Shown here piece after piece: positions 1 through 64,000 of a DNA stretch of 64,000 bases (its first letter is position 1; each line of letters opens with the position of its first letter). The translations under genes were made by a program, and so were the position numbers. The notes below the pieces were generated by a model that was given only the letters and a program-made list of their open reading frames with translations, was not told the DNA's origin and ran no database searches. Where the stretch lies: NCBI GenBank assembly GCA_040221175.1, contig JAVJVK010000004.1, forward strand, positions 124,001 to 188,000, given 5' to 3'. This DNA is from Phycisphaerales bacterium (lineage in GTDB: Bacteria; Planctomycetota; Phycisphaerae; Phycisphaerales; UBA1924).

Positions 1-461
1 ACGCCAATGGCGGGCACGTCGAGCAGCATGTCGAGCGGCAGATTCTCCGTGAAGTGGAGCGGTTCGCGGATACCATAGCTGATGCTCGCGGCGCCGAGCA
101 GGCATACGGGCAACGAGAACCACCAGCGACCCGGCCCCACGGCGACCAAGGCTGCCGCGATGGCGCCCATGCCTACCAAGGCGGGCGTCCTGACGTTGAC
201 GTTCAGGGGCCACCAACCGTCGTAGGTCTCGACCAGACGCATCGACCAGACCACCCCACCACCAACGACGAGCGTCGCCATCGCCGTGATGAGGCGTTCC
301 AGCACGCCTCGTGGCCGAACGACTCGCCCGGGCTCGAGATTTCGTGGGGGAAGCGGGCCGCGCCGTAGAGCAACCGCCACGCCCGCGAACATGAGCGTGA
401 GCGTAGCGATGACCCCCGGCACGACGCCGCCAAAGACTGCGGCGTTGATGCGTGGATCCAT
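1..461 (-). CDS. membrane protein of unknown function, C-terminus beyond the window
   Basis: The reading frame is open from an ATG at 461 to the window edge (153 codons, no stop). It begins MDPRINAAVFGGVV and has a hydrophobic stretch near residues 8-30, then further hydrophobic segments around residues 58-75 and 90-125. This looks like a small integral membrane protein with three or four helices. The start lies 4 bases after the stop of the YceI gene, so the two are probably co-transcribed. I recognise no family. A redox or cytochrome role beside a YceI protein is possible but only an inference. The true 3' end lies outside the sequence given. Confidence 0.7.
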   Translation of the reverse strand, partial: MDPRINAAVFGGVVPGVIATLTLMFAGVAVALRRGPLPPRNLEPGRVVRPRGVLERLITAMATLVVGGGVVWSMRLVETYDGWWPLNVNVRTPALVGMGAIAAALVAVGPGRWWFSLPVCLLGAASISYGIREPLHFTENLPLDMLLDVPAIG

Positions 462-465
462 GCGA

Positions 466-1116
466 TTACTGCTTGGTGGCCTCGACGAAGATGGTCAGGT
501 CGACCGTATCGCCCAGGCCGCCGTTGTCGATCGAAGTGGTCATGCCGAAGTCGCTGCGCTCGAAGCTCATCGTCGCCTCGTAGCCGACGCGGCGCTGGGT
601 GCGGAAGTCACCTTCACCCGTCTTTCGAATGATGGCCGAGACGGGAAGCGTCTTGCCCAGGAGCGTGAGTTCGCCGTCGACGGTCACGCTTCCGTCGCCA
701 TTGGCCTTGCCGCCGCTGGCCTTGAAGGTACTGGTGGGGAACTGACGGACGTTAAAGTAGTCGGCGCTGCGCAGGTGCTCGTCGCGGCTGTTATTGCCCG
801 TCCAGACGCGGCTGACGTCGATGGTCACGTCGATCATCGACTCGCCCGCGTTCTCGGGGTCGACCACCATGGTGCCCTCGATGCCTGGGAACATGCCATG
901 GAAGGGCGACGCGCCGACGTGCATGATGCGAAACACGACGCCCGAGTGCACGCTGTCGATCTCGCCGTTGGCGGCCACGGCCTCGTAGGAGGCCGGAGCA
1001 ATGCTGGCGACCGGAGTGGACGGTGCGGGGCTGTTCAGGAACAGCGAGACGCCCATGGCGCCGGCCGCGCCTACGCCAACAAGGCCAACGCGGGCCAGAA
1101 TCTTGCTGAGATGCAT
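466..1116 (-). CDS. exported YceI family protein
   Basis: This is a 216-residue protein. An N-terminal hydrophobic segment (residues 5-28) is a signal peptide or anchor. A lipocalin-like YceI domain follows: it opens with IDSVHSGVVFRIMH, and later motifs include DEHLRSADYFNVRQFP, GELTLLGKTLPV and FERSDFGM. YceI proteins are periplasmic or secreted barrels that bind isoprenoid or other amphipathic ligands. The start at 1116 is chosen because GGAGG stands 9 bases upstream and the export signal starts directly after it; an upstream in-frame ATG at 1212 would overlap the neighbouring gene. It sits between a thioredoxin-like gene and a membrane-protein gene on the same strand, so a three-gene unit is likely. 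Confidence 0.9.
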   Translation of the reverse strand: MHLSKILARVGLVGVGAAGAMGVSLFLNSPAPSTPVASIAPASYEAVAANGEIDSVHSGVVFRIMHVGASPFHGMFPGIEGTMVVDPENAGESMIDVTIDVSRVWTGNNSRDEHLRSADYFNVRQFPTSTFKASGGKANGDGSVTVDGELTLLGKTLPVSAIIRKTGEGDFRTQRRVGYEATMSFERSDFGMTTSIDNGGLGDTVDLTIFVEATKQ

Positions 1117-1175
1117 GCTTGGTTTCCTCCAGGGAGTGTTCCGGATCGAATTTGCGAGACCGTGGAACCAGTGGC

Positions 1176-1769
1176 CTAGCGGGCGTATTCCGGCTCGTTG
1201 CCCGCTTTCCACTTGATGGAACAGCCGATGCTGGGCTTCTGGGGCCAGTCGATCGGCTCGCCGTTCATGACCGCTTCGATGGCAAGGCGGAGATCCCGAC
1301 CGGTCACCGGCTTGTCGCTTCCGGGGCGGCTGTCGTCGAGTTGGCCGCGGTAGGCCAACTCGTGGTTGGCATCGAACACGAAGAAGTCCGGCGTGCAGGC
1401 CGCCTGATAGGCCTTGGCGACCGACTGATCCCGGTCGTAAAGGTAGGGAAACACAAATCCGTTCTCGCGGGCGACCTCGGCCATGCGCTCGGGGGCATCA
1501 TCGGGATGGGTCTCCACGTCGTTGGGCATGATGGCCACGAAGGCGACCCCCTTGTGCGTGCAGTCGCGGCCCAACCGCCCCAATTCATCCATGATGTGCT
1601 TCACGAACGGGCAGTGGTTGCAGATGAAGGCCACGACGAGGACCTTGGCCCCGCGAAAGGCTTCCAGATCGACCACCGTACCCGGTGGATTCTGGCCCGA
1701 GTAGTCGAGCAGAGAGAACGGCGGGGCCTTCGAGCCCAGGGGCAGCATGGTTGATTCGACGGGCGGCAT
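1176..1769 (-). CDS. thioredoxin-like (AhpC/TSA-type redoxin) family protein
   Basis: A 197-residue redoxin-fold protein. It has GSKAPPFSLLDYSG near the N-terminus and the active-site motif FICNHCPFVKH (CxxC) near residue 55, followed by FVAIMPND and a cis-Pro region CTPDFFVFD. The C-terminal SIGCSIKWK is typical of this subfamily of cytoplasmic thioredoxin-like proteins. There is no signal peptide. The start at 1769 is preceded by GAGGAG with suitable spacing; an ATG nine codons upstream lacks one. It is the first gene of the minus-strand run that continues into the YceI gene. The substrate is unknown. Confidence 0.9.
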   Translation of the reverse strand: MPPVESTMLPLGSKAPPFSLLDYSGQNPPGTVVDLEAFRGAKVLVVAFICNHCPFVKHIMDELGRLGRDCTHKGVAFVAIMPNDVETHPDDAPERMAEVARENGFVFPYLYDRDQSVAKAYQAACTPDFFVFDANHELAYRGQLDDSRPGSDKPVTGRDLRLAIEAVMNGEPIDWPQKPSIGCSIKWKAGNEPEYAR

Positions 1770-2132
1770 GGGGATCTCCTCGTGGCGGGTTGGCATGGCC
1801 CGAGCGGGCTCGTGCAGCGTATGGCGGCCCTATCCGAGCAAGAAATCGCCCGCAACTGACCCCGGGACGACACGGAGCCGATGGCTATACTTTGGCTCGG
1901 CATGGTGGTCCGAGCGTGCCGACGCGGGCAAACCCCAATCCTCTGTAGACTGCCCTGTTCGTTCCTGGGCGTGTTGACGGTTTGGGACCCGGCGATTCTT
2001 GTCTTGGGAGCGACCGGGATCCGGTCAATCTCTATGAAGCGCCCTTGGCGGGGCACCCCCGATTTCGGCTCGTGTCGAACAGGGGCTCGGATCACGCTCT
2101 CGCCGGTGCCGCTGCACGAAAGGCTCATACCG
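1770..2132 (+). other. intergenic region and probable long leader of rpsB
   Basis: This 363-base stretch separates the divergent redoxin and rpsB genes and shows no convincing gene. A TATACT hexamer at 1886-1891 and a TTGACG at 1974-1979 are candidate promoter elements for rpsB, but neither has a well-spaced partner. If either is used, rpsB has a leader of more than 120 bases, which would leave room for the autoregulatory mRNA structures common in ribosomal protein operons. I could not fold it into a known leader class. Confidence 0.35.
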
Positions 2133-2978
2133 ATGGCCGAAAATCACGAAAACACCCTGGTCAAGGATCTCATCGAAGCGGGCATCCACTTCGGCCAGCG
2201 CTCCAGCGCGTGGAACCCGAAGATGAACCGCTACATCTACGACCGGCGCAACGGCCTGCACATCATCGACATCAAGGAAACCGTCAAGGGCCTGCTGCTG
2301 GCCAAGCGGTTCCTGGCCAAGACGGTGTCCGAGGGCAAGGACGTGTGCTTCGTAGGCACCAAGCGTCAGGCCAAGGACATCCTCGAAGAGCGGGCCAAGG
2401 ACGTGGGCATGCACTGCGTCACCGAGCGCTGGCTCGGCGGCATGCTGACCAACTTCCGCACCATCCGCACGCGGCTCAAGCGGCTCGAAGAACTCGAGGC
2501 CATCGAGCAGGAGGATAACTTCGCCAGCTACTCCAAGAAGATGGAGAGCCAGCTCCGCCGCGAGATGACCAAGATCCGCCGCAACCTCGACGGCGTGCGC
2601 GGCATGGATAAGTTGCCCGGCGCCCTGATGATTATCGACGTGAAGCGCGAGATGACCGCGATCCGCGAGGCACGCAAGCTTGGCATCCCCACCATCGCCC
2701 TCATTGACACCGATGGCGACCCGGACGTGGTGGACATTCCCATCCCCGGCAACGACGACAGCATGCGGTCGATCGACGTGATCATCCGCGAACTGTGCAA
2801 GGCCGTAGCCGAGGGCAAGCAGGGCCGCAGCGTGAGCGAGGCCGCCAGCGACAAGGACGAGAGCGGCGCCGAGCAGCCCCGCCGCCGCAGCCGCCGTGCT
2901 CAGTACTCGGCCGACGCGCCTGCTCCCGCGCCCGAGGGCGAGGCCGATCAGCCCGCCGCGACCGCCACCGAGAACTGA
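2133..2978 (+). CDS. rpsB: 30S ribosomal protein S2
   Basis: A 281-residue protein that opens MAENHENTLVKDLIEAG and carries S2 signatures: HFGQRSSAWNPKM, FVGTKRQAKDIL, RWLGGMLTNFRTI, DVKREMTAIREA and IPTIALIDTDGDP. The start at 2133 has AAAGG upstream and matches the family N-terminus; the frame stays open upstream, but that part shows no homology. The last 50 residues (from about 232) are a charged Arg- and Pro/Ala-rich tail beyond the usual S2 end. It is followed by tsf, the classic rpsB-tsf pair. S2 joins the small ribosomal subunit late, near the mRNA exit platform. Confidence 0.98.
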   Translation: MAENHENTLVKDLIEAGIHFGQRSSAWNPKMNRYIYDRRNGLHIIDIKETVKGLLLAKRFLAKTVSEGKDVCFVGTKRQAKDILEERAKDVGMHCVTERWLGGMLTNFRTIRTRLKRLEELEAIEQEDNFASYSKKMESQLRREMTKIRRNLDGVRGMDKLPGALMIIDVKREMTAIREARKLGIPTIALIDTDGDPDVVDIPIPGNDDSMRSIDVIIRELCKAVAEGKQGRSVSEAASDKDESGAEQPRRRSRRAQYSADAPAPAPEGEADQPAATATEN

Positions 2979-3084
2979 GCGACTCGTTTGCGATGTGCCT
3001 CGTCGCATCGCAGATCGACACGAATCCACGAGACACCCGCCGGCCTGATCTGGGGTCGGCCTACCGAGCCGGAGAAGACTGAGC

Positions 3085-3900
3085 ATGGCACAAGTCGAAG
3101 TGAGCGCAAAGGACGTCATGAAGCTGCGTCAGAAGACGGGCCTCTCGATGATGGAGTGCAAGAAGGCACTCACCGAAGCGGGCGGCGATCAGGACGCCGC
3201 CGAGGAACTGCTGCGCAAGAAGCTCAAGGGCAAGATGGAGACCCGCACCGATCGCGCCGCGGGCGAGGGCCGCATCGGCGTGGCCATCGACGGCGACAAG
3301 GCAGCCATCGTCGAACTGCGGGCCGAGACGGACTTCACCGCCAAGAACGAGAAGTTCGTGCAGATGACCCAGGACATCGCCAAGGCCGCCAAGGACGCGC
3401 CCGCGGGTGATGTCTCGCTGCCCGAGTCGGCCGCCGGCACGCTTGATGAGATCCGCATCACCACTGGCGAAAACATCAGCTTCGCCCGCGGCAAGGCCCT
3501 CCATGGCGGTAAGTTCGCCTCGTACATCCATCACGATGGCAAGACGGGCGTGCTGCTGCAGGCAGAGGGCGACGTCGACGAAGCCACCATGAAGGACATC
3601 TGCATGCACATCGTCGCGGCGGTGCCCACCCCCGCGGGCGTGAACCCCGACGACGTGCCCCAGGACCTGATCGAGAAGGAGCGCAAGTTCCGACTCGAGC
3701 AGGCGATGGAGAGCGGCAAGCCCCAGGAAATCGCCGAGAAGATGGTCGAAGGCGGCATGCGGAAGTTCTTCGAGACCGTGGCCCTGGTCGAGCAGCCCTT
3801 CGTGAAGGACCCGAGCACCAAGATCAAGGATCTGGTGGGTTCCAAGGGCAAGCTCGTGCACTTCGAGCGCTGGGTCGTGGGCGAAACCGCCCAAGACTGA
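3085..3900 (+). CDS. tsf: translation elongation factor Ts
   Basis: A 271-residue EF-Ts. The N-terminal UBA-like domain reads VMKLRQKTGLSMMECKKAL. The core that drives nucleotide exchange on EF-Tu includes AETDFTAKNEKF (family form TDFVARN) near residue 90. EF-Ts releases GDP from EF-Tu in the cytosol. The start at 3085 is preceded by GGAGAAG. It lies 106 bases after rpsB and is followed 22 bases later by a LURP-one-like gene, so all three may share a transcript. Confidence 0.98.
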   Translation: MAQVEVSAKDVMKLRQKTGLSMMECKKALTEAGGDQDAAEELLRKKLKGKMETRTDRAAGEGRIGVAIDGDKAAIVELRAETDFTAKNEKFVQMTQDIAKAAKDAPAGDVSLPESAAGTLDEIRITTGENISFARGKALHGGKFASYIHHDGKTGVLLQAEGDVDEATMKDICMHIVAAVPTPAGVNPDDVPQDLIEKERKFRLEQAMESGKPQEIAEKMVEGGMRKFFETVALVEQPFVKDPSTKIKDLVGSKGKLVHFERWVVGETAQD

Positions 3901-3922
3901 ATCAGCCCTAGCATCGGCCGCC

Positions 3923-4507
3923 ATGGCCACCTCAACCCAAGAGCAGTACACCATCCGGGCCAAGGTCTTTGACCTTGTCCCGCAGTTTTTTATTACCGAC
4001 CAGCAAGGCCAGATGGTCGGCTACTGCCGCCAGAAGCTGTTCCGGTTCAAGGAAGAGATCGTCCTCTACACCGATCGCACGCGCGAGAGCGAGTTGCTCC
4101 GCATCAAGGCCCGACAGATCATCGACTTCGGCGCCACTTACGACGTCAGGCTGCCCAGCGGTCAGTCGATCGGCTCGCTGCGTCGCAAGGGCCTCAAGAG
4201 CACCTTCGTCCGCGACGAGTGGCTCGTGCTGGACGAACAAGGCGGGCAGATCGGAACGCTGCAGGAGGACTCGACCATCCGAGCGCTGCTCCGGCGGACC
4301 ATCGATGCCGCTGCGGCGTTCATGCCCCAGAAGTTTCACCTGAGAGACATGGCCGGCCGCGAGATCGCCATCTTCCGGCAGCACTTCAACCCGTTCGTCT
4401 TCAAGCTTGGCATCGCCGTTCTCGAAGACCACGATCAACTCGACGACCTGATGCTGATCGCCATCGGCGTGCTCACGGCCATCATTGAAGGACGCCAGCG
4501 AGACTGA
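3923..4507 (+). CDS. LURP-one-related / Tubby-like C2 family protein
   Basis: A 194-residue protein with the alternating strands of the LURP-one-related (DUF567) fold: FFITDQQGQMVGYCRQK, IVLYTDRTRESELLRIKA, DVRLPSGQSIGSLRRKG, and WLVLDEQGGQIGTLQED. The repeated pattern of a strand, D-x-x-G-x-x-(I/V)-G and another strand is characteristic. Related proteins resemble phospholipid scramblases and Tubby barrels, but bacterial members have no firmly known role. A hydrophobic C-terminal helix (LMLIAIGVLTAII) could touch a membrane. It follows tsf closely, and ends 3 bases before the stop of mnmG on the opposite strand. Confidence 0.8.
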   Translation: MATSTQEQYTIRAKVFDLVPQFFITDQQGQMVGYCRQKLFRFKEEIVLYTDRTRESELLRIKARQIIDFGATYDVRLPSGQSIGSLRRKGLKSTFVRDEWLVLDEQGGQIGTLQEDSTIRALLRRTIDAAAAFMPQKFHLRDMAGREIAIFRQHFNPFVFKLGIAVLEDHDQLDDLMLIAIGVLTAIIEGRQRD

Positions 4508-4509
4508 TC

Positions 4510-6432
4510 TCAGGCCTGGCGTGCAACGAGCACGGCCAGCAACGTCAGGTCGGCGGGCGTGACGCCCTCGAGCCTGGAGGCCTGGCCGAATGTCGCCGGT
4601 CGGAAGCGATCCAGCGACTGGCGGGCCTCGGTGCGCAGGCTGGTCATGGCGGTATAGTCCACGTGCGTGGGGATCCGCCGGCGCTCCATCTCGCGCTGCC
4701 TCTTCACCTCGCTCGCCTGCCGCTGGATGTACGGCTCGTAGCGATGCTCGGCGGCGACCATCCTGAGCACACGCGGATCGAATGATCGACCGGCCTGAGC
4801 GGCGACGTCTCGTTCGAATTGCGCATCGTTGTATTGCGGCCAACGCAAGGCGTGGGCCATGGGATGCCCCTCGACGCGTGCGGCGGCCACGGCGGTTCGC
4901 AGTGCGTCCACCTCGTCCGTGCGGGCTCGGTACGCTCCGGCCCGTTGCCGGCCGACGTCCGTGGTCGCCAGCAGCCCGAGTTCGATCGCCTTGGGAGTCA
5001 GCCGCTCCACGGCGTTATCGCTGCGCAGCAGCAGGCGATGCTCGGCCCGGCTGGTGAACATGCGGTAGGGCTCCACGGGCGTGCGTGTCACCAGGTCGTC
5101 CATCAGCACGCCGATGTACGCCTCCTCGCGGCCGAGCACGAAGTTTGGCTCACGATTCGTTGCCAGCAATGCCGCATTGACGCCCGCAACCAAGCCCTGT
5201 GCCGCCGCCTCTTCGTAGCCGCTGGTGCCGTTGATCTGCCCGGCCAGAAACAAGCCCTCGTAGCGTTTCGTTCGCCCCGTCGCCTCGATCTGGTGCGGAC
5301 GGACCATGTCGTATTCGACGGCGTAGCCCCAGCGATAGACGTGCGCGTCCTGGCAGCCGGGCATGGTGCGAACGACCACCTCCTGCACGTCGGCCGGCAG
5401 GCTGGTGGCGATGCCGTTGCAATAGACCCAGTCGCTCTCGAGGCTTTCGGGCTCCAGGAACACCGTGTGCGACGTCCGCTCGGCGAAGCGATGCACCTTG
5501 TCTTCGATGCTCGGGCAATAGCGTGGGCCGGGCGCCAGGTCGCCCCGGAACATCGGCGCCCGGTGCAGGTTCTGCCGCACGAACTCGTGTGCCTCCGGCG
5601 CGGTGCTGGTCTTCTTGCAGGGCGTGGGCGTCAGCACCGGGAATTGCGGCGCAGCCACTGCTCCGACCATCCAGCCGCCAGGTTGCCCGGGCAGAGGGGT
5701 TAAGGCACTGAAGGGCTCGGGCGTCTCATCGGGCGGCTGCTCTTCCAAGCGGTCCCACTCGATCGTCGATTTCTTTAGCCGCGGCGGCGTGCCGGTGCGC
5801 AAGCGGCCAAGTTCGAAGCCAAGCCTGGAGAGTTCAGCGGAGATGCCAACGGACGGCGCTTCGCCGTAGCGTCCACCGGAAGACTTTTCCTCGCCCGTGT
5901 GCATGAGTCCGCGCATGAACGTGCCCGTCGTGAGCACCACGGCGCCGGCCCGAAGCTCGCTCGGGAACGCACGGTTCTCGCCCGTCCCGGGCCCTAGCCG
6001 GACCCCCACCACCCGATCGCCCTCCAAGACGAAGCTCTCGACGGCGGCCTCGATGATCTCGATTTCCGAGCGGGCGTCCAGCATGGCACGGACGGCCCGC
6101 GGGTAGGCCAGCTTGTCGCTCTGGGTACGCGGGCCTCGCACGGCCGGCCCGCGGCTGCGATTGAGCAGGGCGAAGTTGATGCCCGTGGCGTCGGCGGCCA
6201 GGCCCATGAGCCCGCCAAGGGCATCTATCTCGTTGACCAGTTGCCCCTTGGCCAGCCCGCCGATGGCCGGGTTGCAGCTCATAGCCCCGATGGTGTCTAC
6301 GCGCAGTGTCACCAGGGCCACCGTTCGGTTGCCACCAAGCAAATTGGCGGCGGCCCACGCGGCTTCAGCGCCGGCGTGTCCACCGCCGATCACGATGACC
6401 TGATACCCAAGGCTCTTCGACGGCGTCGTCAT
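4510..6432 (-). CDS. mnmG: tRNA uridine-5-carboxymethylaminomethyl(34) synthesis enzyme MnmG
   Basis: A 640-residue MnmG/GidA, a normal length for the family. Residues 11-25 hold the FAD-binding dinucleotide motif VIVIGGGHAGAEAAWA. Other family signatures are MSCNPAIGGLAKGQLVNEID, LNRSRGPAVRGPR, LFLAGQINGTSGYEEAAAQG and the C-terminal helical YEPYIQRQ. With MnmE it installs the cmnm5 group on the wobble uridine of tRNAs, using FAD and methylene-THF. There is no Shine-Dalgarno before the ATG. Instead a TACACT hexamer lies 7 bases upstream, which suggests a leaderless start. mnmE is not in the window. Confidence 0.98.
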   Translation of the reverse strand: MTTPSKSLGYQVIVIGGGHAGAEAAWAAANLLGGNRTVALVTLRVDTIGAMSCNPAIGGLAKGQLVNEIDALGGLMGLAADATGINFALLNRSRGPAVRGPRTQSDKLAYPRAVRAMLDARSEIEIIEAAVESFVLEGDRVVGVRLGPGTGENRAFPSELRAGAVVLTTGTFMRGLMHTGEEKSSGGRYGEAPSVGISAELSRLGFELGRLRTGTPPRLKKSTIEWDRLEEQPPDETPEPFSALTPLPGQPGGWMVGAVAAPQFPVLTPTPCKKTSTAPEAHEFVRQNLHRAPMFRGDLAPGPRYCPSIEDKVHRFAERTSHTVFLEPESLESDWVYCNGIATSLPADVQEVVVRTMPGCQDAHVYRWGYAVEYDMVRPHQIEATGRTKRYEGLFLAGQINGTSGYEEAAAQGLVAGVNAALLATNREPNFVLGREEAYIGVLMDDLVTRTPVEPYRMFTSRAEHRLLLRSDNAVERLTPKAIELGLLATTDVGRQRAGAYRARTDEVDALRTAVAAARVEGHPMAHALRWPQYNDAQFERDVAAQAGRSFDPRVLRMVAAEHRYEPYIQRQASEVKRQREMERRRIPTHVDYTAMTSLRTEARQSLDRFRPATFGQASRLEGVTPADLTLLAVLVARQA

Positions 6433-6439
6433 CGAGCGA

Positions 6440-6445
6440 AGTGTA
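6440..6445 (-). promoter_or_regulatory. candidate -10 box for a leaderless mnmG transcript
   Basis: TACACT on the minus strand ends 7 bases before the mnmG ATG, with no ribosome binding site between. A transcript starting at or next to the A of the ATG would be leaderless. No good -35 box is visible, so this is tentative. Confidence 0.35.
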
Positions 6446-6457
6446 GATGCCGACCGG

Positions 6458-7138
6458 TCAGACCGTGCTGGTGTCCTGCTCGGCGCAGTCGGTCGCCTCG
6501 GCCACGCCCACGGCGACGGCCATCTTGACCAGGCAAGGCAGGGTCTTGGCCCGCATCTTGCTCATGACGCGCGAGCGATGGACTTCGATGGTCTTCTCGC
6601 TCAGGCCCAGCTTGGCGGCCACCTGCTTGTTGGCGTAGCCGTCGACGACCAACTCCATGACCTCACGCTCGCGGGGGGTGAGCTTCTCGAGCCGGCCGCG
6701 GATGCCAGCCACGCTGGCGGCCTTCTGGCGACGCTCCTCGTCCACTTCGATCGCGCGCGAGATCTGCTCGAGCAGTTCCTGGTCGCGGAAGGGCTTCTCG
6801 AGGAAGTCGATGGCACCCCGCTTGAGCGCCTGGACGGCCATGGGAACATCGCCGTGACCGCTGATCATGATGATCGGGAGCTTGACCCCGCGCCCCTTGA
6901 GCATGTCCAGCAGTTCCATGCCGCTGGTGCCGGGCATGCGCACGTCGAGCACGAGGCAGCCGGGCACGTCGCCGGTGAACTCCTCGAGGAACGCGTCGGC
7001 GTTGGCGAACGGCTCGACGTTGAGGCCGACCGATTCGATCAGCCAGCGAAGCGAATCGCGCATCGAGGGATCATCATCAACCACGAACACCGTGGCCGAT
7101 TTGGTGATAGGACTGTCTTCGGTCTGAACCTGGCTCAT
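6458..7138 (-). CDS. FixJ/NarL-type response regulator
   Basis: A 226-residue two-domain regulator. The receiver spans residues 15-130 with the acidic cluster DDD (21-23), phospho-acceptor D65 in CLVLDVRMPG, and K in FLEKPFRDQ. A C-terminal LuxR-type helix-turn-helix contains LTPREREVMELVVDGYANK and GLSEKTIEVHRSRV. The ATG at 7138 overlaps the kinase stop in an ATGA, so the two are translationally coupled. The arrangement (PAS kinase then FixJ-like regulator) resembles FixLJ and its relatives, which answer to oxygen, redox or organic substrates. The actual signal is not evident. mnmG is the next gene in the same direction but probably has its own promoter. Confidence 0.95.
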   Translation of the reverse strand: MSQVQTEDSPITKSATVFVVDDDPSMRDSLRWLIESVGLNVEPFANADAFLEEFTGDVPGCLVLDVRMPGTSGMELLDMLKGRGVKLPIIMISGHGDVPMAVQALKRGAIDFLEKPFRDQELLEQISRAIEVDEERRQKAASVAGIRGRLEKLTPREREVMELVVDGYANKQVAAKLGLSEKTIEVHRSRVMSKMRAKTLPCLVKMAVAVGVAEATDCAEQDTSTV

Positions 7139-8859
7139 GCGGCGCCTCCTTGGCTCTTGGTTTGGGTTGGATTGGGAGCGACCGAGTCGCTCGAATGGGT
7201 CGCGTGCTCGCTCCGCAAGCCGCCTGCACGTTGCAGGGCGGGAAGATGGAGTTCGAACACGGCTCCTCCGCCGGGTGCATTGCAGGCACTCAGACGCCCG
7301 CCATGCACTTCGGCGATGGTCTTGCTGATGGACAGGCCCAGGCCCATCCCCTTGCTCTTGGTCGAAAAGAATGGTTCGAACAAGCGGCTCTCGCAGCCAT
7401 CGGGCAGGCCCTTGCCATTGTCGCTGACCGACAGGCACACCATCCCTTGCTCGTCCATGAACGTCCGCACCCTGACCGTCGCGGGTGAAGCTCCGGCCGA
7501 CCCGATGACCGCGTCGCGTGCATTGCGCAGCAGATTCAGGGCTACCTGCTGGATCTGCACCTCGTCGGCTCGGACGTCTGGCAGATCGTCCGCCAGTTCC
7601 ACCCGCAGTCGAACTCGCCCGCTCTCCGGACTGGCCTTATAGAAGCGCATGGCCTGTCCGACGGCTTCGTTCAGCGACATGGGCTGATACTGCAAGGTCG
7701 AATGGGTCGCAAACCCACGCATCCGCTTAATAATGCCACCAGCAAACTCCGCAAGCTCGGCGCAGCCACGCACCGTCTTGATGAGTTGCTCTCGGTCGAT
7801 GGTGCCGGCTTCGAGTCGGCGCAGGCAGCCATTCATGTAGTTGGTGATGGCGCCCAGGGGCTGGTTCAGTTCGTGGGCGATTCCGCTGGCCAATTCGCCC
7901 AGCGAATTCTTCTGCCACTGATGGGCCATCTCATCGAGTTGCTGACGGTGCTGCTGCTCGGCTCGCTTGGATTCGGTCAATGACTCGTGCGCCACCACCG
8001 CATACCGGGTTCCGTTCCAGGCAAAACCGGTGGCACGAACCTGGAACCACCGCTGCTCCTCGGGGCTGTCGCATGGATACTCGACATAGGTGGCCGTCTG
8101 CTGGCCGGCCAGCACCGATCGAAGGCCGGATGCAACCGCACTGGCTTCCGCCGCGGCTTCGCCGTCCGCCTGATCGCACGCCTCGAGGTAGTTCGAGCCA
8201 ATACAGGCGTCGTCGGATTCCAATCCGTTCAGCCGAGCAAATTCCCGCCAGGCACGATTCACCGCCATGATTCGGCCGGTGTTGTCGAGCAATGCTACCT
8301 CTGCGGGCATCACGTCCAGAGCCGCGACCAGGAGTTCCATCGAGCCACCGTTCCCCTCAACCAGGGAAGACGCGATGCCTTGGGCTTGTGCCGCGTGATC
8401 TGCCTCGATGAGCACGAGCCATGCATTTGGCTCGCCTCCAATCTCAGGGGCAACTTCGACGCGCACGTGCGGGCTGGAAGGATCCCGGAGGCTGCAGGGC
8501 CGGGCCGCCTTGAGGGCTCGATGAAGTTCTTCGCCGAACCGCGGGCCAAGGCCCGCCGCTTGCAGGGCCGCTTCGAAGGTACGGAGAACTCTGCCGGCCG
8601 CGTTGGCCCACGCCACGTCGAACCCGGCGTCATGGACCCGCAAGCCGAAAGCGGGCGAGGGATGCGACTCCATAATCCGGGCCGTCGCCACGTGTTGCGT
8701 GGCATCGGCGGGCTCTTGTGGTTGTCGCTCGTCACGGATCATGGCTGGCGCTCCGACCGAAATCCCTGTCAGCGGGGTCCCGATCGCCTTCGACTCCATT
8801 GTGGTATTCAAGAACCCCCCGACTGCCATTGGAGCGAGACGAGGATAATCCCTAGCCAT
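7135..8859 (-). CDS. PAS-domain sensor histidine kinase
   Basis: A 574-residue soluble kinase with no transmembrane segments. The N-terminal half holds PAS-like sequence: one region near residues 70-130, and a clearer one with DVMPAEVALLDNTGRIMAVNRAWREF. The transmitter has the H box GIAHELNQPLGAITNYMNG (His near 329), the N box QQVALNLLRNARDAV, and G boxes VSDNGKGLPDG and STKSKGMGLGLS. It matches FixL-type kinases. No haem-binding residues can be asserted from reading alone. The start at 8859 is uncertain; later ATGs at MESKAI and MIRDER are alternatives. It overlaps the downstream regulator gene by 4 bases. Confidence 0.92.
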   Translation of the reverse strand: MARDYPRLAPMAVGGFLNTTMESKAIGTPLTGISVGAPAMIRDERQPQEPADATQHVATARIMESHPSPAFGLRVHDAGFDVAWANAAGRVLRTFEAALQAAGLGPRFGEELHRALKAARPCSLRDPSSPHVRVEVAPEIGGEPNAWLVLIEADHAAQAQGIASSLVEGNGGSMELLVAALDVMPAEVALLDNTGRIMAVNRAWREFARLNGLESDDACIGSNYLEACDQADGEAAAEASAVASGLRSVLAGQQTATYVEYPCDSPEEQRWFQVRATGFAWNGTRYAVVAHESLTESKRAEQQHRQQLDEMAHQWQKNSLGELASGIAHELNQPLGAITNYMNGCLRRLEAGTIDREQLIKTVRGCAELAEFAGGIIKRMRGFATHSTLQYQPMSLNEAVGQAMRFYKASPESGRVRLRVELADDLPDVRADEVQIQQVALNLLRNARDAVIGSAGASPATVRVRTFMDEQGMVCLSVSDNGKGLPDGCESRLFEPFFSTKSKGMGLGLSISKTIAEVHGGRLSACNAPGGGAVFELHLPALQRAGGLRSEHATHSSDSVAPNPTQTKSQGGAA

Positions 8860-8870
8860 TGACGATAACT

Positions 8871-8903
8871 CTTACGGGATACCAATTATTCCTAAGGGTA
8901 CCC
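8871..8903 (-). promoter_or_regulatory. pair of direct repeats upstream of the kinase gene
   Basis: Read on the minus strand, TACCCTTAGGAA and TATCCCGTAAGAG form two similar elements about 20 bases apart, that is, two helical turns. A third partial copy (CTAGGGATTA) lies over the kinase start. Spaced direct repeats directly upstream of a two-component operon suit binding of its own FixJ/NarL-type regulator. This is inferred from position and spacing only. Confidence 0.35.
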
Positions 8904-9048
8904 GATTGGGCGCTCTTGGCCGGGGTAACGGAGGGTGCGCATCCCTTGTAGGCCGAGGGGCGGAGCGGATGTGTTCGGGCTGTCAGGTCCTAGAACCCCG
9001 CATCGCCTGCCAATTATCCGCATTTTCCTCCCGATTACGGGGGGTTGC

Positions 9049-9057
9049 TGGTACACT
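9049..9057 (+). promoter_or_regulatory. extended -10 promoter of the dockerin-hydrolase gene
   Basis: TGGTACACT reads as an extended -10 element (TGn followed by TACACT) 58 bases upstream of the ATG at 9115. The same GGTACACTGG string occurs just before the FG-GAP dockerin gene at 27166. No good -35 is present, as expected for an extended -10 promoter. Confidence 0.4.
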
Positions 9058-9114
9058 GGATCAACGGAACGGTACAGAGAGATCACGGTACACCAAATTC
9101 AGAGGAGAGCACTC

Positions 9115-11328
9115 ATGCCGATGCAATTCCGTCGCGCGGCCTCATTGGCCGCCGCGGCTGGCTTGGTCTTCGCCGCCACGGCGAACGCCCAGGGCACCTG
9201 CCGCGCAGACCTTGACGGGGACGGCGACCTGACGGTCTTCGACTTCCTTGAGTTCCAGAACCTGTTCGATGCGGGCGACCTGCGTGCCGACTTCGATGGC
9301 AACGGTCGTCTGGACATCTTCGACTTCCTGGAGTTCCAGAACGAGTTCGCCATGGGCTGCCCCTCGGGCGACATCATCTCGGCCGAACTGGCCTCGGAAG
9401 ACCTCAACGAATTCCCCCACGCCGACTATGTGAGGGCGTTCCAGGGCGGCCGTTCGTTCTGGGTGTCGATCGACCCGGGCGTGACCACCCCGCCCACGGG
9501 CACGGTGGACATCTACATCGTGGCCGACAAGACGGCTGCCGAATGGGACAGCGACCCCACCCTGACCGACGCTCGCGGGTTCGCCCAGCCGGGCACGTTC
9601 AGCGGTGGCGCCTCCACGGCGGACAACCAGGTCGAGATGGGCGGCGTGAGCTTCCTGAACGATGATGCCGGTGAAGATCTCGGCGTGCCCTATGACGTCG
9701 TGATCGACGTCAACCGCAACGGCATGCTCGATGCTGGCGACATCATCGACGGCCTTGACGATGCCGGCATGTGGCTGTTCAAGGACCTGACCACGCTCGG
9801 CCCGGCTGCCCGTACTCGCGTTGAGACCTACACGGCGACCTTCCCGGGCATCCCGTCTGGTCGCAACCAGCAGCGTTTGACCTACCCCAGCGACATCGCC
9901 AGCCGCGACAACGTGCCGGTGGTCATCATCGCCCACGGCAACGGCCAGGACTACCGCTGGTACGACTACATGCACGATCACTTCGCCAGCCACGGCTGGG
10001 TCGTGATGAGCCACCAGAACGACACCGTTCCGGGTATCGAGACGGCCAGCGAGACGATCCTGCGCCACACCGATTACTTCTGGGGCAACCTGTCGACGAT
10101 CGCTGGCGGCGTGCTGAACGGTCGCCTGGACAAGAGCCAGACCTCGTGGATCGGCCACAGCCGTGGCGGCGAGGGCGTCGCTCGAGCATGGAACAAGATC
10201 GAGACGGGCATCTACAGCCCGGTCAACTATTCGCTCAGCGACATTAATCTGGTGTCGAGCATCGCACCGACGGACTTCCTGCTGACCAGCAGGTCGAACC
10301 CCGGTGGCTCGAACCACCACCACATCGCCGGCTCGGGCGATGGCGACGTGAACGGCGGCCCGACGACTCCGGTCGTCCAGTACTTCGCCATCTACGAGCG
10401 CGCCAACACCGAAGAAGGCGACAACCAGCGCACCAACACCTACGTGCTGGGCGCCGACCACAACGACTTCAACTGCTGTGGCTTCAACGATTACACGGGT
10501 CCGGCCGCCCTTCAGATCGGCCGCGCCGAGGCTCAGCAAGTGGCAAAGATCGCCTGGCTGGTGCTGATCCAGAACGCCGTCCGTGGCAACGAGGTTGCCA
10601 TGGAGTTTGTGCAGCGCGAGAAGGAGAGCACGCAGCCCCTGGGCGTGCGCAGCTCGACCAACGTCGTGAACGAGTACAAGGCCGCGTTCGACCTGTCGCA
10701 GAAGACCATCATCGATGACTTCCAGTCGCAGCCGTCGACGACGATCGCCAGCTCGGGCGCCACGGTGAGCTTCAACGTCACCAACTTCGTGGAAGGGCGC
10801 CTGGACGACAACAACACGTCGTTCACCTGGCTGACCAGCGACCCGATGAACGGCATGACGCGCGCCGACAACGGCGGCGATCAGACCAGCGGCATCGTGT
10901 TCGACTACAGCATCGATCGCTTCCTGCAGTGGGACCTGCTGGGCGTGCCGCTGTACAGCGACTGGACGCAGTACAGCACGCTGAGCTTCCGCGCCTGCCA
11001 GGGCACGCGTCACCCCGACACCATCGCGATTACCGCGAACCAGACGTTCACGGTGACCGTCATCGATGGCGACGGCAACTCCAGCTCGATCAACATCGGG
11101 GCCTACGGCAACGCTGGCCTGAACGAGCCCTTCCCCCGCACCGGCGCCGGTACGGGAACGGGCTGGGCCAACGAGTTCGAGACGTATCGCATCAACATCC
11201 AGGACTTCCTGCGTGACGGGCGGACGCTCGACCTCAGCAACATCGACCAAGTCCGGTTCGAGTTTGGGCCGTCCTTCGGCACCAACCGCGGCCGCATCGG
11301 GTTCGATGACCTCGAGCTGCTCCGTTAA
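9115..11328 (+). CDS. secreted alpha/beta hydrolase with N-terminal dockerin-like repeats
   Basis: A 737-residue exported protein with three parts. (1) A signal peptide (residues 1-26, ending TANAQ). (2) Two dockerin-like calcium repeats at residues 28-83 (CRADLDGDGDLTVFDFLEF and ADFDGNGRLDIFDFLEF), ending in MGC. (3) A hydrolase region with VVIIAHGNGQDYRWYDYMHD, the nucleophile elbow GHSRG (Ser349) and SSIAPTDF, resembling secreted lipase/polyester-hydrolase/chlorophyllase-like enzymes. The C-terminal 160 residues (from DDFQSQPST) look like a beta-sandwich, possibly carbohydrate-binding. The start at 9115 has GAGGAG. In the other five dockerin proteins of the window the repeats are C-terminal, so their place here is unusual. 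The substrate is unknown; an ester is a guess. Confidence 0.9.
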   Translation: MPMQFRRAASLAAAAGLVFAATANAQGTCRADLDGDGDLTVFDFLEFQNLFDAGDLRADFDGNGRLDIFDFLEFQNEFAMGCPSGDIISAELASEDLNEFPHADYVRAFQGGRSFWVSIDPGVTTPPTGTVDIYIVADKTAAEWDSDPTLTDARGFAQPGTFSGGASTADNQVEMGGVSFLNDDAGEDLGVPYDVVIDVNRNGMLDAGDIIDGLDDAGMWLFKDLTTLGPAARTRVETYTATFPGIPSGRNQQRLTYPSDIASRDNVPVVIIAHGNGQDYRWYDYMHDHFASHGWVVMSHQNDTVPGIETASETILRHTDYFWGNLSTIAGGVLNGRLDKSQTSWIGHSRGGEGVARAWNKIETGIYSPVNYSLSDINLVSSIAPTDFLLTSRSNPGGSNHHHIAGSGDGDVNGGPTTPVVQYFAIYERANTEEGDNQRTNTYVLGADHNDFNCCGFNDYTGPAALQIGRAEAQQVAKIAWLVLIQNAVRGNEVAMEFVQREKESTQPLGVRSSTNVVNEYKAAFDLSQKTIIDDFQSQPSTTIASSGATVSFNVTNFVEGRLDDNNTSFTWLTSDPMNGMTRADNGGDQTSGIVFDYSIDRFLQWDLLGVPLYSDWTQYSTLSFRACQGTRHPDTIAITANQTFTVTVIDGDGNSSSINIGAYGNAGLNEPFPRTGAGTGTGWANEFETYRINIQDFLRDGRTLDLSNIDQVRFEFGPSFGTNRGRIGFDDLELLR

Positions 11329-11409
11329 CCTCGCCTCACCACGGGTTCCACGCCCATGGGGCATGGACTGAACTGAACGATCACCGATTACCATCGGAGT
11401 CAGAAAGCC

Positions 11410-12036
11410 ATGAAGATTCTGAACACAACCCTCGCGGCGTCCGTTCTGGCAGCTGCCGTCGTCGCCGCTCCGCCGCAGACCCCCGCCACGCCGGCGGCGG
11501 TCCAGGACATCGTCTTCGCCCAGCCGTTCACCCTTGAGCAGGGTGAGGCCAGCACCTGGCGCGCCGAGCGTCCGGTGGTGGACAGCGGCTACATCATCGT
11601 GCTGAAGGTCAACCCCGACCTGGTGTACCCCCGCCAGAGCGCCGAGCCGGTGCTCTACGTGGGTGACACCACGGCCGAGCGGCTGAACGTGGGCTATCGC
11701 TCGGGTTACGTCGTCGCCGTCGTCGGCGCCGAGATCACCGGCGAGAAGGCCATGGACCTCAGCAAGGTGAAGATCTGGTTCGGCACGCCGGAACTGCCCG
11801 AGCGGGTCGATGCCAACCGCATCGCCCAAGAGTCGGCCTTGGCCGACGCCGCGGGCATCAAGCCCTTCTCGGCCGACAAGATCAGCGATCTGCTGGCCCA
11901 GAACGAGGTCCTGCGTGAGCGGACCAAGGCCGGCATCCTCGACGATGTCGCCGCCCAGATCCGTCGCTTCAGCCCGCAGGAAGAGGAAGTGGCCGTCGCC
12001 CTCGAGGCGAGCTCGGGCCAGTCCGCCGGCAGCTGA
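11410..12036 (+). CDS. exported protein of unknown function
   Basis: A 208-residue protein. A short signal peptide (MKILNTTLAASVLAAAVVAA) is followed by an Ala/Pro linker, and the mature part mixes strands (GYIIVLKVNPDLVYPRQSAEPVLYVGDTT) with a helical C-terminal third (KISDLLAQNEVLRERTK). GGAGT lies 13 bases before the ATG. It follows the dockerin hydrolase by 81 bases on the same strand, and a strong terminator stands 54 bases after its stop, so the two could be co-transcribed. I do not recognise the family. Confidence 0.85.
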   Translation: MKILNTTLAASVLAAAVVAAPPQTPATPAAVQDIVFAQPFTLEQGEASTWRAERPVVDSGYIIVLKVNPDLVYPRQSAEPVLYVGDTTAERLNVGYRSGYVVAVVGAEITGEKAMDLSKVKIWFGTPELPERVDANRIAQESALADAAGIKPFSADKISDLLAQNEVLRERTKAGILDDVAAQIRRFSPQEEEVAVALEASSGQSAGS

Positions 12037-12089
12037 ATCGACAATCGAACCGATGAATTACTGATCGGTTCGCCTTGATTGGCTCAATC

Positions 12090-12127
12090 ACGCCCCGTGT
12101 CCGAAAGGTCGCGGGGCGTTTTCTTTC
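12090..12127 (+). terminator. rho-independent terminator
   Basis: An 8-base inverted repeat, ACGCCCCG and CGGGGCGT, encloses a loop of about 14 bases and is followed by TTTCTTT. It closes the plus-strand transcript of the hydrolase and exported-protein genes before the opposing von Willebrand gene ends at 12151. Confidence 0.85.
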
Positions 12128-12150
12128 CAGACATCGAGCGATAAGACCCT

Positions 12151-15100
12151 TCAGTCGCCTTCGAACCGTTCACGGGCCCGGCGTTTGGCCGCGAGCAAGC
12201 CACTCTCGGAAGGTTCGTCGCTCTCGGCCTTGGCCGGCTTCGCTGGCTGATCGACCTTCGAGGGCCTGGCTCCGGCTGGTGGCGGTGTTTCCGACGCGGA
12301 AGCGGCCGTCCTCTCGGCGCGCGCCCGGAGGATTCGCTGCTGGGCTTCGTGGGCCGACCGCTGCGCATCGGCCTCTGTTGCAGAAACATCAACGTCGGAT
12401 GGTCGGGTTCGCCGCAGACGATCGTTGGCCTTGGCTCCCGTCTGCGTCCGCAGAGCGCCGATCGATTGGCCCGCGGCCCTACCCTGGCTGCGCAGCGTGG
12501 CCGTCGCGCGCAGCCAGTCAGCCCCGAAGGCGCTGCTGAGCAGGCGATCCCACGCCACGCGGCGAGTGCCGATGTCCAGGACCAGCACCACCATCGCCCA
12601 CCCCAGGGCAATCCTCCACAAGGGCGATCGAGATTCGCTGGGACTCACGTCGGCGCGATCGAACACGCGCTGAGCATCGCTGAAGCTCAATACGCGGCCG
12701 CCCGTCGCTTCGGCAATCGCTCGCAACAAGGGGGTATCAGTTGCGAGGCTTCGATACTCACGGCCGCCGGAGATCGGCACGCCCGCGAGCATCGGTGGTA
12801 GTGGATTGTTCCCACGTGTTGGTCGGACGACCACCACGTATGAGCCGGGCCCGCCGGTTGGCACGGTTGCTTCGTACGCGCCCGGGCCGACCTGCGCTAG
12901 TGAGACTTCGCTCGCCCGTCCCTCTGGGTCGTAGATCGTTGCCTGCGCCGCGATCCCATCGATGGGGACACCATCTTCGTCGTACGCCTCGACCTCAACC
13001 GCCAGCCGACCCGAATCGGGACTCACGCTCATGGCCAAGCCTGCATCCTCGGTGTTGCGGCTCATGGCACGCACGAGTTGGCCCCAGAATCGCTCGTAGC
13101 CCGACCAAGTCACCCATTGGTTCGCCCACCGATCCGTATCCGACGTAAAGGCAGCTACCTGACCGAGGCCAGCGTTCCAATGCGCAAGCAACGGCTCGCC
13201 CTGCCGGGTGACCATAGCCAGCGTGATAGTCGGCTCGTCCTTTGCACGGGTCAGGTTGATGCCCTCGAGCATCGGCGGCGTGTCGAGCCCGGCGGTTGCG
13301 GGCGATGGCGATGGCAGCACCACCGGCGTGATCTGCCCTTCGCGGACGAGCGGCGAGCGGGTGACCTGCACCTCACTAAGGAACACCTGCGGCAGCACGT
13401 TCGGATTGATGACGTTGTAGAACGTGCCGTCGGCGGCATCAGCCACCTGCTTCATCGTTTCGGTGTCGGCCGCATCGCCCACCGCGATCGTGCTGATCGT
13501 GATGTCGCGAGCATGGATCTGCGAGGCGAGCCCCGGCAAGACCTGGGCATCGGTCGAAAGCCCGTCGGTGAGCACGATGATGTGCCGGCTCTTCGCATCG
13601 ACGCTGGCCACCTGCTCGGCCGCCAATCGCAATGCCGGGCCGACGCGTGTGCCGCCACCAGACGGAATCCCGCGGATCCTCGCCGCGGTGTCTCGAGGAT
13701 TGGTGTTCGGCCCGATGGGCACGACAAGGTTGGTTGCGTTGTTGAAGGAAATTACCGCGACCTGATCGGTATCGTGCAGATTCAAGACGGCCAGGGACGC
13801 TGCCTCGTTGGCGATCTTCTGCTGTGATCGAGCCGAGCCCAGCACGCTGCGCCGCATGCTGCCGGAGTTGTCCAAGACGATGGCGATGGCCACCTCGGGC
13901 GTCTGGACTCGCTGGGGCAGGTCCAGGTGCACGGGGAGCAGGGCCTCGACGGACGAACCTCGCCAGCCGCCCGAGCCAAACGATCGCTGACCGCCGATCA
14001 TGATCAGGCCGCCGCCGAGTTCGGTCACGAACGTTGCGAGGGTGTCCTGCGCATCGACGGGAATCTCATCGGCCCCGACGCCGACGAGAAGGACGAGGTC
14101 GTAGGCCTCGAACGCGACCAGATCGGTCGGCACGCCCGCGGGAGATCGGCTCTCTACCGTGAGGCCCAGGCGATTCAGTGTGTCGGCCAACGTCTGGCCC
14201 TGGGCGATTCCGTCGCCCCGGATGAGCAGCACAGCACCTTCGCCCGGTGAAATCGTGAACGCCCTGCCCGTGTTGTTCGCAAGCGACGTATCGGCCACCA
14301 GTCCGCCACGGCTTTCGGGTTCGAACACGGCTTCGAAGCGATGGATCCGCCCCTCGGGCAAGGGAACCTGAAAGACCTCGACGCTCCGGCCTTCGTCCAG
14401 CAAGACACGCCGTTGCTGGCCGGTATCTTGCCCGTTCATCAAGAGCCGCAGGGTGCCAGCTGCTGGCGCCGTCGCGTTCAAGCCCACACGCACGGGCGCC
14501 ACGCTGCGTCGCGCGGCCCGGGGCGGCGCGTCGACGAACTCGACGACAACCTCACGCTCCACGCGGTATTCGATGGGCAGGACATCGATGGGCAGGCCGC
14601 CCCGTGCGCCTTCGCCCACGGCTCGAGCTCGGGCGAGTCGCTCCGCCGCCTCTAACGCATCGCCGGCAGTCTCGTTCCCGTCCGAGATGAGCACGATTCG
14701 CCCGGCGGCATCGGTGGGGATCATCGCCGCGGCGGCATTGAGCGCACCGGCGATGTCCGTGCCTTGTTCGCCAAGTTCCGGCAACGCCCGATCGGACACC
14801 GGGCCAGCCGTTGGTGACACGACCGGCACCGGTCTCTCGGCGAACGCCAGAACGCCCAGCACGTCTTCGCGTGTGCGGGCCTCACTGGATGCCTCGACAA
14901 AAGCCCTGGCGCGAAGCACGGGCGACTGGCCGGGCAGGTCTTCGGCCAGGCCGTAGCGAAGCACCGAGCCCGACACGTCGACGGCCACGACGACGGCCAT
15001 CCGATCGTTCTCTCGGACGCCGCTGATACCGGCCAGCGCCACGGCAAGCAACGAGAACAAGATGACCCGAGTGATTGCAGCCGTTCCCCGCCGCAACCGC

Positions 15101-15198
15101 GTCATCGTCCGAAAGGCCGCCAACGCAATCAAGCCCAGGGGAATGGCCGCAACAGCAGCGAGCAACCACCATGCGTTGTCGAACGCGAACTGCCTCAC
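12151..15198 (-). CDS. large membrane protein with two von Willebrand A domains and a glutamine-amidotransferase-like region
   Basis: A 1015-residue protein starting at a GTG that overlaps the upstream gene's stop (GTGA). Two transmembrane helices lie at residues 10-65. A first VWA domain has the metal-site start VVVAVDVSGS and VLISDGNETAGD. Next comes a flavodoxin/GATase1-like segment (FEAYDLVLLVGVGAD, GGGLIMIGGQRSFGSGGW). A second VWA domain has AIVLDNSGSM (DxSxS) and IIVLTDGLS. A beta-sandwich region and a last membrane segment near 870 precede a charged tail. This order fits planctomycete BatA-like VWA/GATase proteins. Partnership with the adjacent 803-residue membrane protein is implied by the overlap. 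The function is unknown; an MoxR-type chaperone assembly is a possibility, but no AAA+ gene is present here. Confidence 0.9.
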   Translation of the reverse strand: MRQFAFDNAWWLLAAVAAIPLGLIALAAFRTMTRLRRGTAAITRVILFSLLAVALAGISGVRENDRMAVVVAVDVSGSVLRYGLAEDLPGQSPVLRARAFVEASSEARTREDVLGVLAFAERPVPVVSPTAGPVSDRALPELGEQGTDIAGALNAAAAMIPTDAAGRIVLISDGNETAGDALEAAERLARARAVGEGARGGLPIDVLPIEYRVEREVVVEFVDAPPRAARRSVAPVRVGLNATAPAAGTLRLLMNGQDTGQQRRVLLDEGRSVEVFQVPLPEGRIHRFEAVFEPESRGGLVADTSLANNTGRAFTISPGEGAVLLIRGDGIAQGQTLADTLNRLGLTVESRSPAGVPTDLVAFEAYDLVLLVGVGADEIPVDAQDTLATFVTELGGGLIMIGGQRSFGSGGWRGSSVEALLPVHLDLPQRVQTPEVAIAIVLDNSGSMRRSVLGSARSQQKIANEAASLAVLNLHDTDQVAVISFNNATNLVVPIGPNTNPRDTAARIRGIPSGGGTRVGPALRLAAEQVASVDAKSRHIIVLTDGLSTDAQVLPGLASQIHARDITISTIAVGDAADTETMKQVADAADGTFYNVINPNVLPQVFLSEVQVTRSPLVREGQITPVVLPSPSPATAGLDTPPMLEGINLTRAKDEPTITLAMVTRQGEPLLAHWNAGLGQVAAFTSDTDRWANQWVTWSGYERFWGQLVRAMSRNTEDAGLAMSVSPDSGRLAVEVEAYDEDGVPIDGIAAQATIYDPEGRASEVSLAQVGPGAYEATVPTGGPGSYVVVVRPTRGNNPLPPMLAGVPISGGREYRSLATDTPLLRAIAEATGGRVLSFSDAQRVFDRADVSPSESRSPLWRIALGWAMVVLVLDIGTRRVAWDRLLSSAFGADWLRATATLRSQGRAAGQSIGALRTQTGAKANDRLRRTRPSDVDVSATEADAQRSAHEAQQRILRARAERTAASASETPPPAGARPSKVDQPAKPAKAESDEPSESGLLAAKRRARERFEGD

Positions 15199-17606
15199 GA
15201 GCCGCCGCCACCCGAAGACGAATTCGTTGGTGCGTCTTGCTGCTCACCGAATCGCTCGGCATAGCGCTGGAAGACTCGGCGGATCAGTTCGCTGCGACGC
15301 CGGGGAACGCGCTCACGCTCGATGGCCTCTTGTGCCCCGCGGGCCGCTTGGCGAACGTCTTCGGTGACCCTCGGCAAGCCATCACCTGGCGCATCGCGCC
15401 CCTCGCCAAACCACTCGGCCACGGTCCGCATTGCCTCATCGCTTCGCTGTTCGCCGGGGGGCAAGTCCATCAGTTCACGCTGCCACGGGTCTGTCTCTGC
15501 CGCTGGGTCGCCTTGCTCGCCGCCACCGTCTCCAAGTCGCTGCCCCTCGGAGCCGTCGGGCTGCTCTCCATCGGGCGCCAGGCCCGCTTGTCCATCGGAG
15601 GACTGCTGGCCCTGCTGTTCGCGCAACCGGTCGAGCAATTCCCGCTGCTCCTGCGGCGACAACTCGTCGAACGCCTCTCGCGCCCGCCGACGCAACTCCT
15701 CGGCTTGTTGCTGCTGCCGCTGGGCGTCGCGCGGCCGATCGGCGAGTTCACGGAGTCGCTCGGAGAGACCTTCGCGCTCGCCGGGTCGAGCTTCACCACC
15801 CTGCTGTCCCGGGCGCGTCTCGCCCGACTGCTTCTGGCCGGGCTGCTGTTCGCCGGTCTGTTGCTCAGGCGCCTGCTGTGTCCCCGACTGACGCTCAGCG
15901 GACTGATCCGGATCAGCTGATGGCGTCTGTTGAGGCTCGCCCTGCTGCGGATCGGGCTGCTGCTGGCCGGGTTGCTGCCCGGGGGGTTCGCTCGGCTCGG
16001 CGCCCGAAGGCTCGGGTTGCTGGCCGGGCGCTTGCCCGGGTTGTTCAGGACTCTCTTCCCGCGGCCCTTCGCCTTGCTGGCCCTCTTGCTGCTGGCCCTC
16101 GCTCGGCTGATCGCCCTGTTGGCGTTGCTCTTGATCCGTCGGCGACCGTTCGATCTCATCCGCCTGCTCGCGCATCGCCTCACGGAGCCGCTGCTGCTGC
16201 TCTTGCGCGTCTCGCTGCGCCTGCTCGCGCCGCTCAGATTCGGCACCGCCCTCGGCCTGAGGATCTTCGTCCGCCTTTGGCTGACCAGGAGCCTGCTCGC
16301 TCGGCCGGCTCGATTCGGTCGATTCCGACTCGGATTGGCCCTGGTTTGGCTCGGCTACCGGTTCCGTGGGCTTCCGCGGCTCGTCCGACTGGCCAGATTC
16401 GGGTGGATCAGGCCGCTCAGCGGAACGGTCCTCGGCTGAAGAACCGGTTGACGAATCGGACGATGCATCAGGCGACGGCTCGCGCTCGGCCGGTTCGGCC
16501 GGCGGCACGTCGCTCGCCGGGCTGGGCGCGCCTTCTGCTTGCCGCGACTGATCCTCCATTCGATCGGCAAGGTCCCGCAGCCTTTCGGCCGCCTCCTGGC
16601 GTTGTGCGGGCGCCAACTCAGGATCGCGTGATCGTTCTCGCAGTTCCTCGGCCGCTTCGGCCGCTCGGTCGAGATCACCCCGCTCGACTGCATCGGCCAG
16701 CCTCTCGGCGGCCCCGCGAAACGAATCCTCGTCGAGCCTTTGCGGGTCGGCCGACGGCTCCAGCCTGGAGAGTGCATCGCGAAGAGCTTCGTCCGCCAGT
16801 TCGCGACGCTGCGCCTCTTCTTCCATGGCTTCGGCGGCTTCCGTGGTAGCCGCAGCGGCCTCACCGATTGCTTCCAACGGATCGCGCGAACCGCTGGCGA
16901 GTTCCTCTTCGATCTCGCGCAGCCGATCGAGTTCCCGTTGCAGGCGATCGTTCACGCCGCCTTGCTCGGGATCTCGCGACTCGGCGGCCTGCTGTTCGAT
17001 CGCTTTGGCGAGACCCTCGATGCCGCGTTGTGCTCGTTCGACCTCTTGCGGATCGATTCGAGCAACCGACGTCTCGATGGCGGTCGGCTGGCGACCCCAC
17101 GGAGGGATGAAAACCGCGGCGGCGATCGCGACGGCGACGACCGAGGGCCCGAGGATCGTCACCATCCCCAGCCGCAGCGGAGCAACGTCGGTCGGTCGAA
17201 CCTCGCCCGCGGCCGCCTCGGCACGAGCGATGGCGAGCGCGGCGAAGCCACGGTCCTGGCTGTCCAGACGGTGGGCGAGCAGGACCGCGTTGGCCATCGC
17301 GTCATGGAGGCCCGCGTGTTCGTCTGCCTGAGCAGCGGCTGCCACGATGGATCGATGGCGGGAGAACGCCCAAGCCAGCGACGCCACGATTGCGGCAAGC
17401 GCCAACCCGACCACGGCATAGCTGGCCCAAGGCGCGTCCGTGAGCCCACGCGCCACGACGACAAGCACGATCGCGAGGGCTCCGGCAGCGAACAGCCCCC
17501 GGCTTGCCCACGAAATTGCATCGGCCAGCCGGTGTCGACGGACGATGAGCCTTGCCAGCCGGAGCGTTCGGGAGGGCGTTGGCAGATTTTGGCGGTCTGG
17601 CGTCAT
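15195..17606 (-). CDS. membrane protein with long Gln/Glu/Pro-rich helical region
   Basis: An 803-residue protein. Two hydrophobic segments lie near residues 35-80 and a third near 155 (GPSVVAVAIAAAVFI). Thereafter a very long charged region is made of helices rich in Glu, Arg, Gln, Ala and Pro (for example LREIEEELASGSRD), with low-complexity blocks such as EGQQQEGQQGEGPREE. The design resembles DUF4175-like proteins. The ATG at 17606 is the first that leads straight into the membrane segments; the open frame continues upstream over the SRP RNA, but that part is not protein-like. It overlaps the double VWA gene by 4 bases, indicating coupled synthesis. The function is unknown. Confidence 0.85.
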   Translation of the reverse strand: MTPDRQNLPTPSRTLRLARLIVRRHRLADAISWASRGLFAAGALAIVLVVVARGLTDAPWASYAVVGLALAAIVASLAWAFSRHRSIVAAAAQADEHAGLHDAMANAVLLAHRLDSQDRGFAALAIARAEAAAGEVRPTDVAPLRLGMVTILGPSVVAVAIAAAVFIPPWGRQPTAIETSVARIDPQEVERAQRGIEGLAKAIEQQAAESRDPEQGGVNDRLQRELDRLREIEEELASGSRDPLEAIGEAAAATTEAAEAMEEEAQRRELADEALRDALSRLEPSADPQRLDEDSFRGAAERLADAVERGDLDRAAEAAEELRERSRDPELAPAQRQEAAERLRDLADRMEDQSRQAEGAPSPASDVPPAEPAEREPSPDASSDSSTGSSAEDRSAERPDPPESGQSDEPRKPTEPVAEPNQGQSESESTESSRPSEQAPGQPKADEDPQAEGGAESERREQAQRDAQEQQQRLREAMREQADEIERSPTDQEQRQQGDQPSEGQQQEGQQGEGPREESPEQPGQAPGQQPEPSGAEPSEPPGQQPGQQQPDPQQGEPQQTPSADPDQSAERQSGTQQAPEQQTGEQQPGQKQSGETRPGQQGGEARPGEREGLSERLRELADRPRDAQRQQQQAEELRRRAREAFDELSPQEQRELLDRLREQQGQQSSDGQAGLAPDGEQPDGSEGQRLGDGGGEQGDPAAETDPWQRELMDLPPGEQRSDEAMRTVAEWFGEGRDAPGDGLPRVTEDVRQAARGAQEAIERERVPRRRSELIRRVFQRYAERFGEQQDAPTNSSSGGGGS

Positions 17607-17716
17607 GGCCTGCGTGAGAGCCTCGTACAGCCATCTATACGACGGATTGCACGGGCCGGTGCGATGCCGACCGGGACGATCGGGGATCCCTGGACCCCTC
17701 CACGGACACCCGCGTG

Positions 17717-17861
17717 GCTCGCTGAAACCCGCTCTGGTTGGTGGCCAGGACACCGGCGGCGCCGGGCAGCCGCCGCTTAGGGCTGCTGCGGTCAGGCCCT
17801 GACCCGGTTCACGTGGCCACCCACGCACCGGGCCCGGCCACCAACCAGAGCGGGAACGAGC
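17717..17861 (-). ncRNA. ffs: signal recognition particle RNA, small bacterial type
   Basis: On the minus strand the ends pair perfectly over 19 bases (CCCGCTCTGGTTGGTGGCC at 17854-17836 with its complement at 17746-17728). A shorter outer helix (GCTCGCT/AGCGAGC) extends it. The interior contains the helix 8 core GTGAACCGGGTCAGG ... GCAGCAGCCCTAAGC in the right order and spacing for SRP RNA, where it binds Ffh. The apical loop is unusual: the usual GGAA is replaced by TGAC, and the closing pair is C-C, giving a CTGACC hexaloop. A sigma70-like promoter lies immediately upstream. Length is about 145 nt with no Alu domain. The ends are inferred from the pairing and the promoter. Confidence 0.88.
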
Positions 17862-17867
17862 GAGCGG

Positions 17868-17896
17868 ATGATACCGGACGCTCGGACCGATAGCAA
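17868..17896 (-). promoter_or_regulatory. promoter of the SRP RNA
   Basis: TTGCTA and TATCAT are separated by exactly 17 bases on the minus strand. The predicted start, about 7 bases after the -10 box, falls at 17861, right at the outer SRP helix, so the promoter and the RNA support one another. Confidence 0.7.
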
Positions 17897-18009
17897 TGCC
17901 GTCGCTGGCCGCCCGAGCCACGCCACGGCAACACGGAAGCGTCTGGGAACGTATGGTCGATGGTGGGCATGTCCATTTGGGCACGAGCCATCCAGGCCCG
18001 GGGAACGCG

Positions 18010-19242
18010 ATGTCAGCAGGGTTGGACCCCATCGAAAGCCAGCGTCGCCAGCGTTTCCTGCTGGTCACGATCGTTCGCGTCGGGTTCTTTGCACTGTTCC
18101 TGACCGTCGCGCTGTTGTTCGTGCTCCGCCCGCCCATTGAGGGCGACCCGGACGAAACTCCCCTGGCCAGCCTGTATTGGTGGGCGACGATGATCGCCGC
18201 CGTGGTCATCGCCGGATGTGCGATCGCCATCGACCTCTTGACGCCACGCAAGAAGATCGCCACGCTGGTCAGCGTGTTCGTTGGTCTGGTCCTGGCAACG
18301 GTGGCCACGCTCGTGCTCTGGACGGTCATCGACGTCGTGGTCCAGGCCTGGGGCATCGACCTGCCCGAGCTCATGGCCATGGGCAAGATCCTGCTGGGCA
18401 TCGGCCTTGCCTACCTGGCCATCGTCACCGTGTTCCAGACGCAGGACGATCTCCGGCTCGTCATCCCTTACGTCGAGTTCAGCCGGCAGATCCGCGGCCC
18501 CCAACCCTGGCTGCTCGACACCAGCGCCCTCATCGACGGTCGCGTAATTGCGATGGCCGAAACGGGCCTGTTCCAGAGCCGGCTCATCGTCGCCCAGTTC
18601 GTGCTCGACGAACTCCAGCGTCTCAGCGACAGCCACGACAAGATGAAGCGGACCAGGGGCCGAGCGGGCTTGGACGCCGTGCGTCGCCTTCAGCGATCCA
18701 GCGCCATCGAGGTCAGCGTCGAATCCGTCACTCAGCACGCGCCGGAAGTCGATCAGGCGCTCATCGAGTTTGGCCAGCGCACGCCCGCGACCATCATCAC
18801 CACCGATAGCGGACTCGAGCGAGCCGCCAACATCCACGGCGTCCGCGTCCTGAACCTGCACACCATCGCCCAGTCCATGCGTTCGAACGTCATGCCGGGC
18901 GAGCGGATCGAAGTCCATCTGTTACGCGCCGGCGAGCAGCAAGGCCAGGCAGTGGGCTATCTGGACGACGGAACCATGATTGTGGCCGAGGATGGCGGCG
19001 ACCTCATTGGCGAACGGGTCATGCTGACAGTCCGCTCAACGCTGCAGACTTCCGCCGGCCGGCTCGTCTTTGCACGTGTCAATGAAGAATCATCTTCGAC
19101 GGGCGAACCGATCGGGCAGGAAGAATCCACTGCCGACGCTGATCCTGAGCCCGAGCCGACGCCCCCCCAGCCCTCGCGCCGCGTCGGCCCGCCGCCACGA
19201 ACGCCCGCGCGTCCGCGCACCGGCCGCAATCCGAGACGATGA
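18010..19242 (+). CDS. membrane-anchored PIN-TRAM domain protein (YacL-like)
   Basis: A 410-residue protein with four transmembrane segments in residues 15-140. A PIN nuclease domain follows (WLLDTSALIDGRVIAMAETG, VAQFVLDELQRLSDS, TIITTDSGLERAAN) with the conserved acidic residues of the metal site. The TRAM domain starts near residue 300 (PGERIEVHLLRAGEQQGQAVGYLDDGTMIVAE), and the C-terminus is Pro-rich. The layout matches the Bacillus YacL family, membrane-bound putative RNases. GGGGAA precedes the ATG at 18010. The gene ends 1 base before the stop of the opposing dockerin gene. Confidence 0.92.
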   Translation: MSAGLDPIESQRRQRFLLVTIVRVGFFALFLTVALLFVLRPPIEGDPDETPLASLYWWATMIAAVVIAGCAIAIDLLTPRKKIATLVSVFVGLVLATVATLVLWTVIDVVVQAWGIDLPELMAMGKILLGIGLAYLAIVTVFQTQDDLRLVIPYVEFSRQIRGPQPWLLDTSALIDGRVIAMAETGLFQSRLIVAQFVLDELQRLSDSHDKMKRTRGRAGLDAVRRLQRSSAIEVSVESVTQHAPEVDQALIEFGQRTPATIITTDSGLERAANIHGVRVLNLHTIAQSMRSNVMPGERIEVHLLRAGEQQGQAVGYLDDGTMIVAEDGGDLIGERVMLTVRSTLQTSAGRLVFARVNEESSSTGEPIGQEESTADADPEPEPTPPQPSRRVGPPPRTPARPRTGRNPRR

Positions 19243-19243
19243 C

Positions 19244-20050
19244 TCAACAACCGTCCTGGAAGGTCGAGATAAATCTCAAGAAATCAAAGATGTCGAAGAT
19301 GCCGTCTCCGGTGAAGTCGGCACGCGGGTTGCTCTGCGAGAACAGGATCTGGAAATCGAGGAAGTCGAAGAGGTCCAGCACGCCATCGGCCGTCACGTCG
19401 GCGCGGCAGGTGGTGGCAAAGAACGCGCTCGCTTCGAAGTTGGCCGACGCATCGCCGCCGATGGCCGCGGCATTGCTGGAAAACTCCACGCGCAGGCGAT
19501 ACGTCCCGGGCTCAAGGCGTCCCGCCGCGGTCTCTCCCGTCGCGCTGTCGCTCGTCCGTAGCACGATCTCGGACACCCGCTCGCCCGAACTCAGCACGAT
19601 AACGCCCTCGTCGACGACCAGAAGCCGCAGCGTACCGCTGTTGGCCGCGGCCCCGGATATCTCCGATCTGCCATAGACCGCCGCGAGCGTGAACGGCGTG
19701 GAGGCATCCACGTCGATCAGCAGGTTCTCCGTGGCGAACGACGTGGCACGACCGTCGGGCACGCCACCGGTCGTCGCGGTGACGTTGAGTTCTGCATCGA
19801 CCTCGAAGCTCAAGGGGCCAGTCGGGCCCGAGACGAGATCGACCGACGAGACACTGGCCGGGCTTGCGCCGACCTGGAAGTCCACGTCAAACGGCCGGTA
19901 CAACTGCTCGAATCGAACCCGCTGCTCACCGTCCGCAAAAGCTGAGGCCGAAGCGGATCGGCCGACGGGGTCGATCGGCTGCTGGCCCAACGCCGATGCG
20001 GCCAGCACGAGCCCGACGACCCACGCAAACAACGTCTTCCTGAGAATCAT
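19244..20050 (-). CDS. secreted GC-type dockerin protein
   Basis: A 268-residue exported protein. The signal peptide is residues 1-23 (MILRKTLFAWVVGLVLAASA, cleaved near LGQ). The middle is a beta-sandwich-like domain (residues 30-200, rich in Ser/Thr/Val, with LRLLVVDEGVIVLSSGERV). The C-terminal dockerin-like pair (CRADVTADGVLDLFDFLDF, ADFTGDGIFDIFDFLRF) ends in DGC. The first repeat is degenerate in its calcium loop. GGGAGGT precedes the ATG at 20050. The promoter upstream carries a perfect palindrome. The ligand or substrate is unknown. Confidence 0.9.
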   Translation of the reverse strand: MILRKTLFAWVVGLVLAASALGQQPIDPVGRSASASAFADGEQRVRFEQLYRPFDVDFQVGASPASVSSVDLVSGPTGPLSFEVDAELNVTATTGGVPDGRATSFATENLLIDVDASTPFTLAAVYGRSEISGAAANSGTLRLLVVDEGVIVLSSGERVSEIVLRTSDSATGETAAGRLEPGTYRLRVEFSSNAAAIGGDASANFEASAFFATTCRADVTADGVLDLFDFLDFQILFSQSNPRADFTGDGIFDIFDFLRFISTFQDGC

Positions 20051-20096
20051 GGCTCTACCTCCCACTAAGCGGCGCTTTCATGCACTCTCACCCCGT

Positions 20097-20125
20097 ATTG
20101 TAATCGATCGGCCTCCGATCGTGAA
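20097..20125 (-). promoter_or_regulatory. promoter with palindromic operator for the dockerin gene
   Basis: On the minus strand TTCACG and TACAAT are 17 bases apart. The spacer and the edge of the -35 box hold a perfect inverted repeat, CGATCGG CCT CCGATCG (20105-20121). Its position between the promoter boxes suits a repressor site. The predicted transcript starts about 40 bases before the ATG. Confidence 0.6.
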
Positions 20126-20223
20126 GCAAACCTGCCAAACGAACGCCATTCCCAAATTGATGCTGGCCTGCAGCCTGCCGCTACCGAACCCACCGAAATG
20201 CGAACTACGATGCCGGTGGAACA

Positions 20224-23200
20224 ATGGCATCGAACACTCGGGACATCCTGAACGACGTCCGCGGCCTGTTGGGGCGTCTCGACGAGGCAATGGTCGCGGA
20301 TCGACGACGCCTGCGACGCGAGCTGCGCGCCCTGCGAGACCAACTCGCCCGAGGGCAGAGCGGCCAAGAGACGCCCGGCCTCGTCGCCGCGCTGGGCAAT
20401 CGGCTCGAAACCTCTATCGATCGCCGGGCCGAGCGTGCCCGCGCCATCCCCACGCCCGACTTCGACCTGGACCTGCCCGTGCTCGAGGCGCGGCCGCAGA
20501 TCGAAGAAGCCATCCGCGACAACCAGGTGGTGGTCATCTGTGGCGAGACGGGCTCGGGCAAGACCACGCAGCTTCCCAAGATCTGCCTGAACCTGGGCCG
20601 CGGCGCGGCCGGACTGATCGGGCACACCCAGCCCCGCCGCATCGCGGCCCGCAGCGTGTCGGCCCGCATCGCCGAGGAACTGAGCGTCGAGTTGGGGGGC
20701 CTGATCGGCTACCAGGTTCGCTTCGATGAGCGGCACAGCGAGGACACCGCCGTGAAGGTGATGACCGATGGCGTGCTGCTGGCCGAGACCCAGCGCGACC
20801 GCTGGCTGGACAAGTACGACACCATCATCGTCGACGAAGCGCATGAGCGCAGCCTGAACATCGACTTCCTGCTGGGCTATCTCAAGCGGCTCATGCCCAA
20901 GCGCCCCGACCTGCGCATCATCGTCACCAGCGCGACCATCGACCCCGAGCGGTTCAGCCGACACTTCGACGACGCGCCGATCCTCGAGGTCTCGGGCCGG
21001 ACGTATCCGGTCGAGCTGCGATACGAGCCGCCGGGCGTCGACCTAACGGATACCCGCGAGCTGGTGAAGGCCACCGTTGACGCTGTGAACAACGCCTGCC
21101 GCGAGGGCCAGGGCGACGTGCTGGTCTTCCTGCCCGGCGAGCGCGAGATCCGCGAGGTCGCCAAGAGCCTGGAGAAGGGAAAGGAAGTCGGTCGCTCGGT
21201 GCTGCCGCTCTACTCGCGACTATCGGCAGAAGAACAGAACCGCGTCTTCAAGCCCGGCGGCGGGCGGCGCATCGTCCTGGCGACCAACGTCGCCGAGACC
21301 TCGATTACCGTGCCGGGCATCCGCTACGTCGTCGATCCCGGCCTTGCCCGCCTGAACCGCTACAGCCCGCGCACGCGTGTGCAGCGCTTGCCCATCGAAA
21401 ACATCAGCCGCGCATCCGCCGACCAACGGGCCGGGCGGTGTGGCCGCGTGGGGCCGGGCATCTGCGTGCGCCTGTACGACGAGAACAGCTACGAGAGCCG
21501 GCCACGCTTCACCGACCCGGAGATCGTCCGCACGAACCTGGCCGGCGTCATCCTGCAGATGAAGGCCCTGAAGCTGGGCGACATCGAGGACTTTCCGCTG
21601 CTCGAGCGTCCGGACCGCCGGGCCGTGCAGGACGGCCTACAGACGCTGCGTGAGCTGAGCGCTATCGACGAGGAGCAGAAGCTCACGAAGATCGGTCGCG
21701 AGCTGGCCCGCCTGCCGATCGACCCACGCATCGGCCGCATCCTGATCGCCGCAGCTCGGGAAGACTGCCTGAACGAGGTTCTGGTCATCGCCAGCGCCTT
21801 GAGCGTGCAGGACCCGCGCGAGCGCCCCTTCGACAAGCGCGACCAGGCCGACGAGCTGCACGCCGAGTACGACCACCCCGAGAGCGACTTCCTGGCATAC
21901 TGGAACCTCTGGGAGATCGCCCACGGCGGGCGGCGCAACATCACCACTGGTCGCCTTGGAAACCTCTGCCGCAGCCGCATGCTCAGCTTCACGCGGATGC
22001 GCGAGTGGATCGACACGCAGAAGCAGCTCCGCGGGCTGATGGCCGAGCTTGGCTACCACATCAACAGCAAGCCGGCGACCTACAGCGAGATCCACAAGGC
22101 GATCCTTGCCGGCTTCCTGGGCGGCATCGGCAAGAAGGGCGACAAGAAGGAGTTCCAGGGCGTTGGCCAGAGCTTCGTGATCCACCCGAGCAGCTCCATC
22201 CTCGAGGGCGCTAAGCGGAAGGATGCGCCAGCCCTCGACTGGATCGTGTCGGCCGAACTCGTGCGCACCACCAAGCTCTTCGCCCGCACGTGTGCGCGCG
22301 TTCGGCCGACGTGGATCGAGCAGGTCGCCGGCGACCTCTGCAAACGAACCTACGAGAACCCCCACTTCCGCGCTGGAAGCGGCAAGGTCTACGCGTTCGA
22401 GCGTGTCTCGCTGTTCGGACTCGAGATCATCGCCAAGCGCCGCGTCGACTACGGCCGCGTGAACCCTGCCGAGGCGCGGGAGCTGTTCATCCATCATGGG
22501 CTGGTGGACGGCCAGCTCAAGACCGACGCCAAGGCCCTCGAGGCAAACAAGCAACTCCAGGACGAGCTACGCACGCTCGAGGACAAGGCCCGCAGGCGGG
22601 ATCTGGTCGCCGACATCCAGCGACGCTTCGCGTTCTACGAGAAGCGACTGCCCGACAACGTGTGGACCGCCGAACGCTTCGAGACCTGGCGCAGGCAGAT
22701 CGAGAAGGAAGAGCCCGGCCGCCTGGAGATGACCACCGGCGACCTGCTGCTCAATGACGCCTCGGCCATCACGCCGCAGAAGTACCCCGATAAGGTCGAT
22801 GTCAGTGGCACGCGCCTGCCGCTGACCTATCGCTTCGAGCCCGGCGAGGCCGACGACGGCGTGACGGTGAACGTACCGATCGAGGCCCTCGGCCGGCTGC
22901 GCACGAGCGACCTGGACTGGATGGTGCCGGGCTTGCTGGCCGAGCGGGCCCAGGCGATGCTGAGAGCGCTGCCCAAGGCCGTGCGGCGGAACATCGACGC
23001 GAAGGTCGTGGCTCAGGAATTTGCCGAGGCAAACAGCCAGACCAAGGACCAGGCCGACGCGCCAACGCTGGCCGAGGCGCTCGCGCTGCACGTGGCGAAG
23101 CTCACCGGCGTAGACGTGAACGCCGACGAACTTGCCGCGGCCCCGGTGCCCGAGCACACCCGGCCCAACATCCGCGTCATCGACGGCAAGGGCCATGAGC

Positions 23201-24210
23201 TTGCGCAAAGCCGCGACCTGATGGGCCTGAAGGCCCGCCTGTCCAACCGCCTGCGCGACGCGCTGCTGAAGGCCGACCGCCGCTGGCCCGACCGCCGCGG
23301 CATCACGTCGTGGGACTTTGGTCGCCTACCCGAGCAACTCGAGATCCGTCGACCCGGCGTGCACGTCGTCGCCTACCCGGCCATCGTCGACATGGGCGAC
23401 TCGGTGCGCACCGCCATGCTCGAGCGCCCCGAGGCGGCCGAGGCGGTCAACCGGCGCGGAGTGCGCCGGCTGATGATGCTCGCCGCCCGCCGCGCCCTGA
23501 AGCAGCACGTGGAGAAGCTGCCGGCGATGGACGGCTTGCTGGCAACCTACGCCGTGTTGGGCGCGTCCGACCAGCTCCGAAGCGACCTGCTCGCGCTCGT
23601 CGCCGAGATGGCGTTCATGGAAGGCAAGTCCCTGCCACGCACCAAGGACGAGATGGACGCGGCGATCGAAGAGGGGCTGGAGGGCCTGGGCCAGGCCGCC
23701 GACAGGGCGGTGAAGCTCGCCGACGAGATCCTGGCCCGGGCCGTGCGATTGCGAGCGCGCACCGAGGCGGACATCCCCCCGCCCCAGCGGGCCGCTGCCG
23801 CAGACGTCGCCGAGCACGTGCACGCCCTCACGCCCGGCGGGTTCCTTTCTCGAACGCCGCCGGCGTGGCTTGCGCGCCTGCCCAGGTACCTCGACGCCGA
23901 CCGCCTGCGGCTGGATAAGCTCCGCGGGACGGCGATCGACCGCGACCACCGGGCCATGCAAAGCATTGCCCACCACGAGGCCCGCCGCCGACGCGTGCTT
24001 GCGCTTGGCGCCGACGCCGCACAGGAAGCCATGGACCGCTGCCCGGCGCTGGCCGAGTACCGCTGGATGTGCGAGGAGCTGCGCGTGGCGACGTACGCCC
24101 AGGAGCTCGGCGTGGCGGTGCCGGTGAGCGACGCCAGGCTCGAATCGCTGTGGCGGCGCGTGCTCGAGGACGCCGCGGGCGTGGCGCCAGAGTTGGCAAC
24201 GGTGGCGTAG
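20224..24210 (+). CDS. hrpA: ATP-dependent RNA helicase HrpA (DEAH box)
   Basis: A 1328-residue helicase, the usual HrpA length. Walker A GETGSGKTTQ lies near residue 107, the DEAH box VDEAHERS near 203, motif III TSATID, and motif VI QRAGRCGRVGPG. The HA2 and OB-fold regions follow, then the long C-terminal domain specific to HrpA (including DFGRLPEQLEI and AYPAIVDMGD). HrpA unwinds RNA and helps resolve stalled or collided ribosomes in the cytosol. A weak GGTGGA precedes the ATG. The next gene follows after 22 bases. Confidence 0.97.
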   Translation: MASNTRDILNDVRGLLGRLDEAMVADRRRLRRELRALRDQLARGQSGQETPGLVAALGNRLETSIDRRAERARAIPTPDFDLDLPVLEARPQIEEAIRDNQVVVICGETGSGKTTQLPKICLNLGRGAAGLIGHTQPRRIAARSVSARIAEELSVELGGLIGYQVRFDERHSEDTAVKVMTDGVLLAETQRDRWLDKYDTIIVDEAHERSLNIDFLLGYLKRLMPKRPDLRIIVTSATIDPERFSRHFDDAPILEVSGRTYPVELRYEPPGVDLTDTRELVKATVDAVNNACREGQGDVLVFLPGEREIREVAKSLEKGKEVGRSVLPLYSRLSAEEQNRVFKPGGGRRIVLATNVAETSITVPGIRYVVDPGLARLNRYSPRTRVQRLPIENISRASADQRAGRCGRVGPGICVRLYDENSYESRPRFTDPEIVRTNLAGVILQMKALKLGDIEDFPLLERPDRRAVQDGLQTLRELSAIDEEQKLTKIGRELARLPIDPRIGRILIAAAREDCLNEVLVIASALSVQDPRERPFDKRDQADELHAEYDHPESDFLAYWNLWEIAHGGRRNITTGRLGNLCRSRMLSFTRMREWIDTQKQLRGLMAELGYHINSKPATYSEIHKAILAGFLGGIGKKGDKKEFQGVGQSFVIHPSSSILEGAKRKDAPALDWIVSAELVRTTKLFARTCARVRPTWIEQVAGDLCKRTYENPHFRAGSGKVYAFERVSLFGLEIIAKRRVDYGRVNPAEARELFIHHGLVDGQLKTDAKALEANKQLQDELRTLEDKARRRDLVADIQRRFAFYEKRLPDNVWTAERFETWRRQIEKEEPGRLEMTTGDLLLNDASAITPQKYPDKVDVSGTRLPLTYRFEPGEADDGVTVNVPIEALGRLRTSDLDWMVPGLLAERAQAMLRALPKAVRRNIDAKVVAQEFAEANSQTKDQADAPTLAEALALHVAKLTGVDVNADELAAAPVPEHTRPNIRVIDGKGHELAQSRDLMGLKARLSNRLRDALLKADRRWPDRRGITSWDFGRLPEQLEIRRPGVHVVAYPAIVDMGDSVRTAMLERPEAAEAVNRRGVRRLMMLAARRALKQHVEKLPAMDGLLATYAVLGASDQLRSDLLALVAEMAFMEGKSLPRTKDEMDAAIEEGLEGLGQAADRAVKLADEILARAVRLRARTEADIPPPQRAAAADVAEHVHALTPGGFLSRTPPAWLARLPRYLDADRLRLDKLRGTAIDRDHRAMQSIAHHEARRRRVLALGADAAQEAMDRCPALAEYRWMCEELRVATYAQELGVAVPVSDARLESLWRRVLEDAAGVAPELATVA

Positions 24211-24232
24211 GGTCAAACGGGAGGCGTTGCCC

Positions 24233-24757
24233 ATGGGCCTGGGGCTCGACACGCTCGCTCGCATTTCGCGCTGCCCGCGCTGCGGCTACGACCTGACCGG
24301 CCTGGGCCAGGTCGATCCGTGCCCCGAGTGCGGCGCCGACGCCGACGCGCGCCGGGAGATGCGAGACAAGCGCGAGCGGCGCCTGGCGTTCCTGCATTCC
24401 TACTGGGCCCTGGCCATCCTCTCGGCCCTGCCGCTGCTGGCGCTGGGCGTAAACGCCATCGCCGCCACGCTCTGGCAAAACGCCCTGCCCTGGCAGCCCG
24501 GCTACCACGCCCACGTGGAGAGCAACGACTTCCTGCTGCTGGACGTCTCGGCCGGCCTGACCATCCTGGGCTTCCTGGGCTCGGTGGTGCTGTGGCCCTT
24601 CCTGGTGCTGCTGCTGGCCTACACGCTCTGGTCGCGCTGGTGCGATCGCCACCACCGGGCCACGCCCTGGTGGCTCTGGCTGCTCATGCCCGGGCCCATC
24701 CTGCTGCCGTTCGCCATGTGGTGGGCCATCGGCTGGCTGCTGGTCTTCCCAGATTAA
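24233..24757 (+). CDS. zinc-ribbon membrane protein
   Basis: A 174-residue protein. The N-terminal zinc ribbon has two Cys pairs, CPRCGYDLTGLG and CPECGAD, a pattern common in planctomycete membrane proteins. Three hydrophobic segments follow, roughly residues 57-80, 100-130 and 145-172. The ATG at 24233 is preceded by GGGAGG with 8-base spacing; a TTG two codons earlier is less likely. It is probably co-transcribed with hrpA. The function is unknown; a metal-bound sensor or scaffold is possible. Confidence 0.85.
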   Translation: MGLGLDTLARISRCPRCGYDLTGLGQVDPCPECGADADARREMRDKRERRLAFLHSYWALAILSALPLLALGVNAIAATLWQNALPWQPGYHAHVESNDFLLLDVSAGLTILGFLGSVVLWPFLVLLLAYTLWSRWCDRHHRATPWWLWLLMPGPILLPFAMWWAIGWLLVFPD

Positions 24758-24888
24758 CGGCGTCGCCCCGAACCGCAACGCGGCGGGCCGATTTCTCGTA
24801 GCCCACGATGCAAGGATCCTTCGCCCGGCCCGACCCAACCTGCGCGACACGAAACCGACCACCAACCAGACCCCCGAAAGGACGCACC

Positions 24889-25461
24889 ATGACCCGGACC
24901 CCCTTCACCCCCGCGATCCCCACTGCTGCCCTGCTCGCCGCCTGCGCCGCCCCGGCCCTGGCCCAGATGCCCGCTCCGGGCTGGGAGGCCGAGTTGAGCA
25001 TGATCTCCCACCTGGTCTCGGGCACGGTGGTCGTGGTCGACGAGGACACGATCCGCATCGACAACTTCACCTTCGACGGCCGGGGCCTGGACGTCCGCGT
25101 CTACCTGGGCGTCGACGAGAGCAGCTTCGCCAGCGGCATCGCCGTGGGCCCGCAACTCGTTGGCATGCCCTTCAGGGGCGAGAGCCTGGTCATCGACCTG
25201 CCCGCGGGCGAGACCATCGACGGCTGGCACGCCGTCAGCATCTGGTGCGTGGACATCCCCGTCAGCTTCGGCCAGGGCACGTTCATGGCCCCGCCCTGCC
25301 GGGCCGACATGGACGGCGACGGCGAGCTGACCATCTTCGATTTCCTCGCGTTCCAGAACGCCTTCGACGCCGGCGACGCCATGGCCGACTTCGACGGCGA
25401 TGGCGAACTCACGATCTTCGACTTCCTGGCGTTCCAGAACGAGTTCGACGCGGGCTGCTGA
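24889..25461 (+). CDS. secreted DM13-domain protein with GC-type dockerin
   Basis: A 190-residue exported protein. After a signal peptide (ending PALAQ) comes a DM13-type domain: HLVSGTVVVVDEDTIRIDNF, FDGRGLDVRVYLGVDES and the late HAVSIWCVDIPVSFGQGTF with its conserved Cys. DM13 domains are extracellular and are thought to act in redox or electron transfer. The C-terminal dockerin pair (CRADMDGDGELTIFDFLAF, ADFDGDGELTIFDFLAF) ends in Gly-Cys. GAAAGGA lies before the ATG at 24889. It is convergent with the asparaginase gene. Confidence 0.88.
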   Translation: MTRTPFTPAIPTAALLAACAAPALAQMPAPGWEAELSMISHLVSGTVVVVDEDTIRIDNFTFDGRGLDVRVYLGVDESSFASGIAVGPQLVGMPFRGESLVIDLPAGETIDGWHAVSIWCVDIPVSFGQGTFMAPPCRADMDGDGELTIFDFLAFQNAFDAGDAMADFDGDGELTIFDFLAFQNEFDAGC

Positions 25462-25500
25462 AGGGAGGTTCGCCTTGCCGGGCGGAGCCCGGTCTGCGCC

Positions 25501-26673
25501 CTACTCGTACACCGACGCGCACCGCTCGATCCGAGCCCCCGCGGCGTCGCACACCGCGAAGCGGCCGCCGGGCATGATCGAAGCCGAGCCGAACGCTCCG
25601 TCCTTGCGCACGGCGTAGAGCTTGACGTCGAAGTTCACGCGCCCATCCTCACCACGCAGCCGCTTCTCCTTCGTCCGTCGCACGATGTCGCCGGCGACCT
25701 CCAGGCAGGCCTCGGTGGGCGAGAGCCCGCGCTCCATGGCGCGGACGATGCTGAAGCCCCCGCAGTTGAGGATCACCGCCTCACCCCGCCCCGTCGCGCC
25801 CGCGGAGCCGACCTCGTTGTCGCAGTACATGCCCGCCCCGGTGATGGGCGAGTCGCCCACGCGGCCGGGGATCTTCCACGAGAGCCCGCTCGTCGTCGTG
25901 CAACTCGCCACGTCGCCCCGGGCGTCGACGGCGCAGCAGTTGATGGTGCCGGTGGTGTAGGGCACGCCATTGCGCCAGCGGACGTCGTGGTCGGCGGCGA
26001 GCTTCTTGAGTTCGTCGCCGATCTCGTTCTTGCCGATCGGGCCACGCCCTCGATTCATCGGGTCACGCGGGTCCCAATCGAGTTGATCGTCGTCCAGCCA
26101 GTCGTCGCGGTCGTTCAGGTTGGCCTTCCACCGCATCCACAGGGCGCGCGTGCGGTCGGTCATGAGGTCCTCTTCCTTGAAGCCGTGGGCAAGCGCGAAC
26201 TTCCTGGCCCCCTCGCCGACGATCAGGCAGTGGTCGGTGCGCTTCAGGACCAGCAGCGCGACGGCGGCGGGGTTGCGGATGCCCTCGATGCACGCGACGG
26301 CGCCGCTCTTGTGCGTGGGCCCGTGCATGACCGACGCGTCGAGCTGGATGACGCCCTCTTCGTTGGGCAGCCCGCCGTAGCCCACGCTCAAATCATCGGG
26401 ATCATCCTCGACCAGCGTCACGCCGGCAACAACGGCGTCGGCCGGGTCGGCGCCCTCACCGAGCATGGCGTACGCCCGCTCGACCGCCCCCAGCCCGTTC
26501 GCGCTGGCGATGACAACAGGCCCGCCACCCCCACCGTCCTGACGCGGCCGTGGCCCCCCCGCCATCACCCGCCCGGGCAGCCCCAGGCCGATGGACGCCC
26601 CGGCCAACCCGGCCGCCCCAAGCCCGCCAAGAGCAACCCCGCCCGAGAGCACGTCACGCCGTGAGATGGTCAT
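25501..26673 (-). CDS. Tat-exported N(4)-(beta-N-acetylglucosaminyl)-L-asparaginase-type Ntn hydrolase
   Basis: A 390-residue protein. The N-terminus has the twin-arginine signal SRRDVL followed by an Ala/Gly/Leu hydrophobic core. The Ntn-hydrolase body has SVGYGGLPNEEG (GLPN), DASVMHGPT and the autocleavage site TTGTINCCAVDA, where Thr becomes the N-terminal nucleophile. The GRVGDSPITGAG motif that binds the substrate carboxylates follows. Family members split Asn-linked glycans or beta-aspartyl bonds. Secretion points to use of extracellular glycopeptides. The start at 26673 is weakly supported, as no good ribosome binding site is visible. The 21-bp repeat array lies about 80 bases upstream. 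Confidence 0.92.
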   Translation of the reverse strand: MTISRRDVLSGGVALGGLGAAGLAGASIGLGLPGRVMAGGPRPRQDGGGGGPVVIASANGLGAVERAYAMLGEGADPADAVVAGVTLVEDDPDDLSVGYGGLPNEEGVIQLDASVMHGPTHKSGAVACIEGIRNPAAVALLVLKRTDHCLIVGEGARKFALAHGFKEEDLMTDRTRALWMRWKANLNDRDDWLDDDQLDWDPRDPMNRGRGPIGKNEIGDELKKLAADHDVRWRNGVPYTTGTINCCAVDARGDVASCTTTSGLSWKIPGRVGDSPITGAGMYCDNEVGSAGATGRGEAVILNCGGFSIVRAMERGLSPTEACLEVAGDIVRRTKEKRLRGEDGRVNFDVKLYAVRKDGAFGSASIMPGGRFAVCDAAGARIERCASVYE

Positions 26674-26753
26674 GGTCCAGCGTAGCCGGGGGTGCGGGCG
26701 ACGGCCGCCGGCGGGGAGAGGCCGGGGGTCGGGGAGATTCTCGGGCGTGCGGA

Positions 26754-27018
26754 GAGGAGCTCCAAGCGCGTCGGGAGGAGCTCCTGCAGCGTCAAGAGGA
26801 GTTCCTGACGCGTCGGGAGGAGCTCCTGCAGCGCCAAGAGGAGTTCCTGACGCGTTAAGAGGAGTTCTTGCAGCGTCGGGAGGAGCTCTTGCAGCGTCAA
26901 GAGGAGCTCTCGCAGCGTCAAGACGAGTTCTTGACGCGTCGGGAGGAGTTCTTGACGCGTCAAGAACTCTTCCGACTCGTGCAAGAACTCCTCCGACTCG
27001 TGCAGGAACTCTTCTCGG
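26754..27018. repeat. 21-bp tandem repeat array, 12 full copies plus a part
   Basis: Twelve contiguous 21-base units (first at 26754, last full unit ending at 27005) and a 13-base remnant. Two interleaved types alternate, for example GAGGAGCTCCTGCAGCGTCAA-like and GAGGAGTTCCTGACGCGTCGG-like; the last units change to GAACTCCTCCGACTCGTGCA. On the plus strand each unit would read as a heptad E-E-L/F-L-Q/T-R-Q/R, but a TAA interrupts unit 5. It lies in the 521-base divergent region between the asparaginase and the FG-GAP gene; the rest of that region holds only the FG-GAP promoter. Confidence 0.9.
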
Positions 27019-27143
27019 GGGCGCCAGGGCGGTTTCTCTATCGGACCGGGCCTTCTCGGACGGTGGCCCGAGGAGCGCCGGGCATCGCCATGCGATCGAG
27101 CGCGCCGGCCCCCGGCCCGAGCGCCGAAGGCCCGAAAACGATC

Positions 27144-27172
27144 TTGGTCGGACGGGCGGCTTGCGGTACACT
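27144..27172 (+). promoter_or_regulatory. promoter of the FG-GAP dockerin gene
   Basis: TTGGTC and TACACT are separated by 17 bases; the predicted start lies about 16 bases before the ATG, leaving room for the AAGGAG ribosome binding site. The GGTACACTGG core matches that before the gene at 9115. Confidence 0.6.
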
Positions 27173-27194
27173 GGCGCGAACGAAGGAGCATCCC

Positions 27195-28901
27195 ATGCGA
27201 GCGAATGCCAACCACGACCCGATCGCCCCCGGCCGGCTGACCACCACCACCCTCGTCGCCGCCGCGGGCCTGGCCCTGACGGTTGCGGTCGCGCCCGCGC
27301 GGGCCCAGGGGCCGCTGGGCGAGCCCTTCCCGGCGGTGCTCAACGCGGGCCAGATCCGAGGCGGCATCGGTTTCACGCTCGTGGGCGACGGCGGCGGCAG
27401 CATCTCCAGGATGGCCGGCGACGTCAACGGCGACGGGATCGAGGACGTCATCGTCGGCCTCCCATACGCCGACCCATCGGGCATCGATCGGGCCGGGGCG
27501 GCGGCGGTGGTGTTCGGCCGGGCCGATGGCTTCCCCGACGTGGTCTCGCTGGACGACCTGGACGGCGTCAACGGGTTCCGCATCGAGAACACGGTCGAGG
27601 ATCAGGGCCTGGGCTACACCGTGACGGGCGTCGGGGACATCAACGGCGACGGGATCGACGACGTGGCCGTGGGCGCGGTGGGAAACTCGCCGTACACCTC
27701 CGATCCGGTCGGCGGGGTCGTCTACGTCGTGTTCGGTCGCCGCGATGGCTTCGCGCCCACGCTCAGCGTCGCCGACATCGACGGCTCGAACGGCTTCCGC
27801 TTCGAGGGCGGCCCGGTGCGCGACGGGACGGGCGGGAACCTCTCGTCGGCGGACGTCAATGGCGATGGGCTGGACGACCTGCTGCTCGGCACGTCGGTCG
27901 GCCAGAGCGTCGTGCTGGGCAGCCGTGACGGCTTCGCCGCGTCGATCTCTGTTGCGGACCTCGACGGCGACACCGGCTTCGTGATCACGCGCACCTCCGC
28001 GTTGCGAGGCGCGGGCGACGTCAACAACGATGGCGTCGAGGACCTGATCGGGCTCGGATTCTCCGAGCGGCTCCGCGTCGTCTTCGGCCGCGACGCGTTT
28101 CCGGCCTCATCGAACGTGGACGACCTGATCGCCGGTGGCGGCGGCTTCCGTATCGCGCACACCGGGCTGACGGGCTTCGCCGACCTGGGCTACGATCAGG
28201 TTGGCGTGGGCGACGTCAATGGCGACGGCGTTGGCGACCTGGCCATCGGCATCCCCAACGCGGGCGTCGACGGCGGCTACGGGTTCGGGACCGGGCAGAC
28301 CTACGTGCTCTTCGGGCGCCGAGACGGCTTCGGCGAGGAAGTCGACCTCAACGGACTCCCCGCGAGCGAGGGCTTTCGCGCCGATGGCCAGGCGCTGCAC
28401 GCCCAGAGCGGGCGGTTCGTCGGGCCGGCGGGCGACCTCAACGGCGACGGCTTCGACGACGTCGTCATCGGCGCGCCGTACCACGGCTCGAGGCTCGATT
28501 CGTACGGCTACCTCGATCGCGGCCGCGGCGCGGCGTACGTCGTGTTCGGCGGGACGGACACGCCGGCGGTCGTCGATCTGGGCCGTGTCGACGGCGAGCA
28601 GGCGATGCGCATCGATGGCGAATCCGGTTTCGCGGGCTTCGGCTGGAACGTCCATGGCGGCGGCGACGTGAACGGTGACGGCGTCGACGACGCGTTGTTC
28701 AACGGAGCGTACGTGCTCTATGGCCGGGCCCTGGGCTGCGCGGCCGACCTCGACGGCGACGGCGAGCTCACGCTCTTCGACTTCCTGGCGTTCCAGAACC
28801 TCTTCGACGCGGGCGACCCGCTGGCCGACTTCGACGGCGACGGCGAGCTGACGATCTTCGACTTCCTTGCCTTCCAGAACGCCTTCGACGCGGGCTGCTG
28901 A
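27195..28901 (+). CDS. secreted FG-GAP repeat beta-propeller protein with GC-type dockerin
   Basis: A 568-residue exported protein. The signal peptide is followed by about seven integrin-like FG-GAP repeats, each with a calcium loop D-x-N-G-D-G-x-x-D and a nearby YVVFGR (for example GDVNGDGIEDVIVGLPYA, GDINGDGIDDVAVGA, GDLNGDGFDDVVIGAPY). This predicts a seven-bladed propeller. The C-terminal dockerin pair (CAADLDGDGELTLFDFLAF, ADFDGDGELTIFDFLAF) ends in Gly-Cys. The start at 27195 has AAGGAG. Such proteins are usually surface adhesion or binding proteins; the ligand is unknown. Confidence 0.93.
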   Translation: MRANANHDPIAPGRLTTTTLVAAAGLALTVAVAPARAQGPLGEPFPAVLNAGQIRGGIGFTLVGDGGGSISRMAGDVNGDGIEDVIVGLPYADPSGIDRAGAAAVVFGRADGFPDVVSLDDLDGVNGFRIENTVEDQGLGYTVTGVGDINGDGIDDVAVGAVGNSPYTSDPVGGVVYVVFGRRDGFAPTLSVADIDGSNGFRFEGGPVRDGTGGNLSSADVNGDGLDDLLLGTSVGQSVVLGSRDGFAASISVADLDGDTGFVITRTSALRGAGDVNNDGVEDLIGLGFSERLRVVFGRDAFPASSNVDDLIAGGGGFRIAHTGLTGFADLGYDQVGVGDVNGDGVGDLAIGIPNAGVDGGYGFGTGQTYVLFGRRDGFGEEVDLNGLPASEGFRADGQALHAQSGRFVGPAGDLNGDGFDDVVIGAPYHGSRLDSYGYLDRGRGAAYVVFGGTDTPAVVDLGRVDGEQAMRIDGESGFAGFGWNVHGGGDVNGDGVDDALFNGAYVLYGRALGCAADLDGDGELTLFDFLAFQNLFDAGDPLADFDGDGELTIFDFLAFQNAFDAGC

Positions 28902-28946
28902 GCCCTCGCCTTGCCGGGGCCGGGCGGCGCGGCCGCCACCCGGGGC

Positions 28947-29459
28947 TCAGCCGCCCAGCACCCGGTAGCGCAGCCGCAGCGCGTCGCCGTTGATCGGCGT
29001 GGACTCGATCAGCCCGAGCATGGCCATGTCCAGCGGCCCGCCGAACAACGGCACGCCCGCGCCGAAGGCCACAGGCTGGAGGTCGAGCACGATCTCGTCG
29101 GCCAGCCCCTCGCGCATGAACGCGTGGTAGACCGAGCGCCCGCCCCCGACGATCGCCTCCGGCGCGCCGGTTCCTTCGAGCATGGCCAGGGCCGCGGCGG
29201 GCGATTTCGTGTGCCGCCAGCCGTCGCCCGCGAAGTCGATGTCCTTCGAGGAAAGCACGATCTTGTGCTCGGGCTTCAGGATGTTGCCCATCTCCTGGCC
29301 GCGGAGCTGCTCGACCGACGTTCGGCCGGCAATGCACGTGCCGACCCGGTTGACCAGGGCGCACCAGTCCTCCCAGGCCGTGGGCGGGAACATGGGGATG
29401 CCGTCCTGGTTGGCGATGAAGCCGTCGATGGAGACCGAGGCGAAGAGCGTTGTTTTCAT
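28947..29459 (-). CDS. dihydrofolate reductase / RibD C-terminal family reductase
   Basis: A 170-residue protein with MKTTLFASVSIDGFIANQDG at the N-terminus, a CIAGRTSVEQ segment, GAPEAIVGGGRSVYHAFM and DEIVLDLQPVAFGAGVPLF. This is the pattern of the RibD C-terminal/DHFR-like fold, which binds NADPH. It is a stand-alone reductase of unknown substrate, not a canonical FolA. GGAGA precedes the ATG at 29459. It is convergent with the FG-GAP gene; the intervening 45 bases are GC-rich with no clear terminator. Confidence 0.88.
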   Translation of the reverse strand: MKTTLFASVSIDGFIANQDGIPMFPPTAWEDWCALVNRVGTCIAGRTSVEQLRGQEMGNILKPEHKIVLSSKDIDFAGDGWRHTKSPAAALAMLEGTGAPEAIVGGGRSVYHAFMREGLADEIVLDLQPVAFGAGVPLFGGPLDMAMLGLIESTPINGDALRLRYRVLGG

Positions 29460-29524
29460 CGAGAATCTCCGTCGTGGGATGTTGGGCTGGCCATCGAGCC
29501 GGATTCGGGACCAGTCTATTGCAC

Positions 29525-29565
29525 GGCCGGGCCGGGCCGGGCGGGGCCGGGCCGAGCCGAGCCGC
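29525..29565. repeat. GGGCC/GAGCC simple-sequence tract
   Basis: About eight imperfect copies of a 5-base GGGCC or GAGCC unit lie in the 199-base divergent gap between the reductase gene and the small membrane-protein gene. The rest of that gap holds a TATCCT hexamer about 45 bases before the next ATG and nothing else I can name. Confidence 0.6.
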
Positions 29566-29658
29566 GAACCCTGAAAACCCCGCCGGCGAAATCCGAAAAC
29601 CGCGATTCCCAGCTATCCTCGAGCACGCTCCAACCCCGCTGCCCCGGAAAGGACCCCC

Positions 29659-29964
29659 ATGCAAGACAGCCCAATGGTCACCGGCTTCGACCCCTCGTTC
29701 ATCGCCCTGGTCGCCATCGTGGGCGGGGTGCTGGTCCTGAGCATCCTGTTCTTCATGGCCTTCCTCCAGGCCATCCTCAAGGACCGGCAGAAGGAGATGA
29801 CCACCCGCGAGATCGCCGCGTACGTGGCCGAAGGGTCCATCTCGTCCGAGGACGCCGAGCGCATCCTGCACGGCAGCCGCCCGTGGCACGAGATCCGCGA
29901 GATCGCCCGGGCGGGCAAGCGGTACTGCGAGTCGCAGAAGGCCGGCAAGGCCGCGCCCGCCTAA
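29659..29964 (+). CDS. small single-pass membrane protein
   Basis: A 101-residue protein. One strong transmembrane helix spans residues 14-42 (FIALVAIVGGVLVLSILFFM). A short charged region (KDRQKEMTTREIAAYVAEG) follows, then SSEDAERILHGSRP, resembling a short-helix regulatory or SHOCT-like tail that usually mediates oligomerisation. GGAAAGGA precedes the ATG. It is convergent with the gamma-glutamyltransferase gene. The function is unknown. Confidence 0.8.
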   Translation: MQDSPMVTGFDPSFIALVAIVGGVLVLSILFFMAFLQAILKDRQKEMTTREIAAYVAEGSISSEDAERILHGSRPWHEIREIARAGKRYCESQKAGKAAPA

Positions 29965-29986
29965 CCCACTCGCCAGGGTCACGAAG

Positions 29987-31729
29987 CTACGGGCGCACGG
30001 CCGCCCCGCCCTTGCGCGGGTCGGCGGCGCCGTCGAGTTCGCCCGTCGCGGGGTCTCGGCCGATGGCCTGCACCGCGCCGATGTCCTCGCGCGAGAACAC
30101 GTCGTGGCCGAGTTGCTCGAGCGCCCGGCTCCACGCCGCCGCTGGCTCGGCTCCTTCACGCACTTCGACGTAGAGCCGGTCGGGCAGCCACTGATGGTGC
30201 AGCCGCGGTGCATCGACCGCCTGCCGGGCCGTCGCGCCGCCGCGGAGCATCCGCAGCAGGACCTGCACCGTCGACGTGATGATGCGCGGCCCGCCCGACG
30301 CGCCCGCGACCGCCAGGACCTCGCCTCGGCCATCGAGCACGATCGTGGGCGACATGCTCGAGAGCGGCCGCTTGCCGGGCTCGGGCAGGTTGTCGTCGGA
30401 CTGAACCAGCCCGAAGGCGTTGGCTTCGCCCGGAATCGTCGTGAAGTCGTCCATCTGATCGTTCAGGCAGAAGCCGTAGCCCCGGACGCCGACGAGCGAG
30501 CCGAAGGCCAGGTTGATCGTTTCGGTGCACGCGACCGCGCCGCCGTGGGCGTCGATCACCGAGATGTGGCTGGTGCCGCCATCCTCGGGAAGGGCGACCG
30601 GAAGAAGGGAGGCCGTGCCGTAGGCCTCAGGCCCGAGCACGCCCTGGGGGTCGATCGCCGCGGCCATGCGGTCGAGCGCGTCCGCTTCCAGCATCTGCGC
30701 AACGGGTACGTCGACGAACGCCGGGTCGGCCATGTGCCGTGAGCGGTCGGCGAAGGCGTGCTTCATGCTCTCGGCCAGCGCGTGCGCCTCGGCCGGTGCG
30801 GGCCAGCCGGTGGCGGGCATGGCCAGGTCGAGCCGCTCGGCCAGGGCGAGGATCTGCGCGATCGCGACGCCGCCGCTTGAGGGCGGGGGCATCGAGAGGA
30901 CGGTTCGTCCGCCAACGGCCATGCGCACCGGTTCGACCTCGCGCAGCTGGTAGCCCGCCAGGTCGTCCATGGTCAGCACGCCGCCGTCGGCCCGCACCGA
31001 TTCGACGATGGCCTCGGCGATCGGCCCGCGGTAGAACGCATCGGCGCCATCGCGCGCGATCAGGCGCAGCGCTGCCGCCTGCTCGGGCAACACGATGCGG
31101 TCGCCGACCTCGATGCGCCCCTCGTTCATCAAACGCTGCCACACGAGCGGGAAGCGCTGCCGCCACGCGGCGTCGGCCTCGAACCGGTCAACCAGCGACC
31201 GGGCGGTGCGCACGTGGTGGGCGTCGGCCTCGAAGCCGACCTCGGCCAGTTCGATCGCCGGCGCCAGGACGATCTCGCGCGGGAGGGTGCCGTAGTGCTC
31301 CAGCGCGTGCAGCAGCCCCGCGACCGTGCCTGGCACCCCCACCGCCATGCCGCCGCGCTGCGACGCCAGCGGATCATCCAGGCCGGCGTAGGTCTCCGGG
31401 CCGACGCCCGCCGGGCAGGTCTCGCGGTAGTTGATGGCGACCGTGACATCGCCGTGCGTGGGGTCATCGACCAGGTGGACGAGCATGAACCCCCCGCCGC
31501 CGATGCCGCAGGCGTCGCTGCGCACGACCGAGAGGGCAAAGCTGGTCGCGACGGCCGCGTCGACCGCGTTGCCGCCGCGGGCCAGCATGCGTGCGCCGGC
31601 CTGCGCGGCAAGGGGGTGGTCGGCGGCGACCATGCCGCCGGCTCGTTGGCCCGCAGGGGCGTCCTGCGCCCGGGCGATGGCCGATGCAATGGCGATGCAG
31701 GTGCAGACGGCAAGCAACAGACGGGTCAT
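29987..31729 (-). CDS. ggt: exported gamma-glutamyltransferase
   Basis: A 580-residue protein with a signal peptide (residues 1-21, ending AIARAQ). The GGT fold shows GGMVAADHPLAAQAGARML, DACGIGGGGFMLVHL, MPPPSSGGVAI, the cleavage site DGGTSHISVIDAHG (Thr is the nucleophile after autoprocessing), and PLSSMSPTIVLDG. It cleaves the gamma-glutamyl bond of glutathione or related compounds outside the cytoplasm. Its ATG overlaps the upstream gene's stop (ATGA), and GGAAG precedes it. It ends the operon that begins with glutamate-cysteine ligase. Confidence 0.95.
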   Translation of the reverse strand: MTRLLLAVCTCIAIASAIARAQDAPAGQRAGGMVAADHPLAAQAGARMLARGGNAVDAAVATSFALSVVRSDACGIGGGGFMLVHLVDDPTHGDVTVAINYRETCPAGVGPETYAGLDDPLASQRGGMAVGVPGTVAGLLHALEHYGTLPREIVLAPAIELAEVGFEADAHHVRTARSLVDRFEADAAWRQRFPLVWQRLMNEGRIEVGDRIVLPEQAAALRLIARDGADAFYRGPIAEAIVESVRADGGVLTMDDLAGYQLREVEPVRMAVGGRTVLSMPPPSSGGVAIAQILALAERLDLAMPATGWPAPAEAHALAESMKHAFADRSRHMADPAFVDVPVAQMLEADALDRMAAAIDPQGVLGPEAYGTASLLPVALPEDGGTSHISVIDAHGGAVACTETINLAFGSLVGVRGYGFCLNDQMDDFTTIPGEANAFGLVQSDDNLPEPGKRPLSSMSPTIVLDGRGEVLAVAGASGGPRIITSTVQVLLRMLRGGATARQAVDAPRLHHQWLPDRLYVEVREGAEPAAAWSRALEQLGHDVFSREDIGAVQAIGRDPATGELDGAADPRKGGAAVRP

Positions 31730-33081
31730 GGCTGGCTTCCTTTCTCGGCCGTGGTCCGCGGCGCGACGTCCAGGCGGCGGCGGCGGGCGATCCAGTCGGT
31801 CGGGCGTTCTTCGGGCAGGGCGGCGTGCTCGCCGCCGCGCAGCGCGAAGCGGAGCAGGCCGATCGCGGCGCGGGCCAGCCCGGCCAGCAGGCCCGCCGCG
31901 CGCCGCGGCCACGGCATGAAGGGCGTGTGCGTCCAGCGGACGAGCCGGTAGCCCAGCAGGTGCAGCACCTCGCGGCGCAGCAGCACCGCGTACTCGGGCG
32001 CGACGACGATCGCGTGCGGTTCGCCCGCACGGGCCCGCACGCCGGGCAGCAGGCGCGGCGTCCAGCGATGCACCCAGGCCCGGCCGCGCAGCCAGGCCGA
32101 CAGCCCGAGCCACGCACGCCCGACACGCGCAATCACGAAGAAGGCGTCGTCGCCCGGACGCACTTGCGCCTGGCGATTGGGCAGGAACAGCAGCCCGCTC
32201 GCGCCCGCCTTTATGGGCCGGGCGTCTTCGACGGCCACCACGATCTTGCCGCCCCGCACGGGCATGAACGCCACGGCCCCCGGTTGCATGGCAAAGTCGA
32301 CGCCGCCGATCGCCACGCGCTCGCGGACGTCGTAGAAGTGTCCCGAGCGACCGCCCGAAGCCTGCGCCACGACGTCGCGCGGCGCCTCGCCAGCCGCCGT
32401 GCGAACCGAGGGCACGAGCATGCCCAGTCTGGCCATGGCCAGCAGGATCACCGCCTCGTGCACGTCGGCCGAGCGAGGATCGTCGTGCCGCCCGGCCTCG
32501 ACGATGCACGACACGCAGCCCAACTGGTTGGTCGCGTAGTCCATGAGTAGGCCGGTGAGTTCTTCTTCCAGGCCGAGCACCTTGGGCAGGGGAAGGCCCG
32601 ACGCGAACCGCCGCGCCGGCAGCGAATCTTCCAGCGCGATGAACGCGGGGCTGGCGCTCGAGACCGTGTGGAGGTCCAGCAGGTAGGCCTCGCCGCACGC
32701 TTCGGAGACCAACTCGCGAAGCTCGCCGATCAGCTCGGCCCGCTCGCGATGCTCGGCCGAATCGCCGGGTTCATCGGAGGGTTCGACGAACAGGCGGTTG
32801 AGATCGCGGTCGATGTAGCGCTCGCGCAACCAGGGCTCGGGCGCCTCGAGCGCCAGCGCCGCGAGGTTGCCGCGCAGGGACACCAATCGCCCGGCGTGGC
32901 AGGAAAGGCCCTGATCGTTCAGCCGGGCGTGGACGCGCCGGGCCGCCTCGATGCCCGCTGGTTCGTTGGCGTGCAGGCCACCGACGACGATCAGCGTCGG
33001 CCCGGGGGCCGGTCCGGCGTGTTCGGCGATGCGACGCGGCAGGACGCGAGGGCCAACGCCATGCCGGTCGGCGGCGATCAT
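31726..33081 (-). CDS. AstE/AspA-like zinc deacylase (succinylglutamate desuccinylase/aspartoacylase family)
   Basis: A 451-residue protein. Zinc ligands are visible in GGLHANEPAG (His37, Glu40) and in YLLDLHTVSS. The substrate Arg region RGNLAAL and the acidic IVEAGRHDD complete the M14-like fold. Residues from about 290 onward form an extra beta domain (GGKIVVAVEDARPIKAGASG) and a basic C-terminal tail of unknown role. Relatives remove acyl groups from amino acids or act as carboxypeptidases. Both ends overlap neighbours by ATGA, so it is translated together with the ligase and the transferase. A role in trimming a gamma-glutamyl or acylated thiol is inferred from context only. Confidence 0.88.
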   Translation of the reverse strand: MIAADRHGVGPRVLPRRIAEHAGPAPGPTLIVVGGLHANEPAGIEAARRVHARLNDQGLSCHAGRLVSLRGNLAALALEAPEPWLRERYIDRDLNRLFVEPSDEPGDSAEHRERAELIGELRELVSEACGEAYLLDLHTVSSASPAFIALEDSLPARRFASGLPLPKVLGLEEELTGLLMDYATNQLGCVSCIVEAGRHDDPRSADVHEAVILLAMARLGMLVPSVRTAAGEAPRDVVAQASGGRSGHFYDVRERVAIGGVDFAMQPGAVAFMPVRGGKIVVAVEDARPIKAGASGLLFLPNRQAQVRPGDDAFFVIARVGRAWLGLSAWLRGRAWVHRWTPRLLPGVRARAGEPHAIVVAPEYAVLLRREVLHLLGYRLVRWTHTPFMPWPRRAAGLLAGLARAAIGLLRFALRGGEHAALPEERPTDWIARRRRLDVAPRTTAEKGSQP

Positions 33082-35018
33082 GCCTTGGAGACCCCACGCA
33101 GGGCACGCTCGAGCAGCGTGCGTGCGATCTTCGCGTAGTCGCGGTCGGAGACGATGCCGACCAGCCGCCCATCCTCGACGACCGGCAGGCACGCGACGCG
33201 ATGCTCGCTCATCAGGCGAATTGCGTCGAGCGTGGGCGTGTCGGGCGTCACCGTGACGGGGTCGCGCACCATGATGTCCGACACCGGCATGGCGGCCGGA
33301 TCCTTCGACGTTCGCTCGTGGGTCAGCACGCGGAGCAGCTTGCGATAGCTCACGATGCCCACCAGCCGGTGCTGCTCGTCCTCGACGGGGATGTGGCGCA
33401 CGTGCTCCCAGTCCATGATGGAGGCGACCAGGTCGATGCACTCGCCCTCATTGACGGTGAACAGGTCGGTCGTCATGCACTGGGCGACGCGCGCGTATCC
33501 CAGGATGGCGTTGGTTCCTCCGTCGTCGCCCTCATCGGCGGCAATGGTCCACTCGTGCACGGGGCGCTGGCGGTCCTGGCGGTCGAGCATCGCCCGCGTC
33601 AGGCCCGCGAGGCTTCCGCGGTGCGAGGGCGCGCCCCGGGCGTGCGACGCGGCGTCGAGGATCCAACGGGCCCCGGTACGACCGGTCGAAACGCGAGCCT
33701 GGATGATGCCAAGCATCCGCTGGACGTCTTCTTCATTGACGCCCGCCGAGTCGAGCCCGTCCCGGGCCACGGGCAGGAACTCTTCCAGGATCAATTCGGC
33801 GATCGGATGATCGCGCCCGTCCAGCCAGGCCATGTGGGCGCTCAGGCCGTCGCGGGCGGCGCGCAGGAAGTTGTTCCGCGCGTCGCCGAGTTCGAGCCGC
33901 TCGGGAATGTCCGGCCAGGCAGCGGGCCCGGCGACCATCAGGCCGATCCAGAACGCCGCGTTGGCGACTTCGTCGACCATGGTGGGTCCCGAGGGCAGGA
34001 TCCGGTTCTCGATGCGCAGGTGCGGTCGGCCCTCGGTCACGCCGTAGCACGGCCGCATCCACCGATACACCGACGAGTTGAACGCCTGCCACGAGGCGAG
34101 CTTGGGCGTCCGGCCGGCCTTGAGTTCTTCGATGGGGTCGGGCTGATCGTCCGCCGATGCGTACAACAACTGGCGGAAGCGGGCGACGTCGGCGCGGAGC
34201 ACCTCGAGCACCGATGATTCGACCCAGGCCTCGCCGAATCGGACCCGGCCGACGAAGTCACGGTGTCCAACGCCCTCGCCACGCGTATCGACCGATTGCT
34301 GGAAGGTCGCGATGCGGGTCTCGCGCCACAAGCGCCGGCCGAAGAGCATCGGCGAGTTGACCGCGGCCGCCAGGACGGGCGCCGCCACGGCCAGCGCGAC
34401 GTTGTAGGCGTCGGCAAATTCGCCGGGCGTCGTCTGGAAGTGCACCTGGAAGCTGGTGTTGACCGATTCGAGCATCACGCTGGGATGGCGGACCGAGAGT
34501 TCATCGGCGCCGTCGATGCGCAGCTCGTAGTCATCGCCACGAAGCTTGCGCAGCGCCGCATCGAGGCTGCGATACCGCGGGTTGGGCATGATGTTGTCGG
34601 TCGTCAGGTGCGAAAGGTCCACTGTCGGGCAGATGCCCGTCAGCAATGCCCGGGCGCCGAAGGACCGGCACGCGGCGTCGACCTTGCCGTAGAGGCCAGC
34701 CAGTTGCGCCTCGAGCGTGGCCAGGCAGGGACCGTCGAGATCGATGGGATCGCAGTTGAACTCGAGGTTGAAGCGCGCGATCTCGGGAACGACCCGGTCG
34801 TCATCGATGCGCTCGAGCAATGGTTCGGCGATCGGCGCCGGCTGCATGGCATGATCGATCAGAAACAGTTCCTGCTCGACGCCGATGCGGCGGCGGTCGG
34901 TCTCGAACATCGCGTGTTCGAGCATCCATTCCATCGCGTCCAGGTCGCGGAGGACACGCTGCATGGCCACCCGGTCGGCCTGCCCCCCGTCGGCCGAATT
35001 GATCCGTTGTACGCCCAT
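33078..35018 (-). CDS. glutamate-cysteine ligase family (GCS2) protein fused to two CBS domains
   Basis: A 646-residue protein. Residues 35-480 are a carboxylate-amine ligase of the GCS2 type: RIGVEQELFLID (active-site Glu), FNLEFNCDPIDLDG, VNTSFQVHFQ, RPHLRIENRILPSG. The family joins glutamate to cysteine or another amine with ATP. Residues from about 505 form two CBS modules (VAQCMTTDLFTVNEGE, RHIPVEDEQHRLVGIVSYR; VSDIMVRDPVTVTPDTP, CLPVVEDGRLVGIVSDRD), which bind adenine nucleotides in other proteins. This fusion suggests allosteric control by energy charge. Its stop overlaps the deacylase start. No Shine-Dalgarno is clear before the ATG at 35018. Confidence 0.93.
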   Translation of the reverse strand: MGVQRINSADGGQADRVAMQRVLRDLDAMEWMLEHAMFETDRRRIGVEQELFLIDHAMQPAPIAEPLLERIDDDRVVPEIARFNLEFNCDPIDLDGPCLATLEAQLAGLYGKVDAACRSFGARALLTGICPTVDLSHLTTDNIMPNPRYRSLDAALRKLRGDDYELRIDGADELSVRHPSVMLESVNTSFQVHFQTTPGEFADAYNVALAVAAPVLAAAVNSPMLFGRRLWRETRIATFQQSVDTRGEGVGHRDFVGRVRFGEAWVESSVLEVLRADVARFRQLLYASADDQPDPIEELKAGRTPKLASWQAFNSSVYRWMRPCYGVTEGRPHLRIENRILPSGPTMVDEVANAAFWIGLMVAGPAAWPDIPERLELGDARNNFLRAARDGLSAHMAWLDGRDHPIAELILEEFLPVARDGLDSAGVNEEDVQRMLGIIQARVSTGRTGARWILDAASHARGAPSHRGSLAGLTRAMLDRQDRQRPVHEWTIAADEGDDGGTNAILGYARVAQCMTTDLFTVNEGECIDLVASIMDWEHVRHIPVEDEQHRLVGIVSYRKLLRVLTHERTSKDPAAMPVSDIMVRDPVTVTPDTPTLDAIRLMSEHRVACLPVVEDGRLVGIVSDRDYAKIARTLLERALRGVSKA

Positions 35019-35151
35019 GCCAGGCCGCCCCCACGCCGGAGGCCGTCTCCGACGCGCGAGGATAGCCGGATCGGGGCTCGCAGGGGGCCTCCAAACGGCT
35101 TCTGGAGGGTCCTGAGAGGGAAAAACAGTAGCATTTTGTTTGGATTCTCGC

Positions 35152-35179
35152 TTGCTTGAAAGGACTTTGTAAGGATACT
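35152..35179 (+). promoter_or_regulatory. promoter of the imuA operon, probably leaderless
   Basis: TTGCTT and GATACT are 16 bases apart; the ATG of imuA begins 7 bases after the -10 box. The 168-base gap is otherwise empty. I looked for a LexA site and found no convincing CTGT-N8-ACAG or GAAC-N4-GTTC match. Confidence 0.5.
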
Positions 35180-35186
35180 GTCGGTC

Positions 35187-35879
35187 ATGGGCTGGTCACG
35201 GTTCATGGCGGGGTTCGAGCGCGGCGTGCACGAGTTCCTGGCACAGACGCCGCCGATATCCCTGTGCGCCGGCATCGCGTCCATGGACCATCGAGAGGGG
35301 CTCCCCAAGGCACGAGATTCCACTGGCCTATCTGGCGGCCTGATCGTCTGGATCGGGCGACGGTGCTGGCCCTACCCACCCGCGCTCGTGAGTCCGGGGG
35401 TGGGAACCGCAGGCGATGCGGGATTGCTTGAGCGATCGGTGTACGTCGACCCACCCACTCGCGAGGATCGCCTGTGGGCGATGGACGTGGCCCTGCGCTC
35501 CCCCGCCGCCGCCGTGGTGGTGGCCGACGCCCGGGGACTGTCGATGGCCGGCTCGCGCCGCCTGCAGTTGGCCGCCGAGGCCGGCGGGGCCGTCGGCCTG
35601 CTCGCCCGGCGGCCGGACGAGCGGGGGGAGATCTCGGCGGCCGCCACGCGGTGGCTGGTTTCGCCCGGACCGCCGGAGGGGGCCGACCCCGCCCGACCGA
35701 CATGGACGCTCCGACTGCTGCGCCGCAAGGGACTGCGGCCCATGACCGAGGACGCGCGGGACTGGACCGTGCGATTGGACGATGCCACGCGCCTTGTCAG
35801 TGTGGATGCCGATGCTGCCGATCGACCTGCTGCGGCGGCGCGACCGGGCCGGTGGGCTCATGCGGCCGGCTCGGGGTGA
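35187..35879 (+). CDS. imuA: ImuA-like RecA-fold protein of the translesion mutasome
   Basis: A 230-residue protein. It has a degenerate RecA-like core: GGLIVWIGRRCWPYPPAL, SVYVDPPTREDRLWAMDVAL, VVVADARGLSMAGSRRLQLA, and WTLRLLRRKG. These match ImuA (SulA/RecA-like). ImuA works with ImuB and DnaE2 to copy past damaged DNA. The 3' end overlaps imuB by 98 bases, an unusually long overlap, so the Ala/Arg-rich C-terminus may be dispensable. The start at 35187 lies directly after a promoter. Confidence 0.85.
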   Translation: MGWSRFMAGFERGVHEFLAQTPPISLCAGIASMDHREGLPKARDSTGLSGGLIVWIGRRCWPYPPALVSPGVGTAGDAGLLERSVYVDPPTREDRLWAMDVALRSPAAAVVVADARGLSMAGSRRLQLAAEAGGAVGLLARRPDERGEISAAATRWLVSPGPPEGADPARPTWTLRLLRRKGLRPMTEDARDWTVRLDDATRLVSVDADAADRPAAAARPGRWAHAAGSG

Positions 35880-37290
35880 GCACGTGCTCGTTGCCCACAC
35901 CGCCGGCCAGCGCCGCGTTGTCGCGGCCTGCTGCCAGCGATCGCGCGATGCGGGCGTGCACCCCGGCCTGCCGGTGGCCCAGGCCCGCGCGGTGCTGCCG
36001 GCCGGCACGGTGCGCCTGGAGGAGGCGACCCCCGCAGCCGACGCCGCGCGCCTGCGGGCCCTGGCGGTGTGGGCCCGGCGGTTCTCGCCGCTGGTGCAGG
36101 TCGATGGGGCAGATGGTCTGTGGCTGGACATCACCGGCTGTGCGCACCTGTTCGGTGGTGAAGAGGGCATGTGCAAGGCCGTGCGCCATGGGCTTGCGAA
36201 GCTGGGAATCTCGACGCGCGTTGCCATCGCCGACACGCACGGCTGCGCGTGGGCGGTGGCACGATTCGGTGACATGGACATCGCGATCGTCCCGGTAGGC
36301 GGGCAGCGCAAGGCAATGTCACCATTGCCGATCGCCGCGCTGGGGCTGCATGCGAAGACGAACCGCGCCCTGGAAGAACTGGCCATCGACCGCGTCGGGC
36401 ACCTGCTGGACATCCCCCGCGGCGTCCTGCCCGCCCGGTTCGGCAAGGAACTGCTGCTGGCGCTCGACTGCACCCTTGGCCACGCCATGGAGCCGCTCGA
36501 CCCCGTCCGGCCCGTGGCGCCGTGCCGGGCCGAACGCGCGTTCGATGGGTACACGACGAATGTGGAGCCCATCGAATTGGCGATCCGCGAATTGCTGGGC
36601 GAGGCGTGCGGTCAGTTGGAAGAACGCGGCCGCGGCGCGCGACGGCTGGTCGTCGAGCTGGGCCGGTACGAGCTCGAGCCGGTGCGGCTGGTGATTGCCC
36701 TGAGCGTGCCCAGCCGCGACCCCAAGCACCTCTGGACGCTCGTGCGGCCCAGGCTCGAGCGGGCCCATCTTGGGTTTGGGGTCGATCGCGTGGCGGTGAC
36801 GACGACGCGCGATGCGCCCATGCCTGGCGCGCAAGCCGAGCAATGGGAGGACCGTGCGCGATCGAGCAAGGCAGCGGCGGGCGAGTTGGTCGACGTGCTC
36901 GCGGGGCGATTGGGCGCCAACGCCGTGCGCGGCGCGGTGCTGACCCAGTCTCACCTGCCCGAGCGGGCCTTCGACTGGACGGCGCCCCTGGCTGCGCAGG
37001 CGCACGACGTTCGCCCACCGGGCACGCGTCCGACGTTGCTCTTCGAGCCGCCGATGGAGACCACCGCCGTGGCGCTCACGCCCGATGGCCCGGTTCACCG
37101 CATCCGCTGGCAGGGCGAGGACCGCGTCGTGGTCTCGTGCGTCGGGCCTGAACGCCTTGGCCACGAGTGGTGGCGAGGGCGCGGCTCCACGCGCGACTAC
37201 TTCCGCGTGCGCTGCGAGGACGGCACGTGCCTCTGGGTGGCACGCGCGAGAGAGACCGGCCGGTGGTATGTGCACGGTGTGTGGGCCTGA
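35782..37290 (+). CDS. imuB: ImuB, Y-family-like mutasome scaffold
   Basis: A 502-residue protein starting MPRALSVWMPMLPIDLLRRR, the typical ImuB N-terminus. Y-polymerase features follow: GVHPGLPVAQARAVLP, RRFSPLVQVDGADGLWLDITG, HLFGGEEGM, and the helix-hairpin-helix RVGHLLDIPRGVLPARFG. The catalytic acidic residues of true Y polymerases are not all conserved in ImuB, which serves mainly to bring DnaE2 to the beta clamp. The C-terminal part is compatible with clamp binding. It starts inside imuA and is followed 11 bases later by dnaE2. Confidence 0.93.
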   Translation: MPRALSVWMPMLPIDLLRRRDRAGGLMRPARGEHVLVAHTAGQRRVVAACCQRSRDAGVHPGLPVAQARAVLPAGTVRLEEATPAADAARLRALAVWARRFSPLVQVDGADGLWLDITGCAHLFGGEEGMCKAVRHGLAKLGISTRVAIADTHGCAWAVARFGDMDIAIVPVGGQRKAMSPLPIAALGLHAKTNRALEELAIDRVGHLLDIPRGVLPARFGKELLLALDCTLGHAMEPLDPVRPVAPCRAERAFDGYTTNVEPIELAIRELLGEACGQLEERGRGARRLVVELGRYELEPVRLVIALSVPSRDPKHLWTLVRPRLERAHLGFGVDRVAVTTTRDAPMPGAQAEQWEDRARSSKAAAGELVDVLAGRLGANAVRGAVLTQSHLPERAFDWTAPLAAQAHDVRPPGTRPTLLFEPPMETTAVALTPDGPVHRIRWQGEDRVVVSCVGPERLGHEWWRGRGSTRDYFRVRCEDGTCLWVARARETGRWYVHGVWA

Positions 37291-37301
37291 GGATCGCCGC
37301 G

Positions 37302-40300
37302 ATGCCCGAGAACGAGTTTCCGAAGATCAAGGCCCACCCCTTCCGCGAAGCCCAGCAACGCCGGGGCGATGCCCCCACGCCCGCACAGCTCGCGGCGACG
37401 CCCTACGCCGAACTGGCGGTGACGAGCAACTACACGTTCCTCACCGGCGCGAGCCATCCCGAGGAGTTCGTCGATCGCGCTGCCGACCTGGGCCACGCCG
37501 CCGCGGCCATCGCCGACACCAACACACTGGCCGGCGTGGTGCGCGCGCACGTGGCGGCAAAGGAGCGCGGCATCCCGCTGGCCGTCGGATCGCGGTTGGT
37601 GATGGGCGACGGGCTGGCGATGCTGGCGTTCGCGACCGATCGCCCGGCGTACAGCCGCCTGAGCCGCCTGCTGACGCTGGGCAAACGCCGGGCCCCCAAG
37701 GGCGAGTGCCATCTGGAGCTGCACGACCTGCTCGAGCACCAAGCCGGCCTGCTCGCCGTCGTCGTGCCGCCGGCCGTGCTCGACGAGGACTTCATCGCGG
37801 TGCTGCACGGCATGCGCGAGACCTTCGATGATCGCCTCTCGATGGCTGCCGCGCGCACCTACCGGCCCGACGACCACGAGCGGTTCGCGCAGCTCGCCGC
37901 GCTCTCGCAGTACACCCGCGTGCCGCTGGTTGCCAGCAACGACGCGCACTACCACGACCCCGGCCGCCGCGAGCTGCAGGACGTGCTCACGTGCATTCGC
38001 CACGGCTGCACGGTCGACACCGCCGGCTATCGGCTGCACCCCAACGCCGAGCGGCACCTGAAGCCCGCCGACGAGATGGCCCGGCTGTTCCGCGATCTGC
38101 CCGGCGCCGTCGAGCGAGCGGCCGAGGTCGCGTTACGGGCGACAGCGTTCAGCATGGACGAGCTGCGATACCAGTACCCCGCCGAGGCCTGCCCCGAAGG
38201 CATGAGCCCGCCGGCCTACCTGCGGCGCGAGACGCTGCGCGGGGCCGAGCGTCGCTACCCGGATGGCGTACCCGAGAAGGTTCGTGGCACGATCGAGCAT
38301 GAATTGGCCTTGATCGCCGAGCTTGGCTACGAGGCGTACTTCCTGACGTGCTACGACATCATGAACTTTGCGCGCATGCGCGGCATCCTGTGCCAGGGGC
38401 GGGGCGGGGCGGCCAACAGCGCGGTGTGTTACTGCCTTGGCATCACAGAGGTCGACCCCTCCACGCACAGCGTGCTCTTCGAGCGTTTTATAAGTCGAAG
38501 CCGGGGCGAGCCGCCGGACATCGACATCGACTTCGAGCACGAGCGCCGCGAGGAGGTCATCCAGTACCTCTACCAGAAATACGGGCGCGACCGTGCGGCA
38601 TTGACGGCCGAGGTCATTACCTACCGCGGACGCAGCGCCGTGCGCGAGGTGGGCAAGGCGCTGGGCCTCTCGCTCGACGGCGTCGATACGCTGGCCCGCA
38701 ACCTCGACCGCTGGGGCGACGACCCGGGAGACGGGCGTATTCGTGAGGCGGGATTCGATCCCGAAGATCCCACGATGGGCCGCATCATGCGCCTGACGCG
38801 CGAGCTGATCGGTTTCCCGCGGCACCTGTCCCAGCACGTGGGCGGCTTCGTCATCACCAACGGCCCGCTGCACGACCTGGTCCCCATCGAGAACGCGGCG
38901 ATGGAAGACCGCACGGTCATCGAATGGGACAAGGACGACATCGACGCGATGGGGATGTTGAAGGTTGATTGCCTGGGGCTTGGGATGCTGACGTGCGTGC
39001 GCAAGTCACTGGAATTTAGCGGATCGCAGACGTTCAATCGATTCCGGGGCATCATCGGCAGCATGGCCGATCCGGCCGTCTACGACATGATCTGTCGGGC
39101 TGACACCGTCGGGGTGTTCCAGATCGAGAGCCGGGCGCAGATGTCTATGCTGCCGCGTTTGAAGCCCCGGTGCTTCTACGACCTGGTCATCGAGGTCGCC
39201 ATCGTCAGGCCCGGGCCGATTCAGGGCGACATGGTGCACCCATACCTCCGGCGGCGCGAGGGGGCCGAGCCGGTCAGCTTTCCCAGCGAGGAGGTCCGGG
39301 CCGTACTCGAGCGCACGCTTGGCGTGCCCCTGTTCCAGGAGCAGGCGATGCAACTTGCCATCTGCGCGGGCGGGTTCACGCCCGACGAGGCCGATGCTCT
39401 GCGCCGCGCCATGGCCGCGTGGAAGCGCAAGGGCGACCAGATCTACCGCTTCGGGCAGAAGCTGGTCGACGGCATGACCGCCAACGGCTACCCGCGCGAC
39501 TTCGCCGAGCGGTGCTTCGAGCAGATCCGCGGCTTCAGCGAGTACGGCTTCCCGGAATCGCACGCGGCCAGCTTCGCCATCCTCGTGTGGGTGTCGTGCT
39601 GGCTCAAGCGGCACGAGCCCGCGGCGTTCTGTGCGGCCCTCATCAACAGCCAGCCGATGGGCTTCTACCAGCCCGCCCAGATCGTCCGCGACGCCAGGGA
39701 GCACGGCGTCGAGGTTCGGCCCATCGACGTAAACAAGAGCGCGTGGGATTGCACATTGGAGGGAAGAGACGAAGAGATAGAGAGACGACGAGACGAAGTG
39801 AAGAATGAGGATCCAACCTCATGGGGATCAAACGGGCCGGCGGTGCGGCTGGGGATGCGGCTGGCAAAGGGGATGGTCGAGGCCGATGCGCATCGAATCG
39901 CCGACGCGGTGGCGATGCACGGGCCGTTCGAGACCGTCGAAAGGTTGTGGCGGGCAAGCCAGGTAAGCGTGCGGAGCCTGCGGGCGCTGGCCAATGCCGA
40001 CGCGTTCAACTCCATGGGACTCGACCGCCAGCGGGCGCTCTGGCAGATCAAGCCGCTGCGCGATGATCCGCTGCCGCTGTTCGACCCGATCGAAAGGGAC
40101 GCCAACCGCGACACCGACGCGCTGGACGACCTGCCGGCCGTGCCCGCCAACCGCATGGTGCTGGAGGACTACGCCAGCATGGGCTTGTCGCTCAAGGCGC
40201 ACCCGATGTCGTTCATCCGCGAGACGCTCGATACCCGAGGCGTGACGCCCACCAGCGACCTCCGCCGCGAGAGGCTGTGCCCGCAGGGCCGGGAGGTCTC

Positions 40301-40571
40301 CGTCGCAGGCCTGGTGCTCATGCGCCAGCGACCCGGGACGGCGTCGGGCGTGGTGTTTATTACCCTCGAAGACGAGACCGGCATCGCGAACCTTATTCTG
40401 TGGAAGGACACCTTCGAGCAGTTCCGCCGCGTGGCACGGCTCAGCCGCGTAATGCTCGCCCACGGCCGGATCGAGCGGCAGGGCGAGGTGGTGCACGTGC
40501 ACGTACATCGGCTGGAATGCCTGGACGAGCAACTCGACACGCTCGTGGTCAAGTCGCGCGATTTTCACTAG
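37302..40571 (+). CDS. dnaE2: error-prone DNA polymerase III alpha subunit, DnaE2 (ImuC)
   Basis: A 1089-residue C-family polymerase. The PHP domain begins YAELAVTSNYTFLTGASHPEE. The catalytic palm has RGGAANSAVCYCLGIT and EPPDIDIDFEHERREE (catalytic Asp pair). FGIESRAQMSML-type (here FQIESRAQMSML) and FSEYGFPESHAASFA are DnaE2 signatures. A C-terminal OB fold reads REVSVAGLVLMRQRPGTASG. An ATG at 37302 with GAGGAT upstream is chosen; the open frame before it lies inside imuB. A lysine-, glutamate- and arginine-rich insertion of about 22 residues (near 820-842) follows WDCTLEG, and its DNA is purine-rich unlike its surroundings. Confidence 0.96.
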   Translation: MPENEFPKIKAHPFREAQQRRGDAPTPAQLAATPYAELAVTSNYTFLTGASHPEEFVDRAADLGHAAAAIADTNTLAGVVRAHVAAKERGIPLAVGSRLVMGDGLAMLAFATDRPAYSRLSRLLTLGKRRAPKGECHLELHDLLEHQAGLLAVVVPPAVLDEDFIAVLHGMRETFDDRLSMAAARTYRPDDHERFAQLAALSQYTRVPLVASNDAHYHDPGRRELQDVLTCIRHGCTVDTAGYRLHPNAERHLKPADEMARLFRDLPGAVERAAEVALRATAFSMDELRYQYPAEACPEGMSPPAYLRRETLRGAERRYPDGVPEKVRGTIEHELALIAELGYEAYFLTCYDIMNFARMRGILCQGRGGAANSAVCYCLGITEVDPSTHSVLFERFISRSRGEPPDIDIDFEHERREEVIQYLYQKYGRDRAALTAEVITYRGRSAVREVGKALGLSLDGVDTLARNLDRWGDDPGDGRIREAGFDPEDPTMGRIMRLTRELIGFPRHLSQHVGGFVITNGPLHDLVPIENAAMEDRTVIEWDKDDIDAMGMLKVDCLGLGMLTCVRKSLEFSGSQTFNRFRGIIGSMADPAVYDMICRADTVGVFQIESRAQMSMLPRLKPRCFYDLVIEVAIVRPGPIQGDMVHPYLRRREGAEPVSFPSEEVRAVLERTLGVPLFQEQAMQLAICAGGFTPDEADALRRAMAAWKRKGDQIYRFGQKLVDGMTANGYPRDFAERCFEQIRGFSEYGFPESHAASFAILVWVSCWLKRHEPAAFCAALINSQPMGFYQPAQIVRDAREHGVEVRPIDVNKSAWDCTLEGRDEEIERRRDEVKNEDPTSWGSNGPAVRLGMRLAKGMVEADAHRIADAVAMHGPFETVERLWRASQVSVRSLRALANADAFNSMGLDRQRALWQIKPLRDDPLPLFDPIERDANRDTDALDDLPAVPANRMVLEDYASMGLSLKAHPMSFIRETLDTRGVTPTSDLRRERLCPQGREVSVAGLVLMRQRPGTASGVVFITLEDETGIANLILWKDTFEQFRRVARLSRVMLAHGRIERQGEVVHVHVHRLECLDEQLDTLVVKSRDFH

Positions 40572-40594
40572 GCCCGGGGCACTATCCTTTTCCC

Positions 40595-41296
40595 ATGTGC
40601 GGACGATACACGTACAAGTTCACCTGGCGGCAGATCCACGAGCAGCTCACGGCGTTCGACCTTGCCCTGGCCGACGCGGCGCTGCAGTGTGCCGATCCAC
40701 CGCCGCGGTACAACGTGGCCCCGACGACCGACGTGCCCGTACTGCGAGCCATCAAGGACAAAACGCACGTCTTCAAGACCGCGCAGATGCGGTGGTGGCT
40801 CGTGCCATCGTGGTCCAAGGAACCCAGCACGAAGTACCCGATGTTCAACGCGCGGAGCGAGGACGCGGCGAAGAAGCCGTCGTTCCGCGGGCCGTTCAGG
40901 TATAAGCGGTGCATCATCCCCGCCAGCGGCTTCTACGAATGGAAGAAGCTTGGAGAAAAGCAGAAGCAGCCCTACTACATCACCCGGGCCGACGGACAGG
41001 TGCTGTACTTCGCCGGCCTGTGGGACTGCTGGCGGGACGAGCTGGAATCGTGCGCAATCCTGACCACATCGCCCAACGCCGAGATGGGCCAGTTGCACAA
41101 CCGCATGCCCTGCATCCTCGAACCCGAGAACCTCTGGCAGTGGTGCGACCCGGCCCAGAAAGAGCCCGAGGCCGTCCAGCCCCTGCTCGGCCCCGCGCCG
41201 GACGGCATCCTCGAGACCACGCCGGTGTCGACGCGGGTGGGCAACGTCCGCAACGACGACCCGGATCTGACCGAGGCCGTCGAGCCGGCGGACTGA
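40595..41296 (+). CDS. SRAP domain protein (YedK/HMCES family), abasic-site protection
   Basis: A 233-residue SRAP protein. The catalytic Cys2 is exposed in MCGRYTYKF after removal of Met. Other active-site motifs are RYNVAPTTDV, WWLVPSWSK, FNARSEDA, CIIPASGFYEWKK (Glu), and LHNRMPCIL (His). The family forms a thiazolidine cross-link with abasic sites in single-stranded DNA and so shields them. It lies 23 bases after dnaE2 on the same strand; a TATCCT box 6 bases before the ATG may give it a promoter of its own. The context ties it to damage tolerance. Confidence 0.95.
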   Translation: MCGRYTYKFTWRQIHEQLTAFDLALADAALQCADPPPRYNVAPTTDVPVLRAIKDKTHVFKTAQMRWWLVPSWSKEPSTKYPMFNARSEDAAKKPSFRGPFRYKRCIIPASGFYEWKKLGEKQKQPYYITRADGQVLYFAGLWDCWRDELESCAILTTSPNAEMGQLHNRMPCILEPENLWQWCDPAQKEPEAVQPLLGPAPDGILETTPVSTRVGNVRNDDPDLTEAVEPAD

Positions 41297-41312
41297 GGAC
41301 GTAGTCGGCGCA

Positions 41313-41339
41313 CAACAAACGGGACCCTGACGGGTCCCG
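41313..41339 (-). terminator. rho-independent terminator after tRNA-Val
   Basis: On the minus strand CGGGACCC and GGGTCCCG form an 8-pair stem with a 4-base loop, followed by TTTGTTG. It ends the tRNA transcript. Its stem lies just after the SRAP gene stop and could also slow the opposing transcript, though no T-run follows on that strand. Confidence 0.85.
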
Positions 41340-41345
41340 AAAAGT

Positions 41346-41419
41346 GGGCGATACAGGACTTGAACCTGTGACCTCCTCGATGTCAACGAGGCGCGCTAGC
41401 CAACTGCGCTAATCGCCCG
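41346..41419 (-). tRNA. tRNA-Val(GAC)
   Basis: A 74-nt cloverleaf on the minus strand. The acceptor stem GGGCGAT pairs with ATCGCCC, the D arm is GCGC...GCGC, and the anticodon stem CCTCG/CGAGG closes the loop TTGACAT, giving anticodon GAC. The T arm is ACAGG TTCAAGT CCTGT and the discriminator is A. CCA is not encoded. A terminator follows. Confidence 0.97.
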
Positions 41420-41462
41420 GAATGTCGCCGCGAAGCCCTTGCAAGCCTCCCGCGGGGCGGAG

Positions 41463-41468
41463 AGTATA
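41463..41468 (-). promoter_or_regulatory. candidate -10 box for tRNA-Val
   Basis: TATACT on the minus strand lies about 44 bases upstream of the mature tRNA. The -35 region is not well matched. On the plus strand of the same 206-base gap, TACAAT at 41499-41504 may serve the following exported-protein gene. Confidence 0.4.
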
Positions 41469-41625
41469 TCGGCCCGCAACCCCCGCGGCGAGAGTCCGTA
41501 CAATCTTCGGGTCGCCGACCAGCCGGGCCATGCCACTGCGGTGTCCGCCCGGCCCCACCCATCGCGGCGATCGGCCCCGGGCCCCCCTCCCCCCACGCAC
41601 CCCGCCCGGGCACAGGAGGCCGCCC

Positions 41626-42570
41626 ATGCGCGCCACGACACCCATGCTGCTTGCCCTTGTCGGCTCGCTTTCGACCCTGGCGAACGCCCAGGATGCCCCC
41701 GGGCCGGCCGCCCCGGCCCCGAGCTCGCTGCCAACGGTCGAGCCGCCGGCCGAACTCGAACGCCCCGAAGACGTGCAGGAAGCCCTGCGGGCCCACCACC
41801 TGCGCCGCGAGCAGCTCGAGGTCGAGCTCCGCCGCATCCGGCACACCTACTTCCGAAACCCGCGCGCAAAGGACCTGCGGGCTGCGGGCATCGAGAAGCT
41901 CAAGGAGTACAACGACCCGGCGATCTTCGAGTCGATGATCGAGATGTTCAGCCGCAGCGGCGACGACGTGATCGAGGCGATCATGGGCCATCTGGCCGAG
42001 CTCGACACGCCCGAGGCACTGGCGACCATCGCCTGGACGGCCGTGTTCGACACGCACCCGCGCCGCCGCTCGATGGCCACGGACGTGCTGGCCAACTCGC
42101 TCAAGAACCGAGAAGCCCCACACACGGTCAAGAGCGTGGTCGCCGACGGCCTGCGCCGCAGCCACGACCCGCACGTAGCCAACGCCGCCGGCCTTGCGGC
42201 AACCTTGAAGATGGCCGACGCGATCCCCGCGATGATTGCAAGCCAGGTCGTCGGCCGCGGCACCGGCAGCGACGGCGGCGCGCTCGCCTACATCCTCATC
42301 GGCCAGCAGCAGGCGTTCGTGAGCGACCTGGAGCCGGTCGTTGGCGACAGCGCCGTCGCGTTCGACCCCGAGCTGAGCGTCGTGACCGAGGGCGTCGTGC
42401 TCCGCGTGCTCGACTCGGTCGTGGTGACCTACCGCGTCGAGGTGCACGAGGCGCTCGTTCGCCTGACCAGCGACCTGAGCGGCAAGGACACCAGCTACCT
42501 GGGCTGGGACGTGCCCAAGTGGCGGAAGTGGTATACGAAGGAGTTTCTGCCCGGACGCGGACCGACCTGA
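41626..42570 (+). CDS. exported HEAT-like repeat protein
   Basis: A 314-residue protein with a signal peptide (residues 1-22, ending TLANAQ) and a Pro-rich linker. Helical repeats of HEAT/ARM character follow: DPAIFESMIEMFSRSGDDVI, TPEALATIAWTAVFDT, ANAAGLAATLKMADAIPAMI. The C-terminus ends with YLGWDVPKWRKWY, a motif often seen at the end of planctomycete HEAT-repeat proteins. CAGGAGG precedes the ATG at 41626. It is convergent with the ABC ATPase gene. It probably binds a protein partner; no enzyme motif is present. Confidence 0.85.
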   Translation: MRATTPMLLALVGSLSTLANAQDAPGPAAPAPSSLPTVEPPAELERPEDVQEALRAHHLRREQLEVELRRIRHTYFRNPRAKDLRAAGIEKLKEYNDPAIFESMIEMFSRSGDDVIEAIMGHLAELDTPEALATIAWTAVFDTHPRRRSMATDVLANSLKNREAPHTVKSVVADGLRRSHDPHVANAAGLAATLKMADAIPAMIASQVVGRGTGSDGGALAYILIGQQQAFVSDLEPVVGDSAVAFDPELSVVTEGVVLRVLDSVVVTYRVEVHEALVRLTSDLSGKDTSYLGWDVPKWRKWYTKEFLPGRGPT

Positions 42571-42610
42571 GGCAAGTGGCCCGGGCTTGCGCCAGGGTCT
42601 CGCTGCGCCC

Positions 42611-43564
42611 CTACTGCACCAGCCCCTTCGTCAACCGCATGAACGCCGTCTCAAGGTTTACCGCTTCTTCGGTGAAGCTCGCCAGCCGGAAGCCGTTGTT
42701 GATCAGGATGCTCGGCACGTCGGCGATGGCGACGGCGCCTTGCTGATCCAGCGTCGCGTGGATCTCGACACCGTCGTCGCCGTCGACCAAGTCGGCCTTC
42801 TTCACGCCCGGCAGCTTCTTGAGCACCTCGGCCGCCTCGGGGCTGCGCTCGGTCACGCGGATGTGCAGCACCTGTCCCACGCGGGCACGGCCGAGCGCTT
42901 CGCGCACGGTGCCCGTGTAGAGCAGTTTGCCCTGCTCGATGATGCCCACGACGTTGCACAGCTCGGCCAGCTCGTGCAGGATGTGGCTGGAGATCAGGAT
43001 GGTCTTGCCCATCCGCTTGAGTTCCTTGAGCAGCTCTCGGATCTCGATGCGGGCGCGGGGGTCAAGGCCTGACGCAGGCTCGTCCATCAGCAGCACTTTG
43101 GGGTCATGCAGCAGCACCCGCGCGACGCTCAGCCGCTGCTGCATGCCACGGCTCAGGCTGTTCACCTCCGCGGTTGCCTTGTAGGTCAGGTCGGTCAGTT
43201 CGAGCACGTCGTTGACCACCGTCTTGCGCTGCTTGCCGTGGATGTCGTACGCGGCGGCGAAGAACTCGAGGTACTCGGTGACGACCATGTCTTCATACGC
43301 GCCCATGAAGTCGGGCACGTAACCAATCAATGGACGGATGAGCCGGTTCTGGTAGCCGATCGTGTGCCCGGCGACCTGCGCCTGGCCGCTGCTGGGCTTG
43401 AGCAGGGTGGCCAGGATCTTGATCGTCGTGGTCTTGCCCGCGCCATTCGGGCCGATGAAGCCGAAGCAATCGCCCTCGTCGATGGCCAGGTTGAGGTTGT
43501 CAAGGGCTACGAGGTCGCCGTAGCGCTTGGTCAGGTTGATGGTCTCGATGATCGGCACGGTCAC
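42611..43564 (-). CDS. ABC transporter ATP-binding protein
   Basis: A 317-residue ATPase. Walker A GPNGAGKTTT lies near residue 40, the Q-loop region is YVPDF, the signature LSRGMQQRL, Walker B VLLMDEPASGLDP, and the H-loop ISSHIL. The C-terminal 80 residues form the accessory domain seen in ABC-2 type and GldA/NatA-like exporters. The start is a GTG, either at 43564 or two codons later at 43558, where AGAGGA is better spaced. It follows the 825-residue membrane-protein gene by 30 bases. No permease gene is present in the operon. Confidence 0.95.
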   Translation of the reverse strand: MTVPIIETINLTKRYGDLVALDNLNLAIDEGDCFGFIGPNGAGKTTTIKILATLLKPSSGQAQVAGHTIGYQNRLIRPLIGYVPDFMGAYEDMVVTEYLEFFAAAYDIHGKQRKTVVNDVLELTDLTYKATAEVNSLSRGMQQRLSVARVLLHDPKVLLMDEPASGLDPRARIEIRELLKELKRMGKTILISSHILHELAELCNVVGIIEQGKLLYTGTVREALGRARVGQVLHIRVTERSPEAAEVLKKLPGVKKADLVDGDDGVEIHATLDQQGAVAIADVPSILINNGFRLASFTEEAVNLETAFMRLTKGLVQ

Positions 43565-43594
43565 GTCCTCTGTCGGCGCCTGGCGCCGGTCTCA

Positions 43595-46072
43595 TCAGGA
43601 ATCGGGGTCGGATGCCTCGTCGCCATCGGACGCGGGCGATACCAGGATCGCCGGCGGCGCGGCATCCAGCGGATACACCCAGCGAACGAACGTCCGACCT
43701 TGCAGGTTCGGATCTCGCCCGTCGATGGTCATGGGCGTCGGGCACGGCGCATCGGCTTCCGATCGACCAACACCCATGTGCCCCAGCACGATAATGCATG
43801 GGCGGGTCATCCACACGCCAAGATCCATGCCGTGCATCGCCCGCCGCGTAGCGGCAGCGTACTCATCGCCCGCAGCTCCGCGGCCGGTGGGAGGTGGGCC
43901 AACCTGGCTCAGCAGGCTTGCGATGACCAATTGGTCGCTGACGGCTCGGGCATCGCCGGGCAGGTCGGCCCGATCGCCTAAACCAATGCGCTGGGCAGCC
44001 TGGGCGTCCAGGAAAGCACGCAACGAGACGTCATCTGAACCCGATCGCCGCGTTGCGGCTGCCAGATCAAGCGGCACGCCCGGAGCCCACGCGTCAGCCA
44101 AACCAAATGCAGAGGCATCCATGATCGGGCGATTCGGGCTCACGCGCGGCTGCACGTCGTACATGCCGTGATTCACGATGATCGTGACGTCGTACAACGC
44201 GCCGGGCAGGTCGTGCACCAGCCGACCGCGTGCCTCGCTGCTGATCTCACTGGCCGGCAGGCCCAAAGCGCGCGGCGTTGCCTCCAGGGCGCCGGGCTGG
44301 CCATCCTGGCCCAAGGGGGTGGGCATCGGCCAGCGTGTAGGCCCCGCCCACTGCACCGTAAGTTCCTTCATCGTGGAACGTACGGGAAACGTCATCGCGC
44401 TTGGCCGCGCCGCGAGCACGCGGTAGCCACGGTTATCGGGGAAACTGCCCAACCCCGCGGTGAGTTCGGGCGTCAACCAGGGACTCACCAACGCAATCAA
44501 CGAGCCGGCATCGGTCCGCTCGACATCGCCCACCGCAACGGTGGCTTCTCCGTACCAAGGCACGATGAGCCCGGCCCACGTGCGCGTGCGCTGGACGTCC
44601 TGCCCATACACGTGGTCGATGATGGTCAGGTGTGCGCCCCGGATGCTCGCGGGGCTGAGCAACACCGCGCCGCCCCAGGCGATGCCGGTGAAGACCGCCG
44701 TAACGCCCACGAAGCCCAGCCACGCATGACGGGCCTTACCGGTCTTCTTCAGCACCGCAAACCCCACCGGACCGGCGACGAGCCAGTAGGCAATGAACAC
44801 CACGAACCCAAGCAGCACGCCCGCCGCGGGGCTGCCGGTCTGTGCGATTGCGGCGTCGATCGAATGGTCGTACGAACGCACGCGCCGCCGCGGTGGCGAG
44901 ACCTGCTGCGGTCCACCGGCGGGCCCACGGAGGTTCCAGGGGCGGAGATCGCCGCGTCGGCCCAGGATGCGGTGCCAGAAGCTGGCGGCCGACGGCGCAC
45001 CAATACGGGCCAGTTGATCCTCGCCCGCATCGATGCCGACGAGCGTAACGTGGCCCAAGCCAGCCTGACGGCGAACAACGAGGGCTCGGCCTTGCGGATC
45101 GGCCATGACGACCAGCGCGTCCTCGGGCTCAGCATCCTCCACGGGCTCGAACGTGTGAGCGACGATCGTGGACGGCAGCACGATGTCGGCTCGCTCGGTC
45201 AGCCACGGACGGATCGGCCCGGTCGGATAGCTCGCATCGCGCGACGCGGTAACCCGAGGCATCACGTTAAACAACGGGTTGTTCAGTTCCCCCGAGAGCC
45301 ACGTGCCGCCCACCTGGGGCATGAGCACGACCAGGTGTCCCCCTTGGAGCACCCATCGCCGGAGGGTGTCCGCCCGCTCGGCCCCCAGCGACACCGGTTC
45401 TCCCTGCGTCCACACCAGCACGCCGTATGGGCTGAGGCCAGCGAACGCGTCGGGCATGGTGGATGGATCGAGCCGAGTCGCAACGACCGTCGGTTCGTGC
45501 AGTCGGCTGTCATAGGGCTCGCCCTGCCCCTCGGCGTACGCCGTCAGGCCAGCCGGCCGGGCGCCGATGACGCCGATGAACCCGGTGGTCTCCGGCGCGA
45601 TCGCGCGGGGCGAGAGGTATGCCTCGCCGACCAGCCGCCCGGCGCGCGGCATCCCGGCCTCGACCTGCTCGGCCTCGTAGACGCGGGCCAGCAGCCGATC
45701 ACCCACGGTGAACCGATACGGCAACCGGACGTACGTCCAGATCTCCTGCCGCTGGCCGGGGTTGGAAGCCAAGCCGCGCTCGTAGAGCGTGGTATCGCCG
45801 TCGGCATCCTTGACCTCGATGCGGACAAGGAGTTCTCGCTGGCGCACGCCGCGATCGGTGATCGCCAGACGCAAACCCGCCCAGGAGCCCTTGCGGACGA
45901 CGTCGCCCAGGCCAAACTCGACGACGTCGACCGCCACTTCGCCCTGACCGATCCCCAGGGCGGCCATCGGGTCGGCCGGATCGTCCTGGGCGGCCAGGGG
46001 CGAGGCCAGGAGGGCCAGAGCGAGCACACAAACGCTCAAGACGCGCCCCAGCACGCCCGATGCAGGAGGCAT
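43595..46072 (-). CDS. exported membrane protein with amidotransferase-like domain
   Basis: An 825-residue protein. The signal peptide (MPPASGVLGRVLSVCVLALA) is followed by a beta-rich region and then a flavodoxin/GATase-like segment (PYGVLVWTQGEPVSLG, GGHLVVLMPQVGGTWLSG). Two transmembrane helices lie near residues 405-430 and 440-470 (PAAGVLLGFVVFIAYWLVAG, HAWLGFVGVTAVFTGIAW). The C-terminal half is beta-rich and probably extracytoplasmic. It is arranged like other planctomycete membrane proteins encoded beside ABC-2 type ATPases. The start codon overlaps that of the divergent small gene within a CATG. The function is unknown. Confidence 0.82.
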   Translation of the reverse strand: MPPASGVLGRVLSVCVLALALLASPLAAQDDPADPMAALGIGQGEVAVDVVEFGLGDVVRKGSWAGLRLAITDRGVRQRELLVRIEVKDADGDTTLYERGLASNPGQRQEIWTYVRLPYRFTVGDRLLARVYEAEQVEAGMPRAGRLVGEAYLSPRAIAPETTGFIGVIGARPAGLTAYAEGQGEPYDSRLHEPTVVATRLDPSTMPDAFAGLSPYGVLVWTQGEPVSLGAERADTLRRWVLQGGHLVVLMPQVGGTWLSGELNNPLFNVMPRVTASRDASYPTGPIRPWLTERADIVLPSTIVAHTFEPVEDAEPEDALVVMADPQGRALVVRRQAGLGHVTLVGIDAGEDQLARIGAPSAASFWHRILGRRGDLRPWNLRGPAGGPQQVSPPRRRVRSYDHSIDAAIAQTGSPAAGVLLGFVVFIAYWLVAGPVGFAVLKKTGKARHAWLGFVGVTAVFTGIAWGGAVLLSPASIRGAHLTIIDHVYGQDVQRTRTWAGLIVPWYGEATVAVGDVERTDAGSLIALVSPWLTPELTAGLGSFPDNRGYRVLAARPSAMTFPVRSTMKELTVQWAGPTRWPMPTPLGQDGQPGALEATPRALGLPASEISSEARGRLVHDLPGALYDVTIIVNHGMYDVQPRVSPNRPIMDASAFGLADAWAPGVPLDLAAATRRSGSDDVSLRAFLDAQAAQRIGLGDRADLPGDARAVSDQLVIASLLSQVGPPPTGRGAAGDEYAAATRRAMHGMDLGVWMTRPCIIVLGHMGVGRSEADAPCPTPMTIDGRDPNLQGRTFVRWVYPLDAAPPAILVSPASDGDEASDPDS

Positions 46073-46349
46073 GACCTCCGCAATCGAAGCATGGATGCTC
46101 GTCGCTGCCGCCGCCACGGTGGGCACTGGCGGCATGCTGTTGACACTCGCAGCCGCCGTCCGCCGGGGCGTGGAACTGGCCGACCTGGAGGTTCGCGTCC
46201 GCCAATTGCAGGCCGAGCAGCGTCGCCGGCTAATTGAACGAGGCTTGGTGGAAGCCGACGAGGTCGAGGCGGACGTCATCGAGGTCGAGCCCGTCGAGGA
46301 CGCGCCCGAACCCGCCGAGGAAGTCGATGTCCGACGACAAGCGGCCTGA
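46071..46349 (+). CDS. small membrane protein, hypothetical
   Basis: A 92-residue protein. One hydrophobic helix (residues 9-28, MLVAAAATVGTGGMLLTLAA) is followed by a helical stretch (ELADLEVRVRQLQAEQRRRL) that could form a coiled coil, and an acidic tail (EADEVEADVIEVEPVEDAPE). The ATG at 46071 shares two bases with the start codon of the opposing 825-residue gene. The AGGAGG upstream is only one base away, so the Met at 46095 (84 residues) is a possible alternative start. It ends 1 base before the stop of the opposing dipeptidase gene. Codon use looks genuine, but no family is recognised. Confidence 0.6.
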   Translation: MTSAIEAWMLVAAAATVGTGGMLLTLAAAVRRGVELADLEVRVRQLQAEQRRRLIERGLVEADEVEADVIEVEPVEDAPEPAEEVDVRRQAA

Positions 46350-46350
46350 C

Positions 46351-47781
46351 TCACGCCCCAGCGCCCCGTAGCAGATCGATCAGCACGGCATGCGAGCGCG
46401 CCCCCATGCGGAAGCACGGCAGCTCGAACTTCTCGTTGGGTGAGTGCACGCGGTCATCGTCCAGACCGAAGCCCATGAAGACGGTGTCGAGTCCGAGGCT
46501 GTCTTTAAGCATGCCCGCGACCGGGATCGAACCCCCGGTCTTGATCAGCGCGACCTCCATACCTGTGGACTTTTCCATCGCCTCTCGCGCCGTGTCGAGC
46601 CACTTCGACGTGGGATCCACGCTGGAGGGGTGCCCGCCATGCATGTCTTCGAGTTCCCATCGGCAGCCCGGGGGCGTGCGGCCCTCCAGCCACGTGAAGA
46701 ACTTCTTGACGATGTCGTCGGGGTCCTGGTCCGCCACGAGGCGAAAGCTTACCTTGGCCGTCGCGTACGCGGGGATCACTGTCTTGGCGCCCGCACCCGT
46801 GTACCCGCCCCACATGCCGTTGATCTCGGCGGTCGGCCGGGCCCATTCACGCTCGATGCTGGTAAAGCCCGCCTCGCCGATGTCGGCCTCGGGCCCGAGT
46901 CCGATGTGGCTGAGCATGTCGTGCACATCGATGTTGAGCGCCTTCCACGCGGCACGCTCTTCATCTGTGGCTTCGATGACATCGTCGTAGAAACCATCGA
47001 TCGTAATGTGCCGGTTCTCGTCCCACATCTGGGCGAGGACTTTGCTGAGCTCGTTCAAGGGATTGGGCATACGCCCGCCCCAGAAGCCGCTGTGCACGTC
47101 CTTGTCGGGGCCGTGCAGGCGGATCTGCGTGTACGCCAAGCCGCGCACGCCGTAGGTGATTGCCGGCCGGGTGCGCGAAATCATGCCCGTGTCGCTGATG
47201 AGGCAGAAGTCGCAGCCCTTGAGCTCGCCCTCGTAGTCCTTCAGAAACTTTTCGAGGTTCTCCGAGCCCGATTCCTCCTCGCCCTCCAGCAGCACGGTGA
47301 TCCGCAACCCCCCGGCCGGCTCGCCACCCTCTTCCTTCCAGGCCCGCAGCGCTTCGAGGAACATGGCGACCTGGCCCTTGTCGTCGCTGGCCCCGCGCGC
47401 CACGACGTGGTCGGCCGGCACCTTCGCGTCGGCCTTCTTCACGATCGGGTCGAACGGGCCGGTCTCCCACAATTCCAGCGGGTCGGGTGGCTGCACGTCG
47501 TAGTGGCCGTAGAAGAGCACGTGGGGGCCTTTGCCCGAGTCGGCGTTGGGCGTCTTGGCCAGCACGCACGGATGGCCCGGCTCGTCATTGGTGCCAGTGG
47601 GCAGCACGCGGGCGGTCAGGCCCGCCTCTCCCAACCTATCGGCAGCCCACTGCGCCGCCTCCTGGCATTGGGCCTTGTACGCCGGATCGGCGCTGATGCT
47701 CGCAATGCGGAGCCAGTCGCACAGCCGGTCAATGGCCTGCGGTTCGGTTCGCTCGAGATTCTGGAGGACCTGGTCGATCAT
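46351..47781 (-). CDS. M20 family dipeptidase
   Basis: A 476-residue zinc peptidase. Metal ligands sit in YGHYDVQPP (His), ARGASDDKGQ (bridging Asp), GEEESGSEN (Glu), LISDTGM (Asp) and the late DDDRVHSPNEKF (His). The dimerisation domain spans roughly residues 195-350. The form is that of cytosolic non-specific dipeptidases (CNDP/DapE-like M20), with no signal peptide. GGGAGC precedes the ATG. It lies between convergent neighbours and a small membrane-protein gene upstream. Confidence 0.95.
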   Translation of the reverse strand: MIDQVLQNLERTEPQAIDRLCDWLRIASISADPAYKAQCQEAAQWAADRLGEAGLTARVLPTGTNDEPGHPCVLAKTPNADSGKGPHVLFYGHYDVQPPDPLELWETGPFDPIVKKADAKVPADHVVARGASDDKGQVAMFLEALRAWKEEGGEPAGGLRITVLLEGEEESGSENLEKFLKDYEGELKGCDFCLISDTGMISRTRPAITYGVRGLAYTQIRLHGPDKDVHSGFWGGRMPNPLNELSKVLAQMWDENRHITIDGFYDDVIEATDEERAAWKALNIDVHDMLSHIGLGPEADIGEAGFTSIEREWARPTAEINGMWGGYTGAGAKTVIPAYATAKVSFRLVADQDPDDIVKKFFTWLEGRTPPGCRWELEDMHGGHPSSVDPTSKWLDTAREAMEKSTGMEVALIKTGGSIPVAGMLKDSLGLDTVFMGFGLDDDRVHSPNEKFELPCFRMGARSHAVLIDLLRGAGA

Positions 47782-47862
47782 GCGTGCTCCCTACGCGGCT
47801 TCTTACGCCGTCGAAGGGGCATCGTTGCAGCCTCGGGCGATGAGTTCTCCGAACGGAGGGCC

Positions 47863-48387
47863 TCAGTTGCCGCGTTGCTGGGCTTCCTGGCGATCCAAGG
47901 CCTCGAGCATCAACTCCACGGGTGGCCGGGGATTGCGACCGACCACGTCGCGGCCGCAGTCCGGGCAGGTCACGCGCCCGCCCTGGGGCACGTAGACCCA
48001 CGTGGGCTCCATCTTGGCCCGACCATCGCGGGTCCAGAAGCACGCCTCGGCTGGCATCAGCGTCGTTGAGCCAGTATTCGGGTTTTCCAGAGGATACGAA
48101 GCCCCGTCCGGCACGCGGTAGTCGATGAACAACTCACCGGTCTCGGTGTCGATGAGCGTGTGCTCCTGGCTCCATCGTTCCAGCGAGGCAGTATCGCTCT
48201 GGAGGGCTCGGGCGCCCAGCACGGCTGCGCCGATGAGGCACCCCAGGATGATGACGGCGAGGATGACGTTCTTGGGCGGCAGGTTTCCCGACCCGCCACC
48301 GTCGCCACGCCCCTTGTTCTTGGGCGCTCGCTGCTGATCGAAATCATCGATCAGGCTGCCCAGGCTCTCCTGCTGTGCCGGTGTCAT
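47863..48387 (-). CDS. single-pass membrane protein with CxxC motif, hypothetical
   Basis: A 174-residue protein. A charged N-terminal 38 residues (with GRGDGGGSGN) precede one transmembrane helix (NVILAVIILGCLIGAAVLGA). An outer domain has ETGELFIDYRVPDGASYPLE and CFWTRDGRAKMEPTWVYV, then TCPDCGRDVVGRNP, a probable half zinc site. GGAGAAG precedes the ATG. It follows the pseudopilin gene by 39 bases in the same direction, so it may be co-transcribed with it. I do not recognise the family. Confidence 0.8.
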   Translation of the reverse strand: MTPAQQESLGSLIDDFDQQRAPKNKGRGDGGGSGNLPPKNVILAVIILGCLIGAAVLGARALQSDTASLERWSQEHTLIDTETGELFIDYRVPDGASYPLENPNTGSTTLMPAEACFWTRDGRAKMEPTWVYVPQGGRVTCPDCGRDVVGRNPRPPVELMLEALDRQEAQQRGN

Positions 48388-48426
48388 CGCTTCTCCGCTC
48401 GGCCACGGTGGGGTCGGGTGGAATGG

Positions 48427-49518
48427 TCAGGGCACAATGTAGGGGTCTGACGAGGAGATGTTGAGGGCCTTGGCGGGCCAGGTTTCCAGCGTGTGCCGCC
48501 AGAAGAAGCCCGGATCCTTGAGCTGGGTGCCGGTCGGGAACCAGTAATCTGGGTTCACGGCATCCGCATCGGTCATCAATTCGACGTGGCCGTCGAAGAA
48601 GGCCAGGTGGCCGAGCACCTGGGTTGCCGCGACCTGGCTGGGATCGGTTTGCGTGCCATGGCGGAAGGCCATGCGTCGCATGTCCGGGTAATCGCGCGGG
48701 TTGGAGGTGTGCAGACGCCGCCCGTTCTCTCCCGGCGCGACGGTGCGATCGAGTTCCTTGCTCTCCCGCCACACGGCGCCCACGCCGCCGAAGGCGCCGC
48801 CGTACCAGCCCCCACCGCCGTCGCGCGTGCCCATCTCGTGGTCATAGTCGGGACGAACGTCGCGATATGCGTAGCGGTGTCCTTCGAACACGGCCACCTT
48901 CTGATACAGCGTGCCCACGTTGAACAGGTAGGGCTTGTAATTGCCTCGGTCCTGGCTCGGCCGGGGCTCGGTGCCGCCTTGCTCACGTCGCTTCGTGCTC
49001 GAGGTGAACTGGGTTGACATGTTGTAGCCGATCATGCGGCCCGTGGTCCAGAACGGCGTTTCGCTCGGATACGGCGCCGCCTGGAAGCGATTGGCCGGGC
49101 ACAGGTACTCATCGACCTGCTCGCGGTACCAATCAAAGCGCTCGGAGCGATAGCGTTCGCTGTCGCGCGTTCGCCCCTCGATGCGAACACCCTCGCCCGG
49201 ACCGATGCGCCCGTTCATGAACGCGAGCGGCCCCATCCAGTCCCACGTCTGCATGGCGATGCCGTTGTAGACGTCGAAGCTCGCGTCGTAGCCGCTGGTG
49301 TCCGGGCCGCCGACGATCATGTCCTTATATTCGTTGGCGTAGACGTTGATGCTCTGGACGATCGAGCGCAGGTTGCTGGCGCCCTTGACCTGTCGCGCCA
49401 CGCCGCGGGCCTGGCCCAGCGCCGGAAGCAGGATGCCGATAAGCAGGGCGATGATGGCGATGACCACCAGCAGCTCGATCAGCGTGAACCCCAGTCGCCC
49501 GCCTTGCCTTCGAAGCAT
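48427..49518 (-). CDS. type II secretion-like pseudopilin (prepilin-type N-terminal domain)
   Basis: A 363-residue protein starting [20 protein letters not shown]. The GFTLIE motif is the prepilin peptidase cleavage and methylation site, followed by a long hydrophobic helix. The globular part contains [20 protein letters not shown] and, near the end, [14 protein letters not shown], the DG-type motif of planctomycete pseudopilins. AGGAGGG precedes the ATG. Such proteins are abundant in Planctomycetes; their pili or pseudopili are little studied. Confidence 0.92.
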
Positions 49519-49626
49519 GCCGTCAACCCTCCTGGATCTGGATCAGATAATTGCGCGTGAAGTCTAGCTCGGTCTCAGGCGTGGTTTGGCGTCCGGTCTG
49601 GGGGCCCGCCACATGATTCAGCCGGT

Positions 49627-50952
49627 TTAACGCCCCCTTAATAACGATGGCTGTCGCGTGCTGTCGCTTGGGGTCCCGATTTCCAGCAATGTCGCGGCAG
49701 CTGCCCCGCGCCCGCTCCGGACAGCCCCTTCCATCGTCGCCGGCCAGCCCGTGGAGGTTGCATCGCCCGCGAGGAAGCAGCCCTGATCGGTCAGGCGCCC
49801 CGCTCCCGGGCGCGTTGGCTGGAATGATGGTGAAGCCGCAAAGGTGGCCCGTCGCTCGAGCACTGGCCGCGCCCATTCGACGCGGGCATTGCGAGCCTTG
49901 GGAAGGTATTGGGCAATCTCCCCGACGACGCGATCGGAGATCTCCTGTTCCCCCAGCCCGACCCAGGCATCGGCGGCGCTGACGACGGCGTGGATGCTCC
50001 GGCCATCGCCGTGTTTTGCGAAGACCCATTGCACCGAGCCGTCCACCAGTACGGCGTGCGGGACGTCGAGCACGGCACGGTCGTAGCGAACATGTACGCC
50101 GAGGATCGGGCTGAACGTCACGCCCTCGTACGGCGCGGACCCATCGACCGAGACCAAGCGATTGGCCGACGTGGGATCGAGGGCACAGATCACGGCGTCG
50201 CCTTCGAACGTGCTCCCATCGGCGCACGTGACCCGTCCGGGTTCGATCGAGGCGACGCGCGAACCGAGCGCGACACTGCCTCCTGCGTCCTCGAGGACGC
50301 CGAACATGGGATCGTAGAGTTCTCCAAGGGGAACCATCGGCATGCCGATCCGAGCGGCCTGCGCCCCGGTGAGCATTGCGCCCTGCACGACGTGCAAGGC
50401 GACTTCAGCACTGGCGCGGGCGGGCGCCAGGTTGCACGCGCTGATGATCAGCGGCTCCCAGAATCGTCGGATCGCCTGGGCGGTGGGACGCGTCTGATGC
50501 AGCCATTCGAGGAACGAGACGTCCGCGAGCTTCGTGCGGTCCGCCGTGGCCGCCAATCGAACGGCGCGCCCAATGCTGGCCTTGTCGGCGACCGAAAGGA
50601 AGCGTGCTCGAGCGAACGATGGTGCGAATGCCAGCGCGCCGGGCAGGGGCCATGCCCGGAGAACGCTGCGCCGGCCACCGGGCTGGATCCAGGTCTGTCG
50701 GTTGGTCCAGGCCATCTTGCCCGCCACGCCCAGTCGCTGCAGCAAGCCGATGTACACCTTGCACGCGCCCATCGCGACGTGCTGGCAGTTGTCCAGCACT
50801 TCACCGGTTCGAGCGTCATCGAACGAGCCCGCCCTTCCTCCCAGGCGACGGCGGGATTCCAGCAGCGAGACGGCGACGCCGTGATCGGCCAACATGACCG
50901 CGGCGGCGATACCCGCCAGTCCGCCACCAACGACAACGACCCGGGGCTGCAT
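49627..50952 (-). CDS. hpnE: hydroxysqualene dehydroxylase
   Basis: A 441-residue flavoprotein with the FAD motif VVVVGGGLAGIAAAVMLADHG (residues 5-25; first 20 as the Rossmann turn), ESRRRLGGRAGSF, and the late CFLAGDATSTGWPATMEGAVRSG. It belongs to the phytoene-desaturase-like amine oxidases. HpnE reduces hydroxysqualene to squalene, the last step from farnesyl diphosphate in the HpnCDE route. Its start lies 3 bases after the hpnD stop. Confidence 0.93.
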   Translation of the reverse strand: MQPRVVVVGGGLAGIAAAVMLADHGVAVSLLESRRRLGGRAGSFDDARTGEVLDNCQHVAMGACKVYIGLLQRLGVAGKMAWTNRQTWIQPGGRRSVLRAWPLPGALAFAPSFARARFLSVADKASIGRAVRLAATADRTKLADVSFLEWLHQTRPTAQAIRRFWEPLIISACNLAPARASAEVALHVVQGAMLTGAQAARIGMPMVPLGELYDPMFGVLEDAGGSVALGSRVASIEPGRVTCADGSTFEGDAVICALDPTSANRLVSVDGSAPYEGVTFSPILGVHVRYDRAVLDVPHAVLVDGSVQWVFAKHGDGRSIHAVVSAADAWVGLGEQEISDRVVGEIAQYLPKARNARVEWARPVLERRATFAASPSFQPTRPGAGRLTDQGCFLAGDATSTGWPATMEGAVRSGRGAAAATLLEIGTPSDSTRQPSLLRGR

Positions 50953-50955
50953 TGA

Positions 50956-51846
50956 TTACGCTAGCCGCCCGGCTGCGAGCACACGCCGACCCAGCGCGCC
51001 GGCGGCAATGCCCAGCTTCGCGCGCCCGCCGAGGGATGGAGACGCACCAGCCTGCCCCAGCCGCCGAGCCACCAGGCGGTAGGCTCGGGTCATCGCCCAC
51101 AAGGCCGGCCCCGCGTCCTTGCGAATCATGCCTTCGAGCGGCCCGCTCTCGTCGAGCATGTCCATGGCTTCGCGCACGAGGTCGTCCCGGACTCGTGCGT
51201 CCATGGGGCCCGCACCAAGCCTGCTGAGTCGCTCCGTAGGGACGTATCGCCTGTCGGCCCGCGCATCTTCCTCCAGATCGCGCGCGATGTTGATTCGCTG
51301 CAGTGCGCGCCCGCGCAAGCCGGCCAGGTCGCAGGCCCGGTCGAATTCCGCTTGGCGACGCATGCCCCAGATGGCGACGCAGCATCGCCCGACGTTGCCG
51401 GCTACCCGATCGCAGTAGGCCTCGAGTTGCTCGTCGGTCTCGAACTTTACCGTATGGAGATCTGTTCGAACGCCTTGCAGGAACGACTCGAACCATGCCA
51501 TCTTGAACTGGTGCTCCGCTGCGGCCCTGGCAAACGCGGGCCAGATCGCACCTCCGGGCTCACCGGAGAACGCCGCCTCGGTGCGCGCTTCGAATCGGTC
51601 GAGCATGGCAGCGCGTTGACCGGCGGGCGCCTGAGCGTCGGCGATGTCGTCGGCCAGGCGCATCCAGGCATACACGGCATGCATGGCGTCACGGCAGCGG
51701 GCGGGAGTCAGGCGGATTCCCACCGCGAAACTCGAGCCTGCCTGCGCGGTGATCTGACGACAGAACATCGTCGACGTGGTCAGATCAGCTTCGACCCCGT
51801 CGATCAGGGTGCTGATGTGGTCGAACTGGCTCGGGGATTCCGCCAC
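50956..51846 (-). CDS. hpnD: presqualene diphosphate synthase
   Basis: A 296-residue trans-isoprenyl diphosphate synthase of the squalene/phytoene type. Motifs: FCRQITAQAGSSFAVGIRL, the first Asp-rich LADDIADA, CCVAIWGM, and the second ARDLEEDARADR. HpnD joins two farnesyl diphosphates to presqualene diphosphate. The start is uncertain. A GTG at 51846 overlaps hpnC by 43 bases and gives a full-length N-terminus; an ATG at 51768 would give 270 residues and no overlap. Neither has a good ribosome binding site. Confidence 0.88.
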   Translation of the reverse strand: MAESPSQFDHISTLIDGVEADLTTSTMFCRQITAQAGSSFAVGIRLTPARCRDAMHAVYAWMRLADDIADAQAPAGQRAAMLDRFEARTEAAFSGEPGGAIWPAFARAAAEHQFKMAWFESFLQGVRTDLHTVKFETDEQLEAYCDRVAGNVGRCCVAIWGMRRQAEFDRACDLAGLRGRALQRINIARDLEEDARADRRYVPTERLSRLGAGPMDARVRDDLVREAMDMLDESGPLEGMIRKDAGPALWAMTRAYRLVARRLGQAGASPSLGGRAKLGIAAGALGRRVLAAGRLA

Positions 51847-52826
51847 GATGGAAAATATAGCGATGCAAGGCCACGCAACGCAATGCCCCCCTTGCCGATC
51901 CTGCCAACTTCGGGCCGTTTCCATAGGGTGATGCACCCCTGGCGTTCGATGCGATTCAGGGTCGCCCGCCCCCCTGCTGCCATCATCCCTATAAGAACTC
52001 CGAGTTTCCCCGGTACGTGGGAGGGAAGATTCCACCCACGTTGGTAAAGCTCTTCGATGCGGTGTATCAGCGGCCTGGTGGCCTTGATGAAGGCCAGCCG
52101 TGCCCGCGGGTCCTCGGGCGTGTGTGCCCAGGCGCGCAGGGTCTGAGCGTCGAGGCCGGTTTCGTGGGAAGGAAGGTACACCCGATCGCGATCGAGCAGG
52201 TCTCGCCGGACGTCCTGGAGGTGATTGGTGAGTTGCAGGGCCGTGCAGATCGCGTCGCTCATTTCCCATGCCGGGGCGCTGTCCGGGCTCTCGCTTGGCG
52301 GTCGGAGGCCGGCCATCATCAGGACCATGCGTCCGACCGGATCGGCGCTCAGCTTGCAGTAGCCCAGTAGTTGTTCCCAGGTTTCATAGCGGGTGAGTCT
52401 TTGGTCCTGTTCGAACGCCGAGATCAGCTTGTCGCACTCGCCCTTTGGAATGCGGTGGCGCTCGAGCGTTGGCCCGAGCGCCACAAGCACCGGGTGGCTC
52501 GGTCGTTCGGCGTGGAGTTCGTCTCGAAACCAAGACAGCAGTTCGAGCGCTCGCTGGCGCCTGGTCTCGGGGGCGACCTCCGGGCCCAGGGCTGGGTCGG
52601 TCTCGTCGCCCAGATCATCGGCCCAGCGGCAGAAGGTGTAGACCGCCGCGAAGTCTTCGATTAGTTCGGCTGGGAGCAGGCGGCCCAGCACCACGAAGTT
52701 CTCGCTCGCCCGGCGAGCGAAGGCGACGGCGTAGGCACGAGCGTCGGCCATAGCCACGGGGGAACACCCCGGGCCGAAGGAGGCCAGCATCTCGATGGGT
52801 GGTCGGGCTGGGTCCAGTCCGGTCAT
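51804..52826 (-). CDS. hpnC: squalene synthase HpnC (hydroxysqualene synthase)
   Basis: A 340-residue homologue of HpnD with FVVLGRLLPAELIEDFAAVY, the first Asp-rich motif RWADDLGDETD, GYCKLSADPVGRMVL and the second NHLQDVRRDLLDRDRVYLP. HpnC converts presqualene diphosphate to hydroxysqualene. It begins the hpnC-hpnD-hpnE operon. The ATG at 52826 lies in a CATG shared with a possible upstream start of ispH, with no clear Shine-Dalgarno. Confidence 0.92.
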   Translation of the reverse strand: MTGLDPARPPIEMLASFGPGCSPVAMADARAYAVAFARRASENFVVLGRLLPAELIEDFAAVYTFCRWADDLGDETDPALGPEVAPETRRQRALELLSWFRDELHAERPSHPVLVALGPTLERHRIPKGECDKLISAFEQDQRLTRYETWEQLLGYCKLSADPVGRMVLMMAGLRPPSESPDSAPAWEMSDAICTALQLTNHLQDVRRDLLDRDRVYLPSHETGLDAQTLRAWAHTPEDPRARLAFIKATRPLIHRIEELYQRGWNLPSHVPGKLGVLIGMMAAGGRATLNRIERQGCITLWKRPEVGRIGKGGIALRGLASLYFPSWRNPRASSTTSAP

Positions 52827-52852
52827 GGCGAACCAACCGTACGCAATCCACC

Positions 52853-52858
52853 TACAAT
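52853..52858 (+). promoter_or_regulatory. candidate -10 box for leaderless ispH
   Basis: TACAAT ends 5 bases before the GTG at 52864, with no ribosome binding site between. The -35 region is weak. It supports the GTG as the real start of ispH. Confidence 0.4.
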
Positions 52859-52863
52859 GCCTC

Positions 52864-53910
52864 GTGCGACTGATCCTCCCCAATCCACGCGGCTTCTGCG
52901 CCGGGGTCAGCATGGCCATCGACGTCGTGAACCAGGTGCTGGACCTGTGTCCGGGCGAGCCGGTGTACGTCTACCACGACATCGTGCACAACACCCACGT
53001 GGTGGAGCGCTTCAAGGCTCGCGGCGTTCGCTTCGTCGAGGACGTGTCGCAGGTGCCCGAGGAGTCCATCGTCGTCTTCAGCGCCCATGGCATTCCGCCT
53101 GCGGTCCGACGGCAAGCCCAGGCCCGGCAACTACGGATCATTGACGCAACGTGCCCGCTGGTGACCAAGGTGCACAACGAGGCGATCCGGTACGCCCGCC
53201 TTGGCTATCAGATCCTGCTCGTAGGCCACCGCAACCATCAGGAGATCATCGGCACGAGCGGGGAAGCGCCCGAAGCCACGCAGGTGGTCGAGAGCCCTGC
53301 AGACATCCCTCACCTGCAGATCGATGACCCGACCAAATTGGTCTATCTGACGCAGACGACGCTGAGTACGGACGATGCGGGCATCATCATCAATGCGCTG
53401 AAGGAAGCATTCCCGCATATCAAGGCCCCTCCGAGCGAGGACATCTGCTACGCGACCACAAACCGCCAGCACGCCGTACGAACGCTCGCGCCGATGTGCG
53501 ACCTGACGCTGGTGGTTGGCTCAACGCACAGCAGCAACAGCAAGCGGCTGGCGGAGATCAGCGATCATGCGGGCACGCCCGGCCGGCTGATCGACGACGC
53601 AAGCGAAATTGACCTTGCGTGGTTCCCGGATCCGTCGGCCACCGTGCTGGTCACCGCGGGGGCCAGTGCGCCCGAAGATCTGGTCGCGGGCGTCTGCCAG
53701 ATGCTGCTGGAACGCTTCGACGGCGACATCCGGACGTGCGACGTCTTCGAAGAGGACGTGTATTTCGCGCCTCCGGCCGGCCTGAAGCACATGATGCGAG
53801 AGCAGGGGATCGACCCAAAGAGTCGCGCCATCCGAGTCCGAACGCCCGAGGTGACGGCGTCGGCGTATGGGGCGACCGCGTTGACCATCAATGCCACCGG
53901 CGCCGGTTGA
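52864..53910 (+). CDS. ispH: 4-hydroxy-3-methylbut-2-enyl diphosphate reductase
   Basis: A 348-residue [4Fe-4S] enzyme. The three cluster cysteines lie in PRGFCAGVSMAI, DATCPLVTKVH and EDICYATTNRQ, and the substrate motif VGSTHSSNSKRL is intact. IspH makes isopentenyl and dimethylallyl diphosphate in the last step of the MEP pathway. I take the GTG at 52864 as the start because the homology begins at once (VRLILPNPRGFC). An in-frame ATG at 52825 would add 13 residues. It is divergent from hpnC, so isoprenoid precursors and squalene are made by neighbouring genes. Confidence 0.96.
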   Translation: MRLILPNPRGFCAGVSMAIDVVNQVLDLCPGEPVYVYHDIVHNTHVVERFKARGVRFVEDVSQVPEESIVVFSAHGIPPAVRRQAQARQLRIIDATCPLVTKVHNEAIRYARLGYQILLVGHRNHQEIIGTSGEAPEATQVVESPADIPHLQIDDPTKLVYLTQTTLSTDDAGIIINALKEAFPHIKAPPSEDICYATTNRQHAVRTLAPMCDLTLVVGSTHSSNSKRLAEISDHAGTPGRLIDDASEIDLAWFPDPSATVLVTAGASAPEDLVAGVCQMLLERFDGDIRTCDVFEEDVYFAPPAGLKHMMREQGIDPKSRAIRVRTPEVTASAYGATALTINATGAG

Positions 53911-53938
53911 TGCGGCGTCTTCGCTGACGAGTGGTGCG

Positions 53939-54259
53939 TTATGCCTCGGTCTTTGGTGGCGCCGCCTGATCTCGGCCCTCGGCCTGATCGGCGATGGCCT
54001 TGAGCGCCCGTCCATTCATGAGTGGAATGCTGGTGCGGCCCGTGGTCAGGACGACGCGGACGTAGGGCTTACACATGCCGCAGCCCGTGCAGCAGCCGGT
54101 GCGTTCGCTCAGTTCTTCCTGGGTCAGGCCTTCTTCGCGGGCCATGCGTAGGAGCTTGTCGAACGGCTGATCGAAGCAGACGCACCGCTCGACTCTGACG
54201 CGCGAGGTGGGCGCGTCCAAGTCCGCAATCGTGGGTTGTCTTCCGTTGACTGGCGCCAT
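53939..54259 (-). CDS. Bfd-like [2Fe-2S] protein
   Basis: A 106-residue protein with four cysteines arranged as CVC ... TGCCTGCGMC (one extra Cys in the second cluster), the pattern of BFD-like [2Fe-2S] domains, preceded by RVERCVCFDQPFDKLL. In bacterioferritin-associated ferredoxin this domain passes electrons to release iron. Here it is a stand-alone protein of 106 residues with N- and C-terminal extensions. It follows the pseudopilin gene by 37 bases and may belong to the B12-riboswitch operon. It is convergent with ispH. Confidence 0.88.
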   Translation of the reverse strand: MAPVNGRQPTIADLDAPTSRVRVERCVCFDQPFDKLLRMAREEGLTQEELSERTGCCTGCGMCKPYVRVVLTTGRTSIPLMNGRALKAIADQAEGRDQAAPPKTEA

Positions 54260-54296
54260 GCGTTAGCCACACTATCGGCACTCGATGAACGATTTC

Positions 54297-55115
54297 TCAG
54301 CGCCACGACCGCCAATCGGGTATATAGCGAGGATCATTGTGGACCCCCACGGACCCGATGCCCTGCCCCGGCTGCGTGAGCCAATCCGCCGTGGCCCGAT
54401 AGGCTCTCGAACTGCCATCGGCATGCACCGCAAGGCATGAAGCGCCCGCACCCAGGCCGCCATGGCGGAAGCACGTAGTGGGATACTCGTTGTCCCGCCA
54501 ACGCCCGGCGCCGACGTAGAGCATGGGCGGATCGAGCAGCGCATTGCTCGTGGGCATCGCATGGGCGCCCCGGCTCATGAGCGTGTCCGCAAAGACCATC
54601 AGGTTCGATGGCTGGGCGATGGTGCTCAGCCGCTGATGCGGCCGGTGCTTGATGCCACGCGACCAGCCGGGCGTGTAGGCCGGGCTCAGAAAGTAGCCGT
54701 TGTAGCCGTAGGTGCTGTTAGGCGCTCTGGTCGCGCCCTGGTGCTCGTAGGTGCCCGGGCGCTGCGCCGGGCAGGCGTAGACGCCCACCTCACCGAGCCC
54801 GGCGTCGAGATAGGGCGAGAGCAGCCCGCGGCCATGATCGAGCGTTCCGCTCTGCGACCCGTCGGCGCCCCACCAGAAGATGTTGTCGCCCCCGCCGGTG
54901 TCGCGGTGGTCGGTGTAGGCAAGGGGCATGGCCACGCCCTGGTAGTCGCCGGCATACATGGCCCATCCGATGCCAAGTTGCCGCAGGTTGCTGGCGCACG
55001 CAGCGCCCCTGGCGGCATCTCGCGCGCCCGAGAGCGCCGGCAGCAGCACGCCGACGAGCGTGCCCACGATGGCGGTCACCACCAGAACCTCGATAAGCGT
55101 GAAGGCGCGTCGCAT
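54297..55115 (-). CDS. pseudopilin with prepilin-type N-terminal domain
   Basis: A 272-residue protein beginning [18 protein letters not shown], a prepilin cleavage motif followed by its hydrophobic helix. [20 protein letters not shown] matches pseudopilin linkers of Planctomycetes. The C-terminal part contains [22 protein letters not shown], a variant of the H-x9-DG motif. Its ATG overlaps the stop of the beta-propeller gene by one base (TGATG). It is the third gene after the cobalamin riboswitch. Confidence 0.9.
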
Positions 55116-56542
55116 CAGCACCCCGCGTCGAAGGCGTTCTGGAAGCACAGGAAGTCGAAGAGCGTCAGCGAACCGTCGCCATCGCAATCGGCGGCGAGAT
55201 CACCCGCGTCGAAGGCATTCTGGAACCCGAGGAAGTCGAAGATGGTCAAGGCGCCATCGCGATCGAAGTCGGCATAGCACGCCCCGCCCAGTGCGAACGC
55301 GGCCACGTGGTCGCTCCAGGCGCTGACGGCAACGCCCTGCGCAATGGCGGGCGATCCGCCGCCCAGGTCGCTCGCGCCAATGACCAGTTCCGGTCCGCGA
55401 GGGTCTGCATCGAGATCCAGCAGCGCAAGGCCGCCCGCGGGCGAGCCGACGAGTATCGCGAAGCCATCGGGCGTTTCGAGCACCGCGGGCTGGTGGTCCC
55501 AGCCGCCCAGGGCGAGGTACTCGCCCGGATCGATGAACCCGTCGCCGTTCAGGTCTTCCCACGTGGCGCTGGCGAGATCCCAGAGCCGCTGGGCCGAGGT
55601 GCCCAGATCCTCATAGACCTGCACGGTGGGCAGCGATCCAAAACCCGCCAGCCCGGCCGAGAGCACGATACGACCATCGCCCAGGGGAACGGGCATCGCG
55701 TCGGTGCGCTCGGTGGGGACGGACCATTGCTCGCCGCCGGTGGCCGCATCGAGTTTGACCATGGCGCTGTTGTCGCGGCCGCCGCTGAACGCATAGCTGG
55801 CGGCGTAGACCGCGCCGTCGTGGTAGACCGTGCCCCCGAAGAAGCCCAGGGGCGTGGGCGTCGTCCAGAGTTCGCCCGCGGCATCGAACGCCCTGATGGC
55901 GCCATCGGTCAGCGCGACGAAGCTGCGCAGGCCGTACAACGCCGGCGAGGCGCCCGAGGCCGAACCGATGGAGGGCTCCAGCAGGATCTCGCCGGTGTCA
56001 AGGTCGAGCGTGACCAGCCGGGCCGCACCGCCGAACGGGTCGTACGTGGTCAGGCGGACCACGCCCGTACGTTCCTCGACGGCCGGGGACGCGTTGACCA
56101 CGCTCTGGCCCAGCGACGTGCGCCAAGCCTCGGCTCCACTGGAAAGATCGAGCGCGACGGCCACCGAGCGCGTCGCGACGATTACCAGGCCGCTCTCGCT
56201 GATCGCCGGGCTCGACCATGACGAGAACACGGGCGAGACGATGGGCGATCGCCACAGCTCATCACCGGTGGCCGCGTCGAGCCCCACGGCGTGCGCACTG
56301 CCGGCGATGTCGCCCAGCACCACGACGACACCGTTGGAAGAGATCACCGGCGTCGCCTGCGCGAAGGGCTCGAACAGGCCCTGGGCGTCGTACACCCAGC
56401 GTGGGTCGGCCAGGTCGGGCATCGCAGATTGGACGGCCGACACGCGGGCGGGCGTGCGGCCGGCATGGGTCCAGGCGTCTGTCCAGGCGTCCTGGGCAAG
56501 CGTGCTGCCGGCAACAACAAGAAGAGTAATCGCGCTGCGCAC
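55115..56542 (-). CDS. secreted PQQ-like beta-propeller protein with GC-type dockerin
   Basis: A 475-residue exported protein that starts at a GTG directly after the TAA of the preceding gene. The signal peptide is short ([17 protein letters not shown]). The body has PQQ-type propeller repeats: [65 protein letters not shown]. The C-terminal dockerin pair ([36 protein letters not shown]) ends in Gly-Cys, with extra cysteines in the second repeat. A propeller in a B12-controlled operon recalls BtuG, the B12-binding propeller lipoprotein of Bacteroides, but homology to it is not shown here. Confidence 0.9.
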
Positions 56543-57433
56543 TTAGCACCCCCCCGCGAACGCGTTGGTGAAGCACAGGAAGTCGAAGATGTCCAGGCGT
56601 CCATTGGCGTCGCAGTCGGCCCGGCCATCCCCATCGTTGAACAGGTTCTGGAACTCGAGGAAGTCGAAGACCTCGAGCACGCCGTTGCCATCGATGTCGG
56701 CGGCGCAGGCGGCCCGCACGACCGACACCGCGTCGATGTCGGGCGTCGCACCGTCGCCGGCGGTGATGCGGACGAAGTTGACCTCGAACAGGCCCGCATC
56801 GGCGATGTCGATGCCTACGCCGCCGCCCGAGCCGTCGTACGCGGCCAGCAGTTCATCCCAGTCCATGCCGTCGGGGTCGATCGCCGGATCGACGGGCAGG
56901 CGGAAGTCGCTGGGCTCATCGCCGCGCACTTCGGTGAAGGGCGTCGCCAGATCGAGGTAGCCCAGCGTTGGGAAGTGGCTTTCGGCCATGGGCGGCACGG
57001 GGAAGAACTCGACGCCGTCCTGGGAGACCTCGATCGCCCCGCCGTCGAAGAACGTGCCGCCAACCACGCCCGCGGGGAAGGCCGCGTCGATGTAGCCGCC
57101 GTTGTGAAAGACGATCAGGTCGACGCCGAAGGGGTTGGTGGCCGCGTCGATGGCCGGCGTGCCCAGGCGCAGCGTCAGGCTGCCGCCCGCGCCGATGGTG
57201 ACGACCTCTGACCCAAGGAACGGCGGGTTGAAGGGCGTGACCACGCCGGGGAACGAGCCCACGCCGGTGTAGCGGGCCGGCTCGCCCAATGCGCTTGCGG
57301 GATCATCGAAGCCCGCGGGCACGTCGACGCCCGGCGCGTACTGGACGACCTCGGCCGCGAAGGGATCGAGCAGGCCCTGGGCGCTGGCGATGGCGGAAAC
57401 AGACGACACAACGACAACAGCAATGGTGCGCAT
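56543..57433 (-). CDS. secreted surface protein with GC-type dockerin, first gene after a cobalamin riboswitch
   Basis: A 296-residue exported protein (signal peptide ends AIASAQ). The body has VQYAPGVDVPAGFDDPASAL, LGSEVVTIGAGGSLTLRLG, DLIVFHNGGYIDAAF and AIEVSQDGVEFFPVPP. This resembles 'cell surface protein' families (GxGGSITL...DFIVFEN...EVSxDGxxF) that I recall near cobalamin transporters in Bacteroidetes. The dockerin pair (CAADIDGNGVLEVFDFLEF, ADCDANGRLDIFDFLCF) ends in Gly-Cys. AAGGAG precedes the ATG at 57433. The B12 riboswitch upstream points to a role in cobalamin capture or in a process B12 represses. Confidence 0.88.
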   Translation of the reverse strand: MRTIAVVVVSSVSAIASAQGLLDPFAAEVVQYAPGVDVPAGFDDPASALGEPARYTGVGSFPGVVTPFNPPFLGSEVVTIGAGGSLTLRLGTPAIDAATNPFGVDLIVFHNGGYIDAAFPAGVVGGTFFDGGAIEVSQDGVEFFPVPPMAESHFPTLGYLDLATPFTEVRGDEPSDFRLPVDPAIDPDGMDWDELLAAYDGSGGGVGIDIADAGLFEVNFVRITAGDGATPDIDAVSVVRAACAADIDGNGVLEVFDFLEFQNLFNDGDGRADCDANGRLDIFDFLCFTNAFAGGC

Positions 57434-57435
57434 CG

Positions 57436-57471
57436 CGCACTCCTTCCGTGCCGGCTCTTCACCGGCGTGCG
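57436..57471 (-). promoter_or_regulatory. hairpin that can mask the ribosome binding site of the riboswitch-controlled gene
   Basis: On the minus strand CGCAC...GTGCG and GCCGG...CCGGC nest into one hairpin whose lower part encloses the AAGGAG just before the ATG at 57433. This could be the expression platform of the upstream aptamer, acting on translation, although about 170 bases separate them. Confidence 0.45.
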
Positions 57472-57639
57472 TCCCGATTCGCGCGGGACGGCCCCGGACC
57501 CGTGCACGCGCTGCCATCACGGCACAACGCGGGCGGTCCATCCGTCGCTTCTCGCTTGGGTTCACCTGGCACGGCAGCGCGCACGCCCGGGGCACACGAA
57601 CTCGCACCGCGCCACCCCGTACGCGAGGGCGACAACGCA

Positions 57640-57835
57640 GGCTCGTGGCAGGTCTTCCGGCTCCGGGCCCGATCCTCGGCTGCCTTCCCGCGAGGGAGTC
57701 AGAACTCCCCGCAGTGGCGTGCTCCCCGGCTCGATTCGACGAACAAATCAGTCTGGGGGCCGAGGTCGGAAGCTGCCCGTTACGGCGGCGCGTCCGCGGT
57801 GGCTTCTCACCACGCTTCCCTCTTCGCTTCGGAAC
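57640..57835 (-). promoter_or_regulatory. cobalamin (B12) riboswitch
   Basis: The minus strand carries the aptamer elements in order: AGGGAAGCGTGGTGAGAAGC with CACCGCGG (family form GGGAA..GGTG..AA.CC), GCCACTG, CGGGAAGGC, and the B12-box end GAGCCGGAAGACCTGCC. Spacing and order fit an adenosylcobalamin-type aptamer of about 195 nt. It lies between a promoter (57873-57901) and a dockerin surface-protein gene. Riboswitches of this class switch genes off when cobalamin is plentiful. The exact ends are estimated. The remaining part of this 512-base gap is the leader between aptamer and start codon. Confidence 0.88.
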
Positions 57836-57872
57836 AGCCAGCGGCCAATCCCGAAGAACCATGAGCGCCTAG

Positions 57873-57901
57873 AGATTACCCCCAGCGGGCATGGGGATCA
57901 A
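57873..57901 (-). promoter_or_regulatory. promoter of the cobalamin-riboswitch transcript
   Basis: TTGATC and TAATCT are separated by 17 bases on the minus strand. Transcription would begin near 57866, about 30 bases before the aptamer. Confidence 0.55.
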
Positions 57902-57945
57902 GCCGGACATATACCCATACGCTTGCAGGCCGGGAGCAGTGCCGC

Positions 57946-58152
57946 ATGATCACGATCGGGCTCATCGTTTTTCTGTTCGGCCTGGCGATGTTCATCTTCA
58001 ATCGCGAGGTGCCCGAGCACCGGGCAGCCGGCCGCAAGGGATTGATGATCTTCCACACCTTCATCGGCCTGGCCAGCATCGCCGCAGCCCTGGTGATCTT
58101 TTGGAACCGTTTCGGCGAGAATTTCATCGAAGGAACCAAGTGGTTCCACTAG
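57946..58152 (+). CDS. small two-helix membrane protein
   Basis: A 68-residue protein with two transmembrane helices (ITIGLIVFLFGLAMFIF and FHTFIGLASIAAALVIFW) joined by a charged turn (NREVPEHRAAGRKG). GGGAGC precedes the ATG at 57946. It is divergent from the riboswitch operon and convergent with hflX, whose stop is 12 bases away. Codon use and the membrane pattern support a real gene; the function is unknown. Confidence 0.75.
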   Translation: MITIGLIVFLFGLAMFIFNREVPEHRAAGRKGLMIFHTFIGLASIAAALVIFWNRFGENFIEGTKWFH

Positions 58153-58163
58153 CGCAAGCCTGG

Positions 58164-59582
58164 CTAGAGCCCCTTCCACCCCGCGCGCTGCGCCTCCCCC
58201 CGGCCGGGCGTCTGCACGCCCAGCGAGCGCAGTTGCCGCAGCAGGCGGTCGCTCATGTCGGCGGTGACGACCATGACGCCGTCCTCGTACTGGCGGTCGC
58301 GGACGGTCGCCTGGGTCTCGATGAGGTTGATGGCCTTGGGATTGCTCATGGGCACGCGCAGGGTCACGTCGCCCACATCGCCCTCGGCCAGGCGCCGGAT
58401 GCGTCGGGCGAGTTTATCCTGGCCCGGGCGCTCCTGATCGGTTCCGTCCGCGTTCCTGGTCGGCGGCAGCGAGCACAGCGCAATCGCGTCGGGCAATCGC
58501 TGCTGCCACACGAGCAGTTCGCGGTTGTCGCGCAGCCGGTCGATCTTGTTGAGCACGATGACGCGGGTGGGCGGCGACCACGCGCCCGCGTCCTCCATCT
58601 TCGCGGTCTCGGCGTCCAGATCGTCCAGCGTCTTCATCACGGTCTGGTATTGCAGCTCGCACGCGGGGTCGGAAACGTCCAGAACCACCAAGAGCACGTC
58701 GGCGTGTGTCGCTTCTTCCAGCGTTGCCCGGAACGACGCGATCAGCCGGTGCGGAAGATCGCGCACGAATCCGACCGTGTCGCTGAGCATGACCTCCAGC
58801 CCGCCGCCCAGGTCCCACGCGCGCGTGCGCGTCATGAGCGTCGCGAACACCCGATCGTCGGCGTAGGCGCCGCCCTCGGTCAGGGTGTTGAACAGCGTGC
58901 TCTTGCCCGCGTTGGTGTAGCCGACCAAGCCCACCGTGAACCGCTCGGCGTTGCGCTGGCGCACGGCCCGGCGCTTACGCCCCTGCACACGCTCCAGCTC
59001 GCGTTCGAGTTCTAATCTTCGCCGCTGGACCAGCCGGCGGTCGATCTCCAACTGCTGCTCGCCCGGCCCGCGCGTGCCCACGCCGCCGATGCCCCCACTG
59101 CCCACGATGCGCTCCAGGTGGTCCCACATCGCACGCAGGCGCGGGTACGTGTATTCGAGCTGGGCCAATTCGACCTGGAGCTTGGCCTCGTAGGTCGTCG
59201 CGCGGCTGGCGAAGATGTCCAGGATGAGCTCCGAGCGGTCCAGCACCTTGCGCTCGGTCACGCGCTCGATGGCCGAGATCTGGGCCGGGCTAAGGTCGTG
59301 GTCGAAGATGATGGTCGTCGCGCCCAGCGCCTCGCACAGGCCCTTGAGCTCGTCGACCTTGCCCTTGCCCATGTACGTGCCCGCCACGGGCCGCTGCAGC
59401 CGCTGCTCCAGTTCGCCCACCACCACCGCGCCGGCCTGCTCGGCCAGGGCCCGCAACTCGCCGAAGGGGTCGGCCGGGTCGTACGTCGAATCGGGCAGGC
59501 GCGCGGCGGCCAGCACGGCCCGCTCGCTGCGGACCTCGATCGAGGTTCGCTCTTTATTCGTTTTGCTGTATCCTGGCGGCAT
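58164..59582 (-). CDS. hflX: ribosome-associated GTPase HflX
   Basis: A 472-residue GTPase. The N-terminal HflX domain has TYMGKGKVDELKGL, the linker helix GTRGPGEQQLEIDRR, and the G domain VGLVGYTNAGKSTLFN (G1), SDTVGFVRDLP (G3) and LNKIDRL (G4). HflX binds the 50S subunit and splits stalled ribosomes, notably under heat stress. The start at 59582 gives 19 residues before SERAVLAAARLP, as in relatives; the frame is open further upstream. It is divergent from the S41 protease, and their start codons overlap in a CATG. Confidence 0.95.
   Translation of the reverse strand: MPPGYSKTNKERTSIEVRSERAVLAAARLPDSTYDPADPFGELRALAEQAGAVVVGELEQRLQRPVAGTYMGKGKVDELKGLCEALGATTIIFDHDLSPAQISAIERVTERKVLDRSELILDIFASRATTYEAKLQVELAQLEYTYPRLRAMWDHLERIVGSGGIGGVGTRGPGEQQLEIDRRLVQRRRLELERELERVQGRKRRAVRQRNAERFTVGLVGYTNAGKSTLFNTLTEGGAYADDRVFATLMTRTRAWDLGGGLEVMLSDTVGFVRDLPHRLIASFRATLEEATHADVLLVVLDVSDPACELQYQTVMKTLDDLDAETAKMEDAGAWSPPTRVIVLNKIDRLRDNRELLVWQQRLPDAIALCSLPPTRNADGTDQERPGQDKLARRIRRLAEGDVGDVTLRVPMSNPKAINLIETQATVRDRQYEDGVMVVTADMSDRLLRQLRSLGVQTPGRGEAQRAGWKGL
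59569..59574 (+). promoter_or_regulatory. candidate -10 box for the S41 protease
   Basis: TATCCT ends 6 bases before the ATG at 59581 and no ribosome binding site intervenes, which suggests a leaderless transcript. The -35 region (TTCGCT, 17 bases upstream) is a poor match. Confidence 0.4.
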
Positions 59583-61185
59583 GCGGCTGCGGAATCCTAT
59601 AGACGACGGGCGTATCGTGGGACGCATGGAGTCTACGAGCGTCGTGAAAGCCAGGCCAAAGGATCGCAAGGCCGGCGGACCGTTCTGGGGGCCGGGCCGC
59701 TTCCTGCTGGTCATCGCCCTGCTGGTCACCGTCTCGGCCTCGCTCCTGGTGCTGCGCGAGCGGCTGCTGGGGCTGGGCCGCTTCGCCCAGGCGGCGGCGG
59801 TGCTCCAGATCATCCAGGACAACTACGTCCGCCAGACCGACCCCGACGAGCTCAGCCGGGCGGCCATCAGCGGCATGCTGGGCAACCTGGGCGACCCCAA
59901 CAGCATCTACGTGCCCCCCGCCGTCGCCGAGCAGTTCAACCGCATGGTGATGGGCGCCGACTTCGTGGGCATCGGCGTGCAGGTGCAGCGGCGCGACGGC
60001 TTCGTGACCGTGACCACGCCCATGGCCGGCACGCCCGCGGCCCGGGCGGGCGTCCTGCCGGGCGACCGCATCGTCGCGGTCGATGGCGTCGACACCCGCG
60101 AGCTGGACACCGAGGAAGTCACCGCCCTGATTGCCGGGCCGCGGGGCGAGGCGGTCACGCTCACGGTCCTGCGCGGCGAGGACGGCCAGGACGAAGAGAT
60201 CGACCTGGAGATCATCCGCGGCGACATCCGGGCCGAGTCGGTCAAGGGCCTGCGCCGGCTCGATACCGAGGGCGCGTGGTATCACGTGCTCGATTATGAG
60301 CGCGGCATCGGCTACGTCCGCATCACCCAGTTCGTCGGCGGCACGGCCGAGGCGACGTACGCCGCGATCGAACGGGCCCGGGCTCAACTGGCCGAGCCGG
60401 GCAGCGAACTGAACGCGCTCATCCTCGACCTGCGCTCCAACCCCGGCGGGGTCATCGGCGAGGCGGTGGGCGTGGCCGACCTATTCATCCCCGGCGGGCC
60501 GGTCGTGCGGACGGAGAACCGCGCGGGCGAGTCGGTGACGCTCAGCGCGGCGCCGGGCGTGGCGTTCGAGGGGCCCATCGTGGTGATGATCGATGGCGTT
60601 AGCGCCTCGGGCTCGGAGATCGTGGCGGGGGCGATGGCCGAGCGCCTGGAAGACGCCAAGGTCCTGGGCACGCGCAGCTTCGGCAAGGCCAGCGTGCAGA
60701 CGGTCTACGGCCTGCCCGACGGCGGCACGCTCAAGCTCACCGAGGCCCACTACCTGCTGCCCAGCGGCCGCAACCTGCAGCGTGTGGCCGGCTCGGCCGA
60801 GTGGGGCGTGGACCCCAGCGATGGCATGCACGTGGCGCTCGAAGCCGGCGACGACCTGCGCCTGGCCGAGCTCTTCGCGCAGCTGGACGCGGTGGGCGCC
60901 CAGGGCAACGGCGGCATCGAGGAAGACGCGTGGGACTCGGCCGAGGCGCTGCTGGAGGCCATCGGCGACCCGCAGCTCTCGGCGGCCCACGAGGCGCTCG
61001 CGGGGAAGCTGGCAACGGGCGACTGGCCGCGCGTGGGCGGCGACCCGATCACCGGCGAGCGGGCCCTGCGCCTCGAGCAGCTCGAGCGCACGCTGGAGCG
61101 CATGGCCAGCGAGCGCCAGCGCATGCTCGAGGAGATCGATCGGCTGCGACGCGAGACCAGCGACGACGAGCTGAGCGAGCGATGA
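59581..61185 (+). CDS. C-terminal processing (S41) peptidase
   Basis: A 534-residue protease. One transmembrane helix lies near residues 42-62. A PDZ domain follows (GADFVGIGVQVQRRDGFVTV, GVLPGDRIVAVDGVD). The catalytic domain has LILDLRSNPGGVI, the serine motif IDGVSASGSEIVAGA and the lysine motif TRSFGKASVQTVYGLPDGG. A helical C-terminus (ALRLEQLERTLERMASERQR) may form a coiled coil. This is the CtpA/Prc-type tail-specific protease of the cell envelope. A start at 59581 is favoured by a -10 box close by; Met at 59626 is an alternative. tsaD follows 30 bases on. Confidence 0.95.
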   Translation: MRLRNPIDDGRIVGRMESTSVVKARPKDRKAGGPFWGPGRFLLVIALLVTVSASLLVLRERLLGLGRFAQAAAVLQIIQDNYVRQTDPDELSRAAISGMLGNLGDPNSIYVPPAVAEQFNRMVMGADFVGIGVQVQRRDGFVTVTTPMAGTPAARAGVLPGDRIVAVDGVDTRELDTEEVTALIAGPRGEAVTLTVLRGEDGQDEEIDLEIIRGDIRAESVKGLRRLDTEGAWYHVLDYERGIGYVRITQFVGGTAEATYAAIERARAQLAEPGSELNALILDLRSNPGGVIGEAVGVADLFIPGGPVVRTENRAGESVTLSAAPGVAFEGPIVVMIDGVSASGSEIVAGAMAERLEDAKVLGTRSFGKASVQTVYGLPDGGTLKLTEAHYLLPSGRNLQRVAGSAEWGVDPSDGMHVALEAGDDLRLAELFAQLDAVGAQGNGGIEEDAWDSAEALLEAIGDPQLSAAHEALAGKLATGDWPRVGGDPITGERALRLEQLERTLERMASERQRMLEEIDRLRRETSDDELSER

Positions 61186-61215
61186 TCGCGGGCTGCTGAT
61201 GCGCGAGCCACGGCT

Positions 61216-62292
61216 ATGCTGACGCTGGGATTCGAGACCTCCTGCGACGAGACCGCGTGCGCCGTCGTGCGCGATGGGCGGCACGTGCTGAGCAACGCCA
61301 TCGCCACGCAGACCGAGCTGCACGCCGGCTACGGCGGGGTGGTGCCCGAGATCGCCGGCCGGGCGCACGTGGAGCGCCTCATCCCCGTGCTGCGCAAGGC
61401 CATCGCCGACGCGGGCGTGTCGCTGAAGGACATCGACGCCGTCGCGGTCGGCCACCGGCCCGGGCTGATCGGCAGCCTGCTGGTTGGCGTGAGCGCGGCG
61501 AAGGCGGCTTCTCTTGCGCTGGGCGTGCCGATCGTCGGCGTCGATCATGTCCAGGCCCACCTGGTCGCCGGCACGCTGGACACCGACGAGGACACGCCCA
61601 TGCCCGCCCTTGGCCTGGTGGTCAGCGGCGGCCATACGGCGACGTACCACGTCCCGGCGCTCACACAAGCCCACCGCCTCGGCTCGACGCGCGACGACGC
61701 GGTGGGCGAGGCGTACGACAAGGCCGCGACGATCCTCGGGCTCGCGTATCCGGGCGGGCCCCGGCTCGACACGCTCGCCCGGGACCCCGCCGCCGATCCC
61801 TACGCGGTCGAGTTTCCCGTCAGCAGATTGGAGGACGGCTCGCTGGACTTCTCCTTCAGCGGGCTGAAGACCGCCGTGCTGTACGCGGTCCGGGGCGTGC
61901 CGGTGCGCAAGGGCCGGCCGGGCCCGCCGCCCCCGCCGCCGCTGACCGAAGCCCGCGTGCGCGACCTGGCGGCGTGCTTCCAGCGCGCCGCGTGCCACGC
62001 GGTGATGCTCAAGGTCGGCCGCGCGCTCGATGCGCTCGCAGACAGCGGCATCGAGTGCCGGTCCATCCTCGCCGGCGGCGGCGTGACGGCCAACAGCCGC
62101 CTGCGCAAGGAGCTGACGTCTCTGGCCGCCGAGCGCGGGCTCGTGCTGCGGTTGCCGAAGATGGAATACTGCCTGGACAACGCCGCGATGATCGCCGCGC
62201 TGGGCGGGCTGCGCTTGCTCGCCGGCGAGCGCGACGATCTTACGTTACGCGCCCATCCCTCCAGCGATATCCCGGCGTTCACGGCCTTATGA
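61216..62292 (+). CDS. tsaD: tRNA N6-adenosine threonylcarbamoyltransferase TsaD
   Basis: A 358-residue ASKHA-fold enzyme. Signatures: LGFETSCDETACAVV, the metal-binding AGRAHVERLIP and VDHVQAHL, VSGGHTATYHV, FSFSGLKTAVLY, and GGGVTANSRLRKEL. TsaD transfers the threonylcarbamoyl group to A37 of ANN-reading tRNAs. A run of six prolines (residues 237-242) interrupts a loop and would need EF-P for smooth translation. Its stop overlaps the next start in ATGA. The other Tsa genes are not in the window. Confidence 0.97.
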   Translation: MLTLGFETSCDETACAVVRDGRHVLSNAIATQTELHAGYGGVVPEIAGRAHVERLIPVLRKAIADAGVSLKDIDAVAVGHRPGLIGSLLVGVSAAKAASLALGVPIVGVDHVQAHLVAGTLDTDEDTPMPALGLVVSGGHTATYHVPALTQAHRLGSTRDDAVGEAYDKAATILGLAYPGGPRLDTLARDPAADPYAVEFPVSRLEDGSLDFSFSGLKTAVLYAVRGVPVRKGRPGPPPPPPLTEARVRDLAACFQRAACHAVMLKVGRALDALADSGIECRSILAGGGVTANSRLRKELTSLAAERGLVLRLPKMEYCLDNAAMIAALGGLRLLAGERDDLTLRAHPSSDIPAFTAL

Positions 62293-62852
62293 GCGGCGAG
62301 CCCCCGGACATCGACTACTTCGCCCAGCCCGAGCGGGTCGACCGCCCCGCCCATCCCGCGTCCCTTCCGGACGACGCCATCCTCGCCGACTGCACGCTGG
62401 AGCGCGGCCGCATCGGCGGGCCGGGTGGCCAGCACCGCAACAAGGTCGAGACGGCCATCACGCTCACCCACCGGCCAACCGGCCAGAGCGCCCAGGCCGG
62501 CGAGCGGCGCAGCCCGAAGGACAACCAGCGCATGGCGCTCCGCCGCCTGCGGCTCGCGCTGGCAACGCACGTTCGCGTGAGCGTCCCCGCCGGCGAGATC
62601 CGCAGCGACCTGTGGCTGGAGCGCACGAAGGGCGGCAAGGTCGCCATCAACCCGAATCATCGCGATTTCCCGACGATGCTGGCCGAGGCGATGGACGTCG
62701 TGTGGGCCGCGCGCATGGATATACGAAAAGCCGCCGCGCGCCTGCAGGTCAGCCGCACGCAACTGGTCAGGCTGATCGCGAAGCACCCGGCCGCGCTGGC
62801 GGAAATGAACGCCGCCCGCGTGCAACGCAAGCTCCGCCCGCTGCACCCCTAG
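62289..62852 (+). CDS. peptide chain release factor-like GGQ protein
   Basis: A 187-residue protein with a single class I release-factor catalytic domain: GRIGGPGGQHRNKVETAITL (GGQ motif near residue 45) and HRPTGQSAQAGERRSPKDNQ. There is no stop-codon-reading domain. The C-terminal half is basic and helical (RKAAARLQVSRTQLVRLI) and looks like a helix-turn-helix rather than the ArfB tail. It could rescue stalled ribosomes or modify another peptidyl-tRNA substrate. Its ATG overlaps the tsaD stop, so the two are coupled. Confidence 0.88.
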   Translation: MSGEPPDIDYFAQPERVDRPAHPASLPDDAILADCTLERGRIGGPGGQHRNKVETAITLTHRPTGQSAQAGERRSPKDNQRMALRRLRLALATHVRVSVPAGEIRSDLWLERTKGGKVAINPNHRDFPTMLAEAMDVVWAARMDIRKAAARLQVSRTQLVRLIAKHPAALAEMNAARVQRKLRPLHP

Positions 62853-62873
62853 GTCCTCCGCCGCGGACCGCGG

Positions 62874-63503
62874 CTAGGCGACCGGCGGGCGGACGATGCG
62901 GCGAGGTTCGCGCCGGGCCGCCAGCAGCAGCCCGCCCAGCACGGCCACGCCCGCCGGCGCTGGCACCACGCGGATGGTCGCCTCGCCCTCGGCGAAGTCG
63001 TCCAGACGAGACTCTTCCGAAAATTCCCAGGGGTCCGTGTGCACGTCGAAGCGAGTGGTCAGCGTCTCCAGTTCGACCGACAGGGGTGCCGCTACGTCCG
63101 TCGGGGCGGTGTACGTCACCTCCCAGAACGCCATGGGATTGGTCGGGTCGCCAAAAATACCCGCGCCAATGAACCCGTGCAACTGGCCGGCAATAATGCC
63201 GCCCACGCCCGCGCCGTCGATCACGCCAGCCGTCGCGCCCGGCCCGTCCATTGGTTGGATGAGGCTCGGCCCCTCCAGCCCCTGCGCCCCCGCCGAGGAC
63301 AGCAGCGACGTGGCCACCCAACTCATACAGAAGTCCCTCGCGTCGAAGTACGCCTCCATCCGCACCGTCGTCGACTGCCCCGGCTCCAGGACCGGGTCGT
63401 CCACCAGGATCGTGATGCCGTTGGCGGCGATCTGGGCGCCGGCCGCGCCGGCGGTCAGCAGCAGGGCCAGGGTGCTCAACATGCTCGATCGGGTGCGCGT
63501 CAT
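62874..63503 (-). CDS. secreted PEP-CTERM-like protein
   Basis: A 209-residue exported protein. The signal peptide ends AAGAQ. The body has ITILVDDPVLEPGQSTTVRM, GVIDGAGVGGIIAGQLHGF and NPMAFWEVTYTAPTD. The C-terminus VPAPAGVAVLGGLLLAARRE followed by basic residues is the PAPAG variant of the PEP-CTERM sorting signal, recognised by exosortases. GGAGGAGGA precedes the ATG at 63503. It is a tandem paralogue of the next gene. No exosortase is in the window. Confidence 0.88.
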   Translation of the reverse strand: MTRTRSSMLSTLALLLTAGAAGAQIAANGITILVDDPVLEPGQSTTVRMEAYFDARDFCMSWVATSLLSSAGAQGLEGPSLIQPMDGPGATAGVIDGAGVGGIIAGQLHGFIGAGIFGDPTNPMAFWEVTYTAPTDVAAPLSVELETLTTRFDVHTDPWEFSEESRLDDFAEGEATIRVVPAPAGVAVLGGLLLAARREPRRIVRPPVA

Positions 63504-63578
63504 GGGCCGTCCTCCTCCCAACACCATACCGGACGTTCCGCCCGCGTGCCAGAAAAGCACGGCGCTCGGACGCCGCCT

Positions 63579-64000
63579 CTACCGCCGCCGCCCCGCCGCC
63601 ACCAGCAGCCCGCCCAGCACGACCACCCCCGCCGGCGCCGGCACCACGCGGATCGTCGCCTCGCCCTCGGCGAAGTCGTCCAGGCGGGATTCATACAAGT
63701 GTGAGTCGCGCTCCAGGTACACGAAGAACCCGCTGGTCTCGGTCGTCAGGCCGACATCGAACGCAGCGGCCACGTCGCTCGGGGCGGTGTACGTGGCCTC
63801 CCAGAACGCGATGGGGTTGCTCGGGTCGCCGTAGATCCCCCCCAGCATGTGCAACTGCCCGGCGATGATGCCGGTGACGCCGGCGCCGTCGATCACGCCC
63901 GCCGTCGTGCCCGGCCCGTCCATCGTGCCGAGCAGTCGCGGGCCCTCGAGCCCCTGCGCCCCGGCCGAGGACAGCAACGACGTGGCCACCGCACTCATGC
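63579..64000 (-). CDS. PEP-CTERM-like protein, tandem paralogue, N-terminus beyond the window
   Basis: The visible 140 codons match the preceding gene closely: SAVATSLLSSAGAQGLEGP, GVIDGAGVTGIIAGQLHMLG, NPIAFWEATYTAPSDVAA, and RLDDFAEGEATIRVVPAPAG. The C-terminus ends in the same PAPAG sorting motif and an Arg run. By alignment with the paralogue about 60 residues and the signal peptide are cut off by the right edge; the ATG at 63998 is internal. The two genes lie 75 bases apart on the same strand. Confidence 0.85.
   Translation of the reverse strand, partial: MSAVATSLLSSAGAQGLEGPRLLGTMDGPGTTAGVIDGAGVTGIIAGQLHMLGGIYGDPSNPIAFWEATYTAPSDVAAAFDVGLTTETSGFFVYLERDSHLYESRLDDFAEGEATIRVVPAPAGVVVLGGLLVAAGRRR

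Follow-up and report, generated by a model that had tools for sequence, protein, structure and literature searches.

A cobalamin-riboswitch operon with a BtuH-like surface protein and a dedicated pilin as a candidate B12 acquisition system in a planctomycete

A four-gene operon behind a cobalamin riboswitch in a Phycisphaerales bacterium (GCA_040221175.1, contig JAVJVK010000004.1) is probably a B12 (cobamide) acquisition system that is induced by B12 starvation and works without a TonB/BtuB receptor; including the mechanism proposed below, we put the probability of this reading at about 0.78. A role in B12 capture, which the initial annotation of this DNA had put forward, is well supported by sequence comparison and structure prediction: the first protein is related to the BtuH domain, the operon is conserved under its riboswitch, the bacterium seems to need B12 with no CobS, MetE or TonB plug match to be found, and the pilin recurs in the phylum. 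To our knowledge, outer-membrane import of B12 in Gram-negative bacteria has been described only for TonB-dependent BtuB systems. All coordinates refer to the window, i.e., the stretch of 64,000 nt that was analysed, from a genome of 3.44 Mb (labelled G000).

Operon layout and regulation

The operon lies on the minus strand, where a promoter, TTGATC-N17-TAATCT (57873..57901), is followed by the cobalamin riboswitch aptamer RF00174 (57630..57878), a leader with a Shine-Dalgarno-like GGAAGGAG (57434..57629) and four same-strand genes from the open reading frame list of the window, A to D. Gene B starts with GTG immediately 3' of the stop of A, the start of gene C overlaps the stop of B (TGATG), and gene D lies 37 nt beyond C, in agreement with the order first described, a riboswitch and then four genes with overlaps or gaps of 0–37 nt. 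The longest mechanical reading frames reach 57862 for A and 55187 for C; an inner ATG was chosen for both, because of the preceding GGAAGGAG and the leader start of the protein in A, and because of the prepilin start of the protein in C.

The aptamer was matched by cmscan over the complete model (1-189 of 189) with 69 bits and an E-value of 6.3e-15, against a gathering score of 31.5 bits, so that Infernal bears out the cobalamin aptamer of the initial annotation, and in a covariance-model search the match at 57878-57630 was the sole one in the genome. In this class of riboswitch, bound B12 turns the downstream operon off. The promoter is likewise present as annotated and its position is conserved: a site of the form TTGA[CT]-N16-18-TAnnnT immediately precedes the aptamer in 56/81 family loci (window included), compared with 1 such site among 15,471 positions drawn at random from these loci, and TTGAT[CT]-N17-TAnnCT is found in 7/7 genus-level loci, again with the window. 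A plain sigma-70 scan returned 0 sites, the promoter being too weak for it. The first bases of the aptamer overlap the -10 box, therefore transcription should begin a few bases inside the Rfam match. Folding of the leader was no better than that of shuffled sequence (z 0.24).

Conservation across the family

RF00174 is present in 150 of the 163 family genomes, once in 145 and twice in five, and no such riboswitch was found in the other 13. Eighty loci fetched from the 150 riboswitch genomes, together with the window, make up the 81 family loci, in which tblastn with the window proteins found A in 78, C in 73, D in 51 and B in 48. Sister operons carry longer homologues of A, here A', preceded by a propeller, here X. 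In the 74 loci with 4.2 kb or more of downstream sequence, profiles found A in 73, a propeller (B or X) in 73, C in 72 and D in 54, and the gene order A-B-C(-D) or X-A'-C(-D) is exact in 67/81 loci, with six incomplete at the end and eight that differ. Among 80 named loci C occurs in 78, but B in only 10, and thus B is not a core member; D went undetected in 20/74 family loci by profile and in 40/80 named loci.

The association was also approached in reverse, from 12 named loci retrieved with protein A and selected because a simple B12-box motif was either absent or distant. In 11 of them an RF00174 match precedes A in the same orientation, 10 times within 165 nt and once at 775 nt (L134); the twelfth, L124, has no riboswitch at the gathering score.

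Protein A and the propeller

Gene A (56543..57433, minus strand) encodes a predicted secreted surface protein of 296 aa, in which a BtuH-like jelly-roll domain is combined with a GC-type dockerin tail. The initial view that the operon encodes no known B12 protein needs revision, since A, judged by the A' bridge and a structure match, is a distant relative of the Bacteroides BtuH B12-binding domain. The profile of the window's own A family had no PDB match; that of A' matched 7biz (BtuH2) with an E-value of 1e-28 and 8blw_B (BtuG1) with 2.7e-36, and hhalign aligned A to the A' family at 99.9% (E 2.9e-31). An AF2 model of A (pLDDT 91) has its closest VIA-align matches in 7biz (Z 10.8, rmsd 3.3, 141 aligned) and 8blw (Z 9.8), with PAPP-A and fucose-lectin/CBM32 jelly-rolls near behind (Z 8–9.3). 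BtuH was absent among the 50 Foldseek matches listed for the model; it is the A' bridge and VIA-align that carry the BtuH link of A.

BtuH2 (BT_1956, PDB 7BIZ) of Bacteroides thetaiotaomicron is a surface B12-binding jelly-roll encoded in a cobalamin-riboswitch locus. A resembles it in its riboswitch locus, in best aligned structure, in the profile match of its A' homologues and in the residue equivalent to Asn399, kept in 44/47 and 69/69 aligned A sequences. However, A is shorter and diverged, retains only part of the alignable pocket residues, ends in a dockerin tail, lacks PKD domains, and has a pilin and no BtuB as neighbours. In A', the equivalent of Gln333 is kept in 25/26, that of Asn399 in 26/26 and that of Tyr510 in 22/26, but that of Trp577 is not; for A itself, the stretches around Gln333 and Tyr510 are not confidently alignable. 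A protein at locus L200 has a PKD-like N-terminus, seen by eye, and a BtuH-like domain. A has no match to PF14717, the family of BtuJ / DUF4465, which PMC12751083 and PMC13398666 describe as B12-binding proteins with an augmented jelly-roll.

Gene B (55115..56542, minus strand) encodes a predicted secreted beta-propeller of 475 aa, of PQQ/BamB type (PF13360, 57 bits), also with a GC-type dockerin tail. Both A and B have leader-like N-termini and surface tails, for which the label 'dockerin' holds in the sense of the NCBIfam GC-type model NF041540 (A 36.5 and B 35.5 bits, cut-off 29 bits), but not of Pfam Dockerin_1, which stayed below its cut-off in both. At E-values up to 0.001 the B family profile matched BamB, tetrathionate hydrolase, PQQ enzymes and designed propellers, with BtuG not among them, and the X profile had no BtuG match at E-values up to 0.1. 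The first suggested comparison of B with BtuG is thus not supported. BtuG1 (PDB 8BLW) is a single protein in which a propeller is fused to a BtuH domain; the operons likewise bring a propeller and a BtuH-like domain together, and the X-A' gene order is the domain order of BtuG1, but here they are two separate proteins, the window propeller is of PQQ/BamB type and X is without a BtuG match. On these comparisons the BtuH-like A is likelier to be the B12 binder than B.

The pilin and the Bfd-like protein

The 272-aa product of gene C (54297..55115, minus strand) is a type IV pilin-like protein or pseudopilin (DUF1559), with PF07596 and PF07963 above cut-off. Its prepilin N-terminal motif scores 22.4 bits for N_methyl (PF07963; cut-off 21.2) and 23.2 bits for TIGR02532 (cut-off 16.3), and the N-terminal helix spans residues 7-57. 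The prepilin signal and long helix are common to type IV pilins and T2SS pseudopilins of the DUF1559, H-X9-DG group, whereas membership of a B12 riboswitch operon sets C apart from ordinary type IV pilins, as do its scores and tree position. With a profile of the linked pilins, which includes C itself, C tops the 39 matches in the genome at 228 bits, against 85 for the next. Riboswitch-linked pilins from other families, which had been left out of the profile and share no more than 41% identity over their length with its rows, scored 163-204 bits in 10/11 cases, compared with at most 115 for 28 other pilins, and the linked pilins cluster on the tree (4 changes versus 23.5 in shuffles). By these sequence measures, C belongs to a distinct pilin subfamily whose members also stand downstream of B12 riboswitches in other parts of the phylum. 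Within the operon, no gene could be recognised as a pilus motor.

Gene D (53939..54259, minus strand) encodes a 106-aa Bfd-like [2Fe-2S] protein with a CxC...CxxC pattern, whose four cysteines are invariant in 36/36 aligned sequences; no signal peptide was seen by eye. Single-sequence Pfam left the Bfd assignment sub-threshold (PF04324, 21.6 bits, cut-off 26), but the family profile upholds it by matching the Bfd structures 6e6r and 4e6k with E-values of about 1e-4. D shares the cysteine pattern with Bfd, the bacterioferritin-associated ferredoxin, and differs from it in its B12 riboswitch operon context and in an extra conserved tail.

B12 requirement and phylum context

The window genome has MetH, which is the identified one of its four B12-domain matches. 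MetE and CobS were each found in 0/13 genomes tested, and these genomes appear to depend on B12. The TonB plug model, which may miss divergent receptors, had no match in the window genome and none in 139/163 family genomes, with matches in the other 24. Secretins occur in 13/13 genomes, with six in the window genome. Given MetH, and no MetE, CobS or TonB plug match, the bacterium probably imports B12 without BtuB. With no TonB plug found in the genome, work alongside BtuB, as in Bacteroides, is unlikely here; as no conventional outer-membrane B12 receptor was found, the operon is probably its way of catching B12.

Among 39 chosen riboswitch loci of the phylum, 11 have the pilin and 13 a TonB plug, never both, and 6/11 genomes with the pilin at such a locus have TonB plugs elsewhere. 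L214 combines pilin C with the DUF4465 family, an A-like gene and a BtuF-like protein (PF01497), L216 and L217 combine the pilin with DUF4465 and A-like genes, and L198 has it with a BtuF-like protein. Seven loci (L197, L198, L202, L204, L205, L210, L219) have the pilin as the first gene after the riboswitch, and further downstream the fetched stretch gave no profile match of the A, B or X type. By eye, some phylum riboswitch loci have isozyme-like genes, MetE-like at L228 and NrdD-like at L212 and L213.

Proposed mechanism and alternatives

When B12 is plentiful, the aptamer would bind it and the operon would be off. Under scarcity, A would be exported and anchored at the surface by its sorting tail, where its jelly-roll may bind B12, as suggested by homology and by the retained Asn matching the phosphate-contacting Asn399 of BtuH2. 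The propeller may act beside A, since in BtuG1 a single protein holds both a propeller and a BtuH domain. The dedicated pilin C could become part of a pilus or pseudopilus, which would display the B12-loaded proteins, export them or draw them toward a secretin-type outer-membrane pore, and we infer that such a pilus may move B12 across the outer membrane. From there B12 could reach MetH via a FecCD-type ABC importer, and the cytosolic D might, speculatively, supply the electrons with which the arriving corrinoid is processed or reduced again.

The part of the pilin is where an alternative weighs most. B12 acquisition may be right and C serve export only, as a pseudopilin adapting a T2SS-like machine, with B12 entering by an unrelated pore; the GspG-like N-terminus of C, the leader-like N-termini and surface tails of A and B, and the plentiful secretins would fit this. 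We consider it possible though rather unlikely, as C leads seven phylum loci with no A-, B- or X-type match in the fetched stretch, which argues that C is not merely a helper for A. That only A, perhaps with B, concerns B12 and that C and D are simply carried along on the transcript would fit the many loci in which D was not found, but sits badly with C in 72/74 family and 78/80 named loci and with the scores and tree clustering of the left-out linked pilins; we hold it improbable.

Equally improbable, in our judgement, is that the surface proteins bind another ligand, a carbohydrate or metal, for example in attaching to B12-producing algae or bacteria, with B12 as a proxy signal. CBM32 and fucose lectins do appear among the jelly-roll matches of A, and adhesion is compatible with pilins and dockerin-type tails; the top two structural matches and the sequence bridge are nevertheless BtuH domains, the phosphate-contacting Asn is kept in 69/69, and the gene adjoins known B12-uptake families in other classes. 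Riboswitches of this kind can also control B12-independent substitutes for B12-dependent functions that are switched on when B12 is short, as known for MetE and B12-independent ribonucleotide reductases, and the MetE-like and NrdD-like genes noted above would be in line with this. For the present operon such a role is very improbable, given a jelly-roll related to a B12 binder, a pilin, relatives adjoining DUF4465 and BtuF-like proteins, and MetH, without MetE, as the only identified B12-domain protein of four.

Our literature searches turned up no publication that deals with BtuH or with B12-linked pilins in planctomycetes, nor a report of a pilin subfamily tied to a defined small nutrient, as appears to be the case here. 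With the riboswitch in 150/163 family genomes and TonB plugs missing in 139/163, the operon offers named, testable uptake candidates. If true more broadly, a TonB-independent outer-membrane route from BtuH-like receptors via a B12-regulated pilus or pseudopilus to a secretin-type or crateriform complex would be widespread in Planctomycetota, in place of BtuB where TonB receptors are missing; this extension is tentative. The range of the BtuH domain is widened beyond the gut Bacteroidetes that were surveyed in PMC8941943. The proposed reading also fits the report that dextran binds to pili-like fibres of planctomycete cells (PMC5394234).

Results

A conserved operon under a cobalamin riboswitch

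The operon on the minus strand of the window (57901-53939) consists of a promoter, a cobalamin riboswitch aptamer and four genes, here called A to D. A covariance-model scan of the window returned a full-length match to RF00174 at 57878-57630 (minus strand, 69 bits), which bears out the B12 aptamer proposed in the initial annotation. This is the single cobalamin riboswitch of the genome, and the operon is the only one under such a switch. The four downstream open reading frames are present with the spacings described there. The promoter TTGATC-N17-TAATCT was likewise seen, and an equivalent site, TTGA[CT]-N16-18-TAnnnT, is kept upstream of the aptamer in 56 of 81 family loci (80 fetched from relatives, and the window) against 1 of 15,471 random positions. 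A sigma-70 scan of the promoter region gave no site, the sequence being too far from the consensus, and the leader fold, scored for an expression platform, did not stand out (z 0.24). By Pfam/NCBIfam domains, A has a GC-type dockerin tail as its sole match, B a PQQ_2 propeller followed by a GC-type dockerin tail, C a DUF1559 prepilin domain and D a weak Fer2_BFD match.

RF00174 is present in 150 of the 163 genomes of the same family, as one copy in 145 and two in 5, and the 80 fetched loci come from these 150. With the window's proteins only as queries, tblastn found A in 78, C in 73, D in 51 and B in 48 of the 81 loci; family profiles, for which the family and named loci themselves supplied the sequences, found A in 73, a propeller in 73, C in 72 and D in 54 of the 74 loci with at least 4.2 kb downstream. 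Form 1, that of the window, runs A-B-C-D, and form 2 runs X-A'-C-D. In the latter, a YncE-like propeller (X) comes first, followed by a lengthened counterpart of A (A'). One or other order, with or without D, occurs in 67 of the 81 loci; six of the remainder are ended early by a contig end and eight deviate, some of them perhaps as an artefact of stop-to-stop frames. 

A scan with A identified 321 relatives in named genomes, and among the best 80 of these, 65 are planctomycete-titled and the other 15 are MAGs. In these best 80 loci C lies downstream in 78, D in 40 and B in 10, so riboswitch-A-C-D without B is counted as a third form. Twelve of these 80 loci in which a simple B12-box motif was lacking or lay far away were checked with RF00174 (L168, also lacking the motif, was left out); it lay upstream of A in 11 of them, at a distance of at most 165 nt in ten and 775 nt in L134. 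L124 had no RF00174 match at the gathering score, and L143, L155 and L163 have little upstream sequence. The median gap, with starts chosen by script, is -4 nt from A to C (65 loci) and 16 nt from C to D (39 loci). Chance co-occurrence was rejected, as the block is shared between genera, whereas its neighbours in the window, ispH and hflX, were found beside it only there and in three loci of the same genus; general synteny therefore does not explain the block.

Protein A is related to the BtuH domain

The initial annotation held that no gene of the operon encodes a known B12 synthesis or transport protein, a statement that calls for revision in the case of A, which is tied to BtuH through A' and through its own predicted structure. 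Against solved chains, the A' profile matched 8blw_B (E 2.7e-36) and 7biz_A (E 1e-28) far above all others. The former is BtuG1, in which a BtuH domain forms the C-terminal extension (PMC10404256), and the latter BtuH2, which binds B12 through its BtuH domain (PMC8941943). A's own profile found no match in the PDB; hhalign shows A and A' to be homologous (99.9%, E 2.9e-31). For the window's A (296 residues), modelled with AlphaFold at pLDDT 91, the first VIA-align match was 7biz (Z 10.8; 141 residues aligned at rmsd 3.3) and the second 8blw (Z 9.8). Jelly-rolls of PAPP-A and of the fucose-lectin/CBM32 type came next, at Z 8-9.3. Foldseek with the same model had no BtuH among the 50 matches listed; it gave jelly-rolls, PAPP-A and CBM32 among them, at low TM-scores.

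Contacts of BtuH2 were taken from the A'-7biz alignment with an inferred offset of 100, which places seven residues named in PMC8941943 on the correct letters. Gln333 is kept in 25, Asn399 in 26 and Tyr510 in 22 of 26 A' sequences; Trp577 is not kept. The equivalent of Asn399 in A is N111, the one contact that could be placed, the alignment being without confidence at the others. It is kept in 44/47 and 69/69 sequences, and the pattern used to find relatives of A fixes D105 and leaves N111 free. Given the A' bridge, the structure match and the kept asparagine, A can be regarded as related, at some divergence, to a domain that binds B12, and would itself presumably bind B12. In the planctomycete locus L200, the gene directly after the riboswitch (1322-3118) encodes a BtuH-type domain behind an N-terminus that looks PKD-like by eye, which is the layout of BtuH2.

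The tail of A is a GC-dockerin in the window and PEP-CTERM-like, by a rough pattern, in 40 of 50 A proteins from family loci. Across the family loci, A and B together carry GC-type dockerin, other dockerin-like and, by the same rough pattern, PEP-CTERM-like tails. As tail types swap on the same A and B families, this suggests that 'dockerin' here denotes a sorting or anchoring tail and not a cellulosome part.

For B, the analogy with BtuG was not borne out, and this candidate was rejected, since the B family profile matches BamB/PQQ and designed propellers only. The profile of X gave no BtuG match, its best being designed propellers and hydrazine synthase, and B and X are related at the propeller level only (hhalign 88.8%).

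A probable B12 requirement and the outer membrane

The window's genome is 100% complete and holds MetH, split into two overlapping ORFs that together take up 4374-7998 of the fetched locus L246 (contig C4), one carrying the methyltransferase half and the other the B12 half. Neither a MetE domain nor CobS was found in any of 13 genomes including the window's, while 10 of 14 control genomes were positive for each. The bacterium should therefore be a B12 user and is probably not a producer, CobS being the one synthesis marker examined.

TonB plug domains, the marker of a BtuB-type receptor, were found neither in the window's genome nor in any of the 13 family genomes first examined, and are present in 6 of 8 other genomes of the order. 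Across the family they are absent from 139 of 163 genomes (98 of the 112 good ones), and in the 24 plug-bearing genomes the contig with the riboswitch is free of plug genes. The mass of B12 is above the limit of general porins. That limit is given as ~600 Da in PMC5394234. With no TonB plugs and a molecule too large for general porins, this bacterium is likely to take B12 across its outer membrane by a route other than BtuB. A published Phycisphaera MAG is reported to have no MetE and no B12 synthesis genes, and the same source states in general that non-producing bins have transport genes including outer-membrane receptors (PMC7029141), which would count against a non-BtuB route for that Phycisphaera bin. 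FecCD-type inner-membrane permeases occur in 21 of 21 genomes, with two in the window's, either of which may carry B12, and secretins in 13 of 13.

Pilins linked to B12 riboswitches

A profile of linked pilins (C-type pilins behind a B12 riboswitch) has 39 matches in the window's genome. The riboswitch pilin heads them at 228 bits, against 85 for the next, the profile containing the window's own pilin. Ten of 11 linked pilins from other families and classes, held out of training and sharing no more than 41% identity over their length with any training row, scored 163-204 bits, with the eleventh, of L217, weak at 85 bits; 28 other pilins reached at most 115 bits. In the tree the linked pilins fall into four well-supported groups with L217 apart; five rows labelled paralogues sit in linked loci, were taken for the linked copies under a different start or length filter, and were left out. 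All B12-linked pilins may have a single origin. The model of C (pLDDT 73) gave weak pilin matches only (Foldseek E ~1, VIA Z 3.2 at best). Another pilin-like stretch lies outside the operon at 49234-49500 (minus strand).

Among 39 riboswitch loci of the phylum, picked by hand from the best matches listed with roomy contigs and unequal in length, a TonB plug occurs in 13, a linked pilin in 11 and both in none; the P of 0.0046 for this exclusion assumes independence and, the loci being related, is a guide only. Six of the 11 pilin-locus genomes have plugs elsewhere (G195 seven, G410 eight, G416, G375, G271 and G326 one each) and five have none (G353, G424, G440, G448, G185), so plug loss is not required for the pilin.

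Some of the linked pilins have members of known B12 families as neighbours; the gene profiles applied to these loci were drawn from the family and named loci. In L214 the pilin is joined by DUF4465 (E 2e-56), an A-like gene and, from PF01497, a BtuF-like binding protein. In L216 and L217, DUF4465 is accompanied by A-like genes and pilins; DUF4465 proteins are reported to bind B12 (PMC13398666). L198 holds a pilin, an ATP-pyrophosphatase, DUF6580 and a BtuF-like protein.

In another planctomycete family (L198, L202, L204, L210, L219), the riboswitch is followed by a pilin, next by a small lipoprotein-like ORF rich in Cys and then, in most of the five, by a diphthamide-synthase-like ATP-pyrophosphatase and a BtuF-like protein without obvious signal peptide, forming a second, different B12 cluster. 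The DUF6580 membrane protein of L198 was also seen by eye in L219 and L210. L198 was identified by domain scan and the clusters of L202, L204, L205, L210 and L219 by eye, as were the phylum-locus names BtuC/BtuD-like, BluB-like, CobQ-like, NrdD-like, MetE-like and PKD-like. In L212, L213 and L228 the riboswitch precedes NrdD-like or MetE-like genes (by eye), apparently B12-independent isozymes.

Discussion

We consider the following sequence of steps most likely, the first two drawn from homology and context and the others inferred. B12 shortage would release the riboswitch, and A would be placed on the surface by its exchangeable tail, there binding B12. The propeller may help A, the pilin could be part of a machine displaying, exporting or pulling a load across the outer membrane, and D might be a cytosolic iron-sulphur protein for corrinoid processing. 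Planctomycetes are reported to bear dextran on pili-like fibres, in a study whose authors speculate that macromolecules are imported by crateriform complexes and fibres (PMC5394234); a B12-regulated pilin fits this picture and proves nothing.

BtuH, BtuG and BtuJ are known in Bacteroides (PMC10404256, PMC8941943, PMC12751083). Within the open-access literature, no report was found joining BtuH with Planctomycetes, a cobalamin riboswitch with a pilin and Planctomycetes, type IV pili with cobalamin and TonB-independent uptake, or DUF1559 with cobalamin, and a looser search gave no paper that, judged by its title or the opening of its abstract, deals with these combinations. Mucisphaera is a planctomycete. 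Among the DUF4465 proteins examined in PMC13398666, one is from Mucisphaera.

Elsewhere in the window, at 49627-52919 (minus strand), ORFs resembling phytoene/squalene synthases and a phytoene-desaturase-like oxidoreductase were recognised by eye, a possible hopanoid-precursor cluster.
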